In this document: positions 1 through 64,000 of the stretch, in pieces
Layout of the letters: each line of letters opens with the position of its first letter
Numbering within the stretch: the first letter of the stretch is position 1
Assembly (NCBI GenBank): GCA_904066235.2
Contig: CAJFCV020000003.1
Location: 806,001 to 870,000, forward strand
Length of the DNA: 64,000 nucleotides
Source: Bursaphelenchus xylophilus
Taxonomy: Eukaryota > Nematoda > Chromadorea > Rhabditida > Aphelenchoididae
Direction of reading: 5' to 3'
The notes under the pieces: generated by a model
The model's input: the letters and a program-made list of their open reading frames with translations, nothing else
The model's database searches: none
Told to the model about the DNA's origin: nothing
Position numbers and translations under genes: made by a program

Positions 1-500
1 CAAAGAATATTGTAGAACAAAGATGTCTCCCGCCGATTGAGTTTCGTCCAAAGGAAGCGTCGCGACATGGCGATATCAACAAAAAATAAAAGAATTCCTA
101 AAAATAAAAATAGAAAATATTTTTCGGTCTAAAAACCTCGCGAGAGATTCTCATTTTGTTCGAATTCAACCGGTAATGGGTGGGCGACTAACCGTGATGA
201 AGAAGCCTCTTCTAAACCTGTTGCATTGCCTTCGCAACGTCGAGGGAAGTAGACGAGGTTTCTGGTGCCCCATCTAGACCACGATGGTTTGGTATACGCA
301 TTAACCAATGGTGCAACAGCTGATAGAAAGGGAATTCTCCGATACGTCTGTGCCTACTGCCGTGCCGTGAACGACAAAAACCGAAGGAATAAAGAAGATG
401 TCACGCATTCGCTTCCATCGTTCGCTTCACCGTTAAAGTAGATATAAACTTAACAAATGAGAGAACGCTATGCGGTCTCAATCAGGAAGCATGTAAAATT
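1..500. other. unassigned sequence, no gene seen
   Basis: I see no open reading frame with family resemblance and no clear RNA gene here. It precedes the TTCGAA-array element. Confidence 0.4.
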
Positions 501-511
501 CAAGAGACTTT

Positions 512-1185
512 TGCAAATGACCGCCTACCGGAAGTTCGAAAAACCCCAAGTTCGACAACCAAAAGTTCGAATGCCGCAAGTTCGAATGCCGCAAGTTCGA
601 ATACTAGAAGTTCGAAAAACCTCAAATTAGAAAAACCAAAAGATCGAAAACCGGAAGTTCGAAATATGAAAATATAAAAAATGCAGAATGAAAAAAAGAA
701 TTAAAACAGAAAAATAGATTTTGTTTATAAAATAGGATAATTTTAACTTAAAGTCTTTGCGATCTCATTCAAAAAAGACGGAACATCGAACTCGGAAAAA
801 CGGGTTACCAAATTACCAATGAAGCAATATGAAGGAAGCAATATCCACCACACAAAGCCACGAATCCCGAGAACGACACAGTTGGATTGGCTCCGTGACG
901 AATCTTGATCAGCTCGACACCACCAACCTCCATCGTAGAGAATGAATGAATGATTGAAGAGGAAGTGTATTTTGCAAAATAATTATATGCAAATTATAAT
1001 TTAAATATTAATTAACTTTTTTTCATTTTTGAACTTTAGTCATTCGAACTTTAGGTTATTCAAAGTTACGGTCATTCGAACATTAGGTAGTTCGAACTGG
1101 AGGTCGTTCGAACTTTAGTCATTCGAACTTTAGGCATTCGAACTTGCGGATTCGAACTTGCGGTATGTCTCCTTTGCGAATGCCA
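512..1185. repeat. element with inverted TTCGAA tandem arrays
   Basis: The left end (about 530-665) is a run of irregular 13-18 bp units ending in AAGTTCGAA. The right end (about 1035-1165) is the inverted counterpart, a run of CATTCGAACTTTAGG-like units. The 350 bp between them has no coding signal, but its borders are also loosely inverted. The arrangement resembles a DNA transposon with subterminal repeats, or a foldback element. Boundaries are approximate. Confidence 0.6.
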
Positions 1186-1394
1186 TGACATTTTTAGCAA
1201 CACAACGTAAAAATGGCTACCTGAACTTTATGTAATGTATTTGATATACCAAGACTATCTGAACTTTATGTATTCGATATATCAAGTTCGACCTTCACGT
1301 TTTTGGTATATAAGAAGGGTGCGTTATATTATTCCAAAAAGTTTCAAACTTACTTCATTTTTAGCCTACATGAAATTTTTGTTTTTTTTTAATC

Positions 1395-1540
1395 TAGGCA
1401 AAAAAAAATTATTTTTTTTTGGCATAGGTGGTTTTTTTTCATGTGGGCAAAAAAAAAATAATTTTTTTTTGGCATAGGTGGTTTTTTTTCATGTGGGCGA
1501 ATTTTTTTTTTTTTGCATAGGTGGTTTTTTTTTTCATACG
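1395..1540. repeat. poly-A/poly-T tandem units in the left palindrome arm
   Basis: Three to four copies of a unit of about 55 bp that reads poly-A, poly-T, then GGCATAGGTGG, poly-T and CATGTGGGC. The inverted equivalents lie at 2775-2925. Confidence 0.8.
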
Positions 1541-1639
1541 TCAGTCTGTCGGGAAAGCAACGGCGGATCGTCGCGCCTCGGAATCGCCCATCATCACTTT
1601 GCGACGGCGAAGTTTGTGATCTCAGAAATTGGAAAGATG

Positions 1640-1830
1640 AAGAAATGGAAGTAGGCTAAAACCGAGATTTTGGCCTAGTTCATGCAGTCGGTGAAGATGT
1701 AGGCCAAAACCGAGATTTTGGCCTAGTTCATGCAGTCGGTGAAGTCGGTGAAGATGTAGGCCAAAACCGAGATTTTGGCCTAGTTCATGCAGTCGGTGAA
1801 GATGTAGGCCAAACCGAGATTTTGGGTTTT
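1640..1830. repeat. tandem repeats with GATTTTGGCCTAG core
   Basis: Three to four direct copies of a unit of about 45-55 bp containing CCGAGATTTTGGCCTAGTT followed by CATGCAGTCGGTGAAGATG. The right arm (2580-2660) has fewer copies, so the array expanded or contracted after the palindrome formed. Confidence 0.8.
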
Positions 1831-3192
1831 GGCCCAGTTGATTAAATCGAAGTTGATTAAATCGAACTAGGCCAAAACCATGATTTTCGCCTACTTCCTA
1901 CCCGCTTGGATGAACTAAGCCAAATCCACGTTTCCGCCCAGATCATAGAAAATCCTAAAACAGGTGGAGTTATATATCCAAAAATTCGCAAAATTTTTCT
2001 GATTCAGAATATGTAAAAATTTGTTGCCTAATTTTGGTTTGAAAGGGTGAAAAATTCCTCAAACCTTTTCTCGCAACACCATGAAAATCCCTTTTTGACC
2101 AAGTTTTTACCAATAAGAAAATAAAAATTCAAAGGATAAATGTGTCTTGCCCACAGCAATTTCGCGTCACGGCACGAAAATAATTATTTGGCATTCTGTT
2201 CAAGAGGCGTCCTTTTACCAAATCAAACGCTTGAAAAAACATTGCGAAATCAACAACTTGTTTACCAATAGGACGGTCAAAAAGGGATTTTCATGGTGTT
2301 GCGAGAAAAGCTTTGAGGAATTTTTGACCCTTACAAACCAAAATTAGGCAGTTAATTTTTACATATTCTGAATCAGAAAAATTTTGCGAATTTTTGGATA
2401 TATAACTCCACCTGTTTTACGATTTTCTATGATCTGGGCGGAAACGTGGATTTGGCTTAGTTCATCCAAGCGGGCAGGAAGTAGGCGAAAATCATGGTTT
2501 TGGCCTAGTTCGATTTAATCAACTTCCATTTAATCAACTAGGCCAAAACCATGATTTCCGCCTAGTTCCTGACCGCTTGCATGAACTAGGCCAAATCTCG
2601 GTTTGGCCTACATCTTCACCGACTGCATGAACTAGGCCAAAATCTCGGTTTTAGCCTACTTCCATTTCTTCATCTTTCCAATTTCTGAGATCACAAACTT
2701 CGCCGTCGCAAAGCGATGATGGGCGATTCCGAGGCGCGACGATCCGCCGTTATTTTCCCGACAGACTGATATGCCAAAAAAAAAAAAAAAATTCGCCCAC
2801 ATGAAAAGAAACCACCTATGCCAAAAAAAAAAAAATTTTTTTTCGCCCACATGAAAAAAAACCACCTATGCCAAAAAAAAAAATTTTTTTTTTCGCCCAC
2901 ATGAAATTTTTTCACCTAGGCAGACCAGATTTTGAAGTAGGCCACAAAATTTCATGTAGGCTAAAAATGAAGTAAGTTTGAAACTTTTTGGAATAATATA
3001 ACGCACCCTTCTTATATCATGACCGTTGACTTCAAAACCAAGGACCCTCCGGAAATGGACTTGACCCTTGCCATTGTAGCGGTAGAGGCTATGCGTAAAT
3101 ATCGCTAAAATGTTGGACTCTACTATATAACAAAGCACGCGCTCGGCCTTCACACATCACTGTCTGGGGCTAGCTTCTTGCCAACATTGAAC

Positions 3193-4437
3193 ATGAGCTG
3201 GCTTCCCGTAACTCTTTTGTCAACATTTGTTCTGCTTTCTTCATCGTAAGCAGCGACAAGCTTGATCCCATACTCAAGCCCTTTTCTAGGCTCTTCTTGC
3301 CAGAGATACCCTCCGACGATGAAGGTGAGTTGTTCGTGGTCATTGTTGTCGGCAAAAGCTCGATATACGAATATCCCGACCATGCGGACGCTTGTCACAC
3401 CTACCAGGTCTTGAAGTCGCGTGGAATCCAAGAGACCATATCATCTTGCTCATGGACAATGTGGTCGTCAACAATCCGAAGTAAGTGCGACGGGCAGCGG
3501 TGTTGCTCCCGGAGGCACAACGCTAACAGTCGGCCGTTTTAGAAACCCATACCCTGGAAAGCTCTACAACCATCCAAGCCTGACGTACAACGTCTATCTC
3601 GGATGCGTGATCGACTACAACACGACTTTTACCCCCGAAACCCTCAAAAACGTGCTTATCGGCAACGATACCACTGGCGGGCCAGTGTTGAAGACGTCGG
3701 AGAAGGACCGAATTTTCTTCTACTTCACCGACCATGGAAGTGATGGCGTGATGTTCCTCCCGGATCATGAGGTCTTTACGACTGCGGACATGGACGACGC
3801 GTTGAGACAGATGACGGAAAAGAAAATGTACAAGGAAATGCTATTCTACATTGATTGTTGTTATGCCGGCAGCATCTTTGAGAAGGTGATACCAAAGTAC
3901 GAAAACATCTTGGTAATCACGTCATCGTCACCTCACCAACCCGCTGCAAATACGTATTGCATCAATGACACGGGGATTTGCTTGGGTGCCGAGTTCTCAG
4001 TGGCTTGGTTGGAATACGATGACACAAACAGCACAAGCGAGCATACGCTGAGAGATCAATTGGAGGTATTGAAAAAACGCACGACTTACAGCAATGTAAG
4101 CGTGTATGGCGACGTCAGCATTCTTGACCGAAAGATCAGCGTCTTCCAAGGAGTGCAGCTGCCGTCGACTCCAGTGGTGAAAATGGATGTGAGCCATTTT
4201 TTTGTACACTAATCGAGTATTAACAACTGCTTGTGTCTAAATAGTAAACTATAGGATGTCCACTACGAGTATGAGACTGTCACAAAACCTGAAATGGCAA
4301 CGTGGAGAGTTGGAAAGATGCTGGAGAGGGCCATTGAAGCTGGTGATCAGCAAGAGGTCGCACGCCTTCAAAGCGAACTCGTGAAACTCCAAAACACACC
4401 TTGGCCAGGCGTAAAGAAAGCGTCCAAGAATCTTTAG
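3193..4437 (+). pseudogene. legumain-like cysteine protease A, frameshifted
   Basis: Family C13 asparaginyl endopeptidase, expected to be secreted or lysosomal. Exons read 3193-3245 (signal peptide), 3290-3480, 3543-4188 and 4255-4437. The first intron is 44 nt and lies just after the signal peptide, as in genes B and C. The catalytic His is in YFTDHGSDG and the Cys in DCCYAGS; both are present. Two oddities are visible. Exon 2 is one base short near 3429: the frame of HADACHTYQ and the frame that gives HIILLMDN before the donor differ by one nucleotide. The last exon stops after about 60 residues, so the C-terminal domain found in B and C is missing. It is either a recent pseudogene, or a real truncated gene with a sequencing error. 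It converges on oac-1. Confidence 0.75.
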
Positions 4438-4505
4438 TGAAACTTGTTTTGTCAACTCTGACTTTCTTTCTGTTTTGAATAAAGAGAACAGCATGCTCCT
4501 ACTCT

Positions 4506-4567
4506 TGACTACAACGCAACGAACGTTACCCCCGAAACCTTCAAAACGTGCTTATCGGCAACAACAA
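4506..4567 (+). pseudogene. legumain exon fragment 3' of oac-1
   Basis: About 60 bp closely matching 3611-3668 of legumain A (shared string ACCCCCGAAACC, then AACGTGCTTATCGGCAAC). It lies just past the 3' end of gene A and 40 bp from the stop codon of oac-1. The same fragment follows oac-2 and oac-3. Confidence 0.75.
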
Positions 4568-4605
4568 CCACAACTTGTTCAGCATCATAATGAATCAACC
4601 ATGTA

Positions 4606-7600
4606 TTAGATCACATTTATTCGCCTGAGATAGCTGATAAAATCATCGGCCATGAAAAAAGAGCCAAACGCGGAAACATGCATATAGTCCCAGTAGATCA
4701 TCACTCCGTTCTCCAAAACAGCATTGCATTTGTCGGTGATGCTGTTGCAGAAGGTCCGACTAAAATCGTATATGCTACATTTGTCGCATTTCAACGTGCT
4801 TATCACCTTGTCAAGGGGCAAGTTGCGTTCGCGAGCCTTCTGAAGAGAATATTTATTTGTCGATGTTCGCTTTACCTTGTATGAAAAATTGAATTTCGAA
4901 GTGTCCTCGTTGGCTCTCTGCGCCTTTTGCAGTATTTCCGCGTTGTAATCGCGGTTGGCCTTGTACTCTGTATACCCCGTGATTATCTTTTTAACGGGCA
5001 GCAAGCTGAGCTGATCGAAAAAGTACTGCATGTCGGTCCGCATATGATTTTTGATGTAATTCTTGTCATCGACGATTCTATGCGTCCTGCAATGGAAACC
5101 GCTGCAGATGCACTCACAAGGGAAGTAGCCCCAAGTGTGACACTCAGACTTTGACGACTGCTCTCCTTACCAATTTGCGCAAATTGCTGTCCGCGGTTTC
5201 ATCCACTAAACTCCGCCGGGCGCCTACCAAAAATACAGTCGAAAAAATGGGCGTCGCACTTGGGACACACTTGCTTCGGAAAACCCTTACGCATATCGAA
5301 TAACCAGAAGATCTATGGGACGGCCAAAGTTCTTGACAATGTTCAAAAAATGTCTCGAATGATCGCCCTCATAATCTTGCTGGAAAGGAACTGTTGCGGC
5401 GGTAAGCACAAGGGTCAAACGTTTGTAATGGCTACGAAATCTTGGCCACAACCCGTAATACAAGTCGGCAATTATGCTGTTGCCAATCAAAAGGACTTCT
5501 AGATCACCTGTTCCCTAAAAGTTTATATTTATCATCAATTCAACTATCAGTCTGTCGAGAAAACAATGAGCACATTGTTGCTGAGCCGATCTGGTCGCTG
5601 AAGTGAAAGCAATTCGATCTTGCCGCAATGCAATAAGCTTTGCGTTTTTCGATGCGACAGAGTGTTTGTTATTTTGCCGGCAGACTGATAGCTGGATTTA
5701 CCTCAACCTGGTGCGAAATTTTTATCGCCTTCGTTTCGTTGTTCTTCACTCTATGCCCAGAGGCAAAATGAAAGCAGAAGTCGTGGAGTCGGCCATTATA
5801 ATCAGCCAACTGTGTGTTTGTCATGTTGAGTTGGTCCATGTGTTCATAGTCGAAGAGGCGACTCATCAGGAACTCCTCATGTTTCGTTATATTATCTGTA
5901 TAGTGTTCGTGGGGCGCGGATACTTGAGGCTGCTGGACGTTGCTGTTGAAGGAAATAGTTGCCGCCAAGCACATGTACAACGCGACGATAAGCAGAAACA
6001 GCTTTGCTTTACAGTTTATTGATGGATTTAATTTTTTAAAAGAGCTTTCTACCAAAACACTTAGCAGAAAGCATGCTTGAAGAATGAGGATTCCATCTGA
6101 AAAGGCAGAAAGATATTGTCGATGAGTCAATCGTAGACATGACCCGGGCCGGGCCGGCCCGTGCCGGACCGGGGCTGGGCCGAAATTTCGGTCAATTTCG
6201 GTCTGCGAGCCAAGATTTTCGGCCCGGCCCGTCAGCCTGAAGGGTTCCGGCCGGCCCGGCTCGTTTCAAATTTCAGTTGGCCCAGCCCGTTTCAAATTTA
6301 CTTCGGCCCGGCCCGGGCCGGCCCATTGAAACAATAGTCTTCCCAAGTATAATACCTAATTCAATACGCCAAATAAATTCCTTACCGTGAATCGAGGTTG
6401 TGCTACTGTTAGCTGTATACTTAAAGAAAACCAACGCGGGCCAGTGTACCAAATACAGCGAGTACGAAATGTTGCCAACGTATACGAACACTTGATTCTC
6501 CAAAAAACTTTTTCCGCCTGTTGCAAGCAATACGCCAGCCGTGACCGTCGCCGCTAGTCGATGGATCCACACGAAATTTGAGACGCGAATTTGCAACAAA
6601 ATAATTAGCAGAGCGCAGAAGAGTGTTTTGAGGTTGCTGCCGTGTTCCGAGCAAGGGGAATGGATTGACAAGGCCGACAAGTCGTGTTTTTCGCCTATTT
6701 TATCCGAAGAAATTTTCGAATATTGTGGCGGAGCCTTCTTCTTGAAGTAATGGACAATAAATCCAATGCAGAATTGCCATACTCGGCACAGTGTGTTCAT
6801 GTGGACCACGTTTAGATCTAGAATGTTACGAAATCATGTATCAATTGCAGCAAAAGGCGAAAGGTCTTCTGTTATCAGTTTGCAAGGATAATAATGAGCA
6901 TTCTGTCGCAACGAAACTCGCATTGCCTCCGAGAAAATTAATTGTGTCAAGGCAGAATCGAAAAATTTTGAACCTGAAGTCTTTTTAAGGGTACACTAGG
7001 GAGTGCTTGTAGGGGCATTTACAGCCGTTTTTAATACACTGCCGCGTTTTAAACGGGTGTCATCGTGACACATTTTCGGGACTAGGCTAGGCGCCGCAAT
7101 TCGCGCCCTGTGATTTCACAGATTTGACAAATTTTTTGTTACCAAAATTTTTTTTATCTATTTTTTGTTCTCCTGGCTTTTAATTATGATTACGACTGTA
7201 TTTTACAGCCTTCGCGTGTTTTTTGCTACTTGCGGGGAGTCTGCGATGTTTTGCATCGTGGATTTTTGTTGATTTTTTGCTTGACTAGCAGTTGTTTTTT
7301 TATAGATCTTGCGCTAGCATTGGCTATTTTGACATTCCAAAAAAAATCAATATGATCAAATAGACGGTTTCGTCTTCAGAACTAGCTGAATTCAACCAAT
7401 AACTCTTAAAAATACCTAGTAAAATATACGAAAATATCTGAACTTGCAGTTCAGTAAAAATTTCCCATTTCGCAAAAATGTGTCCTTTCTCCCCTCTGGT
7501 CGAATTTAGTCAAAAGGTAACTTTGACTAAATCCACAGGGTTCGGACAGACTAGGCGCACAGTGCGCAAACCAAAAGAGCAAAATGCAAAGTTGGGCGTT

Positions 7601-8545
7601 TTTGTGCACAGCGCAGACCGCGACAATATTTCCATGCACTTTATGGAAATACCAATAGATTTCCGCAATAAAAAGTTACAAGCACTAAAACTATGTTAAC
7701 TCCAACATTGGCTGAGCGCTTGCAACAAAAAGCTGCACGCTCCAATTGCCGTCAAGACGGCTGTTCCGGCACGTGGCTACACTTCGATACAAAGTGCGAA
7801 ATTGCGGGTTCTTGTGCACAGTGCAGACCGCGACAAAATTTCCATGCACTTTACAGAAATACCAATAGATTTCCATAATAAAAAAATGCACTAAACATAT
7901 GTTAACACCAACCTGTGCTGACCGCTTGCAACAAAAAGCTGCACGCTCCAATTGCCGTCAAAACGGCTGTTCCCGCACGTGGCTTCCAACTGTCCGCCTT
8001 TTTGCACAAGAAATACAACAACGGCACAAACAGATAAAACTGTAGCTCCACCGACAACGACCATGTATGCAGAAAAACAGGATACTGATTATTCGTGTCA
8101 AAGTAGCCATGTTTCGGAAGGTTGAAGATGTTTGAGGCGAATAAAGCCGCCGTAAGCGATTCGGTCACAGTTTTTTGGATGTATTGATAGTCAAAAATAT
8201 GTAGAGCCCAAGCTGTTGTGCATGTCACGATGAACAAATATGTCGGGACAATCCGTTTAACCCTTCGGAAATAAAAATTTTGAATCGACTCGGCCGAAAA
8301 AGCGGCCGAATCCATCAACATATGCATTAAAAATCCAGAAATCACGAAGAATCTGAAACGGTATGCCAAAGAAATATATACTAGTATTTTCATAAAGTAC
8401 GTACACATTTTTCGCCTTTTTTTGCAAGCTGAATCACTTACACGTCCACTCCAAGATATCCCGCCGGAAAGTGCTGAGGCCACACATGAAAACAGAGGAC
8501 ATAAAATATGGCAACACTGCGGAGTCCTTGAATGTCCAAAAACAT
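4606..8545 (-). CDS. acyltransferase-3 / SGNH membrane protein, oac-1
   Basis: Probable O-acyltransferase of the nematode oac/nrf-6 family: an integral membrane acyltransferase-3 domain followed by an SGNH hydrolase-like domain. Exons: 8442-8545, 7913-8352, 6386-6817, 5702-6096, an exon starting at 5514 and ending near 5288, and a last exon from about 5158 to the stop at 4606. The start ATG (8545) gives DIQGLR, then FHVWP, GYLGVD and FFVISGF, the usual N-terminal block. RRVKRIVPTYLF and HTWSLSVELQFYLF follow in exon 2, and ISYSLYLVHWPAL in exon 3. The SGNH part has IGNS (nucleophile Ser) in exon 5 and WDYMH (Asp-His) in the last exon. I could not settle the splice between the last two exons. 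There is no NRF domain. Intron 4 holds a MITE, intron 3 a GC-rich repeat. Confidence 0.85.
5546..5690. mobile_element. MITE, GGGAAAATAATG family (M1), oac-1 intron 4
   Basis: About 145 bp between inverted ends TATCAGTCTGTCGAGAAAAC and a degraded CCGGCAGACTGATA. Orthologous copies occupy the same intron of oac-2 and oac-3, so insertion came before the duplications. Confidence 0.8.
6135..6325. repeat. GC-rich GGCCCGG repeat in oac-1 intron 3
   Basis: About 190 bp built of GGGCCGGCCC-like words, very different in base composition from the surrounding AT-rich DNA. Related longer blocks occupy the same intron in oac-2 and oac-3. Confidence 0.8.
6871..6985. mobile_element. M1 MITE fragment, oac-1 intron 2
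   Basis: Starts ATCAGTTTGCAAGGATAATA and continues with the CGCATTGCCTCCGAGAAAAT interior of M1, but lacks the far end. A fuller copy is in oac-3 at 19110-19268. Confidence 0.6.
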
Positions 8546-9010
8546 ATCCCAACAATTCCAATTAATTTTAACTGCAGCGAATCCGTGCTTTTTATACATT
8601 CGGTGTTTAACTTCTATTTATCAGCTCATTGAATCACCGGAGGAAGTTATCTTGGAAGTTCATCATATTAAATTATCCAAATTAAACATCTTGCGAGAAA
8701 GATGAAAAACACCGGACGTTTTATTTGACGTATTTATCTGGTTCTGCAGGATGACGTGTTTCCTGAAGGCAGAAGTCGAGTTTTCTGCTGTTGCTAATTT
8801 TTTCAAGGTCCGCTGACTTTTTGATGACCAATGCACGTCAAGAAAAAAGAGAAGAAAAACGGCCCCAGTGGCACCAAAACCATTTTTTTGGCATTTTTTA
8901 GACTGTGAAAATTCTTTTTCTGTCAAAATGTTTGCAATGTTTTGACATAAAGACATGCAGTAAATCGCAAGATATTGATATTAATAGAAGGTTTGAGAGT
9001 TTCTTAAGGT
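8546..9010 (-). other. conserved 5' region of oac-1 with small ORF
   Basis: An open frame at 8663-8956 (minus) containing FLLFFLDVH and GVFHLSRK is conserved upstream of oac-2 (15298-15606) and partly oac-3. It could be an upstream coding exon or a conserved leader. The predicted start at DIQGLR gives a complete domain without it, and an in-frame connection was not found. Confidence 0.35.
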
Positions 9011-9014
9011 AATA

Positions 9015-9660
9015 TTAGGTTGTCCCATAAATTGTGTCCCTCTTCGAGAGGGGCAAAATCAAACGTCTATAAAAAACGTAAGCACCAGCCAAATTTTGCA
9101 GTGTTACTACCATTTTGTAGCTGTGATCTCAGGCTTTCGTTTAATGTATCGCATGCCATATTTGGAAGAAATTACAGTAATTTAGCGCCAATTCAAAGTT
9201 GTGGAAAAAAGGTAGATTCGTGCCATCAACTTGTGTGAGCAAAAACAGGGTGCTCAGGTTTCAGAAGCTACACGAAATATCAACACCATGTTCAGCCAGT
9301 GTGCTGTGAGTCCGGTAACGGTGAAACGATGGTTTTAAAAAATTCGACCTGGCCGCGAGGACCCCTGAGACAAAGTGCGTCCATTCAGCTTTGCGAATTT
9401 ACCCTGAGGTCATTGGTAGACAAAAATCTTGAAATCAACATTCGACGCCTTTCTGGGATCGTGGTGGTGTCATAATTCTCAACGGTTAACAGTTCGATGC
9501 CGATAGTTTCAAGAAAAAGCTCGACAAAAATGTAAGATTTCTCTTTTTGTGCCCAGTTTAGGGATGAATCGCCACGTGGTGTTGTGTGAGACATCCTAGC
9601 GGACGTTGTAAAGAAGAAATCGGGAAATTTTATAGTCGAAAAATGCACTTGTCGGTTCAT
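9015..9660 (+). mobile_element. decayed mariner-family transposon, 5' part
   Basis: Begins after a TA with TTAGGTTGTCCCATAAATTG, a typical mariner inverted repeat. Downstream broken frames read TLRSLVDKNLEINIRRLS, the helix-turn-helix spacer segment of mariner transposases, preceded by a remnant with VTVKRWF. There are many stops and frame changes. The 3' end and catalytic DD(D/E) half are missing, apparently displaced by the ORF region that follows. Confidence 0.75.
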
Positions 9661-9679
9661 TATTGCATCATTTTGCAGG

Positions 9680-11402
9680 AACTGATGGAGAAATGCAAGA
9701 AAGGACTGGAGAAAGCGCGAGAAAAGCCGAACCAGGAGAAGCAGATGAAGATAAAGTTAGCTGAGAGCAGGAGGAACATCGCAAGACAGCCATCTGAAGT
9801 TGAAGTCCTCAAGAATCAACTTGTTCAACTTACGCAAGAAGTGACGCAGTTGCGTCTACGATCGTCTGAAGTTGAAGTCCTCAAGAATCAACTTGTTCAA
9901 CTTACACAGGAAATGACGCAGTTGCGTCTGCAGAACAGTTGGAGAAGAAGTTGGATAAGGCCGAAAGGGCGTTGGCTTTCAGCTCGCCCAGGAAGAGGAA
10001 GAAGATAGACGAGCTAGGCGTGAAACAGAAGGCTGAAAGAATCGCCAGATTGGAAAAACATATTGGAGAAAGCATGGAGATACGGCCGAAGACCCCTGAA
10101 AATGACGTCGAGGTGGCCCTCTTCATAAAAAATGCCTACCGGTTGACGGAATTTCAGTACAAGGGGCTACAGAAGTTCGCGGTCAACTGGTCTCCCCTTC
10201 ACCACGTCAAACAACGGGAGAAGGATCTCATAGAGGCAGCTGGTGGGTTGGACACCACGGAAGCTTCGGTGGGATGGACCAATCCGGCAATGGCATTTGG
10301 ACTGTATGTTCAACGTCTGGTGGAAACGGCCTGGTCTACCAGGATGCCTGACGCTGTGGATGTCGTGATCGTGGCCGATGGTGGAGGAGATGGAGCCGCG
10401 AACATGGTCAAAATGGGTCTGTTCATACCCACTGGAGTCCCAGCTCCTCAGAGCCCCTTCAATGTGCTTCTGCTGAGCGCGTACACGGGTAAGGAAAGTC
10501 GGGAGAACTTGATCACATTCTGTGAGAAAGGCCTCGACTTCCTGAACCGTTTGTGCAAGGACAAGAAGTTTGCGGTTGCCGGCCGCCGAAATGCATGCCG
10601 GGTCTTGCTTTGCAGTGATTTGAAGGTGGTACCTCTCATCCTGGGTATAAAGGCGGCTGGAGCAACCCAATTCTGTCTCAACTGTACCGTGGAGCGTGCA
10701 GAGCACAAGAGGGCGATGACGACGGACGCTGGGAAGAGGACTTACAGAGATCCTCTGGTAAGTCTTCTGCAGGAAGATGTAGTGTGTCCCCCACTACATT
10801 GCCTCCAGGGGTTGACAAACTCATTGGCAGAGGAGATGAAGAAGGACAACCCGGATGAATGGAAGGCCGTGTGCGATGACCTGAACATTGCACTCTCCCA
10901 TCTATCCAAATTGATGCTGAACGGCAGAGATGGGAGAAGACTGGTCAAGAGCTTAGCTGAAAATGGCAACCCACAATTTGCCATATTCAGCGACGTTTTT
11001 TCATCTTTGGACAGGATTTATGAATGGGCAACAATTGATGTCCATGGTCAAGATAACTTCACGAAGGCTGGCATTGAACGGGACATTCTTCTGCTGTCAA
11101 ACGCGTGGAGACACAGTGGACTTCGTGCGATAAACAAGTTGCACCTCCTTGAAGCCCACGTTGCCGACTTCGTCACATTACATGGTTCGTGGGGGCTATA
11201 CGGAGAACAAGGCCTGGAAAGCTTGCACCACATTGGCAACGTCGCGTCAGCTCGATGTTTCGGAAAGAATTCCGAAGTCAAGGCCAAGTTCTTCAAATCC
11301 CAATTTTTTCGATGCTTTCGCGCCGTTATCACACATAAATTGTTTTTTATTCGAATTTTGGAATCATTGTTCCTTTTTATTTGTAGAGGTTTCAGCGTAT
11401 AA
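9680..11402 (+). pseudogene. transposase-derived protein with coiled coil, frameshifted
   Basis: I do not know a name for this family. The N-terminal part (from about 9680, after a TTTTGCAG acceptor) is a heptad coiled coil containing a tandem duplication of about 75 bp (SEVEVLKNQLVQL twice). At about 9930 the frame shifts by one and continues for 480 residues. That part has features of DDE transposases with an inserted zinc region: ADGGGDG (possible first Asp), CSDLK followed about 20 residues later by CLNC, CPPLHCLQGL, and HGSWGLYGEQGLESLHH with a candidate catalytic Glu. The order recalls RAG1/Transib-like enzymes, but that is only inference. The C-terminus after 11330 is low quality and AT-rich. 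GC content and codon use differ from the oac genes on both sides, which suggests insertion. Confidence 0.55.
9789..9932 (+). repeat. tandem duplication in coiled coil
   Basis: Two copies of about 70-75 bp (near 9789 and 9864), nearly identical, each coding SEVEVLKNQLVQLTQE. It extends the heptad repeat without breaking the frame. Confidence 0.9.
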
Positions 11403-11711
11403 AACGTCAAAAACATTTTCGCGCGAATTTCTCTATTTCCACTTTTTCCGTGGCGTGCGGAGGAGCATGAAAGGGTCGACCGTCCACCGAGCTTGAGAGT
11501 CCAATTGAATGAATGTGAGCCACCGTTCAGAGCGAAGTCGAGCGGTCGGAACGGATTGCCACGCAAAGCGGTTGGTCATGGAGAACTCGGGGTATCGGTC
11601 GGGACCAGCTTGACTTGACGAACCATCGGGGTGCCGATGGTCCTAATGTCTCTCATCTACGTATAAATTAATGTTTATCGCGGTTTAATCACGTCTCTGC
11701 AGGTTGAGAGT

Positions 11712-11772
11712 TCCGCAACAACACGAACGTTACCCCCGAAACCTTCAAAACGTGCTTATCGGCAACAACAAT
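11712..11772 (+). pseudogene. legumain exon fragment 3' of oac-2
   Basis: Same scar as at 4506-4567 (CGAACGTTACCCCCGAAACC and following). It lies about 60 bp from the oac-2 stop codon. Confidence 0.75.
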
Positions 11773-11829
11773 CACAACGATTCTTAATAAGCTATTGTTT
11801 GCTCATCATCAGAATGAATCAACCATGTG

Positions 11830-14800
11830 TTAGATCACATTTATTCGCCTGAGATAGCTGATAAAATCATCGGCCATAAAAAACGAGCCAAACGCGGAAA
11901 CATGCATATAGTCCCAGTAGATTATCACGCCGTTCTCTAAAACAACACTGCATTTGTCGGTGATGCTGTTGCAGAAGGTCCGACTAAAATCGTATATGCT
12001 ACATTTGTCGCATTTCAACGTGCTCATCACCTTGTCAAGGGGCAAGTTGCGTTCGCGAGCCTTCTGAAGAAAATATTTATTTGTCGATGTTCGCTTTACC
12101 TTGTATGAAAAATTGAATTTCGAAGTGTCCTCGTTGGCTCTCTGCGCCTTTTGCAGCATTTCCACGGTGTAATCGCGGTCGGCCTTGTACTCTGTATACC
12201 CCGTGATTATTTTTTTAACGGGCAGCAAGCTGAGCTGATCGAAAAAGTATTGCATGTCGGTCCTCATCTGATTTTCGATGTAATTCTTGTCATCGACGAT
12301 TCTATGCGTCCTGCAATGGAAACCGCTGCAAATGCACTCACGGGGGAAGTAGCCCCAAGTGTGACACTCAGACTTTGACGGCTTTGCAGATGGAAAATTT
12401 AAGGAAAAACGACTGCTCTCCTTACCAATTTGCGCAAATTGCTGTCCGCAGTTTCATCTACTGAAATCCGTCGGGCAGCCTACCAAAAATACAGTAGCAA
12501 AAATGGGCGTCGCACTTGGGACACACTTGCTTCGGAAAACCCTTACGCATATCGAATAACCAGAAGATCTATGGGACGGCCAAAGTTCTTGACAATGTTC
12601 AAAAAATGCCTTGAATGATCGCCATCAAAATCTTGCTGGAAAGGAACTGTTGCGGCGGTATACACAAGGGTCAAACGTTTGTAATGGCTACGAAACCTTG
12701 GCCACAACCCGTAATACAAGTCGGAACTTATGCTGTTGCCAATCAAAAGGACTTCTAGATCACCTGTTCCCTTAAAGTTTATATTTATCATCAATTCAAC
12801 TATCAGTCTGTCGAGAAAACAATGAGCACATTGTTGCTGAGCCGACCTGGTCGCTGAAGTGAAAGCAATTTGATCTTGCCGCAATGCAATTAACTTTGCG
12901 TTTTTCGATGCGACAGAGTGTTCGTAATTTTGCCGGCAGACAAATAGCTGGATTTACCTCAACCTGGTGCGAAATTTTTAACGCCTTCGTTTCGTTGTTC
13001 TTCACTGCATGCCCATAGCCAAAATGAAGCCAGAAGTCGTGGAGTCGGCCATTATAATCAGCCAACTGTGTGTTTGTCATGTTGAGTTGGTCCATGTGTT
13101 CATAGTCGAAGACACGACTCATCAAGAACTCCTCGGGTTTCGTTATATTATCTGTATAGTTTTCGTGGGGCGCGGAAACTTGAGGCTGCTGGACGTTGCT
13201 GTTGAAGGAAATAGTTGCCGCCAAGCACATGTACAACGCGACGATAAGCAGAAACAGCTTTGCTTTACAGTTTATTGATTGATTTAATTTTTTAAAGGAG
13301 CTTTCTACCAAAACACTTAGCAGAAAGCATGCTTGAAGAATGAGGATTCCATCTGAAAAGGCAGAAAGATATTGTCGATCAGTCAATCGTAGACATGACC
13401 CGGGCCGGCCCGTGCCGGACCGGGGCTGGGCCGAAATTTCGGTCAATTTCGGCCCGGCCCGAAATATATAGTTGCAATCCGGGCAGGCCTGACCGCTGCC
13501 GCCCGCGGGTCTAGACTTTCGGCCCAGCCCGGCCCGTAATAGACATAGCTCGTTGGCCGTCTCGTCGGTCTGAAGGGTTCCGGCCAGCCCGGCTCGTTTC
13601 AAATTTACTTCGGCCCGGCCCGGGCCGGCCCATTGAAACAAAAGTCTCCCCAAGTCTAACCCCCTCAATTTTTTCTGTCATCATGTAAATGGATAAATAC
13701 CGTGCTCCGTAACTAAAAAAAACAAAAATACCTTTAAAAAGCCAATTGTGTCTTGACATTGCGCTTATTTTCATTAGCAAACCCAATTTTCTGAATTTTA
13801 ACTAGTCCGAGCGAGTATCCATTTCCTCTCCGGCGATGCGATTTTTGAAGCGACAGCGCTGGTCTTATTTTCCCGACAGACTGATATTTACTATGTATTC
13901 CAGTATAATACCTAATTCAATACGCCAAATAAATTCCTTACCGCGAATCGAGATTGTGCTACTGTTAGCTGTATACTTGAAAAAAACCAATGCTGGCCAG
14001 TGTACCAAATACAGCGAGTACGAGATGTTGCCAACATATACGAACAATTGATTCTCCAAAAAACTTTTTCCGCCTGTTGCAAGCAATACGCCAGCCGTGA
14101 CCGTCGCCGCTAGTCGATGGATCCACACGAAATTTGAGACGCGAATTTGCAACAAAATAATTAGCAGAGCGCAGAAGACTGTTTTGAGGTTGCTGCCGTG
14201 TTCCGAGCAAGGGGAATGGATTGACAAGGCCGACAAGTCGTGTTTTTCGCCTATTTTATCCGAAGAAATTTTCGAATATTGTGGCGGAGCCTTCTTCTTG
14301 AAGTAATGGACAATAAATCCAATGCAGAATTGCCATACTCGGCACAGTGTGTTCATGTGGGCCACGTTCAGATCTAGAATGTTACGAAATCATGTATCAA
14401 TTGCAGCAAAAGACGAAAGGTCTTCTGTTATCAGTCTGCATGGAAATACATTTCGATACAAAGTGCGAAATTGTGGGTTCTTGTGCACAGTGCAGACCGC
14501 GACAAAATTTCCGTGCACTTTACAGAAATACCAATAGATTTCCATAATAAAAAATTGCCCTAAATTTATGTTAACACCAACCTGTGCTGACCGCTTGCAA
14601 CAAAAAGCTGCACGCTCCAATTGCCGTCAAGACGGCTGTTCCGGCACGTGGCTTCCAACTGTCCGCCTTTTTGCACAAGAAATACAACAACGGCACAAAC
14701 AGATAAAACTGTAGCTCCACCGACAACGACCAAGTATGCAGAAAAACAGGATACTGATTATTCGTGTCAAAGTAGCCGTGTTTCGGAAGGTTGAAGATGT

Positions 14801-15214
14801 TTGAGGCAAATAAAGCCGCGGTGAGCGATTCGGTCACAGTTTTTTGGATGTATTGATAGTCAAAGATATGTAGAGCCCAAGCTGTTGTGCATGTCACAAT
14901 GAACAAATATGTGGGCACAATCCGTTTGACCCTTCGGAAATAAAAATTTTGAATCGACTCGGCCGAAAAAGCGGCCGAATCCATCAACATGTGCATTAAA
15001 AATCCAGAAATCACGAAGAATCTGAAACGGTATGCCAAAGAAATATATACTAGTATTTTCATAAAGTACGTACACATTTTTCGCCTTTTTTTGCAAGCTG
15101 AATCACTTACACGTCCACTCCAAGATATCCCGCTGGAAAGTGCTGAGGCCACACATGAAAACAGAGGACATAAAATATGGCAACACAGCGGAGTCCTTGA
15201 ATGTCCAAAAACAT
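11830..15214 (-). CDS. acyltransferase-3 / SGNH membrane protein, oac-2
   Basis: Second tandem copy, same family and exon plan as oac-1. The first exon is 15111-15214 (104 nt, start ATG 15214, DIQGLR block). Exon 2 carries FFVISGF, KRIVPTYLF and HTWSLSVELQFYLF. Exon 3 (to about 13945) carries ISYSLYLVHWPAL. The fourth exon ends near HQVE, and the SGNH exon has IGNSIS. The last exon ends in WDYMHVSAFGS and RRINVI before the stop. Protein identity to oac-1 and oac-3 is very high in all exons and no stop interrupts the frames, so it looks functional. Intron 4 keeps an M1 MITE, intron 3 a GC-rich repeat plus an M1 terminus. Probably an O-acyltransferase in a cell or organelle membrane; substrate unknown. 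Confidence 0.85.
12801..12945. mobile_element. M1 MITE, oac-2 intron 4
   Basis: Orthologous to the copy at 5546-5690; the inner sequence and degraded ends match. Confidence 0.8.
13390..13650. repeat. GC-rich GGCCCGG repeat in oac-2 intron 3
   Basis: About 260 bp, the same word set as 6135-6325 but rearranged, with an extra block (GGGCAGGCCTGACCGCTGCC). Confidence 0.8.
13850..13888. mobile_element. M1 MITE terminus
   Basis: Only one end is present, TTATTTTCCCGACAGACTGA, in intron 3 of oac-2. Confidence 0.65.
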
Positions 15215-15297
15215 ATCCCAACAATTCCAATTAATTTCAACTGCGGCGAATCCGTGCTTTTTATACACTTGGTGTTGCTCTTTATCAGCTCATTGAA

Positions 15298-15606
15298 TCA
15301 GCTGAGGAAGTTATCTTGGAAGTTTATCATATTATCCAAACTAAAAATCTTGCGAGACAGATGAAAAACACCAGATGTTTTATTTTCCATATTGATCTGC
15401 TTCTGCAAGATAATATGCTTCCTGAGGGCAGAAGTCAACTTTTCTGCTGTTGCTAATTTTTTCAAGGTCCCCTGACTTTTTGCTGACAAATGCACGTCAA
15501 GAAAAAAGAGAAGAAAAACGGCTAACATACAGTAATCTGAGAAACTTGGTTTCCAAAAAATTGAATGCTGAATCACCAAAAACGTATATACAGAATTTCG
15601 GGTCAT
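15298..15606 (-). other. conserved upstream ORF of oac-2
   Basis: About 100 codons with FLLFFLDVH, GTLKKLATAE and SGVFHLSRK. It is conserved with the ORF upstream of oac-1, but its link to the oac frame is not resolved. Confidence 0.35.
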
Positions 15607-15805
15607 TACCTCTTTTTATGATGCCATAAGACATAAAATTCCAAAAAGGACACACTTACGCAAATTTATACCTTCCGGGCAGATTTTGGGGGAAATATTT
15701 TGAGCGTTTGTGTTAAACAAGTGCCTACAGTCATCTTGAACCAAAAGATTCAAAATCTGTCGGAAAATCAAGGGTTGCCGTGGGCCGGGTCTTGAGCATC
15801 CTATG

Positions 15806-16312
15806 GCCGGAGCTCGGCTGTTATTTACTTGATAAAAGTAGATCACGCCTGCGTGGAAGCCCCGCCTATAGTAGTATGTCCTCATATAGCAACTTGTTGC
15901 GAAAGTTTCACCAACTTTTTTCCATCCTAAATTGAACGATCCAAAGACTCAAAACGACGTCCGCCGAAATCTGATGTCTACGCCGCGCCTCCGCGGATGT
16001 GCGTAAAATCGAAAATTTGAAAAAGCACACAGTAAAATCCACGGAGGTGTAACGTAAACTTAATTTTGGCCGTTGTAACAGCGTATCCGCCATGTAAAAC
16101 AAATGATTTTAAAAAAGGCCCCAAATGTCTCCGCCGAGAACTGGCCTCTCCGCCGACGAAAAATTTTTTTACTGTATACAAAACCTCCCAAATTCTATTT
16201 TTAGAAACAAGGAGAATTTCCGCGATAACTCCCAAGAGCTCAAAGATATTCGCAAAAAGTTTCTTTTTTTTTGGATTTGATCTACTTTTATCAAGTAAAT
16301 AACAGCCGAGCT
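15806..16312. mobile_element. about 500 bp element with 40 bp inverted ends
   Basis: GCCGGAGCTCGGCTGTTATT near 15808 continues to AAAGTAGATC and is repeated inverted at about 16273-16312. The interior has no clear ORF. It lies in the spacer between oac-2 and oac-3, next to the legumain scar. Confidence 0.7.
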
Positions 16313-16330
16313 CCGGCTGTTATTTACTTG

Positions 16331-16375
16331 AAATTACCCCCGAAACCTTCAAAACGTGCTTATCGGCAACAACGA
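16331..16375 (+). pseudogene. legumain exon fragment 3' of oac-3
   Basis: Third copy of the scar (ATTACCCCCGAAACCTTC and following), truncated on its left by the inverted-repeat element. Confidence 0.7.
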
Positions 16376-16433
16376 TCACAACGGTTCGTAATAAGCTATT
16401 GTTTGCTCATCATCAGAATGAATCAACCATGTA

Positions 16434-19400
16434 CTAGATCACATTTATTCGCCTGAGATAGCTGATAAAATCATCGGCCATAAAAAACGAGCCGAACGCG
16501 GAAACATGCATATAGTCCCAGTAGATTATCACGCCGTTCTCTAAAACAGCACTGCATTTGTCGGTGATGCTGTTGCAGAAGGTCCGACTAAAATCGTATA
16601 TGCTACATTTGTCGCATTTCAACGTGCTTATCACCTTGTCAAGGGGCAAGTTGCGTTCGCGAGCCTTCTGAAGAAAATATTTATTTGTCGATGTTCGCTT
16701 TACCTTGTATGAAAAATTGAATTTCGAAGTGTCCTCGTTGGCTCTCTGCGCCTTTTGCAGCATTTCCACGGTGTAATCGCGGTCGGCCTTGTACTCTGTA
16801 TACCCCGTGATTATTTTTTTAACGGGCAGCAAGCTGAGCTGATCGAAAAAGTACTGCATGTCGGTCCTCATCTGATTTTCGATGTAATTCTTGTCATCGA
16901 CGATTCTAAGCGTCCTGCAATGGAAGCCATTGAAGATGCACTCACAAGGGAAGTTGCCCCAAGTGTGACACTCAGACTTTGACGACTGTGCAGATGGAAA
17001 TTTTAAGGAAGAACGTGGCGTCGCACTTGCCTGCTCTCCTTGCCAATTTGCGCAAATTGCTGCCCGTGGTTTCATCCACTAAACTCCGCCGGGCAGCCTA
17101 CCAAAAATACAGCCGAAAAAATGGGCGTCGCACTTGGGACATACTTGCTTCGGAAAACCCTTACGCATATCGAATAACCAAAAGATCTATGGGACGGCCA
17201 AAATTCTTGACAATGTTCAAAAAATGTCTCGAATGATCGCCGTCAAAATCTTGCTGGAAAGGAACTGTTGCGACGGTAAACACAAGGGTCAAGCGTTTGT
17301 AATGGCTACGAAATCTTGGCCACAACCCGTAATACAAGTCTAAACTTATGCTGTTGCCAATCAAAAGGACTTCTAGATCACCTGTTCCCTAAAAGTTTAT
17401 ATTTATCATCAATTCAAGTATCAGTCTGTCGGGAAAACAATGAGCACATTGTTGCTGAGCCGATCTGGGCGCTGAAGTGAAAGCAATTCGGTCTTGCCGC
17501 AATGCAATTAACTTTGCGTTTTTTGATGCGACACAATGTTCGTTATTTTGCCGGCATACTGATAGCTGGATTTACCTCAACCTGGTGCGAAATTTTTAAC
17601 GCCTTCGTTTCGTCGTTCTTCACTGCATGCCCATAGGCAAAATGATACCAGAAGTCGTAGAGTCGGCCATTATAATCAGCCAACTGTGTGTTTGTCATGT
17701 TGAGTTGGTCCATGTGTTCATAGTCGAAGAGGCGACTCATCAGGAACTCCTCGTGTTTCGTTATATTATCTGTCCCGTTTTTGAGAGCCGCGGAAACTTG
17801 AGGCTGCTGGATGTTGCTGTTGAAGGAAATAGTTGCCGCCAAGCACATGTACAACGCGACGATAAGCAGAAACAGCTTTACTTTGCAGTTTATTGATTGA
17901 TTTAATTTTTTAAAGGAGCTTTCTACCAAAACACTTAGCAGAAAGCATGCTTGAAGAATGAGGATTCCATCTGAAAAAGCAGAAAGATATTGCCGATCAG
18001 TCAATCGTAGACATGGCCCGGACCGGGCCGGCTCGTGCCGGGCCGGGGGCTGGGCCGAAATTTCGGTCCGTCGGCAGGATTTCAGATCGGCCGGCCCGCC
18101 GCACCATCTCCAGCCCCTCGGCCGGTCGGCGTTTCGGCCCGGCCCGGAATATATATGTAGTTTCAATCCTGAATCTCGAAGCAAAAATTGGGTTTGCTAA
18201 TGAAAATAAAACGCAATGCCAAGTAGAGGTGGCAATCGGGCCTGAGCAGATCTAAAAAAGCCCCGGGCAGGCCTGACCGCTTCGGCACGCGGGCGAGCCA
18301 AGATTTTCGGCCCGGCCCGTCGGCCTGAAGGGTTCCGGCCGGCCCGGCTCGTTTCAAATTTCAGTTGGCCCAGCCCGTTTCAAATTTACTTTGGCCCGGC
18401 CCGGGCCGGCCCAGTGAGACAAAAGTCTGCCCAAGTCTAACCTTATACCTAATTTTTTTTTGACATTACGCTTATTTTCATTAGCAAACCCAATTTTCGC
18501 TTAGAGATTCTGGATTTTAACTATTCCGGTTTTTGAAGCGATTATTTTCCCGACAGACCGATATTTACAATAGGTCTGTTACAGTATAATACCTAATTCA
18601 ATACGCCAAATAAATTCCTTACCGCGAATCGAGATTGTGCTACTGTTAGCTGTATACTTGAAGAAAACCAACGCGGGCCAGTGTACCAAATACAACGAGT
18701 ACGAGATGTTGCCAACATATACGAACAATTGATTCTCCAAAAAACTTTTTCCGTCTGTTGCAAGCAAAACGCCAGCCGTGGCCGTCGCTGCGAGTCGATG
18801 GATCCACACGAAATTTGAGACGCGAATTTGCAACAAAATAATTAGCAGAGTGCAGAAGAGTGTTTTGACGTTGCGGCCGTGTTCCGAGCAAGGGGAATGA
18901 ATTGACAAGGCCGACAAGTTGTGTTTTTCGCCTATTTTATCCGAAGAAATTTTTGAATATTGTGGCGGAGCCTTCTTCTTGAAGTAATGGACAATAAATC
19001 CAATGCAGAATTGCCATACTCGGCACAGTGTGTTCATGTGGACCACGTTTAGATCTAGAATTTTATGAAATCATGTATCAGTGGCAAACAAAGACGAAAG
19101 GTCTTCTGTTATCAGTCTGCAAGGATAATAATGAGCATTCTGTCGCAACGAAACTCGCATTGCCTCCGAGAAAATGAATTGTGTCAAGGCAGAATCGAAT
19201 CATTCTTCTTTTCAGCAACGCGATTGGCGCAGCGCGGTTGTGTTCATTATTTTCCCGCTAGACTGATATCAGTATTTTCATATATCGGAGGTGCATTTCA
19301 GCGCGCAAGTCTGTCCAGACCCTTCGGATTTAGTCCAAAGTTAACTTTTTAAGTTTTGAACCTGGAGTCTTTTTAAGGGTACACTAGGGAGTGCTTTTAG

Positions 19401-20610
19401 GCATTTACAACCGTTTTTAATACACTGCCGCACATCAAACTGAGGAGTCCGGTGACCGGAAAAGACTCTTCGCTATTGGTTTTTTACACTTCGTCTGATT
19501 TCGCAGAGAAAGAGGGAAAAAAGACACGCAAAAGCGTACTCTCTCGCCCCGAAAGTTCCCCATTTCTTCCCCGACAAAACGTTTTTTCGCGTCTTTTTTT
19601 GCAAATTACCAATTCATTCACCGGACTGTTTTCACTTATCTCAGTTTGATTTTTTATAGATCTTGCGCTAGCATTGGCTATTTTGACATCCTAAAGCAAA
19701 CTTAGGATGTCAAAAATAAATCAATATGATCAAATAGACGGTTTCGTCTTCAGAACTAGCTGACTTCAACCGATAACTCTTAAAAATACCTAGTAAAATA
19801 TACGAAAATACCTGAACTGGCAGTTCTGTAAAAATTTCCCTTCTTAGAGCAAAAATGTGTCCTTTCTCCCCCCTGGGCGAATTTAGTCAAAAGTTGAGTT
19901 GGGGGTTTTTGTGCACAGCGCAGACCGCGACAAAATTTCCATGCACTTTATGAAAATACCAATAGATTTCCGCAATAAAAAATTACAAGCACTAAAAGTA
20001 TGTTAACTCTAACCTTGGCTGAGCACTTGCAACAAAAAGCTGCACGCTCCAATTGCCGTCAAGACGGCTGTTCCGGCACGTGGCTTCCAACTGTCCGCCT
20101 TTTTGCACAAGAAATACAACAACGGGACAAACAGGTAAAACTGCAGCTCCACCGACAACGACCAAGTATGCAGAAAAACAGGATACTGATTATTCGTGTC
20201 AAAGTAGCCGTGTTTCGGAAGGTTGAAGATGTTTGAGGCAAATAAAGCCGCGGTGAGCGATTCGGTCACAGTTTTTTGGATGTATTGATAGTCAAAGATA
20301 TGTAGAGCCCAAGCTGTTGTGCATGTCACAATGAACAAATATGTGGGCACAATCCGTTTGACCCTTCGGAAATAAAAATTTTGAATCGACTCGGCCGAAA
20401 AAGCGGCCGAATCCATCAACATGTGCATTAAAAATCCAGAAATCACGAAGAATCTGAAACGGTATGCCAAAGAAATATTGCCTTTTTTGCAAACTGAAAA
20501 ACTTACAGGTCCACTCCAAGATATCCCGCTGGAAAGTGGTGCGGCCACACATGGAAACAGATAACATAAAATATGGCAACACAGCGGAGTCCTTGAATGT
20601 CCAAAAACAT
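16434..20610 (-). CDS. acyltransferase-3 / SGNH membrane protein, oac-3
   Basis: Third tandem copy. Exons: 20507-20610, 20014-20453, 18623-19054, 17575-17970, an SGNH exon from near 17398 down to about 17162, and a last exon from near 16985 to the stop at 16434. Exons 1-3 have the same lengths as in oac-1 (104, 440, 432 nt). Motifs: DIQGLR, FHVWPHHFP, GYLGVDLFFVISGF, RRVKRIVPTYLF, HTWSLSVELQFYLF, ISYSLYLVHWP, IGNSIS and WDYMH. The first intron is 53 nt here against 89 nt in oac-1. An acceptor that joins GVD to FFVISGF is unambiguous and confirms the model. As in the other copies, the splice between the SGNH exon and the last exon is not settled. No NRF domain is visible. Confidence 0.85.
17419..17564. 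mobile_element. M1 MITE, oac-3 intron 4
   Basis: Orthologous to 5546-5690 and 12801-12945. Starts TATCAGTCTGTCGGGAAAAC. Confidence 0.8.
18010..18420. repeat. GC-rich GGCCCGG repeat in oac-3 intron 3
   Basis: The longest of the three blocks, about 400 bp and visibly internally duplicated (GGGTTCCGGCCGGCCCGGCT and related words recur). Confidence 0.8.
19110..19268. mobile_element. M1 MITE, oac-3 intron 2
   Basis: Starts ATCAGTCTGCAAGGATAATA and ends TATTTTCCCGCTAGACTGAT. More complete than the oac-1 counterpart. Confidence 0.75.
19432..19650. mobile_element. MITE M4 (CAAACTGAGGAGTCCGG ends), oac-3 intron 2
   Basis: About 220 bp with inverted ends ATCAAACTGAGGAGTCCGGT and CCGGACTG...CTCAGTTTGAT. 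Related copies at 50325-50548 and 51553-51784. Confidence 0.75.
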
Positions 20611-21629
20611 ATCCCAACAATTCCAATTAATTTCAACTGCGGCGAAATACTTTTCATGAAATTTGTGTTGCTCTTTATCAGCTCATTGAATCAGTGGAGG
20701 AAGTTATCTTGGAAGTTTATCATATTATCCAAACTAAAAATCTTGCGAGACAGATGAAAAACACCATATGTTTTATTTTCCGTATTTATCTGCTTCTGCA
20801 AGATAACGTGTTTAATTAAGGAAAAAGTCGCCTTTTCCTGCTGTGGCTAATTTTCTAGAGGTGTGCGGGCCGATTAATGCCAAAACTTTCATGATTCCTG
20901 CTTCTACGGCTAGCGGGCAATACAGGATCTTACAAAAAAAAGGTGAAGGAAAGTCGGAGGCTATATCTTCCGGCGGAGGCGGCGCAGGGACTTCGCTTTT
21001 GGAATATGCATTTTTAAGCGGCATTAATTTTGGTCTGTGAAACAACAAGATTTTAAAGTGCAAACTGAGGTCAATGCGGCCTTCTGAAATAGGGGCATTT
21101 CTACCCAGAAAAAGGTCCATTTTAAAAATAGAGAATATTTGGGGATGCCGGTTGTACCCCAAAATTATAGAATGTCATGCCCTCTACGTTAGAAATAGGC
21201 AGGAAGCTCTATGTGCCAAAATCTGCAAGAGAGCGCAACATTAAAGTTTGTTGGAAGCTTGCTGGGTAAAAAAACATGCGCAGCTCGCCGATGCCACGTT
21301 TGGGCTCGGCTTCCGAGTTGCTCCCTATTCTTTTCAGCTGCCTTTCAGCTAATTTTCAGTCAGCGCATTGGTCCTTGCATAGCCACTGTCTGAAGGAACA
21401 AGCATGATTTTTTTGTCGACCGGTAAAGCGAAGCTTATACGTAGAAGTGAGCGAAAAAGCTGGTAGAGCTAGGCATGACTCTTTTATGCCCTTAACCGCC
21501 TCAAACATAATTGATAAATCAATCAACAGACAAAAAAGAATTTGACAAAAAGCAAACATGATTTTTTTATTACTTTAATCCACGCAGTTATTTAATTATT
21601 CGGAGAGATTTACAGAATATTTGGAGGTA
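20611..21629. other. spacer 5' of oac-3
   Basis: 20641-20820 resembles the sequence upstream of oac-1 and oac-2, then homology stops. The remainder (20830-21629) has only short ORFs that I cannot assign. Confidence 0.4.
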
Positions 21630-21894
21630 TTACGGCTTACAGAATCCACATGTTGATGGGCACTCCTCCGCGAGCAGGGTTCTATAGCTCTAAAATTATA
21701 CAATTGCATACAAAATACGGTATGATGAAAAAGATAAACCACCCTTTTTCACCTACCGGCTCATTGCAAACCTTGACATGCTGACGACAATTATCATTGG
21801 AGTCCTTGCAACACCAGGGACTCTGGTAATCGCTGGTCATCGCACCAGATACCACGACCAGGATGAAGAAAAGACCCCACCCAAACAACCGCAT
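21630..21894 (-). CDS. secreted ShKT-domain peptide 1
   Basis: Small secreted protein of 65 residues from two exons, 21757-21894 and 21630-21689, split by a 67 nt intron. The first 18 or so residues are a hydrophobic signal peptide. The mature part is one ShKT domain: cysteines at about 28/29, 36, 43, 56, 60 and 63, an Asp two residues after the first cysteine pair, and the typical ending TCGFC. ShKT domains are very common in nematode secreted proteins, often as modules of enzymes; a stand-alone unit may act as a secreted peptide or channel ligand, but the target is unknown. It is inverted relative to peptide 2. Confidence 0.8.
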
Positions 21895-23076
21895 CCCGGA
21901 GAGACTACAGACCTCGGATCCACTGGCTTATAATAGGCATGGACTTTAAAAAACATGGTAACGAATCTTACCATTTTCATGTTTTTTATAATTTGGCTTT
22001 TTGCAAAAATCACGTTGCTTAGAAGAGAGCCCGAGCTCAGATTTTTGTCGGATGAGAGGATTGGTCCTTATTTTGATCCCTACAAACCTCATAGTTCATT
22101 CGACGAACCCATCAGGAGCTTTTCAAACCATGTCCTCGATGACGTCATTGTCTGTCAGGAAAGTAATGAGCAATCCGTCGCATCCAAAATCGCATAACCG
22201 CCGAGAAAGTGAATTGTGTTGCTGCAAAACGACATGGGACTTACGATTTTTGCGACAATCAAAAAAACAGAAATTGCACAGTGCAAAATATTTCGAAAAG
22301 GGGAACAGGAAACTTGTACTGTGCGGTCCGAAAAACAGGCGGAGAAGGGTCTACGCACTTTCTGGAACGACTAGTAGGTACTAATACGTTTGTAAGGCCG
22401 CTGGAGTGATTTCGGGGGTATGCATCATGTCAAGATGTGAGCGGCAGCCCGAAAAAGCCTATTGCAGACACCAAGAAAAGGCACAGTGCAAAGTGAAATT
22501 TTGTTTTCGCATGGTGGATGCCGCGAAACTTACTTCAGCGATTTGCGAACGGACTAATACATACTTTTAGCATTTTGAAATAGTGCATGGACATTTGTCG
22601 CGGCCCGCACCGTGCACACAACCCTCTATTTTTTGCACTGTGCATTTGAAATGTCGCTGCGACATAAGCTTTTTCCAACTGCGCAGCCGCGCTTTATGCA
22701 CAGTGCAAACGGTTTTTTTAGGTGCGCAAAGGGAAAAATGTACTGTGCGTTGGCGACAAGTGTGGAAAATCGAAAAAATGTCCCCGCATCATGAAAATAC
22801 TAGTCGTTGCAGAAAGTGTCTAGATTTATGCATGTTCAATAATAATAAAAGACATACCCTTGTTGAAGTGCGAAAAACAGCTAAAAAGATTGTTTTCCCA
22901 GCTTACCCCCCAAACATGGCGTTCCATACGATCACGTTTGCGTCAGACAACCTACATTCCTAGCCTTTTTTCTCCTACAACATGCTTACAACTTGTTTGA
23001 ATAAATGTTTTCTGTCAACATTGACCGAACATCACGTATTTAAACCGCCGGATAGAATGTCTGTGTTCTGTGCGGC
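21895..23076. other. spacer between ShKT genes with MITE pieces
   Basis: Contains an M1 terminus near 22150-22230 and GCACAGTGCAAA-type MITE segments (about 22265-22330 and 22430-22790). No supported gene. Confidence 0.5.
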
Positions 23077-23317
23077 ATGCGGTTGTTTGGGTGGGGTCTG
23101 TTCTTCATCCTGGTCGTGGTATCTGATGCGATGACCAGCGATTACCAGAGTCCTTGGTGTTGCAAGGATACCAATGATAAGTGCCGTGAGCATACCAAGG
23201 TTTGCGGTGTGGCGGTAAGAAAATATTTACTTTGTCTTCTATTCACTTTTATTATTTTAGAGCTACAAAACCATGCTGACGGAGGAATGCCCATCAACAT
23301 GTGGATTCTGTAGGTGA
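23077..23317 (+). CDS. secreted ShKT-domain peptide 2
   Basis: Paralogue of peptide 1, 64 residues. Exon 1 is 23077-23214 (138 nt, as in peptide 1) and exon 2 is 23261-23317, after a 46 nt intron. Signal peptide residues 1-18, then a single ShKT domain with the same seven cysteines, ending in TCGFC plus one residue. Introns are at the same place and phase in both genes, so they are an inverted duplicate pair. A TATTTAAA box lies about 40 bp before the ATG. Confidence 0.8.
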
Positions 23318-24279
23318 ATTGCTCCAAACGTTCTGTAATGTAGACCTCTCCGAGTAATGAAATAACTGCGTGGATTAAGATAATAAAAAAACGAGTCAAG
23401 CTTTTGTTCAATGTTTGTTTGTATTTTCCTCGGTTTCCATAAAAACTTTGAGGCCGTTTGCAGCCGCCAAAATCGGGTTGGAGCAAGGGAGAAATCGTAC
23501 TGAAGCTTTTAAGATTGGTGTGATGACCAAAAAAGCGATCAAAAGTCTCCACCGAACAGAGTATGTTCCGCGTCGGCGGACAAAAAACCTTTTTTAGGCA
23601 AAAAACCGCCCATATTCTTCTTTATAATGCAAAAAGACTTTTTTGGATATCTTGCCTGAGAAATTGACAAAAACTTTCCGCGGAATTTCTCTGGACACCC
23701 TGTACAATAATTTTTGTTGTCTTACGGAAAGAAAGGCATTACTTATTGGACACATAATACATACAATTGATCTATCATCTAAACTTGCTCCGCCGAAATA
23801 CAATCACCAAGCACAGAAAGCAACCAATTTATAGAGCTCCTCTCTACTAAACTGTATCGACCACCGACGGCTTTTATAAACGTGCCGACAGGGAAAGTAC
23901 CACAAGTGCGACGCTCAGATTTTTTAAAATTTTGTACACACGTCGGCCATAAACTATGTATTATTTTAATATCAATTACTGAAAATTTTATCTCGCGCTT
24001 TGCAAGCGCCGCCGAGATTTGAACGATCTTTGCGGAGAGCGGTCCGAGTCACAGACAAAAACACTTTCAGAATGTTAAACAGCCTTTAAAAAAACTTGCG
24101 GCATAAATGCTGTTATTTCAGTTTTTTGTTCCGGATATCGCAAGTTTCCTGTTAAATTGCATGCTTCTTTTGTGACGAGACCTTAATCTCTTAATGGGAA
24201 TTTAAAATGTTACGTTTGGTATATAATGCCACTACCCGCCGCCTCTTCATAATTTTGAAAAAGCGTTGCATTCACAACG
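23318..24279. other. spacer with M2 half element
   Basis: From about 23888 to 24060 lies one half of the AAGTGCGACGCTCAGA element that is complete at 41804-42256. The remainder shows nothing I can assign. Confidence 0.5.
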
Positions 24280-25801
24280 ATGTGGTTGTCCTTTCTGTTC
24301 GTGGTGTGTCTTGCCTCAATTGTCTCGTCGTAAGTGGAACGTTTTGCCGATCAGATAGCGTTCAGATCCGTGAGTCCAAACTTTTTCCAACACCCCGAAG
24401 ACAGTGGCAAGATACACGCTGTGATAGCGGCCGGATCCCTCGGCATGTGGAATTATCGCCATCAGGCAGCCGCCTGTCATGCATACCATGTCTTAAGAAA
24501 CCATGGGGTTGCGGAAGAAAACATCATCTTGATGATGCCCGATGATGTTGCTAATCATAAGAAGTAAGCGTCGCCTACCGAAAGCCACCTCTTTTTGTAG
24601 CAACCCGGCCCCCGGCAAGCTCTACCACAACCCCGCCCGTGATACTGACGTGTACAAAGGGTGCAAGGTTGATTATCGCGGAGCGGACGTAAACCCCACC
24701 ACGTTTATGAACGTCTTGACCGGGAACGACGTTGGAGAGGGACCGGTGCTGAACAGCACAAAGAAGGACAAGGTGTTTGTGTATTTTGTAGATCATGGTG
24801 ACCACGGAACGTTAGGCTTTCAGTTCAACGCCACTAATTTCGAAGTTCTCACCGTGCAAGACCTGAACAACACCCTGTCCGAGATGACGCGGAAAGGCAT
24901 GTACAAAGAACTGGTGTTCTACGTGGAAGCTTGTTTCTCCGGAAGCATGTTTCAGCCTATCGCGTCAAACTTTGAGAATCTGTACGCCGTCACTTCCACC
25001 AACGAGGCGGAATTCGCTTTTGGCGATTACTGTGTCGCCGATTGGGACTTGTGCCTTGGCGACGAGTTCTCTGTCGCTTGGATGGAATACTCCGACGCCC
25101 ACGATCTTCGGCACACCACCCTACAAGAGCAGTTCGCCGCTGTGAAAGCTCGAACCTATTGCAGCCATGTTCAGCAGTTTGGGAACTTGAAGATTTCTGG
25201 CGAGAACATTGGCGACTTTCAAGGCCTAGCAGACGCCGCCGAGGTTATAACGTCGGTAAGTTTATATATTCATGTTAGGTACGATCTAGGGTGTTCGATT
25301 GAAGCTAGCCTGCTTTCGTTTTTTACAAAAATATCATGTTGCTTAGTTCAATGACAGTCACCTCTGCGATAGTGCTGATCCTATCCTCTTTCAAATGCAA
25401 TTGAAACTCACAATGTTGGAAAAAAGCAGCGATGCTGAAGAATTGGCACAACTGAGAGCAGAGATCGCCGACTACATGGCTTATCAACAATCAACTGAAA
25501 GCGAGCTTAACAGCTTCATCGACAAAGTTGCCACCACAGGAGAATTGAGAGCCTTAGTAACGAGGCCTTTACCGATTGTCAACTTGGAGTGCCATCACAA
25601 GGTTGTCAACTACTTCAGCCAAAACTGTGGTAGTATCGGCATGGTATGCTATAGTCTTGAATTTTACCGGCCTTAAATTTTTAGAGTTCACGCCGGCTTC
25701 TCTTTAAGATTGTCAACTTGTGCTATGCAATGAGTTCGGATGAGATTATTGAACATATGGCTGACCATTGGCAAGTACAGCGTGACACTTATCCTTACTA
25801 A
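24280..25801 (+). CDS. legumain-like cysteine protease B
   Basis: Asparaginyl endopeptidase (family C13), cleaving after Asn; expected in the secretory or endolysosomal route. Exons 24280-24329, 24366-24563, 24601-25255, 25347-25643 and 25685-25801 give 438 residues, the usual legumain length. Residues 1-17 are a signal peptide. [10 protein letters not shown] and ACHAYHVL open the caspase-like fold; catalytic His148 is in YFVDHG and Cys194 in VEACFSGS. The C-terminal pro-region has [12 protein letters not shown] and ends [15 protein letters not shown]. Introns 1 and 2 are only 36 and 37 nt. Intron 1 removes an in-frame TAA just after the signal peptide. Intron 2 joins NHK to NNPAPG, the conserved NPxPG site, so it is required. 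Confidence 0.9.
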
Positions 25802-26307
25802 CGGATCTATTAACGGTCAACTTTCTCATTAATCTTTGTCGCGGCTTCAAGTTTTGAATAAACACTGTTCAACCACCAAAATGCATACCACTGTTTATAA
25901 ACACCTGTAAAACCCGCATCCAATATTCTTTAGCTAGTCAACACCAGAAAAAAGATTTTAACCAACTGTCCACCTCTACCGTCGCTGCAACCCCGATCTT
26001 TCTCCTTGTACTGGTGGGTCGACAATCATGGTTGGATAACCCGGCGACACTCTAGATTCTCCACGAACGAACGACTGCCCAAAGCCTTCACCAAAGGACG
26101 ACCAAGCTTCAAATCTTCGACGTTCAGCTTCCATTAGGGCAGGGGTGAAAACGTGATAGTCTGAAAAGAGAAAAATTGAGAAAAATAATGTTCTGCGGAA
26201 AATTGGACGTAAACAACGTCAAGAAATTATCGATAAGCCAAAATAATTTCCAACAAGGAACAAGAATCGTCCAAACTCTCACCAAGCCGACATTTTCGTG
26301 GCGCACG
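25802..26307. other. spacer 3' of legumain B
   Basis: An AATAAA signal is near 25857. Nothing else is recognised. Confidence 0.5.
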
Positions 26308-26325
26308 GCGCACGTCAAACTGAGG

Positions 26326-26553
26326 GGTCCGGTCCCACAGAAAAAATCATTTATTATTCAAATTTGATTGGACTTTCGTACGTGGGATTTCCCTATATAA
26401 GGGCCGCTTTTCACTCAATAAATCACTTGAACTTGAGCTTCTCGTCTTATCGTTTGGTTGTCTCCCCGGGCCTCTCGACAACCCACACGCAGTGGCGAAA
26501 AATTATTCGAACTCAGGCTCAGATACAGGACGCGCCTGCTCCCTCTGGCTGAG
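26326..26553 (+). repeat. LTR-like repeat, copy 1
   Basis: About 230 bp with CTATATAAGG (TATA box), then CAATAAATCAC and GCTTCTCGTCTTATCG, ending near CACACGCAGTGGCG. It is repeated at 26745-26843 plus 28665-28801. The order TATA, AATAAA, T-rich end and TGGCG is that of a solo LTR with primer-site start, but no internal domain is present. Confidence 0.55.
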
Positions 26554-26744
26554 CTTTGCAGTTAAGTCAGAGCTGAAGTGGGTGAGGCAGTCAGGCAGTC
26601 TAGTAGCGGCATTCGTTCAACTTATGGAGGGTCTTTTTGCAAATAAATTACCTAAAAGTGCAAATATTTGAAAAATAATGCAAACTTAACGTAAAAATTA
26701 CATTTTTAACGTATCAGTCTGTGAGGCGGAACGACCGAACTTCG

Positions 26745-26843
26745 AGCCCGAATTCCCACGGAAATCATCATTTATTTTTCAAAATTGGTTTTACTTTCCT
26801 ACACGGGATTTCCCTATATACATAAGGGCGTCTTTTCACTTAA
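26745..26843 (+). repeat. LTR-like repeat, copy 2, left part
   Basis: Matches the first part of copy 1 up to CTTTTCACTTAA, where the palindromic element is inserted. The right part resumes at 28661. Confidence 0.6.
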
Positions 26844-27277
26844 AACACGATTTTTGAGTCACTGCGTCAGCCAGTAGTGGGGCCCGGTCTTAGGAAAAAA
26901 TCGATTTTGAGATTTTTGGCTTAAAATAGTCGGTAGCACTTGTGGAAGAAAAGCTAAAAATATTTTTGCCCAATTTTGCCCGGAAGGCATATTTTTTTAC
27001 AAAATACGTTTTTACACTTCAAAGCCTCTGGAGGCCGATGTGATCCGACCACAGAGATCAAACTTGGCATACAGGGGTTTTTGACACCCAGGAATCTGAA
27101 AATCGTAGCATTTTTACCGTCAGATTACTGTAACATGGTCATACTGTAATCCGGTCGATAAAAATCGACGATAACTTCTTTAGATCAAAAATGCCACAGG
27201 ATTTTATTGCAGATTCGGAATCAGCATAAAATTCTGCTTCGGATACATGTAAAATATGTTCAAAATTCCGTGGCCCA

Positions 27278-27349
27278 ACCTCTGTAGTATAGTGGTTGTG
27301 CGCCAGGATTATCAATCTGGCGACCCAGGTTCGATTCCCGGTGGCTGCA
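27278..27349 (+). other. tRNA-like sequence in left arm
   Basis: GTAGTATAGTGGTTG resembles an A box and GGTTCGATTCC is a perfect B box. The anticodon stem has an 8-10 nt loop, the T stem a mismatch and the acceptor ends do not pair, so it is a tRNA-derived segment rather than a working tRNA. Confidence 0.6.
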
Positions 27350-28166
27350 AATGGCATAAAATGGACTATAAAAGGGCGGAAACTTGGAAAAAAGGGAAAA
27401 TAAATTACAGAAAATTAATTTTATGCTACTTAGGACCAGTTTAAAAGTTTTTGCAAGAATTCCGCATAAATTACGGTTTTTATGGAAAACGCCTCACAGC
27501 ATTCGTAAGATCGCCCCAAATGGCAACTAAAGAGCTGTGGTGAATCTACATAACGCTTGCTATCCAATGTTCATCATATCCGCCGAGGAATGCAATAAAA
27601 AACAAAATAAAACAGTTATTTAATTTTCAGATGGAAGCACGCATGTTACAGTCCCGTAGGTTAGCCTATGTTCCTTACCAACTGAGTATTCATGTAGATT
27701 TATCATTAGAGCGTCCACGCGCTCCGTTTTTCGTGGGATACGCAAGACGGCCTAAGTTTTACAAGCTGTGTGATCCCGGTGCTGTTAGGGAATCTTATAT
27801 GACTTTTTGTGAATCTTATATGACTTTTTGGTCAAATATTGTTCCGTTCGATAAACCTCGGCCGCAGCTCGCCTTCTTAAAATCCCGAATTTGAAAGAAA
27901 ACCCAGGATATCCCAAAAATTTAACGAAATAAGCAGAAATGGACGTATTTCGTAGTAGGAAGCCTCAGTAACTTCTTCTGTAAATTTTAACCAGATTGCT
28001 CCACTTTCCGGCAAGCTATAAGGCGTTTTCCATAAAAACCGTAATTTATGCGGAATTCTTGCAAAAACTTTTAAACTGGTCCTAAGTAGCATAAAATTAA
28101 TTTTCTGTAATTTATTTTCCCTTTTTTCCAAGTTTCCGCCCTTTTATAGTCCATTTTCTGCCATTT

Positions 28167-28240
28167 GCAGCCATCGGGAATCGAACCTGGGTCGCCAGAT
28201 TGATAATCCTGGCGCACAACCACTATACTATAGAGGTTGG
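28167..28240 (-). other. tRNA-like sequence in right arm
   Basis: Inverted partner of 27278-27349 with one or two substitutions in the T stem; the same boxes are present. Confidence 0.6.
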
Positions 28241-28660
28241 GCCACGGAATTTTGAACATATTTTACATGTATCCAAAGCAGAATTTTACGTTGATTCCGA
28301 ATCTGCAATAAAATCCTGTGGCATTTTTGATCTAAAGAAGTTACGGTCGATTTTTATCGACCGGATTACAGTATGACCATGTTACAGTAATCTGACGGTA
28401 AAAATGCTACGATTTTCAGATTCCTGGGTGTCAAAAACCCCTGTATGCCAAGTTTGATCTCTGTGGTCGGATCACATCGGCCTCCAGAGGCTTTGAAGTG
28501 TAAAAACGTATTTTGTAAAAAAATATGCCTTCCGGGCAAAATTGGGCAAAAATATTTTTAGCTTTTCTTCCACAAGTGCTACCGACTATTTTAAGCCAAA
28601 AATCTCAAAATCGATTTTTTCCTAAGACCACCGCTGGTGCCCTGACTCAAAAATCGTGTT

Positions 28661-28801
28661 TTAATAAATCACGTGAACTCAAGCTTCTCGTCTTATCGTG
28701 TGGTTGTCTCCCCGGCCTCTCGACAACCCACACGCAGTGGCGAACAATGATTCGAACTCAGGCCCGCATGCAGGTCGCGCCTGTTTCATCTGGCTGAGCT
28801 T
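28661..28801 (+). repeat. LTR-like repeat, copy 2, right part
   Basis: Begins with the second TTAA, then TAAATCACGTGAACTC and GCTTCTCGTCTTATCG, continuing copy 2 interrupted at 26843. Confidence 0.6.
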
Positions 28802-29378
28802 TGAAATACCTTTCTGTAGGAAGAGTACGGCCGGACGTGCCAACGACGACGAACACCGGAATTGCCGACGTGGACAAATGGAAGCGAAGAATCAGGTGGC
28901 CGGAACGCAAGTCCAGCGAGCGGTCGGTTGTCGACGAGGAGTTTTTGGAGGAAGAAACTCACGCATCGGTTGTGAGGTTTTTGGTGTTTGTGATCTTGGT
29001 GTATGTCAGTTTAGTGTTTGTAGTTTCGGAGGATAAACATTAAATTCGTGATACTTGTTCGGGATTTATTGTAAGGGTCAAAATCGAAGACTGTCCGAAC
29101 CTCCCTCCGACGCTAGGAATAGGCGCAAGCGTCTTACAAACTTGAACAGGAATAGAACACAAACGCCGTATCAGAATTTTAAACAGCGGTTTAAAAAACT
29201 TGCGGCATAAATATTGCTATTTATGCTTTTTGTTCCGGAAATTCCAAATTTCCGGTTAAACTGTATTCTTTTGACGAGACCTTAATCTCCAAATGAGATT
29301 TTAAAATGTTACGTTTGGTATATAATGTAACTACCCGCCGTCTCTTCATAATTTTGGAAAGGCCTTGCCTTCACAACG
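28802..29378. other. spacer 5' of legumain C
   Basis: An 80-codon frame at 28801-29043 has a hydrophobic end (FLVFVILVYVSLVFVV) but no recognised family. From about 29170 the DNA matches the upstream region of legumain B, so the duplicated unit includes the promoter. Confidence 0.4.
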
Positions 29379-30891
29379 ATGTGGTTGTCCTTTCTGTTCG
29401 TGGTGTGTTTTGCCTCAATCGTCTCGTCGTAAGTGGAACGTTTTGCCGACCAGACCGCGTTCAGGTCCGTGAGTCCAAACTTTTTCCAACACCCCGAAGA
29501 CGGTGGCAAGATACACGCGGTAATAGCGGCCGGTTCCCTTGGCATCGGGAATTACCGCCATCAGGCGGACGCGTGCCATGCATACCATGTCTTAAGAAAA
29601 CATGGGGTTGAGGAGGAAAACATAATCTTGATGATGGCCGATGATGTTGCCAATGACAAAAAGTAAGCGTCGCATCCGAAATCACTTCTGTTCGTAGAAA
29701 CCCAACCCCCGGCAAGCTCTACAACAATCCCGCCCGTGATACGGACGTGTACGAAGGGTGCAAGGTCGATTATCGTGGAGCGGACGTGAATCCCACCACG
29801 TTTATGAACGTCTTGACTGGGAACGACGTTGGAGAGGGACCGGTGCTGAACAGCACCGAGAAGGACAAGGTGTTTGTGTATTTTGTGGACCATGGTGAAG
29901 ACGGAGTGTTAGTCTTTCAGTCCAACGACACTGACAACGTTCTCTCCGTGCAAGACTTGAACGACACATTGTCCGAGATGACGCGGAAAGGCATGTACAA
30001 AGAACTGGTGTTCTACGTGGAAGCTTGTCTCTCCGGAAGCATGTTTCAGCCTATCGCGAAGAACTTTGAGAATCTGTACGCCATCACCGCCGCGAACGGA
30101 GAGGAATCCTCTTATCCCGATTACTACGTCGACGATTGGAACATCTACCTTGGCGACGAATTCTCCGTCGCTTGGATGGAATACTCCGACGCCCACGATC
30201 TTCGGCACACCACCCTACAAGAGCAGTTTGCCGCTGTGAAAGCTCGAACCTATTGCAGCCATGTTCAGCAGTTTGGGAACTTGGAGATTGCTGGCGAGGA
30301 CATTGGCGACTTCCAAGGCCAAGCCGACGCCGCCGAGGTTATAACGGCGGTAAGTTTATATATTCATGTACGATCGAGGGTGTCGGGGCTAGCTTGCTTT
30401 CGGTTTTTTTACGGTACTATATTATGTTGCTTAGTTCAACGACAGCCACATGTGCAATCGTACAGATCCAACCCTCCTTCAAATGCAAATGAAACTCACA
30501 AGGCTGGAAAAAAACAGCGATTCAGAAGAATTGGCACAACTAAGAGCAGAGATCGCCGACTACATGGCTTATCAACAATCAACTGAAAACGAACTTAACA
30601 GCTTCATCGACAAAGTTGCCACCACGGAAGGATTGAGGGCCCTAGTCACCAGGCCTTTACCGATCGTCAACTTGGAGTGTCATCACAAGGTGGTCAACTA
30701 CTTCAGCCAAAACTGTCGCAGTATCACAAAGGTACGCTATGGGGTCTTGAATTTTACTGACCTTATATTTTTAGAGTCCACGCGGGCTTCTCTTTAAGAT
30801 TGTCAACTTGTGCTATGCAATGAGTTCGGATGAGATTATTGAACATATGGCTGACCATTGGCAAGTGCAACGTGACCCTTTTCCTTACTAA
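29379..30891 (+). CDS. legumain-like cysteine protease C
   Basis: Close paralogue of B, 437 residues. Exons 29379-29428, 29465-29662, 29698-30349, 30435-30731 and 30775-30891. Signal peptide, then [22 protein letters not shown], whose [10 protein letters not shown] core matches vertebrate and plant legumains better than gene B does. Catalytic His148 (FVDHGEDG) and Cys193 (VEACLSGS) are intact. The NPTPG motif forms across intron 2. Introns 1 and 2 are 36 and 35 nt. Exons 2, 4 and 5 have the same lengths as in B. It lies in tandem with B and about 500 bp before receptor 1. Confidence 0.9.
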
Positions 30892-31394
30892 TGGGTCGAT
30901 TAATGGTCACATTTCCAATTAATCATTGCAACTGCTTAAAGTTTTGAATAAACACTAAATATTCGACATCCTTTGAGGTTACTTGGCAGTCGGAGAAAAC
31001 CACCAATATTCATTCCACTGTTTATAAAAACCTATGAAACCCGTATCCTGCAGAGGCAACATATCAATGCCAGTGCTCACCCTTTGCAAGTTCAGGCGCG
31101 ATATCTAACGAACTTTGCGACCGGAAGAGCAAGCACGTGAACCACGAGCCGCGTCATTAGTGGAGTCTGTTGTCAAAACTAAGGATTTTCATACTCCACA
31201 CTCTCCCTGTTTTTTTGCTCAGTCATTCTAGTGTGTCAACAAGACAGAAAACTTAATTAACCTGGTTATAGTCCGTGCTATTAGATTTACTATTGTATTA
31301 CTCCCAAAAAATGTCATATAGTATAGTATTATCCTGGCCGCCATGTCATACTTTTCATACTTCAGTCTCGCTCTTCACCACATTTTTTAATGTT
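30892..31394. other. spacer 3' of legumain C
   Basis: AATAAA at about 30947 probably ends legumain C. No other feature recognised. Confidence 0.5.
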
Positions 31395-32664
31395 ATGTCA
31401 TATCGCAGCGCTTATGTCGCATTCACTTGCATTCATGGGGCCATCTCATGTTTTTTGTGCCTGTCGGTGATTTGGATGTCAGCGAAGATTCAGAAACAAA
31501 GAATCGGAAATGAATACAGCACTGTGATTGGGTTCAACGCCATCTTGGACTTACTATTCACTGTAGTCTTTATGGTTGTGATGCAGGTAAGGCGACATCA
31601 TATAATTCGTCAGTCTGTCGGGAAATTAATGTGGACTCCTCTGGCCTTGGAACACCCATTATCGCTTTGCGACGGCTAGCCGCGGCCGGGGATTTGGTGC
31701 GCAGCTGTGCCGGGGCTTGGCGTTTTGCTACGACAAATCCACATTATTTTCGCGACAGACCAATAATCCATTATTTCTTGCCAGGCACCACATCTGAAAG
31801 GGAACTACAGCTTTTTCGTGATCAAAAACCCCCTTCTTCGCGGACTACCGTATTGGCTGTCGTGTGCCGTACTTGCTCTCTGCGTTATCCCCATGTTTTC
31901 GATACCTGCACTGTCGGCTACTCATTTTTGGTATCGCTACAACACTATGGTCAAGAGCAATTCCGTGTCGGTTGGACAATACGTAAAACGGTACATGGTA
32001 TTTGTTGTGTGGTTGGGACTTCACAGTGTTCTCCTGGGATACTACGGATACCAAGTTGGTGATATGAAAGGTCTTGTGGAGAGAGTTGCAGCGTATCGAG
32101 AGGATACGCCAAGCTATATGATCTTTGATGAGGTTAGCTCTAGTGTAATATGATATACTTTAGTCGTCTCGTTTTTACAGAACGATCCGTTAACTGTGCC
32201 GGTGCTGTTGAATGCACAGTCAATGTTTCTTGTCGAGTATGCATTGATTATCTTTTGCGGAGTCAAAATAATCAAAACCATGAAGAAAAATCGAACCGAG
32301 GTGACGCAACGAACGCTTAGTGGTCAAAAATATGTGATTAGAGTCATGTTTTTGCAGGTAAATAAGTATGACTACAATACGCCAGTTTTAATGATAGGCC
32401 ATCTATCCGTTGATTACGTATTTCGCCCCCATCACATTTGTCACGATGACTTCGATCCTGCAGGTAGACGGAGGCTCTCTCGGCTACGTGGGCTATTGTT
32501 TCTTGCAGACCCTGCCGACCTTGAATAGCCTGTCTACGTTACGTTTGATTCCCTCGTATCGCAAGAGATTATTGATGGGAAAAGAGTCGGGTTTGTTCAA
32601 GAAAGCGGAGGGTGCGACAGCAACTCAAGAGATTAGTACGGTCAAGAGGAAGGTCGTAACGTGA
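31395..32664 (+). CDS. 7TM chemoreceptor-like protein 1
   Basis: Predicted serpentine receptor of a nematode family, 327 residues, from exons 31395-31586, 31785-32132, 32181-32357 and 32398-32664. All phases join without frame loss. Hydrophobic segments: SCFLCLSVIWM, AILDLLFTVVFMVV, YWLSCAVLALCVIPMF, YMVFVVWLGLHSVLLGYY, FLVEYALIIFCGV, ITYFAPITFVTMTSIL and a last one ending LRLIPSYRKRL, a typical intracellular exit of nematode chemoreceptors. The exon plan (192, 348, 177, 267 nt) is shared with receptors 2 and 3. The third intron is 40 nt. An M1 MITE fills most of intron 1. The ligand is unknown. Confidence 0.75.
31609..31766. mobile_element. M1 MITE, receptor 1 intron 1
   Basis: Starts GTCAGTCTGTCGGGAAATTA, ends TTATTTTCGCGACAGAC. 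About 160 bp. Confidence 0.8.
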
Positions 32665-32787
32665 GGGCCTCATTTTCAGCAGACTTGGTCGGCTACATCT
32701 GTAAATCTGTTTCTTGGCAGCTTAATGAATCTTGATAATCGAAGATTTCGCATAAATGTACTAGGCACTAAAAATAAATTTATATGT

Positions 32788-32890
32788 GCTTGGCAGATGT
32801 AACCATCAAGCGTTCCAAAATTTCTCTTTATCAGCCACTGAGAATTCAGAGCCGAAACATGAGCTAACCTCAAACTTGGGTTAATAAACC
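32788..32890 (-). ncRNA. spliced-leader RNA gene, copy 1
   Basis: 103 nt. The 22-nt leader starts GGTTTATTAACC at 32890 and ends CAAGTTTGAG, followed by a GTTAG splice donor. TTAACC in the leader can pair with GGTTAG across the donor. A second hairpin is centred on CTGAATTCTCAG. The Sm site AAATTTTGG precedes the 3' hairpin, which here is GCTTGATGG / CTGCCAAGC and has one mismatch (A-C) and wobble pairs. Donates a leader to mRNAs by trans-splicing, as part of an SL snRNP. Confidence 0.9.
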
Positions 32891-32928
32891 GAAGAAACCC
32901 CCCTTTCCTTGAAGCTTTGATCACTCCT

Positions 32929-32947
32929 CTCGTTTCTTTTCGAATGG
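32929..32947 (-). promoter_or_regulatory. proximal element of SL RNA copy 1
   Basis: CCATTCGAAAAGAAACGAG (minus strand) at -57 to -39 from the leader start. It is conserved at the same distance in copies 2 and 5, the position of the PSE of snRNA-type promoters. Confidence 0.65.
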
Positions 32948-33171
32948 AGAACCGCACTTTTTTGGAGGCAATTGGTTTCTCTAGCGCTCTCCCATCTTTC
33001 GCAGTGAGAGCGCAGTCTCTCACCCCGCCCTCTTTTTCCTCGACTCTATCGCTGAATATAATGTCTTGTTTGTGCGTGACAACTAGTCTGTCGAAAGCAG
33101 TGGAATACGTGCTAAACCAAGAAGTCGGCATGAAACCTACCGCACACTGACCTTGTTCATTTTGTTCATGT

Positions 33172-33274
33172 GCCCGGCAGATATAATCGCCAAGCGTTCC
33201 AAAATTTCTCTTTATCAGCCACTGAGAATTCAGAGCCGAAACATGAGCTAACCTCAAACTTGGGTTAATAAACC
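33172..33274 (-). ncRNA. spliced-leader RNA gene, copy 2
   Basis: 103 nt, starting at 33274. Leader, donor, central hairpin and Sm site are identical to the other copies. The 3' hairpin is GCTTGGCGA / CTGCCGGGC, mostly paired with G-U pairs. It lies 282 bp from copy 1 in the same direction. Confidence 0.9.
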
Positions 33275-33311
33275 GAGGAAGTCTCCCTTCGTTGGGGCTC
33301 TCCTTATTCCC

Positions 33312-33331
33312 ATCGTTTCTTTTCGAATGAG
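33312..33331 (-). promoter_or_regulatory. proximal element of SL RNA copy 2
   Basis: CTCATTCGAAAAGAAACGAT (minus strand), -57 to -38. A second conserved block with CAATTGACTCCCAAAAG lies just upstream. Confidence 0.65.
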
Positions 33332-33737
33332 GAACTCCGTCTTTTGGGAGTCAATTGGTTTCTCTGACGCTCTCTTCTCGCATAGCTTTACGCCGTCGGA
33401 TGCGCTGTTTTTCTGTATGTCTCTTATAAAGTGCAATCTCTCATTTGTGTGTAGGATCCGAAACACACAATGATCGCAGAGACAATGGGATCATGAGGGA
33501 AGAAGAAAGATCACAGAATATATGCTATTTTTTACGCTTCATGGAAGATACAGATCTCTGCAAAACGATTTCAGCTGCAGAGAAATGCTTTCTCGATCAA
33601 GAAAAACTGAGCCCTCGTATTTTACCAAAAATAAGCTTTTTTACCCCTTTTCAAAAGTTCATTGTAAAGAACATTTTCAACTTTTTTTTTATCGAATAAA
33701 ACCGTTTATGATGAAAATCTCGTGTTGTTTTACATGT

Positions 33738-33840
33738 GCTCGGCGAATGTAATCGCCAAGCGTTCCAAAATTTCTCTTTATCAGCCACTGAGAATTCAGA
33801 GCCGAAACATGAGCTAACCTCAAACTTGGGTTAATAAACC
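33738..33840 (-). ncRNA. spliced-leader RNA gene, copy 3
   Basis: 103 nt, starting at 33840. The 3' hairpin GCTTGGCGA / TCGCCGAGC is fully paired (9 pairs, one G-U). Compared with copy 4 (GCTTGGCGG / CTGCCGAGC) the last pair changes on both sides, A-T to G-C, and the one before goes from G-C to G-T. That favours selection on structure. The upstream flank differs from copies 1, 2 and 5. Confidence 0.92.
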
Positions 33841-33880
33841 GAAGAATTTCTCTGCCATTCGCAATTCCAGCACCCTCCCC

Positions 33881-33898
33881 TTCGCTTTTCTTCTGGGG
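33881..33898 (-). promoter_or_regulatory. diverged proximal element of SL RNA copy 3
   Basis: CCCCAGAAGAAAAGCGAA (minus strand) at -58 to -41, partly matching the element of copies 1, 2 and 5. Confidence 0.45.
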
Positions 33899-34160
33899 AA
33901 CAGCGTTTTTTCGGAGTTAATTCGCTGCTCTCGGGCCCTCTTGTTATCTGTGCATCCACAAGAAGTCTTTTCCCTGCGCTGTTTTTCTCTGCGCCCCCAA
34001 ATAGAAAGGTGCACTCTGCGAGTGAAAATCGAACGCCTAGTATTCGTTGCGTATAATTATGTAGATAACAGGAGGGTTTAGAGAAAGAGGCAGGTCAAAA
34101 AATATCGGGGAAGAAGGAAAACCTCCAGAGAGAAGAATTATCTCCTCTAATGGCCTCTTT

Positions 34161-34180
34161 CCCAGACGGAAGTTGCGACT
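34161..34180 (+). promoter_or_regulatory. diverged proximal element of SL RNA copy 4
   Basis: CCCAGACGGAAGTTGCGACT at -57 to -38. Shares CCCAGA with copy 3 at the same spacing. Confidence 0.45.
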
Positions 34181-34217
34181 GCAAGTTTAGAAAAGCCGAG
34201 TAGAAAATACTTTCCTC

Positions 34218-34320
34218 GGTTTATTAACCCAAGTTTGAGGTTAGCTCATGTTTCGGCTCTGAATTCTCAGTGGCTGATAAAGAGAAATTTTGGAACGCTT
34301 GGCGGTTACATCTGCCGAGC
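34218..34320 (+). ncRNA. spliced-leader RNA gene, copy 4
   Basis: 103 nt, starting at 34218, opposite in direction to copies 1-3. Leader and donor identical. 3' hairpin GCTTGGCGG / CTGCCGAGC with loop TTACAT, nine pairs including wobbles. Followed by ACATATAAA. Confidence 0.92.
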
Positions 34321-34580
34321 ACATATAAAACCGGAAAATACTTTAGAGTTCTCTTTTGTTATACAGAGAACCCTAATTGATACGGAGAATTTCTTTTCCT
34401 AGTCTACTCCCAAAATGCTAGTGAGTTTAGACAAGACATTATATGTGTATGCAATTGCTTTTCAAACTCCTAAACAAAGCAGACTTGCAGAGAAATTTAG
34501 AGCGACGACTGATTATCCGTTTTATCAGAGGAAAAGAGAGAGCGCCAGAGAAACCAATTGACTCCCAAAAGAAGCAGTGT

Positions 34581-34600
34581 CCCATTCGAAAAGAAACGAG
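34581..34600 (+). promoter_or_regulatory. proximal element of SL RNA copy 5
   Basis: CCCATTCGAAAAGAAACGAG at -57 to -38, nearly identical to copies 1 and 2. Confidence 0.65.
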
Positions 34601-34637
34601 AGAAACAAATCAAGCTTCAACGAAGGGAGGATTCTTC

Positions 34638-34740
34638 GGTTTATTAACCCAAGTTTGAGGTTAGCTCATGTTTCGGCTCTGAATTCTCAGTGGCTGACAA
34701 AGAGAAATTTTGGAACGCTTGGCGATTGCATCCGCTGGGC
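34638..34740 (+). ncRNA. spliced-leader RNA gene, copy 5
   Basis: 103 nt, starting at 34638. A single change in the stem after the second hairpin (GACAAAGAG for GATAAAGAG). 3' hairpin GCTTGGCG / CGCTGGGC keeps eight pairs by G-U pairing. The upstream 100 bp are nearly the same as those of copies 1 and 2, so these three are recent duplicates in opposite orientations. Confidence 0.9.
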
Positions 34741-35630
34741 ATATAAATATAAAACAGGAGCAAGAAAATTTTCTGAAAGTTTCTGTATCTGAACGTTCTA
34801 CAGAAAAAAGTTGACCGAAGCCAAAAAAGGTACCAACTACAAATAATTGGAATAAAAGATGAGGTAAATGTAAAAATTTTTGCTGTCGCACAAAACGTAG
34901 ACACCCAGATGACCTGCCTTCGCAAAAAAATTGGGCAAGATATGCCCCTGATTTCGGAGCAATCCTTGGTCGACTAGCGGTGTATCCCTCAAATATCTGA
35001 TCGAATAGACTACAAAGCCAAAATTCGTTGTTTACATGATCTTATAATCAATCCCCCTTTTCGTAAGAATGATTTGTAGCTTCAAACCCTTAAAAACTTT
35101 CATGGTGAATATTGTCATGTATAACATGCTGACGTTATGGCACACTGTGAATACCAACTTTTTTACCCGGTAAGTCATAGATTAGATGCAAAAGAGCATG
35201 AATGGTAAAGAAAACCCGCAATTCCTACAATCGCAATTGTTTTCAGTTAAAAAAACGCCTGTTTTAAACCCAAATTTTCAAATCGCATCAACTTTTTTGG
35301 ATATTTCCTTTATGGACCAATGCTAATAGAACCTCCAAATCAGATTTCTCGATTTAAGTAAAAAATTTTTGTATCTGATGTGCAATACACCCACCTTCTT
35401 GTATATACGTATACCTGACCAACTCTGACGTCCAAAAAACAAAATTAATCGCAAAATTACAAAAATAACCTGTACAAATTTCGTCCTCTGTATTATAATT
35501 TGGACAGCTGCATGGTTTCCGTCAATCGTCACGCAAAAAATATTACACAAGATTTGTCTGCGTGATCTGAAAGTGTATTTAAACCGGGGATCATTCGGGA
35601 TATTCATCACATTCATCGGTTTAATCAAGC
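34741..35630. other. spacer before FAR-like 1; possible minus-strand exon
   Basis: At about 35420-35560 (minus) a frame with TKFVQVIFVILRLILFFG resembles a membrane-anchor exon at about 37000 (SKFVTVVIFILLIVLFSW). These could be start exons of an unrecognised type II membrane protein family, but no further exons were found. A short TATA-like TATTTAAACC lies 55 bp before the FAR-like ATG. Confidence 0.3.
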
Positions 35631-36424
35631 ATGTTGGGAAGCGTCAAATTGGTCTGCTTGTTGGTTGTTGTTGGTGTCTCGGCGGAGCCATGGGCAAACA
35701 AGATGGTCGGGAATACCAAGTTGATCGACATGTTCAGCTACAGAGCGCTTTGTGAGTTTCTTAAAAAAGATCCGTATCTCAAGGATGCGAGAATATTTGC
35801 TTCTGACCTCAGCGACGCGATTGGCGCAACGACATTGCGCTCATTATTTTCCCGACAAACTGACATCTTATTGTTAGTTTGCCGTCTTTAGATGCAACCT
35901 CTTGAAAAAACGCTCTTATGCCACTTTTCAATTCCAGTCATGATGCCCCAATCGGTCAAGAACACTCTCAAGCAATTCACCCTCAAGGACGTGCAAGATC
36001 TCAAGAAGGTTGTTCAGCAACTTCCTCAAGCTACCAGCCTCCCAGCAGCCCTTCAGCTCGTCGAAACGAACAGTCCAAAGGTCCATCAGCAAATCAAGAG
36101 CTACATACAAACCGCTCAAGAGAAATTCGTGGCCAAGAAGAAGGAGCTGAGCCCCGATGCCATCAAGTTCTTTGATGATGTAAGTTTATTGTTTCTTATA
36201 ACAAATATTATAAAATATATGATATTTACCCTGCCGAACCGCCATCCTTTCAGCTCGAAAATGTCATGGCTGACTCGATGAAGAAGAGTGCCAAAATTAT
36301 CGCCAACATCAACCCCAAGACCAAGGCCAGCATCCTCAAAGCCTTCCCTCATCTTGAAGAGGCCTTGAACACCCCCGCCGCCAAGAACGCTCTGCAAGAC
36401 GCTCGTGTTGCCTTGGCTGTTTAA
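35631..36424 (+). CDS. FAR-like secreted lipid-binding protein 1
   Basis: 177 residues from exons 35631-35751, 35938-36179 and 36254-36424. Signal peptide MLGSVKLVCLLVVVGVSA, then an all-helical, Lys/Glu/Leu-rich protein. The segment with KSPKV-like and KKKELSPDAIKFFDD matches the pattern of nematode fatty-acid and retinol-binding proteins (Gp-FAR-1 family) in sequence style and length. The 242 and 171 nt exons are identical in length to those of FAR-like 3 and 4, and phases match. Expected to bind fatty acids or retinoids outside the cell. Intron 1 contains half an M1 MITE. Confidence 0.65.
35810..35867. mobile_element. M1 MITE half, FAR-like 1 intron 1
   Basis: GCGACGCGATTGGCGCAACG followed by TTATTTTCCCGACAAACTGA: the right half only. 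Confidence 0.7.
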
Positions 36425-36561
36425 ACCCTTTCATTTAACCGGTTCCAACGTTTATTTTGCATTTTATACTCGGCCGTTATAAAGCATACCGCTTCTGTTG
36501 CAAAGATTTACTGCAAAGCTTACAAACCACTCTCAGATTCATTTTTTACGCGACGATGTGA

Positions 36562-36605
36562 TGTCTGATGCTACAGAGTGCTCATTATTTTCTCGACAGA
36601 CAGAT
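36562..36605. mobile_element. M1 MITE terminus
   Basis: Right end only: GAGTGCTCATTATTTTCTCG then ACAGACAGATA. Confidence 0.6.
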
Positions 36606-36809
36606 ACACAAAAATCGGGCCTAGCGACTCCAGAATACTTGAGAATGCGATTTGCAGGAGCACCCAAGAGACTTTATACATATTTGTTGACAAGAGAGTA
36701 CGGTAGAAATAAAGCTGCAGTTTAATGTTTGTGAATTGGTAAGAAAGTACAATATTAGAAAGTTTCATCAAGATCCGAGTGTCGTGTACATCGAGTACTC
36801 CTCCCCTTG

Positions 36810-36969
36810 ATAAGTTTGTCGGGAAAATAATGAGCGCTCCGTCGTCGAAAATCGGATCACCACAGAGAGAACATATAAGTTCTGTCACGGAAAAATCAAG
36901 TTGCTTTTCACTTCAGCGAAGAGATCGGCGTAGCGACATCGCGCACGTTACTTTCCCGACAGACGGATA
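36810..36969. mobile_element. M1 MITE, full copy
   Basis: From AAGTTTGTCGGGAAAATAAT to TACTTTCCCGACAGACGGAT, about 160 bp. Confidence 0.8.
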
Positions 36970-36989
36970 AAAAACAAGCATATTTTGAC

Positions 36990-37195
36990 TCACGTTCCAA
37001 CTGAAGAGCACAATTAGAAGAATGAAAATCACCACGGTCACAAATTTGCTCCGCTGAGTAATTTTTCGCCGCGAGACACTCGTGCTCGTGAGGATACTAT
37101 GAATATCCAACATATTCTCGTTTCCGCGAATTTTATTCCGCTTTAAGCCCTTAAACAGAATTTCCGGGTTCATTGAAGCTACCCACCCACCTACA
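36990..37195 (-). other. possible exon with membrane anchor
   Basis: Minus-strand frame with NPEILFKGLKR, SRRKITQRSK and the hydrophobic VTVVIFILLIVLFSWNV, ending at a GTGAG donor. A short basic N-terminus followed by one membrane segment fits a type II membrane protein, but later exons are not recognised. Confidence 0.3.
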
Positions 37196-37422
37196 TGCTT
37201 ATTAAAATTGAAAGGTCCAGCGAGCACCACGCTAGTCGAGTCTTTACTATTTACGTCCACAAACATGTATTTAATTACAGACCCGCGTCTGTTATTAATT
37301 GCTTTTCGTCGATAATAAAATCTCAAGAGTTTCCACGGACTCACTTCAAGCTTAACTTGTTTCTTACATTTCTGTCGAACGTCCAAATGCAACCCTAGCA
37401 TCGTACACTTCAACATCTGACC

Positions 37423-39854
37423 ATGGAGTGCTCTGTCGCGGAGTTTCAAGCCACGCAAGTTTGGGAGGTGCACAACGTCGTACTCGCTTTTAATGAGGTG
37501 ATCGTGATCGTTATGGCCATGGTGGCTCATTTGTTTCTCGCGGTGGCCGTAAAGAGAACCGTGCTGTTGAATCGGGTGACCAAAGTCTTGACGATTCATC
37601 AAGGCGTCGGAATGATGGGGTACATGCCAACAAGGTAAGCTGATGTCTAGAGAAACGTATCAGTTTGTCGGGAAAATAATGTGGAGCAAAGTGTCACGTC
37701 TCTGATGTAAGGCGCGACGAATCCACATTATTTTCCCGACAGGTTCATAATTTTATTGTTTTTGAGGTCTTTGGTGGTGGATTAAGGGAGAAAGCGAAGA
37801 GCTTCGGATATAACAGGGGAAGTACTCCAAGTGCGACGCTTAAATTTTGATGAAACTTGGTACAGGTTTAATTTAATCCTTTCCTTGTAAGCAACAAACT
37901 CTTTTCAGAATCCTCATCCTTTACTATCGCGTCACCGACCCAGGTATGCTGAACACTCCTCTCATGGAAACCCTAGCCCATATCCACGACCTATCACTGC
38001 ACTCCCACTATGCTAGTGTGTTTGTGAACGTCCTGGCCATCTCCATGTACAGTCGTTGGCCCAGCCTAGGAGAGGGATTCAAATCGTTGCTGTTTTTGGC
38101 ATCAATCATATCGTTCTCCTGGATCCTGCCGCACTATTCCATGATGTGGGATATATGTAAGGAAGTACAAGGCTTTTCAAAAAGTTTTTGCCGCGCCGTG
38201 CGTGCAGCCCGCGCAGAACGGATACGAACGCGCTGCGCCAATTCATGGCGTGTTAGCGCTGCAAACGCTGCAATTTTCGGCATTTCGTACCTTGAAAAAG
38301 TTTTTTTTTGCGCTGTCGCTCACACCTTGTCTTTTTTTGTACAGTATATCTACATGTCGCAAAAATAACTCCAGCGGTTTTGCGAATGGACTATTATCAG
38401 TCCCTCGGGAAAATAATGGGCGCTCTTTCGCTTCCAAAATCGCGTACTCGCCGAGAAAACCAACCGTATAAGGGCAAATTGCTTTTCAATTCAGCGACGC
38501 GATCGACGCAACGGCATTGTGCTCATTATTTTCCCGACAGACTGGTATTCATAAATCACATTAGCAACCTGCCAGGAAGATAGTCACGAGTCGACGCAGA
38601 AAAATCGGGCACCAAATCTACATTTGCGGCTTGCCGTTGCAAAGCCACGCGATTCCAAGGCGCGATGACCCGCCATTATTTTCCCGACATACTGATCGTA
38701 TCACTTTCTTTGCAGACTTTCAGATGTACGTCTTTTATCAACTGGTATTAATATGGAGTATGTTCACGTTGAGGTGGCAATTGAGGTCCAGCGCGGCCGA
38801 GTATAAAGTCAAATTCTTGGGGGACCTGAAAAGCAAGGAGAAGGTGAGCTTTGACCGTGTATACTGACTTCAGTCTGCAGGCCAGTGTGAACATACGCAG
38901 TATCCGGCTACTCTCCAAAATTACGGTGTTCACGTCAGTGCGACTTGCCGGGGCAATGGTTGCGATGTTTTTTGTGTTTCGTGTGCTACCTAACAAGTAA
39001 GTATTGTGACCATTCTCTATGTCTGTCTTGCTGTTAATCATACGACTACAAACAGCAAAAGTTTCCTTTCCAGGTGTTTGTACCGTGCGGCCTTAATTAC
39101 AGCTCAAGTGCATGACATCTTCTTCGAACTGGTCGAGTTTATAATTCCAGTGTACTTGTTCAGTACGGAAAGGCAACTACGTGATGTCTTACGGTATGTG
39201 CGAAAGGACCAACACAAAACTAAATACCAAAGACAAAAGGTCCTGTTGATTTGTTACGGCCCGGAAAAAATGACTTGTTACTGTTGAAATGTTGACTTTC
39301 AATTATGTACAATGTATAATACTTTTTGCAGCTGTGTTGAAAGCGCAATTGAATTATATAGAAATTAGCTTTGTGTCAGCTGAAAACATTTTTTTGACAG
39401 ATCAGGAACTGTCAATTATAGGGTGTTGGCGGGGCAAGTTCAAAAACCAATAATAATTGAATTGGCCAAGAAATTGTCGCAATTCTGGTTGCTCTAAACA
39501 TAGCCCTTCCAGACAAAAAAAGGCAAATTTTCGAAGTCCCTCTAGTTGAACATGTATCAGCGGGACAACCTCGATATATGAGAGAATCACAGCGGAAAAC
39601 GCCCAAGATCACTTTTATTTTCTCCAACTTCTTTCAGATGCCGAGGCAACGACACAACGACCACCATTAACGTCTTGGGCAACATTTTGATGATGGGCAA
39701 CAGCGCCGATGACTATTTCCAACAACTCGAGGCGCAATGGACGAGGAAGCGGGGATTTTCAGCCCTCAAACAGTCAATACGACCGTGCAAGCTTTTCCCA
39801 TCGGCGTGCAGGCTTCTCTCGGAGAAGAGGAAGCTTAACAATGATTGGTTTTGA
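37423..39854 (+). CDS. 7TM receptor-like protein, six exons
   Basis: 346 residues from exons 37423-37634, 37909-38156, 38716-38843, 38881-38996, 39074-39193 and 39638-39854; all phases agree. Membrane segments include VVLAFNEVIVIVMAMVAHLFL, VFVNVLAISM, FKSLLFLASIISFSWIL, MYVFYQLVLIWSMF, VRLAGAMVAMFFVF and IFFELVEFIIPVYLF, followed by a cytoplasmic tail. The exon plan differs from receptors 1-3, so it is a different serpentine family; an Sra/Srab-like class is possible but not shown. The tail (from 39638) is Asn/Thr-rich then basic. M1 MITEs occupy introns 1 and 2. Confidence 0.65.
37659..37749. mobile_element. M1 MITE, short copy
   Basis: TATCAGTTTGTCGGGAAAAT to TTTTCCCGACAGGTTCAT; about 90 bp, so an internal deletion. 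Confidence 0.75.
37805..37870. mobile_element. M2 element end
   Basis: GGGGAAGTACTCCAAGTGCG plus adjacent AAATTTTGATGAAACTTGG, one end of the family complete at 41804-42256. Confidence 0.7.
38395..38547. mobile_element. M1 MITE, receptor intron 2
   Basis: TATCAGTCCCTCGGGAAAAT to TTTTCCCGACAGACTGGTAT. Confidence 0.8.
38650..38696. mobile_element. M1 MITE terminus
   Basis: Right end only, GACCCGCCATTATTTTCCCG then ACATACTGAT. Confidence 0.6.
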
Positions 39855-39868
39855 TGTTATTCAACTTT

Positions 39869-39959
39869 TATCGGTCTGTCGGGAGAATAACGAACACTTT
39901 GTCGCATCAAAAAAGTGTCGCAACGAAGTTGAGCCCATTATGTTCCCGGCAGACTGACA
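39869..39959. mobile_element. M1 MITE, short copy
   Basis: TATCGGTCTGTCGGGAGAAT to TGTTCCCGGCAGACTGACA. Confidence 0.75.
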
Positions 39960-40086
39960 TTTATTGCCCTGCAATGTTGTAATATACTATGTAAATACAT
40001 ATAGATGCGTTTATTACAGTATTACTCCTTCTATGATGCCTTTATTACATTTTTAGTACGAGAATGTCACCGATTACTGAATAGCC

Positions 40087-41208
40087 TTATGGTTTAGGGG
40101 TGGTTCCGACGCCGGGGATGGTGCCGTTCTGGATCAGGGGGAGGATCTTTTGTCCGGCGGGGGTCTGGAGGAGATCGGCCACTTCGGGGAAGACCTGCTT
40201 GAGGTTGTCCTTCACTTCGGGTTTGATTTCTTGGATGATCTTCTGGATCTTCTGGAGCGACTCCTTGCTGACTCCACCGATCTGAAAACAAGGTTTTTTC
40301 GAGTTATTCAGAAGATGAAAGAATATTTAGCCTCCTTTTTACTCCATTATATCAAGATGGAGACCTCACAAATTATGGCTTACCTCAGCGAAGAACTGAA
40401 GGGATTCTGGAGAAAGCTTGGCCTTCTTTTGCTCGAAAAGCTCCTTCAGCTTCTGTCCGACCTTCTGCAAGATCTCGAGAATCTTGGGGCTCTTCTCCTT
40501 CAACAGCTCCTCAACCTTCTTTGGGTCAGTGATTTGAGGGAGCTGTTGGATGACCTCCTTCAATCCATCGACTTCCTTCAATTGAACCTGATCCAACAAG
40601 TTTACCAGAGGCTTGGGGAGAGCTCCTGAAGGTTATTTAGTTTTGCGAATGGCTAACAAGGGAAGTACTCCAAGTGCGACGCTTGCGTTTTGATGAAATT
40701 TGGAACAGATTTAGGTTAATCTTTTTCGAGAAATATGCAAGACTTTCAGCCCAGATTTTTAGATCGAATGTCGGCAAAGATGTCACGCAATACTGGTAAA
40801 ATTACGGTCAAAATAGGGTTTTCTCAACCGTTCTAGGCGTTGCGCTTACTCTAATGATCTATGTAAAAGCGGCGCACTTGGAGGCCTTCTCTTCGTGGCT
40901 CCTTTTATCAGTCTGTCGGGAAAATAATGAGCACAATGTCGCTGAAGTGAAAAGCCATTTGATTATGGCGCGACACAATTGATTTTCGCGGCGGCGATGC
41001 GTTTTTCGATACGACAGAATGCTCACTATTTTCCCGACAGACTGATAAACTGAACACTAAAATGCGAGCATATATTACCTTGAACTTGAGGGGCCAACAA
41101 GTTCAACAAGGTCGGCTTCTTCGGGCCTGGGCTGGGTGTGTGCTGAAGGTGAGCCTGGATGGCCACAACCACTAACGCCGCCAACACAATGAAACGAAGA
41201 GAAGACAT
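40087..41208 (-). CDS. FAR-like secreted lipid-binding protein 2
   Basis: 188 residues from exons 41079-41208, 40384-40625 and 40087-40281. The middle exon is again 242 nt. Signal peptide MSSLRFIVLAALVVVAIQA, then amphipathic helices with QLPQITDPKKVEELLKEKSP, FEQKKAKLSPESLQFFAE and a last exon on helices ending in a short Thr/Pro tail. The KSP...LSPESLQFF arrangement corresponds to the KSPEL...LSPEAKAF pattern of nematode FAR proteins. The long first intron holds an M1 MITE and an M2 end. Confidence 0.65.
40658..40725. mobile_element. M2 element end, FAR-like 2 intron 1
   Basis: GGGAAGTACTCCAAGTGCGA followed by the same inner sequence as at 37805. Confidence 0.7.
40906..41046. mobile_element. 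M1 MITE, FAR-like 2 intron 1
   Basis: TATCAGTCTGTCGGGAAAAT to ACTATTTTCCCGACAGACTG; a clean, complete copy of about 140 bp. Confidence 0.85.
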
Positions 41209-41803
41209 TTCCAACCGAAATATGATGCATTTACATCAATCCTCCCGCTTTTATACTCACATCGAACAATTGACAAAGACGCCTGGTCAAACAGGTAGAA
41301 AGACTCGTTAACGTCACGGAAACGCCGTGTAGACAATCGACCACAGCGGTGAACATGTTGACTCAGCCGGAAGGTAGTTCCATTTTGTTGGATGCGTCTG
41401 GACACACCGAGTTCAGGTCAGATTTCGTCAGAGTTGAGGAGCTGGAAGCGAATCAATCGAACCAAGTACCGATGGGCAAGTTTGCGGAGCTGCGCATACA
41501 ATTTGGAGAGTAGCATTGAACATGACATTGAAAGACCCGCAAAATCTGTAGGCTTAGGCTGATTATTGAAAGCCCCATTGTTCTTTTGGACAATTCGAAT
41601 AACACGGGTTGCGGAACAGTGATTCACGATTGTTTTCCGCACTACATACAAAGGAAACATTCATACAAAGGTACAAACATTCAGTCCAAAATTTTCTCTA
41701 ATATTTCTCCAAATTTTATTGGCTACACTTGCGGGCAGCCACTTTGTGGACCGCCGATATTTACCGATTAGAGTTATACGATCTTTCTCCCGTAATCTAC
41801 TTA
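41209..41803. other. spacer, no gene recognised
   Basis: Upstream of FAR-like 2, with no assignable ORF. Confidence 0.4.
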
Positions 41804-42256
41804 CAGGGGAAGTACTCCAAGTGCGACGCTCAGACATTCTTTAAATTTTGCACATACGTCGGGTATGGACTATTAAATATCAATTCCTGAAAGTTTTAGC
41901 TCGCGCTTTGCGGGCGCCGCCGAGATATTGAACGATTTTTGCCGCCGAGAGAGCACGCTGAACGTGGAGAGCGGTCAGAGAGGAAAGCGCTTTTTGGCCA
42001 TAACTTTGGCAGTTTCGTCCAGAAAAAATTGATTTTTTGTGGAAACATTACCATTTACGGTAGAAACAGATACGAAACTTTTCGTGCCGAAGTTCGACAA
42101 AAATTGTCAAATTTTCGCCGACTTTCGATCTAAAAATCTCGGTAGTTTCTGCAAAGCGCGAGCTAGGATTCTCGCATATTTCTTAGAAAAAATTATTCTA
42201 AATTTGTGCCAAGTTTCATCCAAATCTGAGCGTCGCACTTGGAGTACTTCCCCTGT
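41804..42256. mobile_element. M2 element, 450 bp, inverted ends
   Basis: Ends ACAGGGGAAGTACTCCAAGT and its inverted copy at 42237-42256. Each arm continues with GCGACGCTCAGA. The interior has TCTCGCGC/GCGCGAG words but no ORF. A second complete copy is at 60574-61026. Confidence 0.85.
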
Positions 42257-42354
42257 TAGTACGATGGAAATTTTGCGTAGTTCCCTGGTACTGATAAACC
42301 ACGAAACTGTTGAATTCATCCAACTTTTTTAAACTTATAGGAGTTTGCTTTCAA

Positions 42355-42483
42355 ATAATCGTATCGAAAATCGCATCGCCACCGAGAAAATAAATTGTGT
42401 CGCGACAAAATCAAATTGTTCCTCATTTCAGCGACGCGATTGGCGCAGCAACATTGTGTTCATTTTTTTCCCGACAAACTGAT
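42355..42483. mobile_element. M1 MITE, left end lost
   Basis: Interior TCGAAAATCGCATCGCCACC to the right end TTTTTCCCGACAAACTGAT. Confidence 0.7.
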
Positions 42484-42522
42484 ATTTGACAATAAAATTT
42501 ACACTTTTTAATCATTTCTAAT

Positions 42523-43053
42523 TTACAATTTAGCCTTGTTTTTTACATATTCAGTCTTTTCCAGTGCCTGTACAATATCGCTCTCCATGTTTTTGGGCTC
42601 AAATTTCGGACCATAAACATCAATAATATCGCCTTGTCGGTTGATCAGGAATTTTGTGAAGTTCCATTTGACATCCGTCAAGTTGACCTTTTCCTTCAAA
42701 AACTTCCACAACGGATGAGCATTTGGGCCGTTTACGTCGATTTTTTCATAAAAATCGGGGTTGAAATTGTACTTGTAGCTGACGTTGTGTTTGACTTTGA
42801 TTGCCGGCAGTGGCTCCTATAAATCAAGATTAAAAGGCAGAGAAATTTGTAAAATACGAATAGCATAAAAGTTTGTAAAATACGATCAGAATTAAGTGTT
42901 CAATTTACCTGATTTTTAAACTGATTACAAGGAAATACGGCGATATCCAGCCCTCTGTTCTTGTATTTTTGATTCAACTCGCTGAGTTGTTCGTAGTTTG
43001 CCTTAGTGAGGCCGCATTCGGATGCCACGTTGACCACGATCAGCACTTTTCCA
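42523..43053 (-). CDS. glutathione peroxidase (Cys type), 5' exon not found
   Basis: Thiol peroxidase reducing peroxides with glutathione or thioredoxin. Exons 42909-43053 and 42523-42816 are clear. They give [22 protein letters not shown], then HPLWKFL and [13 protein letters not shown]. The catalytic residue is Cys encoded by TGC, not selenocysteine; partners Gln (FPCNQF) and Trp (WNF) are present. The family normally has about 25-35 residues before GKVL, and the first visible exon begins in phase at an AG acceptor. I could not find that first exon in the next 1 kb, which is full of repeats. It may lie further off or be lost. Confidence 0.85.
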
Positions 43054-43341
43054 CTGAAAAAACTTCTTCTTGGTCATGTTTTTCTCCTTGGAGAACGGTC
43101 GGTTTTTCCTGTCCACCTATGCTGTTACAAGAACAAACGGCTTTGCTTGTTAGAGTAGCTATTCATCGTAATGGATTTCAAGTCCCTACTGTCAATTTCA
43201 GTTCAGTCGGAAACGAAGGTAAATCGAAGCGATTTGAGAAATTATATTTGGAAATTGCCGCGTTGCGAATGGAAAGGACATCGACAGACATGGCAAAACG
43301 GACCGGACCCGGGCCCTTTTTCTATTTTTTTTTTTTTGTAC

Positions 43342-43500
43342 TATTAGTCTGTCGGGAAAATAACGGCGGATCATCGCGCCTTGGAATCGCCCATCATCGC
43401 TTTGCAACGGCAAGGCGCGGCTGGGGTTTTGGTGCGCGACTGCGACGAGGCGAGACATTTTGATGCGACGACCCGCCGTTTTTTTCCTGACAGGCTAATA
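43342..43500. mobile_element. M1 MITE
   Basis: TATTAGTCTGTCGGGAAAAT to TTTTCCTGACAGGCTAATA. The interior resembles the MITE parts inside the 1303-3019 palindrome (GGCGGATCATCGCGCC). Confidence 0.8.
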
Positions 43501-43839
43501 TTCGTTCCGGAAAGTTGTCAGTCCTATTTTTGACGTTTGCACTTTGCGAAAATGGTCAGGGTGCAAGCAGCCAAGAAAAACCTATTTCACGATTCAAAAA
43601 TTAAGAAATTGCACAGCTCAAAGAAAAGTTTTATTTTCTCACGATGCGTGTCGCCGACTTCGGTCCGGAGACTTTCTGGAAAACCCAATAAAGAGCTTCG
43701 CCTGGTACAGTAGCTGTTCATATAGATTTCAAGTTCCTACTGTCAATGTTAGAGCATTCCGAAGCTAGGGCAGATTGAAATATTTAGTTCCGGAAATGTT
43801 TGGAAAAGGCTGTGACCCCAACACATATATAATCAATAA

Positions 43840-43970
43840 TGTGGATTTTTCGCAGCGAAATCTCTCGCCTCGTCGCAGTCCCGCACCAAATCTCCAACTA
43901 GCCGTTTCAAAGCAATAATCTGCGATTTCAATGCGCGATGATTTCACATTATTTTCCCGACGGACTGATA
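43840..43970. mobile_element. M1 MITE, left end degraded
   Basis: Interior CGCAGTCCCGCACCAAATC; right end TTATTTTCCCGACGGACTGA. Confidence 0.7.
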
Positions 43971-43995
43971 TATGTTATATTTAATAAATGTTTAA

Positions 43996-45556
43996 AGTGC
44001 GAGGTTCCGTAAGCCAGCGCCCAAAGAAAGAGTGTTCCCGCTGCGGGACCCAACACGGCAGATCTCTCTTGCCAGAAAATAAAAAAATTGTTTTTTTGTT
44101 GTACAAAATGGATCAAACAAGGTGAAAGATGGATGGAGATCAGTGAAGAAGGTATGTTTTATTGTGTTTTCTGATTTAGAGCAGCTCGACAAAGATTTTT
44201 ACGAAATCTGGTCCAAGATTTTTTTGTGTTTTGAGCGATTTTACGCAGTTTTTGACATAACGAAGCATGAAAATAGGTGTAGTTTCCCAAAGAACCGTCC
44301 AGGAGCGCTGGTGATTGACTTTTGGTCAAGTTAGAGGCAAAACCTTCACCAAACTGCCTAGTATAATATAATTTTTTTTTCCAGGAATTCGAATCCAGAT
44401 GCAGCCAGACGGCTAGACTTTACCACGAGGACTCGTTGAAGCCAGAAGAATGCTCGATATCGTCCAAAGTCAATGCTGCTTTGACCTTCCAACTTTTTCC
44501 GGGGCTGATGTCGCATCAAAAAGGTGAGAGTTTTGCTCTGCTTTCACGTTTTAGGCCTGGATGTCTTTGCTCCTTGAGCAAGGCAATGGGGTTTCTTCGC
44601 AATTATGCCATCTGGAATGCGGTTGCTTCGTCTTGCGCCACATCAGACCCAATATTCCAGTGTAATACAATTTTTTCAGGGGTACCAGCTCATTCAGTAC
44701 CATGTCGGCAGCCCGGTCCGGAGGACTTAGCAGCCCACTCTTACAGATTCAACAACAGCCAGATCAATGGTATTATACTTTATACGAATATCAAAATATT
44801 TATTGCTATTTTTACAATAAATTGATTATGTTTTCCAGTGTTTGTCCTCTGCGAGACCTTCTTTATCGTCCATATAACGTCCCACATGTTTCGCATAGTC
44901 CAAACTTCGCGGTCGGGGGAGTGATCGCCTAAAAAAATTGTATTACACTGGATATATTAGGTCTGCTGTGACGCAAGATGAAACAACCGCATTCCAGATA
45001 GCATCATTGCGAAGCAACACCCATTGCCTTGCTCAAGGAGCAAACACATCCGGAAAAAGTTGGAAGGTCAAAGCAGCATTGACTTTGGACGATATCGAGC
45101 ATTCTTCTGGCTTCAACGAGTCCTCGTGGTAAAGTCTAGCCGTCTGGCTGCATCTGGATTCGAATTCCTGGAAAAAAAAATTATATTATACTAGGCAGTT
45201 TGGTGAAGGTTTTGCCTCTAACTTGACCAAAAGTCAATAACCAGCGCTCCTGGACGGTTCTTTGGGAAACTACACCTATTTTCATGCTTCGTTATGTCAA
45301 AAATTGCGTAAAATCGCTCAAAACACAAAAAAATCTTGGACCAGATTTCGTAAAAATTTTTGTCGAGCTGCTCTAAATCAGAAAACACAATAAAACATAC
45401 CTTCTTCACTGATCTCCATCCATCTTTCACATTGTTTGATCCATTTTGTACAACAAAAAAACAATTTTTTTATTTTCTGGCAAGAGAGATCTGCCGTGTT
45501 GGGTCCCGCAGCGGGAACACTCTTTCTTTGGGCGCTGGCTTACGGAACCTCGCACT
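43996..45556. mobile_element. 1.56 kb TTAA-flanked palindromic transposon
   Basis: TTAA at 43992-43995 and 45557-45560. Ends AGTGCGAGGTTCCGTAAGCC and its exact inverted copy. Arms of about 650 bp run inward to about 44680 and 44935, where AAAAAATTGTATTACACTGG closes the right arm. The left arm has about 60 bp extra near 44505-44565. The centre (44682-44934) is unique. Same target site and architecture as 26844-28660, but unrelated ends. Confidence 0.85.
44702..44932 (+). other. ORF / exon-like segments in palindrome centre
   Basis: A 76-codon frame starting MSAARSGGLSS spans most of the unique centre. An alternative reading has an exon ending NNSQIN, a GTATTA donor, a TTTTCCAG acceptor and then FVLCETFFIVHITSHMF, which looks like a membrane helix. 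It may be a captured gene fragment; no family recognised. Confidence 0.3.
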
Positions 45557-45560
45557 TTAA

Positions 45561-46092
45561 CAAGACAATTTGGAGTATCTTTTGAAGTGGACTATCAAAA
45601 AATCGAAAGTAAAAGTTGTTGTGTAAAAACCTTTTTTCCCCGAAAACGCTCAAACAAGAAGTCGACAATCTAAAGACTTACATGTATTTTGTAAATTCAA
45701 CCTTCTGTCCAATTGTATCTTCGGCGGAGAAGTTGTACACACTCATTTTTCAATCCGGAAGATTTGTTTTTCAGTTTGTTGATATGGAATATGTAGGAAA
45801 AATAAATTGCCCGAACAAGCAACCTTTTTGTTAAGTAAATCGAAGCGGTTCGAGAAGACAGCTAATCACAAAAATTGTAGTGTTCACGCAATCAAACAAA
45901 AAACAAAAATTTACACTTGAATAGTCGCATTTTTTATTGGCAGTATCTGGCATTGGTTACGGTAAAAAGTTAGTTTACTTGTTGTTAGGAAACAGATGGC
46001 ACTCTGTTTTGAAGGGAGCAATATTTGGAATGTACAGCTTTTTGTAGGGGGAAAAATAAGAAATAAAATTATTGGTTAAGTTCAAGGATGAC
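45561..46092. other. spacer, no gene recognised
   Basis: AT-rich with only short frames. Confidence 0.4.
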
Positions 46093-47336
46093 TCAATCCT
46101 TCAAATCGAACGGTTTCCTCTTGGAGATGTCTGCAATTGAATATAAAGATCAACGGAAATCGTAATTATCTCTCTGTCTGGAAAATAATGAGCGTAATGC
46201 CGCTGCGCCGATCGCATCGCGGAAGTGAAAAAAAATTTGATTCTGTCATTCATTTTCTCGGCGGCTATGCGATTTTCAAACTGATCGCTCAGTATTTTCC
46301 CGACAGACTGATCAAAACCACAAACTAATCTTTAAAAAATTGGCGTCGAAAGTCCGAATCTTCTCTTCCTTTGCATTAATTCACAAAGCAGTCTGTCGGG
46401 AAAATAATGAGTGTAGTGTCACTGCGACAATCGAATCGCTAATAAAATGAATCTGTCGCGGCAAGATCAAATTTTAGGACTATTGGAGGTCTAGGATTAG
46501 ATTTTGAGACAAGGTTGAGAAAGAGGGGACCAATTATCAGTCTGTGCGGGCACAATAACGCTTCGAAAACCGAAGATGCAATTTTCGAAGCGACATTGTC
46601 CTCATGATTTTCCCGACAGACTGACAGTACCCAAAAATGCATCTAATATTTCCGAACTGTAATACTTTCTCTTTCTTACCTTGTATTTTTCGAAACTCTT
46701 CGGGCGCTGCCCTCAGCAGCAAATTCTTCTCCTTGAGGCTCAATTTTTTATATTCATCGATGGACTCGTTGATCTCTTTTCTTGACGGCATGGAAAACGC
46801 CGCCTTCAGTAGCTGAAAATCGAAATCGCAAAGGGCAAAAATATTTCTTCGTTATATCAGCCTGTCGGGAAAATAATGTGCACAATGTCACGTCTAAAAT
46901 CACATGAAAATCAAATTGTTTTTCACCTCAACAACGCAGCGACATTGTGCCCATTATTTCCCCGACAGACTATTTATTGAACTTACCGTAATCAAAAACC
47001 TTGACATTCCTTTGCTCAGTTGCAAGTTTTGGAACGTTTCTCCATTCAACATCAAATATTTATTCATCGTTGCTGGCCGCTGGAATTCGACAATATCACT
47101 GGAGTCAATATCCAAATTCTCATAGATTTTCTTGGACTGATGGACTTTTCGGAGATTTTCTGAAATTTTCGTAGATTCCGTGTGTTCGTAGGTGGAGACC
47201 TACGTTCATAAGTGGGCATCAGGATCTCCACAAACTTGTCTCCTTTGTGCTTGAGCTCATATTCGGTGGTTTCAATGGCCGCGATGACAGAAGAAACGAA
47301 AAAAGTGCCGGCCAAAACCAAGTTGAGAAGAGTCAT
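46093..47336 (-). CDS. unrecognised secreted protein, 158 residues
   Basis: I do not recognise the family. Exons 47204-47336, 46987-47159, 46680-46812 and 46093-46130 add up to an exact 477 nt, and every junction has GT-AG. Signal peptide MTLLNLVLAGTFFVSSVIAA is followed by a charged, probably helical protein: KKIYENLDIDSSDIVEF, NKYLMLNGETFQNLQL, SRKEINESIDEYKKL and a basic end RKPFDLKD. No cysteine pattern. The first intron is 44 nt; without it the frame breaks. The two larger introns are each almost filled by M1 MITEs. Confidence 0.6.
46167..46312. mobile_element. M1 MITE, intron of secreted protein
   Basis: TATCTCTCTGTCTGGAAAAT to AGTATTTTCCCGACAGACTG. Confidence 0.8.
46388..46624. mobile_element. 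M1 MITE pair, intron of secreted protein
   Basis: A left end CAGTCTGTCGGGAAAATAAT at 46388, another left end at 46535 and one right end at 46624. Probably one copy inserted into or recombined with another. Confidence 0.75.
46855..46973. mobile_element. M1 MITE, intron of secreted protein
   Basis: TATCAGCCTGTCGGGAAAAT to TTATTTCCCCGACAGACTAT. Confidence 0.8.
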
Positions 47337-48520
47337 TTTCTGCCTGGAATTTGGCAATTTTTCAGGGATAATTAAAGGCATAGATCGTTGAAAACAGCTA
47401 CAAAAGAGCGTTTATGTGGTTTGGAATTATTCTGACAAAGAATCGAAAAAATGATTTTTTCCATAAGCGTGTCGCCGATTTCAGTCCGGCGACTTTCCGG
47501 ATGAACCAGTAGTACTTTATAGGTCATATCAGCCTGTCGGAAAAATAACGGCGGATTGTCGCACCAAATTTCTCGCCTCAACGCTATTGCGAACCAGACT
47601 GATAAATCGAAGAAAAAAGTGATTTTTTGTAGGAAAAAATCCCCACTGGTCTTTTTCCCATACCAAGTCGCCCGACTGAAATCGGCGGCATGCACTGTGC
47701 GAAAACAAAAGTTCACTTTGCACTGGGCAATTTCTTGTTTTTTGCACCGTGCAATAGAAATTTTGCGCTGTCGCTCGCACCCTGAATTTTTGCACAGTGC
47801 AAACGCCAAAAATCAAGTGACTTTTAGAACGGACTAGTAAGTTGCTGGAATCAAAAACTCCCTCAAACTCTCTAAAAGTGCAATAAACAAGCCTTGTCGA
47901 AAAACTCCAACTCCCGCTTTCGCCTCAAAAACCCACACGCATGAGTTCAACAACCCACAACTACATTCTGTCGCCATTCCTTATCAAAATATCCCCCGAC
48001 CGCCGAACCTCAGCCATTTTTCGTAAATCATTTTCGGATCGGACTGGTTTGTGTTCATGGTCATTTCCGCTGATTAGGAAAGGATCATTCACAGCTTTTC
48101 ACGCGCCGGCGTTTTTCTGATCCGAGAAAAAACACAAGCTGGGGATGTTGCTTTCGGCGGAAATGACCGGCGGAAATGACCGGCTAATTGGTTGATTTTA
48201 ATTTCGTATTACGTCTGGAATGTCGGAAATTGCATGTGGAGGAAGTGAGCTAACAGGAAGGGGAACACAAATTTAATCGATTTTCCCGTGGAAGGTGTCG
48301 TCTGAAAGCGATCCCCGACATTCGTCATCGATTTTATTTGATGATCAAAAATAAGGGAAACTAAAATAAAAATGGAGAAGAAAGGAAACATGTTTTGCAT
48401 ATAATCCGTTCGTAAAGTTGCTAGAATTGACGAGGCCATTTTTTTTCAAAAAATCCACATTATTTTCCCGACAGACTGACAGCAAATACTAGTCCGTTCG
48501 CAAAGTCGCTGGAGTGATTT
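47337..48520. other. spacer with MITE fragments
   Basis: M1 left half at 47526-47600, a GCACAGTGCAAA-type (M5) segment at about 47650-47835 and an M1 right end at 48440-48481. No supported gene. Confidence 0.5.
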
Positions 48521-48665
48521 TAGGCGACGTGCACTGTGCAAAAAAAGTCAAGGTGCGAGCGACAGCCCAAAAAGCTTATTGCACCGTGCAAAAAGAAAGA
48601 AATTGCACAGTGCAAAGTAAACTTTTGTTTTGCAACGGTTGCAATTTGGTGAGGGTCAGTTTGTA
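48495..48665. mobile_element. M5 MITE segment (GTCCGTTCGCAAAGTCGCTGG end)
   Basis: Starts CTAGTCCGTTCGCAAAGTCG with CACTGTGCAAAA inside. Related full copy at 52423-52616. Confidence 0.6.
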
Positions 48666-48728
48666 CACCTTGGAAAACGGAATGCCAAGTTTTGTGTTGA
48701 GCGAAAAATTTTGACGTGTCTTGTCAGA

Positions 48729-48922
48729 TTCCACGGAACCTGGAGTTATCCACGATGCGTCAGCTCGATGGAATTTATGGAGAGAGAGATGTCCCCCGTG
48801 TCAACTGTTTCCCCAGCTGTCTTTCCCCGATGTTCGAGAATGTTCGATGGAGGGATCCCGAAGCGAAGCGCCTGAATCACGGCACCGTAACCTTCTCTCA
48901 GGTTTTATCCCATATTGATTAA
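48729..48922 (+). other. possible terminal exon, unknown protein
   Basis: After a TCTTGTCAG acceptor an open frame runs with IPRNLELSTMRQLDGIYGER, NCFPSCLSPMFENVRWRDPE and ends LSHID-stop. It looks coding by composition, but no family and no partner exon was recognised. Confidence 0.3.
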
Positions 48923-50706
48923 GTATTGGGTAAAGTTGGAAGTTGACGCCGTTGTTGTTGAGTTGTGTGTTTTTTTTTGTATAGAGGTGTTATTCTAAAT
49001 TTATTGTAATTGTTTACCTTTCTTGAAAAATGTGTTTGTTCGAGTCAATTATCATTTATTTTTGTGTTGATCCAAAGGGATACGAATAACATCGATTACC
49101 TGCTTTCCACATCAGCAACCTTCCACTTGGAAGGCCAAGTAGTTTCAGGTACAGAAGTTGTTGAAGGTAATTGCCTGCAGAAACCACCGCAAGACCACCA
49201 GCCATCTCGTTATTTCTTTTCGTATTTCAGTCTAGTCGAAGGTGGAATCGGACCGCTTACTCCCGCGAAACTCCACAGCTTTCGGTCTCTGATAGTGGGA
49301 CTGAAAACGAAATCTGGACTTTTTACGCGCAGGGTGCAAGTTGTACGTTCTGATTTCTGATACGTAGTCTATCGGCGAGCCTTTTCTCTTCCCGTATTTG
49401 CGAATTTGCACAGTTCATGTGGCTCTCGTCCGTGTTAGGAGTCCGCAGTGGAATGTTTCATTTCGGCTGGCAAGGGCGGGCTGCAGTGAGTCGATTAAAA
49501 CCCGAAGTACATTCAATATCATCCGTGTGCCGTTTGACTTTTCGCAATTATTTTACATAGTGTTTTGTGTGCGCTCTGGCATTTAAATTATTCTTTGGAC
49601 TATTTTGTTGGGGGTTTTTAAAGTAGACAGGGCTTTTGAGGGTAGAAAAGCATGTTTTTGGACTGTTTCCGGAAATGTCTTGCAAAGAAAGTGAGAAGAG
49701 TTGAGATTACAACCTCCTGAAGTTCACGCATGATTTTGAACTTGTCTTCGTCAAAAAGTATTGAGAATTTAGTTCTGGAAAAACGGCATTTTTAATACCT
49801 CTTGCGGCTAAAAATCCTGGGAATTTTCTGCTTCTCCTCACCGTGCATTTTGTGCGATTTTTTGCACAATAATTCATATTTCGTAGTGACAACTCATTTC
49901 TTGGGGGTGCGACAGATTTTGGGGGACCACGAGACCTCTTAGGATGTCTTGAGTCATTTCAATGGCTCTCCGCAAACCGGGAGTTAAGATTTTGAAAGTT
50001 TGTCCTTGCAGTTTTAAAACTAAAAAATGGTCTAATCGGAAATCGTGTAGTTTTGGGAAAACTGCTGTTGAATACAACGCAACTTCTTATTCAATTTATA
50101 AACTTCCTCCAATTTTTTAACCTCTTTAGCGTTATTGACAACGTTCGTAAAATGATTATTGCCTCAACAATATTTTGTTCCCAGGGAAAACAGTAATTCG
50201 TACACGGTTTGTAGTCTTGTCTGTGGAGTACGAAACCCCGAAATAAAAGTGCATTGACCATCGAGCTTTGTAGCATTTTTAATGCTAAAACGTATCACTT
50301 AACAAAAGAAAACACGGCCCACGTCAAACTGAGGAGTCCGTTGACCGGAATAGACTCTTCGCGATCGGTTTTTTATACTTCGTCTTGATTTCGCAGAGAA
50401 GGCAGAGAAAAGACGCGCAAAAACGCACTCTCTCGCCTCAAAAATTCCCCATTTCTTCGTCGACACACCGTTTTTTCGCGTCTTTTTTTGGCAAATTGCC
50501 AATCCACTCACCGGACTGTTTTAGCTTATCTCAGTTTGACGTGCGGCCTTCAGGTAGTCCTCCTCGCCTCTCGTCCCGTCGCGTTTGTTTGCCCATACAC
50601 TCCCACCGTCGCGGCTTGGACTTATTGCTCCACCCGGTTGATTATCAATCATCTCTTGCGGGCAATGAGGAAAGAAGATTGAGAAGCATTTGTGGCTCCA
50701 AGCGGC
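48923..50706. other. spacer with M4 MITE; possible exons unassigned
   Basis: Candidate splice-bounded frames near 49080-49149 (YLLSTSATFHLEGQVV) and 49231-49330 could be exons of an unknown gene. The rest is AT-rich without features, apart from the M4 copy at 50325-50548. Confidence 0.35.
50325..50548. mobile_element. M4 MITE
   Basis: Ends GGCCCACGTCAAACTGAGGA and CTCAGTTTGACGTGCGGCC, inverted; about 224 bp. Confidence 0.8.
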
Positions 50707-53700
50707 ATGTCGGATGTGGCGACGACCGAAGCGATAGTGCCAGATAAGAAGCGGCGGCGAAGACGAGGGCGCTACGGTAAGAGGGGGTGCTTAGGGATTT
50801 TGAGGGTTTTGTGCCCACAAAAAGGACACGTCTTTGACAACCAAGCTTTTTACTGTCCAAAGGAAAAAAGACCTCAAACTTTGAGCAACGGCCTTTTCTC
50901 CTGGGGTTTTGAGGCATTTTGAGCTTTTTTTGGCCATAAAGATTTTTTGGAGCTAGGGTTTACTAAAATAAGCTGAAAGACGAATGCACTTGTCTTTGAG
51001 AACCATCTTCTTTACATTCCCTTAGGCAAAAATACGCTAAACTTGAGTATCAATGTCTTTTCCTCCTCTAAACTGCGAAAACATGAAAAAATCCAAATCT
51101 TTCCGCTAAAAAATCAATTTCAGACAGAATTATCGAAACATCGTTCCTCCGCCTCTACAGCAATGGCATCACATCGGTGTCAGCAACACTCCAAAAGGCG
51201 TACGAAAACTTTTTCAACTATGAATTTACCATAGTCAAACACTGCAACCCAAATGTCAATTTTAATGTCGTCAAGGTGAGCACAATGCATAAAATGTTTT
51301 CGCCCATTGTGCTCTGATGTTTGATACGTAGTTTTCGGCGTATCATCTGTGAACTTTTATTTTTTTCAGTACATTGCGCCGGAAAAGAAAAACTACACGG
51401 AAGCGTTGCGGATCTCGGTTCCGACGCTATACGAGGCGCTAACCAGCTGCGTGACGGGTCTGTCGTGTCCGGATACGGCGAAATATGTAAGTCACCGTGC
51501 GATGATTAGCACATAACGTTGACAAGTTGCAATATCGAGAGGATTTACGTTGCACGTCGAACTGAGTAATCTAAACGGTCCGGTGAACGGACTGGCGATT
51601 CGCCAAAAAATTTTTAAAAAACGCGAAAAAACTTTTCGTCGGGGAAGAAATGGGGAATTTTGGGGGCGAGAGAGTACGTTTTTGCGCGTCTTTTCTTTGA
51701 CTTCTCTGTGAAATCAAGACGAAGTGTAAAAAACCCATAGCGAAGAGTCTACTCCGCTCACCGGACTCCTCAGTTTGACGTGCGTTGATCATGTTTTGTT
51801 TTAGGTAAATTTAATCCTAAAAAGCCAGTACGAAGTTCACACTATTCACACGTTTTCAATGACAAGCTCACTATGCTCGGATGGTGGCAATACTTACGTT
51901 ATAATGCCGGGATATGCGGTTGACCTCAATGACTATGTGGATAAATGGTGGTTCGAAGGGATGACGCTGGAGCCAGCAGTGAAGGAGAGGTACATGGGGT
52001 AGGTAGTATATTTTTTGGATATAACTTTTCAAATTTGCGGCTAAAAAAGCTAAAGCCGGAACATAAATATGGTGCGCGTTCCGTTAGGTACTTAAGCCGA
52101 ATTAAACGACCGTCCGATAAAATTCAAATCTCTGATTATTATGGACCTTAGGATTTCGGCGGCTTCGTCAAAGCGCCAGCTAAAAATGTAGTATATGTTA
52201 GAGACAGTGCTATTCCAAATCTGCATCCAGTTTCATTATGATCTGCTTGCCGCACTCTTAACATTTCTTCTGTCAGTTTGCCTATATTGTACCATTTTTT
52301 TTCTCAAAGACCACCAAGTACCGAGGATTGTGCAGGGCAACTCACAGTCCCGTACGACAAAACTTCACGATAAAAGAAAATTCAAGAGGTTACTAGAGTC
52401 GATTTTGGGCCAGAATGCCGTACTAGTCCATTCGTAAAATCGCTGGGCTGATCGCGGCACCTTGCACTGTGCGAAAACAGAGCTTCTCTTTGTACTGTGA
52501 AATTTGCTGCTTTTTGCACCGTGCTGGTTTTTTTCGCTTGTCGCTCGGACCCTGACGTTTCCAGGGCAATGCAAACGCCAAGATTCATTCCAGCGACTTT
52601 CCGGACGGACCAGTAATGGAATTCCGTTCAACAAAGCCACCTCCCCCCTGTAACCAATATATTTACTTTTTTTTTGTTTTAACCCATAGTACGAAGTTAA
52701 CCCATTGTACAAAGTTGTCACTCGTGAAGCGCTTTTATTCCAAAATTTAATTCTTCGATCAAATAGCACCACAATTCGTACGTGATAAACGTCGGGAGGG
52801 ATAGGCACATTTGCCCATTTTTGTGACGTATACGTTAATCAAAATTTTTATAGTTTTAGATAGGGGCTTTACTTTTCCCGTGAAGTTTACCCACGCAGCT
52901 GATAACAATCTTCGAACTGATTGCAATGAAACGAAAAAGCGTCTGATACAGAGGCTTTTTCGATCACTCAGAGTCGTCACTTTCTTAAGAACTTTCAATG
53001 TCATCACATTTTTTTGGGGACTATCCCTTTCATCATAGCAAAACTCATACAATGTTTGAGAATGCTCTTAATCAAAAAAAACCAACGTCAGTGTATAAAC
53101 ATGACAAAATTAAAAGTCGAAACGGGTGGCAAAGAAGGTTGCGATACTAACCTAGGATTATGGTACAAACCAGGGAATCATCTATCATCTGTCACTTAAA
53201 AAAATAATTATAAGATTTGCATTTTCATAAAGTGCACGGACATTCGTTTTCATAAAAAAATATATGCTAGTACAAGTATAATGCATGTCTGCTACAATGA
53301 ACCTAAAGCTGCAAAAATATGCAACTTCGACGTTTGGGTTATTTGCAGACTGGTCAACACCTTCACAAACGGTCTCTTACGAATCACGAGGCGACTGACA
53401 AAGCTGAAGCTGGACAGGTCCGACACATCCGTCCTGATCTTGCTTTCTGTTTGCAAATTTGGTAAGCTTGAAACGGACAAAACAATGGGGTCTGAATTAC
53501 CTTTTCTGGGGGGATGAAGTGGGAAACCCCTCAAATTTCTATTGCAAATCACAAATATTTTACTATTTATGTGGCATGTTTATAACTTTCAGCGGAAGAA
53601 GACGATGAGAAGTACGCCGATCTTCAAATGTACAAAGACCGTGTGATACGAGAATGGTCCCACAGCATGCAAAAGAAATACAAGGAGGACGCGTGCAGGC

Positions 53701-54184
53701 GGATGAGGGAGATCATGTTGTTGTACAATGAAATCACGGTAAGAAGACCCATATCGATCACTATTATACATAAATTTCATTTCAGGCATTCCGACTCGAG
53801 GCCGCCAACATTGACTTGCAATTCCAGGCACTGCGGGCGACTGGAGCTAAAGTAAGTTGGATACGATTGGGCGCTTCGCAGCTTGCGCCCTGGTTTCCCT
53901 GCAGACTGCGTATAAAAACAGGAAACAGCCCAAGCGCTAAACTAGGCCTAAGGCTAAGCCTAAACTAAGCCTAACCTTCCTAAGCCTGAGGCTAAGCCTA
54001 AGCATGATATTCCTTGCAACCGGAATTGTTCGGGCGCAAGCTGCAAAACCTTCGTTTCACTGGGACCAGAAAAAGGAAGTTTTACCATGTTATATTATTA
54101 ACTTTGAATTTCTAGATTCCCCAGCATATTCCATGCATTCAAACCACCGATACGCAGGAAGAAGAGATCAAAGGCAACGAGTGA
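50707..54184 (+). CDS. putative nuclear hormone receptor LBD protein
   Basis: 308 residues from eight exons: 50707-50776, 51124-51275, 51370-51486, 51805-51998, 53349-53461, 53593-53738, 53786-53851 and 54116-54184. All phases agree, which supports the model. A very basic stretch KKRRRRRGRY opens the protein. The rest is helical. TNGLLRITRRLTKLKLD followed by SDTSVLILLSVC resembles helices 7-8 of nuclear-receptor ligand-binding domains, and WSHSMQKKYKED...RRMREIMLLYNEI the following helices, in the loose manner of nematode NHRs. No zinc-finger DNA-binding domain was found upstream, so it may be missing, further 5', or the protein may be LBD-only. Family assignment is tentative. M4 and M5 MITEs sit in introns. 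Confidence 0.5.
51553..51784. mobile_element. M4 MITE, intron of NHR-like gene
   Basis: GCACGTCGAACTGAGTAATC to CCTCAGTTTGACGTGCG, inverted ends, about 230 bp. Confidence 0.8.
52423..52616. mobile_element. M5 MITE, intron of NHR-like gene
   Basis: ACTAGTCCATTCGTAAAATC to CGACTTTCCGGACGGACCAG, with GCACTGTGCGAAA and its complement inside. About 195 bp. Confidence 0.7.
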
Positions 54185-54515
54185 AATATAACATCAAGTT
54201 TTTTGCATCATATATGTATAAAAATTTATATTGTTGTACTGTAGATACTTACTAATTATTAAGCGACTGTTAAAAAATAAATTAATCTGTTTCTATCGAT
54301 AATGCAATTCAAGACTTCTCATGTCGTGTAATCTCCAGCGACTTGGCAAACGGAATCGTCAAACCCGCCAAAATCGCTAAAAAGTGACACTTGACTCAAA
54401 ATTAGTGAAACACTTGACGCAAAAGGATTTTTTCCAAAAATATTCCTTTTTTCGCTCGGCCGATCGGATTGGTGTTTTAGATTGAATTTCACTCGATTGA
54501 AAATATTTGTTTATA

Positions 54516-55691
54516 ATGGTAAGTATTGATTTTACAGACCTCTTCTGACCTGAATTTGTCAAATTATATTATGCTTGACATTACAATCCATCCAAGTTAA
54601 CCTAAATTATTTTCAGCTAGTCTTAGTCATAGGCGACTTTCATATTCCCCACAGAGTAGCACAACTGCCTGCTAAATTCAGAAAACTACTCGTTCCGAAC
54701 AAAATGCAACATGTTTTGGCGACTGGAAACTTATGTACCCGAGCTACGATGGATTATCTGAAATCCTTGGCAAGTGACGTTCATGTGGTTCGTGGAGACT
54801 TTGACGATTGCTTAACCTTCCCGAATGACAAGATTATTACCCTGGGACAGTTCAGGATTGGGTTGATTCACGGACATCAGATTATTCCATGGGGAGACGC
54901 TGGAGTAAGTTTTGTTTTTATTTTTTGTTGGAATTTTAGGTATGAAGACGGAGGAGAAAAAAAATGAGGCACGGAAGTTAATATTTTTATAATAACGGGC
55001 GCTAGAGTGAAAGAAACGGGTTGTTTTATATTGTTTTAGGGTAAGAATTTAGTCTATGAAGTTTTGATCGGAAATTCAATAAAATTGGGAGGGAAATTTG
55101 ACAAAAGGCTGTTTGGTAGCTGCTGTAGTTGATATTCTAGCTGTAGTAAACGCAAAATTCTAGCTAAATTCTAGAACAAGCTTATTTTTTGCGATTTTTA
55201 TATTATCCATGGCTCTGGCAGAAAAAATATTGTTTCTTCGGAAGTTTTGATGCGATAAATTTCGAAATGCTTTTAAAATACGATCTAGGAGGTCATATTG
55301 ATACTTGAAATAAAACTCATCAAGTTGAGGCAGTATTTGAGCTTACTTGTCCCTTTTTTTAGGCAACAGAACTCTTGGCCCGTCAAATGAATGTCGACAT
55401 CCTCATTACCGGCCATTCTCATGCCTGTGAGATCAAGGAGAAGGATGGTGTCTTCTATGTGAACCCAGGATCCGCAACAGGAGCATACACACCAATGGCT
55501 GAAGAGTAAATTTAATTTTTTATATTAATACCTAAAGCAACATAAATTATTTTCATTTTCTCAATTTCAGAGAAGTTGTCCCCTCATTCGTACTTCTGGA
55601 CATCCAACCCAACCTTGTTGTCGCATATTTGTATCGTTTAGTCAAGGATGAAGTGAAAGTTCAGCGGATCCAGTTCAAAAAGCCTTCGTAA
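54516..55691 (+). CDS. vps-29: VPS29, retromer subunit
   Basis: Vacuolar sorting protein 29, a metallophosphoesterase-fold scaffold subunit of the retromer complex, which recycles cargo from endosomes. Exons 54516-54518, 54617-54904, 55363-55505 and 55571-55691 give 184 residues, the usual length. The first exon codes only the start Met, then the intron splits ATG from [13 protein letters not shown]. Key segments: [46 protein letters not shown] and [10 protein letters not shown]. These are the metal-site loops of the fold. It is the most conserved gene in the window and looks intact. It runs in the same direction as the NHR-like gene, 330 bp downstream. Confidence 0.96.
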
Positions 55692-55894
55692 TTTCGAATT
55701 TTTTTCAATTTCAAAGTGGTATTACTATAATTTATTCAACGAGTATTTATTATTTGGTAATTTTATGTCCTATTTTTTAATTTAGAGAGATAATTGATAA
55801 ATTTTTTCTTGAATTATACCAATTTTTTGATGTTGCCCTACTGGTTAGTTTAACCGTTATTTTATTTTTCAACTCGGTTGTGAATTGTGGTCAG

Positions 55895-56592
55895 TCAAGG
55901 GGCAGTTGCGTTGATAATCAAAGGAATGGTCTTCTGGGCCGCTGGAGTCTTCAGAAGCTCGGCGATTTCAGGGAAAGTGGCCTTCAAATTGTCCTTGACT
56001 TCAGTTTTCAACCCAAGAATAAGTTGGGTCGACTTTTGCAGAGACTCCTTGTTGATGTCAAGAAGCTAAAAGTAGGGTAGATTTGGTTACATGTAACCGC
56101 TGTAGCACGAAATTCTATGGCAAGCAAAGTAAGCTTACATCAGTGAAAAATTGAAGGGAATCTGGAGATAATTGGGCTTTCTTGTCCTGAAAAACTGCCT
56201 TGGTTTCCTGGAAGGTTTGCTTGGCAAATCCGAAAATAACTGGGGATTTTGATTGGAGGAGAGCTTCGAATTTGGAGAGGTCGGCGAGCTGAGGAAGTTG
56301 AAGAGCGATATCTTTGAGGCCAGAAAGTTCAGAGAGCGAAATCTGGGCCAGAAGATGCTTCCAAGGGTGCGGAATGAGGTCTAAAGTACTTTTGACGGCG
56401 AAAAATTTTGATTTTGAACTCCTTACCTTGAAGTTTTGGCCCCAATTGATCCAGCAGACTATCGCTTTCGGGTATAGACTTGAAATCAGCCTTTGTTCCA
56501 AAGGTCCATTTCTCAAAGCTTCCTGGGACGAAAGCTTGAATTTTTACGGTCAAAATAAAAATCAAAATGGTACAACGGACAGCAGAAGACAT
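55895..56592 (-). CDS. FAR-like secreted lipid-binding protein 3
   Basis: 192 residues from exons 56427-56592, 56139-56380 and 55895-56065. Signal peptide MSSAVRCTILIFILTVKIQA. The middle exon has LSELSGLKDIALQLPQLADL and KKAQLSPDSLQFFTD; the last has SLQKSTQLILGLK and ends PLIINATAP. It is most similar to FAR-like 4, which lies 440 bp away in the opposite direction; both last exons are 171 nt. A shared divergent promoter region is likely. Expected extracellular carrier of fatty acids or retinol. Confidence 0.65.
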
Positions 56593-57032
56593 TCTGAGCT
56601 TGATGATATAACTTTTTTAACGGAAAAATTCTAGTTTCACATTCAAATTCACCAAGTTTGAGGTTTGAACATTTGATCAAACAAGCTTTTGAGATTTCAA
56701 ACAAAAAAATTGAAATTCACATGGAAAACCAAATGAGCAATTTTTTGTCCGAACTTTATTTGAATAGCTGCAAGGAAAAAGTGTTGTAATTTGGAATTTG
56801 AAATTTCTCCAAATCCGAGTTCACAACGGAACAAGATTTTGGCCTCACATGATGACATGCCTGAATTTCGTTGTAGAACAAATATTTGCAATCTTCTGTA
56901 GTACATTTGACTCTAGGAGGAACAAAGAATGTTGAGCTTGTTTGAATATCTGATGCAATAATTTGTGCGCACAAATATGCGATATGGTATATAAGCTCAC
57001 TGTAGATTTGAAAATCCATATCAGAGATCAAA

Positions 57033-57711
57033 ATGTCTTCTGCTTTCCGTCGTATCGTTCTCGCATTGGCTTTGACCGTTAGCATTCAAGCTCATGGCCC
57101 ACCTGGTATTCAAACCAAACCCGAAGGCGACAGTCTGCTGGAGCAGCTTAGCCCTAAACTTCAAGGTAAGAGGTTGTAAGTTGGTGATCTCGCTAAGTCA
57201 TTTCGGAAAGATTAAATTGCCTTAGGCCTTCTTCCCGACCCTCTGAAGTCCCTCCTCGCCCAGATTCCCCTTCCTGAACTTTCTGGCCTCAAGGAGATCG
57301 CTCCTCAACTTCCTCAGCTCACCGAGTTCTCCAAGCTGGAAGAGCTTCTCCAATCTAAATCCCCAACGATCCTGTCGTTGGCGAAGCAGTTGTTCCAGCA
57401 AGCCAAGGACGCATTGGAAGCCAAGAAAGCCCAATTATCTCCAGACTCCCTTCAATTCTTCGCTGATGTAAGCTTGCTTTGTTTGACGTAGAATGCCGTC
57501 CCACAGCGCTTACATGCAACCAAATTAACCCTACTTTTAGCTTCTTGGCATCAACAAGGAGTCTCTGAAAAAGTACATCCAACTTATTCTTGGGCTGAAG
57601 CCTGAAGTCAAGGAAAATTTGAAGATCACTTTCCCTGAAATCGCCGAGCTTCTGAAGAGCCCAGCGGCTGACAAGAGCATTCCTTTGATTATCAATGCAA
57701 CTTCTGCTTGA
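57033..57711 (+). CDS. FAR-like secreted lipid-binding protein 4
   Basis: 181 residues from exons 57033-57165, 57226-57467 and 57541-57711. Signal peptide MSSAFRRIVLALALTVSIQA. Helical body: PLPELSGLKEIAPQLPQLTE, LLQSKSPTILSLAKQLFQQA, KKAQLSPDSLQFFAD and LLGINKESLKKYIQLILGLK, ending IPLIINATSA. The KSP...LSPDSLQFF pattern supports membership of the FAR-like group. Introns are 60 and 73 nt. AATAAA follows at about 57770. Confidence 0.68.
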
Positions 57712-58015
57712 AGCTGGAGCTGGCCACCTGTTTACAGTAAAATTACGAGTTTGGTGTGGTGTCATTTTCGTAATAAAATCTTCATCCTGCGGTTTTTTAT
57801 TAATGTCTGAATTGGCAAAAAAGTAAGGCTGTAGCGCAATGGACTTTCAAAGCCGGTAGTCATCGGTTTGAACTAATCGTTGCGACTTTATCGACCTTTA
57901 CAATGCATTAAAATTCGATAGCTTAGGAAGCATTTAAAATTCGCTCTGTCGTTTCCAAATCTTACAGATTTATTTCCGAATTAAAATATTTATCGAGATG
58001 ACTGTCAGTTTTAAG
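57712..58015. other. short spacer
   Basis: Contains the polyadenylation signal of FAR-like 4 and a tRNA-like word pair (see rejected items). Convergent with receptor 2. Confidence 0.5.
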
Positions 58016-59845
58016 CTAGCTTGTCATTCGCCTCTGTGCCGTTACGTCACGGACGGCCGTGACTTCCTCGGCCTTTGTAACGTAACTTGAGGTTTTCCCG
58101 GTTAGTCTCCTTCGATACGAAGGCACCAACAAAAGCACAGACAAGTTGTTCAGCGTGGGCATGGTTTGCATGCAAGCGTAGCCAATGTATCCATTGTTAT
58201 TGTTGTTATTTGGATCAAACATTGAGCCCATGATGATTGTCGACATGGGCGCAAAAAACGCGAGCATTGGGTAGACGGCCTGAAATTTGCAGCGGTAGGC
58301 ACAAACATTAATTTCCAAGCATTATGGATGCCGTAACAGTACTGCTGTGGCGGACCTGATTCAGTGGCAAAAAACGTACCATTTTGCATCGGCGAAGTAT
58401 CAAAAAATGTAGCAAAATACCTCCCTTTCCAAGTGAAAAAACTCCGACTTCAAAGGCGTCGTTTTGTGAGGTCTTGCACTGACCACGTCCTTCATGACGG
58501 AGTTTTTTGTTGTGGAAGGAGGCATTTTGCTACATTTTTTGATACTTCCCGGATGCAAAATAGTCCATTTTTTGCCACTGGATCAGGTTCGCCACTGTAC
58601 CACCAGTCTGTCGGAAAATAATGAGCGCTCCGTCGCATCGAAGATAAATATGTTGCATCGCCGCGGAGAAAATGAATTGTGTTGCGGCAAGATCAAATCG
58701 CTTTCCTTTCAGCGACGCGATCGGCGAAGCGACATTGTGCTTATTATTTTCCCGACAGACTACTAAAATTTACCTGTAAGAACATGACACGGACGACATG
58801 TTTTTGAACCTTTAAAGTCTTTTCGTGTACGACATCGCGACGACTTTTCCTCATCGTTTTAATGATCCTGTAACCATAATATACTATCATTGCATATTGA
58901 ACGAGGAACATTAGTTGCGCATTCAGTAGAATCGGCAGAAACAAGATGCTGTTCTGAATTGCAGAATATGTCGGGATAAAATTTGGATCTCAATAGCGCT
59001 TACCCTCTCAAATGCCATAAAGCTCGGCGTATCGTTGATATAAGCGGCGACGTTGGCCAACGACGCATTTGGACGTTCGGCCTCAAACTCGTAAAATACC
59101 GTGTATGCGGCGATTATTGCCAGCCATAAAACGAAAATCAAGTAGCGCTTTACATATTGCTTAATGGTAAATTGATGACTTTCGACCATGATATTGCAGC
59201 GATACCAAAAATGGACCGCAATATGGGCCGGAATGGAGAGCATGGCGCATACTATTACAATGTTTAAAGCGCAGGCGACCCAGTACGGTAGATTTCGAAG
59301 TAACGGATTCTCGATTATACCATACGCATAGGTGGAATCCATATACGGCGCCTGGAATATTCAGAGTGCTCCGGTTAGTGTAAAGGTTGTTGTTATACAG
59401 TGACGGACCTGATCCAGTGGCAAGAAACCTTACCATTTTGCATCCTGGAAGTATCAAAAAATGTAGCAAAATGCCTCCCTCTCCAAGTGAAAAAACTTCG
59501 TTTTGAAGGGAACCTTTTAAAATCGGATCTTTTCACTTGGAGAGGGAGGTATTTTGCTACATTTTTTGATACTTCCTGGATGCAAAATGGTACGTTTTTT
59601 GCCACTGGATCAGGTCTCCAACTGTTGTTATAAGCTTGGTCTGTTCGACTTACGCTCATAGTTATGGTGAACGACAAGGTGTAAAAAAGATCCAGCAATG
59701 CGTTGAAACCAATAACTGCGCTGTAATCGTTTTTATTCTTGCTTTTTCGCGATTTCGCCGATACACGTATGACTATTACACATAAAATAATAGATATCAC
59801 TCCATGAACTGCCGAAAATAGTTGATAAATGAGTCGGAATGGCAT
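58016..59845 (-). CDS. 7TM chemoreceptor-like protein 2
   Basis: 327 residues, the same length as receptor 1. Exons 59654-59845, 59004-59351, 58774-58953 and 58016-58279; the first two have exactly the lengths found in receptor 1. Starts MPFRLIYQLFSAVHG. Membrane segments: VISIILCVIVI, ALLDLFYTLSFTITM, YWVACALNIVIVCAML, YLIFVLWLAIIAAYTVFY, FLVQYAMIVYYG, MLAFFAPMSTIIMG and the exit VLLLVPSYRRRL. A run of Asn codons (58184-58210) precedes the last membrane segment. MITEs are present in three introns. Confidence 0.75.
58348..58598. mobile_element. hairpin MITE M3, receptor 2 intron 3
   Basis: GGCGGACCTGATTCAGTGGC to CCACTGGATCAGGTTCGCC; each arm continues with CAAAAAATGTAGCAAAAT. About 250 bp. 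Confidence 0.8.
58605..58763. mobile_element. M1 MITE, receptor 2 intron 3
   Basis: CCAGTCTGTCGGAAAATAAT to TTATTTTCCCGACAGACTAC; directly beside the M3 element. Confidence 0.8.
59397..59620. mobile_element. M3 hairpin MITE, receptor 2 intron 1
   Basis: CAGTGACGGACCTGATCCAG to CACTGGATCAGGTCTCCAAC, arms nearly meeting in the middle at about 59510. Confidence 0.8.
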
Positions 59846-60485
59846 CTGGGCTGCAAAAGTAGGCCAATAAAATGGTTTGAACCCCTCAACACTAAGGGGT
59901 CAGCTAAGTGTAACAACCTGGGATTAAATAGTAGCCGCTTGGGTATTTATAGCGAACGCTGAGAAAGGCTGGACTGGTTGCAAGTGTTCTCTTAAGACAA
60001 AAAAGCAGACTGAGAACAGACTTTGTTTGTTTTTTTATTTTCATGGGAAATTGTAATCTAATTTTGATGTGTTAACTCTACACAATTTTAACTCTTCAAT
60101 GGCCGTGTACTTTTCCAACATTTACTCAGACGTCTTAAATGCAACATGCATACGTGAAAAATGAGTAAAACCGAATTGGATACGAGAAACAGTTAAAACT
60201 GCACGTAGCTGTAATACAGCGCCGGAAACCCGCTTCAAACCATAGAGCAGGGTTTCAATTCCCATTATGTTCCATGGTTCATGGGATAACTATCGTAACC
60301 TTTATTGTGTTCAGTCTAAGTCGTATTACAATATCAGTATGTCGGAAAGATAATGAGAACTGTGTCGCATCGAAAATCGCATTGCCGCTGGGAAAATTAA
60401 TTGTGTCGCTGCGAATGTAATCTTTTTTTTTCTTTGCATCCCTCCTCTGACAAGAAAGGAGTTGCTTTATTTGGAGAGGTGGTAC
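59846..60485. other. spacer between receptors 2 and 3
   Basis: An M1 left end at 60332-60420 and nothing else recognised. Confidence 0.45.
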
Positions 60486-61199
60486 AGTAACGGACCTGAT
60501 CCAGTGGCACAAAAGTACCATTTAGCATCCGTGAAGTATCAAAAAATATAGCAAAATTCCTCCCTCTTGAACTAACAGGGGAAGTACCCAAAGTGCGACG
60601 CTCAGATTTTGATGAAACTTGGCACAAATTTAGGATATTTTTTTCTAAAAAATATGCGAGAATCCTAGCTCGCGCTTTGCAGAAACAATTGAGATTTTTT
60701 GGTCGAAAGTTGGCGAAATTTTAACACTTTTTGTTGAATTTCGGCGCGAAAAGTTTTATACCTATTTCTATCATAGAGAGTAATGTTTCCACAAAAAATC
60801 AATTTTTTCCGCCCGAAACTGGCAAAGTTATGGCCAAAAAGTGTTTTTCTCTCTGACAGCTCTCCACGTTTAGCGTACTCTCTCGGCGGCAAAGATCGTT
60901 CAATATCTCGGCGGCGCTTGCAAAGCGCGAGTTAAAACTTTCAGGAATTGATATTTAACCTATGCCCGACGTGTGTGCAAAATTTAAAGAAAATCTGAGC
61001 GTCGCACTTGGGGTACTTCCCTTGTAAGAAACAAACTGTTCTGAAGGGCGCGCCATTTCCTTCACAAATAGAGCGGGTGCGCTTTTGAAATCGGAGTTTT
61101 TTTTTAACTTGGAGAGGGAGGTGTTTTGCTACATTTTTTCGTACTTACCGGATACAAAATGGTATATTGTTTGTCACTGGATCTGGTCCGCCACTGTAA
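60486..61199. mobile_element. M3 MITE split by an M2 insertion
   Basis: The left M3 arm (60486-60570) and right arm (about 61100-61199) are separated by a full M2 element. Removing M2 restores an M3 similar to 58348-58598. Confidence 0.75.
60574..61026. mobile_element. M2 element, complete
   Basis: AACAGGGGAAGTACCCAAAG to CTTGGGGTACTTCCCTTGT, about 450 bp, mostly colinear with 41804-42256 read inverted. Confidence 0.8.
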
Positions 61200-61229
61200 G
61201 CATTCGTCCTGTTATACAGAAAGAAGGAT

Positions 61230-61345
61230 ACTTGCTCTTCCGGAAAGTTGCTGGAGTGATTTTTTACCTTCGCGCTGTGCGAGAAAAGTCAGGGACAAGC
61301 GACAGCCCAAAATGCCATTTGCACGGTGCAAAGAGCAAGAATTAT
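61230..61345. mobile_element. M5 MITE fragment
   Basis: GAAAGTTGCTGGAGTGATTT with GCTGTGCGAGAAAAG and GCACGGTGCAAAGAG. Confidence 0.5.
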
Positions 61346-61591
61346 TTCATAAAAATAATCCAGGGTTTATCGGCTCTTTCAAATAATTTTATTATTGCCT
61401 GCTGCCTTATTCATAGCATTTTTTAAAGCAGTTATGTAACTGCGCCAAGAAGGCAAAATACGGGGAGAAATGCAAAAAATAGGTTGTTTACTGAACTCTA
61501 GCACACCAAGTCTTGACGACGAATGTAAGAGATATGATACTGGAGAAAAACTTTTTTTTATTAAAGGCCAAAAGCAAACGACTAATTTTTA

Positions 61592-61730
61592 TATCAGTTT
61601 GTCGGGAAAATAATGACCACAATGTCGCTGCGCTGATTCTGTCGCTGAAGCGAAAAGTAATTTTTTTTGTCTGCGGCGATGCGATTTTCGGTGCGACAGA
61701 GTGCTCATTATTTTCCCGACAGACTGATAA
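61592..61730. mobile_element. M1 MITE
   Basis: TATCAGTTTGTCGGGAAAAT to ATTATTTTCCCGACAGACTG, about 140 bp, complete. Confidence 0.85.
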
Positions 61731-61795
61731 TATTATATAAAAAAAACTATGTTGTTACAGAGTTACTGAGCTCTCAAAACGATTTCCCTTAAATT

Positions 61796-63143
61796 TCATA
61801 CTATTGAGCGCTTCATTATGGATCCAGTTGTAGCGTCGTGTCGTCTTGAACGCTGCCTGCAACAAACAATGCTGTACAAAAATTCGCGGTGGGTTCTTAT
61901 AACAAACAGGGAGAACAGGCCGTTGAAGGTTGGCAGCCATGAGAGCGGCATCATGATGAACAGGCCAAGGTTGCCGTTTCGAACTCGAAAGATCGTGAAG
62001 ACTACGATTAATGATATTGGAGTGAACGAGCAGAGAAACGCGGTTACACCCTGGAAGAAAGCGTTATAATGGCCCGTACAGCTACTTTATTGTACTTTTT
62101 AATTTTACGGCCTATTACCTGGATTAGAATCACAACCGTAAACTGAAATTGCAGCTTCTTAGTGTTCTTGCTTGTCACTCCAACGGACCCATACACGACT
62201 CGAAGAATCCTGTACACATAATATACGGAGCACCAAAAGAAGATTGTAGTGATGACACCGACAAAGTAAAAATAATAAAACGCCTCTGGATAAGACTGAA
62301 AACAACGTCAGTTTGTCGGGAAAATAATGAGCCCTCTATCGCATCGAAAATCGCATCGCCGCCAAGAAAATGAATGGTATCGCGACAAAATCAAATTGCT
62401 TTTCGCTTCAGCGACCCGATCGGCGCTGCGACATTATGCTCATTATTTTCCCGACAGACTGAGAAGTTCACACAGTTTGGAATAAATAACGCCATCCTTG
62501 CAAAGGTGTCGTTATTCTACGCATTGCTGGGATAATCCGTGAAATTACAGCTTACCGTGTCCAATGCGTACGCATACGTTTGCTTTCCTTCGGTCGCCCA
62601 ATATTTGTCGACCTTCGCTAGATAGTACTCGGGTGGGTTTTCTCGGGCCAAACTCAGCGGCCAGACGGAAATTCCACCGCAGATAAGAGAAGCGACTCCG
62701 GTTAAAAGTAAATTCCGCTGAAATAAATGACCGCCAACTCCGTGGTCAGTCAGTAGAGAATGGCGATAATGGTACTGCGCCAGCAAGATGTGTAGTCCCA
62801 TACTGCAGACGAATGCGTGCACTGTATAGAACAGGGGGTATAGGTCGGGAGACACGAACTTCTCCAACCCCTTGGGGATCATTATCATGCAGCCATCGGC
62901 CACTAATAACTGCTAAAGAATAGCTCTTGAAATGAAGTTACTTTAGCTACTTACATGTTGTGTCATAAGTTCCACGAATGAAAAGAAGATATCGAAAATT
63001 GCCGCAGCCTGTATCATCCGCTCGAACTCCCGGGTGGATCGGCAAGTTGTGGTTCTGATGGCAAGAAGCAAGGTCAGGTTGACCAAAATACCCAGAGCAC
63101 ATCCGGTTGTGTCCCATACCCAATACACAACTTGGATATTCAT
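61796..63143 (-). CDS. 7TM chemoreceptor-like protein 3
   Basis: 325 residues from exons 62955-63143, 62556-62912, 62119-62295 and 61796-62050. The plan (189, 357, 177, 255 nt, all phase 0) matches receptors 1 and 2, so they share ancestry although sequence has diverged. Starts MNIQVVYWVWDTTG. Segments: ALGILVNLTLLLAI, AIFDIFFSFVELM, YPLFYTVHAFVCSMGLHILL, LLLTGVASLICGGISVWPL, YYFYFVGVITTIFFWCSV, GVTAFLCSFTPISLIVVF and PTFNGLFSLFVIR near the end. The cytoplasmic tail is Arg/Cys-rich. An M1 MITE fills part of intron 2. Confidence 0.72.
62307..62462. mobile_element. M1 MITE, receptor 3 intron 2
   Basis: GTCAGTTTGTCGGGAAAATA to ATTATTTTCCCGACAGACTG, about 155 bp. Confidence 0.85.
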
Positions 63144-64000
63144 GTGGTGCTAGGAAAACATTAGTTAGATGTGTCTTATATACTATGGAGCAATATTGTT
63201 AGAGAAAAATGAATGCTATATGGTTCAATCGCGGAGAGCAAAAGATTATACGAGCTTGAAAAACTGTTACTTCAAAACACGGACCCACCACGCATCGCGT
63301 ATTAGTAGGGCTGCAAAATTGAAAGTAGTGCTGCTAATGACGACCGACGCTCTACCTACCTTTGCACGCTTAAGACGATTTAGCGATTATAAAGTACACT
63401 ACTTTCCATCGATTAATGCATGCATGGGCTCCAATGACAAAACAAACTCATAAGGATTTTTTGCGGACCTAATTGCAAAACAAGGACAAGAGCCGATTAT
63501 GAAGTTACGAGTTAATTTGTTTTGGGCAAGATATAAAATCTTTGTTCTTTTAATTGTACGGTAATCAAGTGCCATGTTTTTTTCGAACTTGCTCTTACCA
63601 TTGTACCTTTCGGCTTCGGTGCGCCACTGGAAGAAATGCTAGCTTTGACGAATAGACCCAATCGTACAAAACTACCATCTAGGAAACATACAGCTTACAA
63701 TAACCCCTGCGACAATGGTGATTTTAACAGAAGGGTATGTAGAATAAAGTAATAAGATCATGGCAAGTTGTTATAATAATGTTCTAACACGACCGCGGCC
63801 GGAAAACCCACGCGTCGCACAGCGGGCTTTGCATTTCTGGCATGCATATTTAATTTCAAATTAACAGCTCCAAAAGTAAAGAGATTTGCATAATCTTATT
63901 GTTCAATTTCTATAGTAATTAAATACAGTATGCTAGAAATTGACTGCTGGAATGTTGTGCATAAGCCTCTATTTCTTTTTAAGTTTTACTTGTAATTTTT
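63144..64000. other. unassigned sequence, no gene seen
   Basis: AT-rich; a frame at 63169-63453 (plus) has no family resemblance. Likely the upstream region of receptor 3. Confidence 0.4.

What the first reader, a model, noticed from the sequence alone, without database searches (positions are those of the whole stretch)
32788..34740. Cluster of five spliced-leader RNA genes with a non-SL1 leader
Seen: five 103-nt units with a shared 22-nt start (GGTTTATTAACC, ending CAAGTTTGAG), a GT donor, an Sm site AAATTTTGG and a 3' hairpin. Known: nematode SL1 has AATTA before CCC, and its SL RNA has the same order of parts. The leader here differs at two positions (TTAA for ATTA). Three genes point left and two right, in a 2 kb array of their own and not inside a 5S rRNA unit in this window. 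This looks like a dedicated trans-splicing donor cluster with a variant leader.
Basis: partly seen in the sequence, partly recalled or inferred. Interest (0 to 1): 0.95.

Follow-up and report, generated by a model that had tools for sequence, protein, structure and literature searches.

The report
Nematode spliced-leader RNA gene cluster
The window holds five genes for the small RNA that supplies the first 22 letters of many nematode messenger RNAs, in a version particular to this worm; the same 22 letters also sit inside the end repeats of some of the worm's retrovirus-like elements, an indirect sign that this version is really used.

Summary
Five SL RNA genes (about 106 nt) lie at 32785-34743, three on the minus and two on the plus strand. 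Each has the leader GGTTTATTAACCCAAGTTTGAG, a GU donor, an Sm site and a 3' hairpin. The window is part of a 78.25-Mb nematode genome, inferred to be Bursaphelenchus.

The cluster is one of 17 groups (five of them single genes) with 52 such units on one chromosome-size contig. The window has no 5S gene, but 4 of the 17 groups have a lone 5S gene inside or within about 1.2 kb. Exact canonical SL1 is absent; three other SL RNA types lie in two regions with 5S arrays. So this leader is probably the species' main SL1.

The same leader sits at the likely U3/R boundary of both LTRs of eight BEL/Pao elements in two families, and is kept at 20-22 of 22 positions in five decayed relatives. SL1 beside Pao elements is reported in Brugia (PMC7181701); here the elements carry this host's own leader. 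I read that as indirect evidence of use. No RNA reads could be examined.

New variant of a known kind; interest moderate.

The parts
32785..32890 (-). SL RNA gene 1; leader 32869-32890, Sm site 32815-32823; weakest Rfam score and weakest of the three folds made
   Evidence: Rfam SL1 40.6 bits; own model 130.2 bits (this gene was in the training set); fold z -1.23
33169..33274 (-). SL RNA gene 2; leader 33253-33274, Sm site 33199-33207
   Evidence: Rfam SL1 45.4 bits
33735..33840 (-). SL RNA gene 3; leader 33819-33840, Sm site 33765-33773
   Evidence: Rfam SL1 46.4 bits; fold z -4.35
34218..34323 (+). SL RNA gene 4; leader 34218-34239, Sm site 34285-34293
   Evidence: Rfam SL1 46.1 bits; fold z -3.73
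34638..34743 (+). SL RNA gene 5; leader 34638-34659, Sm site 34705-34713
   Evidence: Rfam SL1 42.3 bits
33885..33935 (-). Conserved upstream block (PSE-like, -95 to -45) of gene 3; the same block lies at 32935-32985 (gene 1) and 33319-33369 (gene 2), minus strand
   Evidence: 52 distinct contexts: mean 0.96 bits per position against 0.27 further upstream
34123..34173 (+). Conserved upstream block (PSE-like, -95 to -45) of gene 4; for gene 5 at 34543-34593

Best explanation
The five units are genes for this nematode's main SL1 RNA. Each is transcribed on its own from a PSE-like promoter block about 60 bp upstream and starts at the first G of the leader. The RNA binds Sm proteins and donates its 22-nt leader to pre-mRNAs at the GAG|GU donor. 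The leader differs from canonical SL1 at positions 7 and 9, and the intron side of stem I differs with it. The leader is used on Pol II transcripts, and BEL/Pao retroelements carry it at the likely start of their R region, most simply because trans-spliced element RNA was once reverse transcribed. Shown: gene anatomy, copy number, covariation, conserved upstream block, absence of exact canonical SL1, leader in both LTRs. Inferred: transcription, snRNP assembly, trans-splicing, and the route into the LTRs.
For: Copies: 70 exact leaders in the genome, reversed-pattern control 0; 52 SL RNA-like units on C3, 47 of 52 with leader, Sm site and a stem of at least 5 bp. Structure: on a 47-row alignment 94.6% of cells pair against 90.6% in shuffles (0 of 500 reach it) and 45 cells change on both sides against 17.7 (0 of 500). 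Against the Rfam consensus, leader position 9 U to A is matched by intron position 25 A to U, and 7 A to U by 27 U to G. Promoter: TTCCCC starts at -60 in one example each of types 2, 3 and 4; a looser form lies at -75 to -40 in 43 of 52 type-1 contexts (no shuffle control); no TTCCC within 110 bp upstream of the leader in either LTR. Main SL1: no exact canonical SL1, no leader of the C. elegans or A. avenae SL2 form with donor. Use: leader pairs flank 8 of 27 Pao protease matches, with 4-bp target-site duplications for seven of those eight elements; in five decayed LTR-A relatives found by LTR similarity the leader keeps 21, 22, 22, 22 and 20 of 22 positions while the downstream part keeps 80, 76, 74, 70 and 47%; Fisher p 0.067, 0.005, 0.003, 0.001 and 0.0001.
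Against: No transcript data. The Rfam score is below the gathering threshold. Other types are also numerous (72 of type 4; 23 of type 3) and could be main donors. Five of 52 units fail the intactness test. Part of the structure statistics can come from relatedness of the copies: two of five measures were not extreme (34 and 71 of 500 shuffles), and gene 1 folds no better than many shuffles (23 of 200). For the LTR argument: 19 of 27 Pao matches have no listed leader pair; the LTR search query contained the leader, which favours relics that keep it; one LTR-B relic has lost the first 13 nt.
Confidence: 0.86

Rival explanations
1. Specialised second leader: the dispersed type does the job of SL2 (resolving operons) while a 5S-linked type is the general SL1. 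Dispersed SL2 genes and 5S-linked SL1 genes are the arrangement in C. elegans (recalled).
For: Of the four types this one alone was not seen in a regular 5S tandem array.
Against: Lone 5S genes lie inside or near 4 of its 17 groups, so it looks like a scattered SL1-5S descendant. The leader shares its last 13 nt with canonical SL1; no leader of the C. elegans or A. avenae SL2 form plus donor was found. It is the leader found in LTRs; exact type-3 and type-4 leaders were found only on C6 at 4.85-5.07 Mb and C1 at 1.17-1.61 Mb, and all 19 type-2 units fetched have the SL donor.
Confidence: 0.08
2. Largely silent repeat family: amplified SL RNA gene copies with little expression, the other types doing the work.
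For: Five of 52 units fail the intactness test; type 4 has 72 copies.
Against: Leader 1.99 bits per position and upstream block 0.96 bits against 0.11 bits downstream of the gene (the leader figure is partly by selection, as units were found by it); both-side changes in the 3' hairpin.
Confidence: 0.05
3. For the LTR copies: the leader is there as a DNA promoter or initiator element and not because of trans-splicing. In Ascaris the 22-nt leader is itself a promoter element of the SL RNA gene (recalled, not looked up).
For: The leader sits where the LTR transcript should start: position 221 of 346 in family A and 167 of 214 in family B, with AATAAA a few bases downstream.
Against: No TTCCC in the 110 bp upstream of the leader in either LTR; in three of the five decayed LTR-A relatives the base after the leader or the next one already departs from the SL gene.
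Confidence: 0.35

Closest known systems
Nematode SL1 RNA (Rfam RF00198)
   Same: Order of parts, 22-nt leader, GU donor, Sm site, 3' hairpin; full-length match
   Different: Leader positions 7 and 9; matching difference on the intron side of stem I; score below gathering; scattered groups rather than a regular 5S array
5S-linked SL1-like genes of Bursaphelenchus xylophilus (Kikuchi 2011, PMC3164644; passages seen)
   Same: Probably our types 2-4: SL1-like sequences in 5S tandem repeats (25 reported there)
   Different: The passage mentions only copies in 5S tandem repeats; the 52 C3 units are not in one. Its supplement was not seen
Variant SL1 leaders of Aphelenchus avenae (PMC2825203; passages and Table 3 seen)
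   Same: SL1-like 22-mers with changes in the AATTA stretch, found on mRNAs
   Different: None of the 12 listed leaders equals this one
Brugia malayi Pao elements flanked by SL1 (PMC7181701; passages seen)
   Same: SL1 copies beside Pao elements, sometimes two on the same strand
   Different: There canonical SL1; here the host's own variant, shown to lie inside both LTRs and kept in decayed copies

Membership tests
Nematode SL1 RNA (RF00198) | 22-nt leader ending CCCAAGTTTGAG followed by a GU donor | tested here: met
   5 of 5 in the window
Nematode SL1 RNA (RF00198) | Sm site between stem II and the 3' hairpin | tested here: met
   AAATTTTGG in 5 of 5 in the window, 48 of 52 on C3
Nematode SL1 RNA (RF00198) | Leader/intron stem plus further hairpins | tested here: met
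   gene 1 weak alone (z -1.23); genes 2 and 5 not folded alone
Nematode SL1 RNA (RF00198) | Score at or above Rfam gathering threshold (75 bits) | tested here: not met
   40.6-46.4 bits, E down to 2e-6. A curator's cut-off, not a biological feature; described here as a diverged SL1 RNA
Nematode SL1 RNA (RF00198) | Exact canonical leader GGTTTAATTACCCAAGTTTGAG | tested here: not met
   Two differences; no exact canonical copy in the genome. Known SL1 leaders of A. avenae also differ from it
Nematode SL1 RNA (RF00198) | Leader found on mRNAs | not testable with these tools
   No reads held; indirect evidence from LTRs
Nematode SL2 RNA | SL2-type leader with donor (pattern ACCCAGTNNCNCAAGGT, covering C. 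elegans SL2 and three of the A. avenae variants) | tested here: not met
   0 exact matches in the genome
BEL/Pao LTR elements (for the LTR copies) | Pao protease, reverse transcriptase and paired LTRs | tested here: met
   Pfam on one copy of each family (reverse transcriptase of B at 29.4 bits, cut-off 29.6); LTR pairs for 8 elements

The most novel reading that the evidence does not exclude
BEL/Pao elements of this nematode use the host's spliced leader as the start of their R region. Trans-splicing puts the SL RNA's 22 nt on the 5' end of the element RNA, reverse transcription copies it, and the encoded leader in the 3' LTR receives the first strand transfer. The leader is thereby rewritten from the host each cycle and follows the host's leader as it changes between species.
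Probability: 0.25. Interest if true: 0.8.

Novelty: new variant of a known kind. Interest (0 to 1): 0.5.

Why it matters
It gives the likely main spliced leader of a Bursaphelenchus-type nematode, two positions away from the canonical SL1 sequence used as a primer in the one B. xylophilus cloning paper looked at (PMC3430268, passages). It shows four SL RNA types in one genome, where the passage read on the B. xylophilus genome mentions only SL1-like copies in 5S repeats. The LTR copies offer a DNA-level hint of which leader a species uses, and make the link between trans-splicing and retroelement replication testable by comparing host and element leaders across nematodes.

Tried and rejected
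The 18S rRNA search to name the species failed twice and was not repeated; the genus is inferred instead from GH45 cellulases, six chromosome-size contigs and 78 Mb. That GH45 is confined to Bursaphelenchus and relatives among nematodes is recalled. Rejected: chance; the window group as part of a 5S repeat (no 5S in the window); an SL2-type leader; the LTR copies as retroposed SL RNA genes (25 nt shared, in each of two LTRs compared with one SL gene; no TTCCC element upstream). The same draft said that no type-1 gene lies by a 5S gene; one search shows lone 5S genes by some groups. For these reasons, and because the Cer1 result against renewal was added, I lowered the SL2 rival from 0.10 to 0.08 and the renewal reading from 0.30 to 0.25. 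Not settled: one or two captures of the leader by the LTR families, since LTRs A and B share a 37-bp stretch at 92% identity that runs through the leader into AATAAAG. Other Pao families: 19 of 27 matches have no leader pair among the listed matches within 12 kb (one search listed 100 of its 102 matches), and their LTRs could not be read. Literature searches: leader strings, no paper; none.

Full report
What is there. The window has five copies of a unit of about 106 nt with the 22-nt leader GGTTTATTAACCCAAGTTTGAG, a GU donor, the Sm site AAATTTTGG and a 3' hairpin. The chance expectation for the 12-nt start is 0.02 in the window. Rfam SL1 is the best match of all five, full length, at 40.6-46.4 bits; the family's gathering score is 75. 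Three genes point left and two right.

Genome. The window is C3:806001-870000 of a 78,253,340-bp genome in 8 contigs. Glycosyl hydrolase family 45, which among nematodes I know only from Bursaphelenchus and close relatives (recalled), gives 17 exon-level matches, against none in 14 control genomes (the controls named are prokaryotes). Six contigs have 12-15 Mb. This points to Bursaphelenchus; the species was not established (18S search unanswered). A fatty acid and retinoid binding protein fragment in the window scores below its cut-off (23.8 against 29.2 bits).

Four SL RNA types. Type 1 (this leader) has 52 SL RNA-like units, all on C3, in 17 groups if a gap of 3 kb parts them; five groups are single genes. 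By script 47 of 52 have leader, Sm site and a stem of at least 5 bp. Type 2, GGTTTAATAACCCAAGTTTGAG, has 19 units (four with a T to C change near the end) and type 3, GCTATTTATAGCCTAATTTGAG, has 23 exact copies; both lie on C6, chiefly in a 5S array with a 911-bp repeat. Type 4, GGATTAATTTCCCAAGTTAAAG, has 72 exact copies (one with T at position 3), on C1 at 1.17-1.61 Mb, of which 53 follow each other at 531-bp steps in a 5S array. Exact canonical SL1 has no copy; a pattern for the C. elegans and A. avenae SL2 forms with donor has none. The first base of the type-3 leader is inferred from the 22-nt length and the distance to the -60 element. A decayed type-1-like gene lies on C2.

5S genes. 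The window has none. In the fetched type-1 stretches, and a further 1-kb stretch on C3, single 5S genes at gathering score lie in or by 4 of 17 groups: two in the 2742983-2745188 group, one each by the 642957-644820 and 635447-636294 groups, and one about 1.1 kb beyond the 615245-616838 group. Only flanks of roughly 0.5-1 kb were seen, so more may lie further out, and the genome-wide 5S search scored only 47 of 2181 candidates. In all five cases the 5S gene is on the strand opposite to the neighbouring type-1 genes, as in the repeats of the C6 and C1 arrays that were read. The C3 groups may therefore be a scattered descendant of a 5S-SL array; this is inference.

Structure. The alignment has 47 of the 55 distinct units (43 of type 1, 4 of type 2); left out were six type-1 units with a damaged leader, Sm site or hairpin and two type-2 units. 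A four-helix model has 94.6% of cells paired against 90.6% in shuffles and 29-45% when slid; 45 cells change on both sides against 17.7, 25 of them in the 3' hairpin and 19 in stem II. Two other measures are not extreme: pairs with a change on both sides 8 against 5.6 (34 of 500 shuffles reach it) and further pair types 25 against 22.7 (71 of 500). Stem I hardly varies inside the genome, so its support is the comparison with the Rfam consensus: pair 9-25 has swapped U-A for A-U, and 7-27 A-U has become U-G (in type 2 pair 7-27 is not formed). RNAalifold on its own prefers other pairings for the leader. Folded alone, genes 3 and 4 have z -4.35 and -3.73 and gene 1 only -1.23; genes 2 and 5 were not folded alone.

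Promoter. Over 52 type-1 contexts the block -95 to -45 has 0.96 bits per position, -5 to -1 has 1.66 and the leader 1.99 (partly by selection), against 0.27 further upstream and 0.11 downstream of the gene. TTCCCC starts at -60 in one example each of types 2, 3 and 4, and a looser form lies at -75 to -40 in 43 of 52 type-1 contexts, without a shuffle control. Eight of ten groups of three or more genes are ordered minus to plus, pointing outward (P 0.0008 if strands were random); related groups may share this by descent, so the value is a rough guide.

LTR copies. Of the 70 exact leaders, 51 are type-1 genes, 16 lie in pairs at the ends of eight BEL/Pao elements and 3 in decayed LTRs. Family A: LTR of 346-347 bp, leader at 221, five elements. 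Family B: LTR of 214 bp, leader at 167, three elements. LTRs of an element are 99.5-100% identical, and 4-bp target-site duplications can be read for seven of the eight; the eighth (L053) lies in a tandem repeat and is unclear. Pfam on one copy of each finds Pao protease, reverse transcriptase (in B just below cut-off) and DUF1759; B also has a phlebovirus-type glycoprotein domain. Eight of 27 Pao protease matches in the genome have such a leader pair. The LTR-A search also found five decayed relatives. In these the leader keeps 21, 22, 22, 22 and 20 of 22 positions and the next 104-105 keep 80, 76, 74, 70 and 47%; Fisher p 0.067, 0.005, 0.003, 0.001 and 0.0001. The tests treat sites as independent, and the search query contained the leader, which favours relics that keep it. 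One decayed relative of LTR B has lost the first 13 nt of the leader.

Reading. Compared with one SL gene, LTRs A and B share the leader plus three bases (25 nt) and lack TTCCC in the 110 bp upstream, so they look unlike copied SL genes. The simplest source is trans-spliced element RNA. This was proposed for Brugia, where 60 of 120 SL1 copies outside gene arrays lie within 1 kb of Pao elements (PMC7181701, passages seen). In Brugia the leader is canonical SL1; here it is this host's variant. That is indirect evidence that the type-1 leader is used on Pol II RNA. Whether the elements renew it each cycle, merely transcribe it, or use it as promoter DNA is open. A result against renewal in another family: in C. 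elegans the spliced 2.4-kb RNA of the Gypsy-type element Cer1 was found with and without SL1, but the 8-kb RNA that encodes GAG and POL was not trans-spliced at that site (PMC3315495, passages seen).

Known and new. Kikuchi 2011 reports 25 SL1-like sequences in 5S repeats of B. xylophilus and that SL2 trans-splicing appears not to exist there (passage seen); a scattered type is not mentioned in the passages seen, nor in the titles and abstract starts listed. The exact leader string occurs in no paper of the library searched. Variant SL1 leaders are known in A. avenae (passages seen). The window finding is therefore a new variant of a known kind.

Noticed in passing
L051-L058; C1, C2, C3, C6: Two BEL/Pao families carry the type-1 leader in both LTRs, followed within a few bases by AATAAA.
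   Followed up: partly
L031, L033 (C6 5S array): Several 911-bp repeats of the C6 5S array carry two SL RNA genes with different leaders, one of them starting GCTATTTATAGCC, which like GGTT....AACC could pair with itself.
   Followed up: partly
L073, L074 (C1 5S array): A second 5S array with 531-bp repeats carries an SL RNA type with leader GGATTAATTTCCCAAGTTAAAG.
   Followed up: partly
L038, L039, L042, L076 (C3): Lone 5S genes lie in or near 4 of the 17 type-1 groups, on the strand opposite to the neighbouring SL genes as in the arrays.
   Followed up: partly
C3 SL gene groups; window 32785-34743: Eight of ten groups with three or more genes have all minus-strand genes left of all plus-strand genes.
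   Followed up: partly
window 4609-20626, minus strand: Three similar acyltransferase-3 plus SGNH copies in tandem (open frames, by eye; Pfam on two pieces).
   Followed up: no
window 3415-4209 and 29657-30583, plus strand: Legumain-type (Peptidase C13) open frames; a third, similar by eye, lies at 24536-25354.
   Followed up: no
L071 (C2:7361329): A decayed type-1-like SL RNA gene away from C3, leader starting TATTTATT.
   Followed up: no
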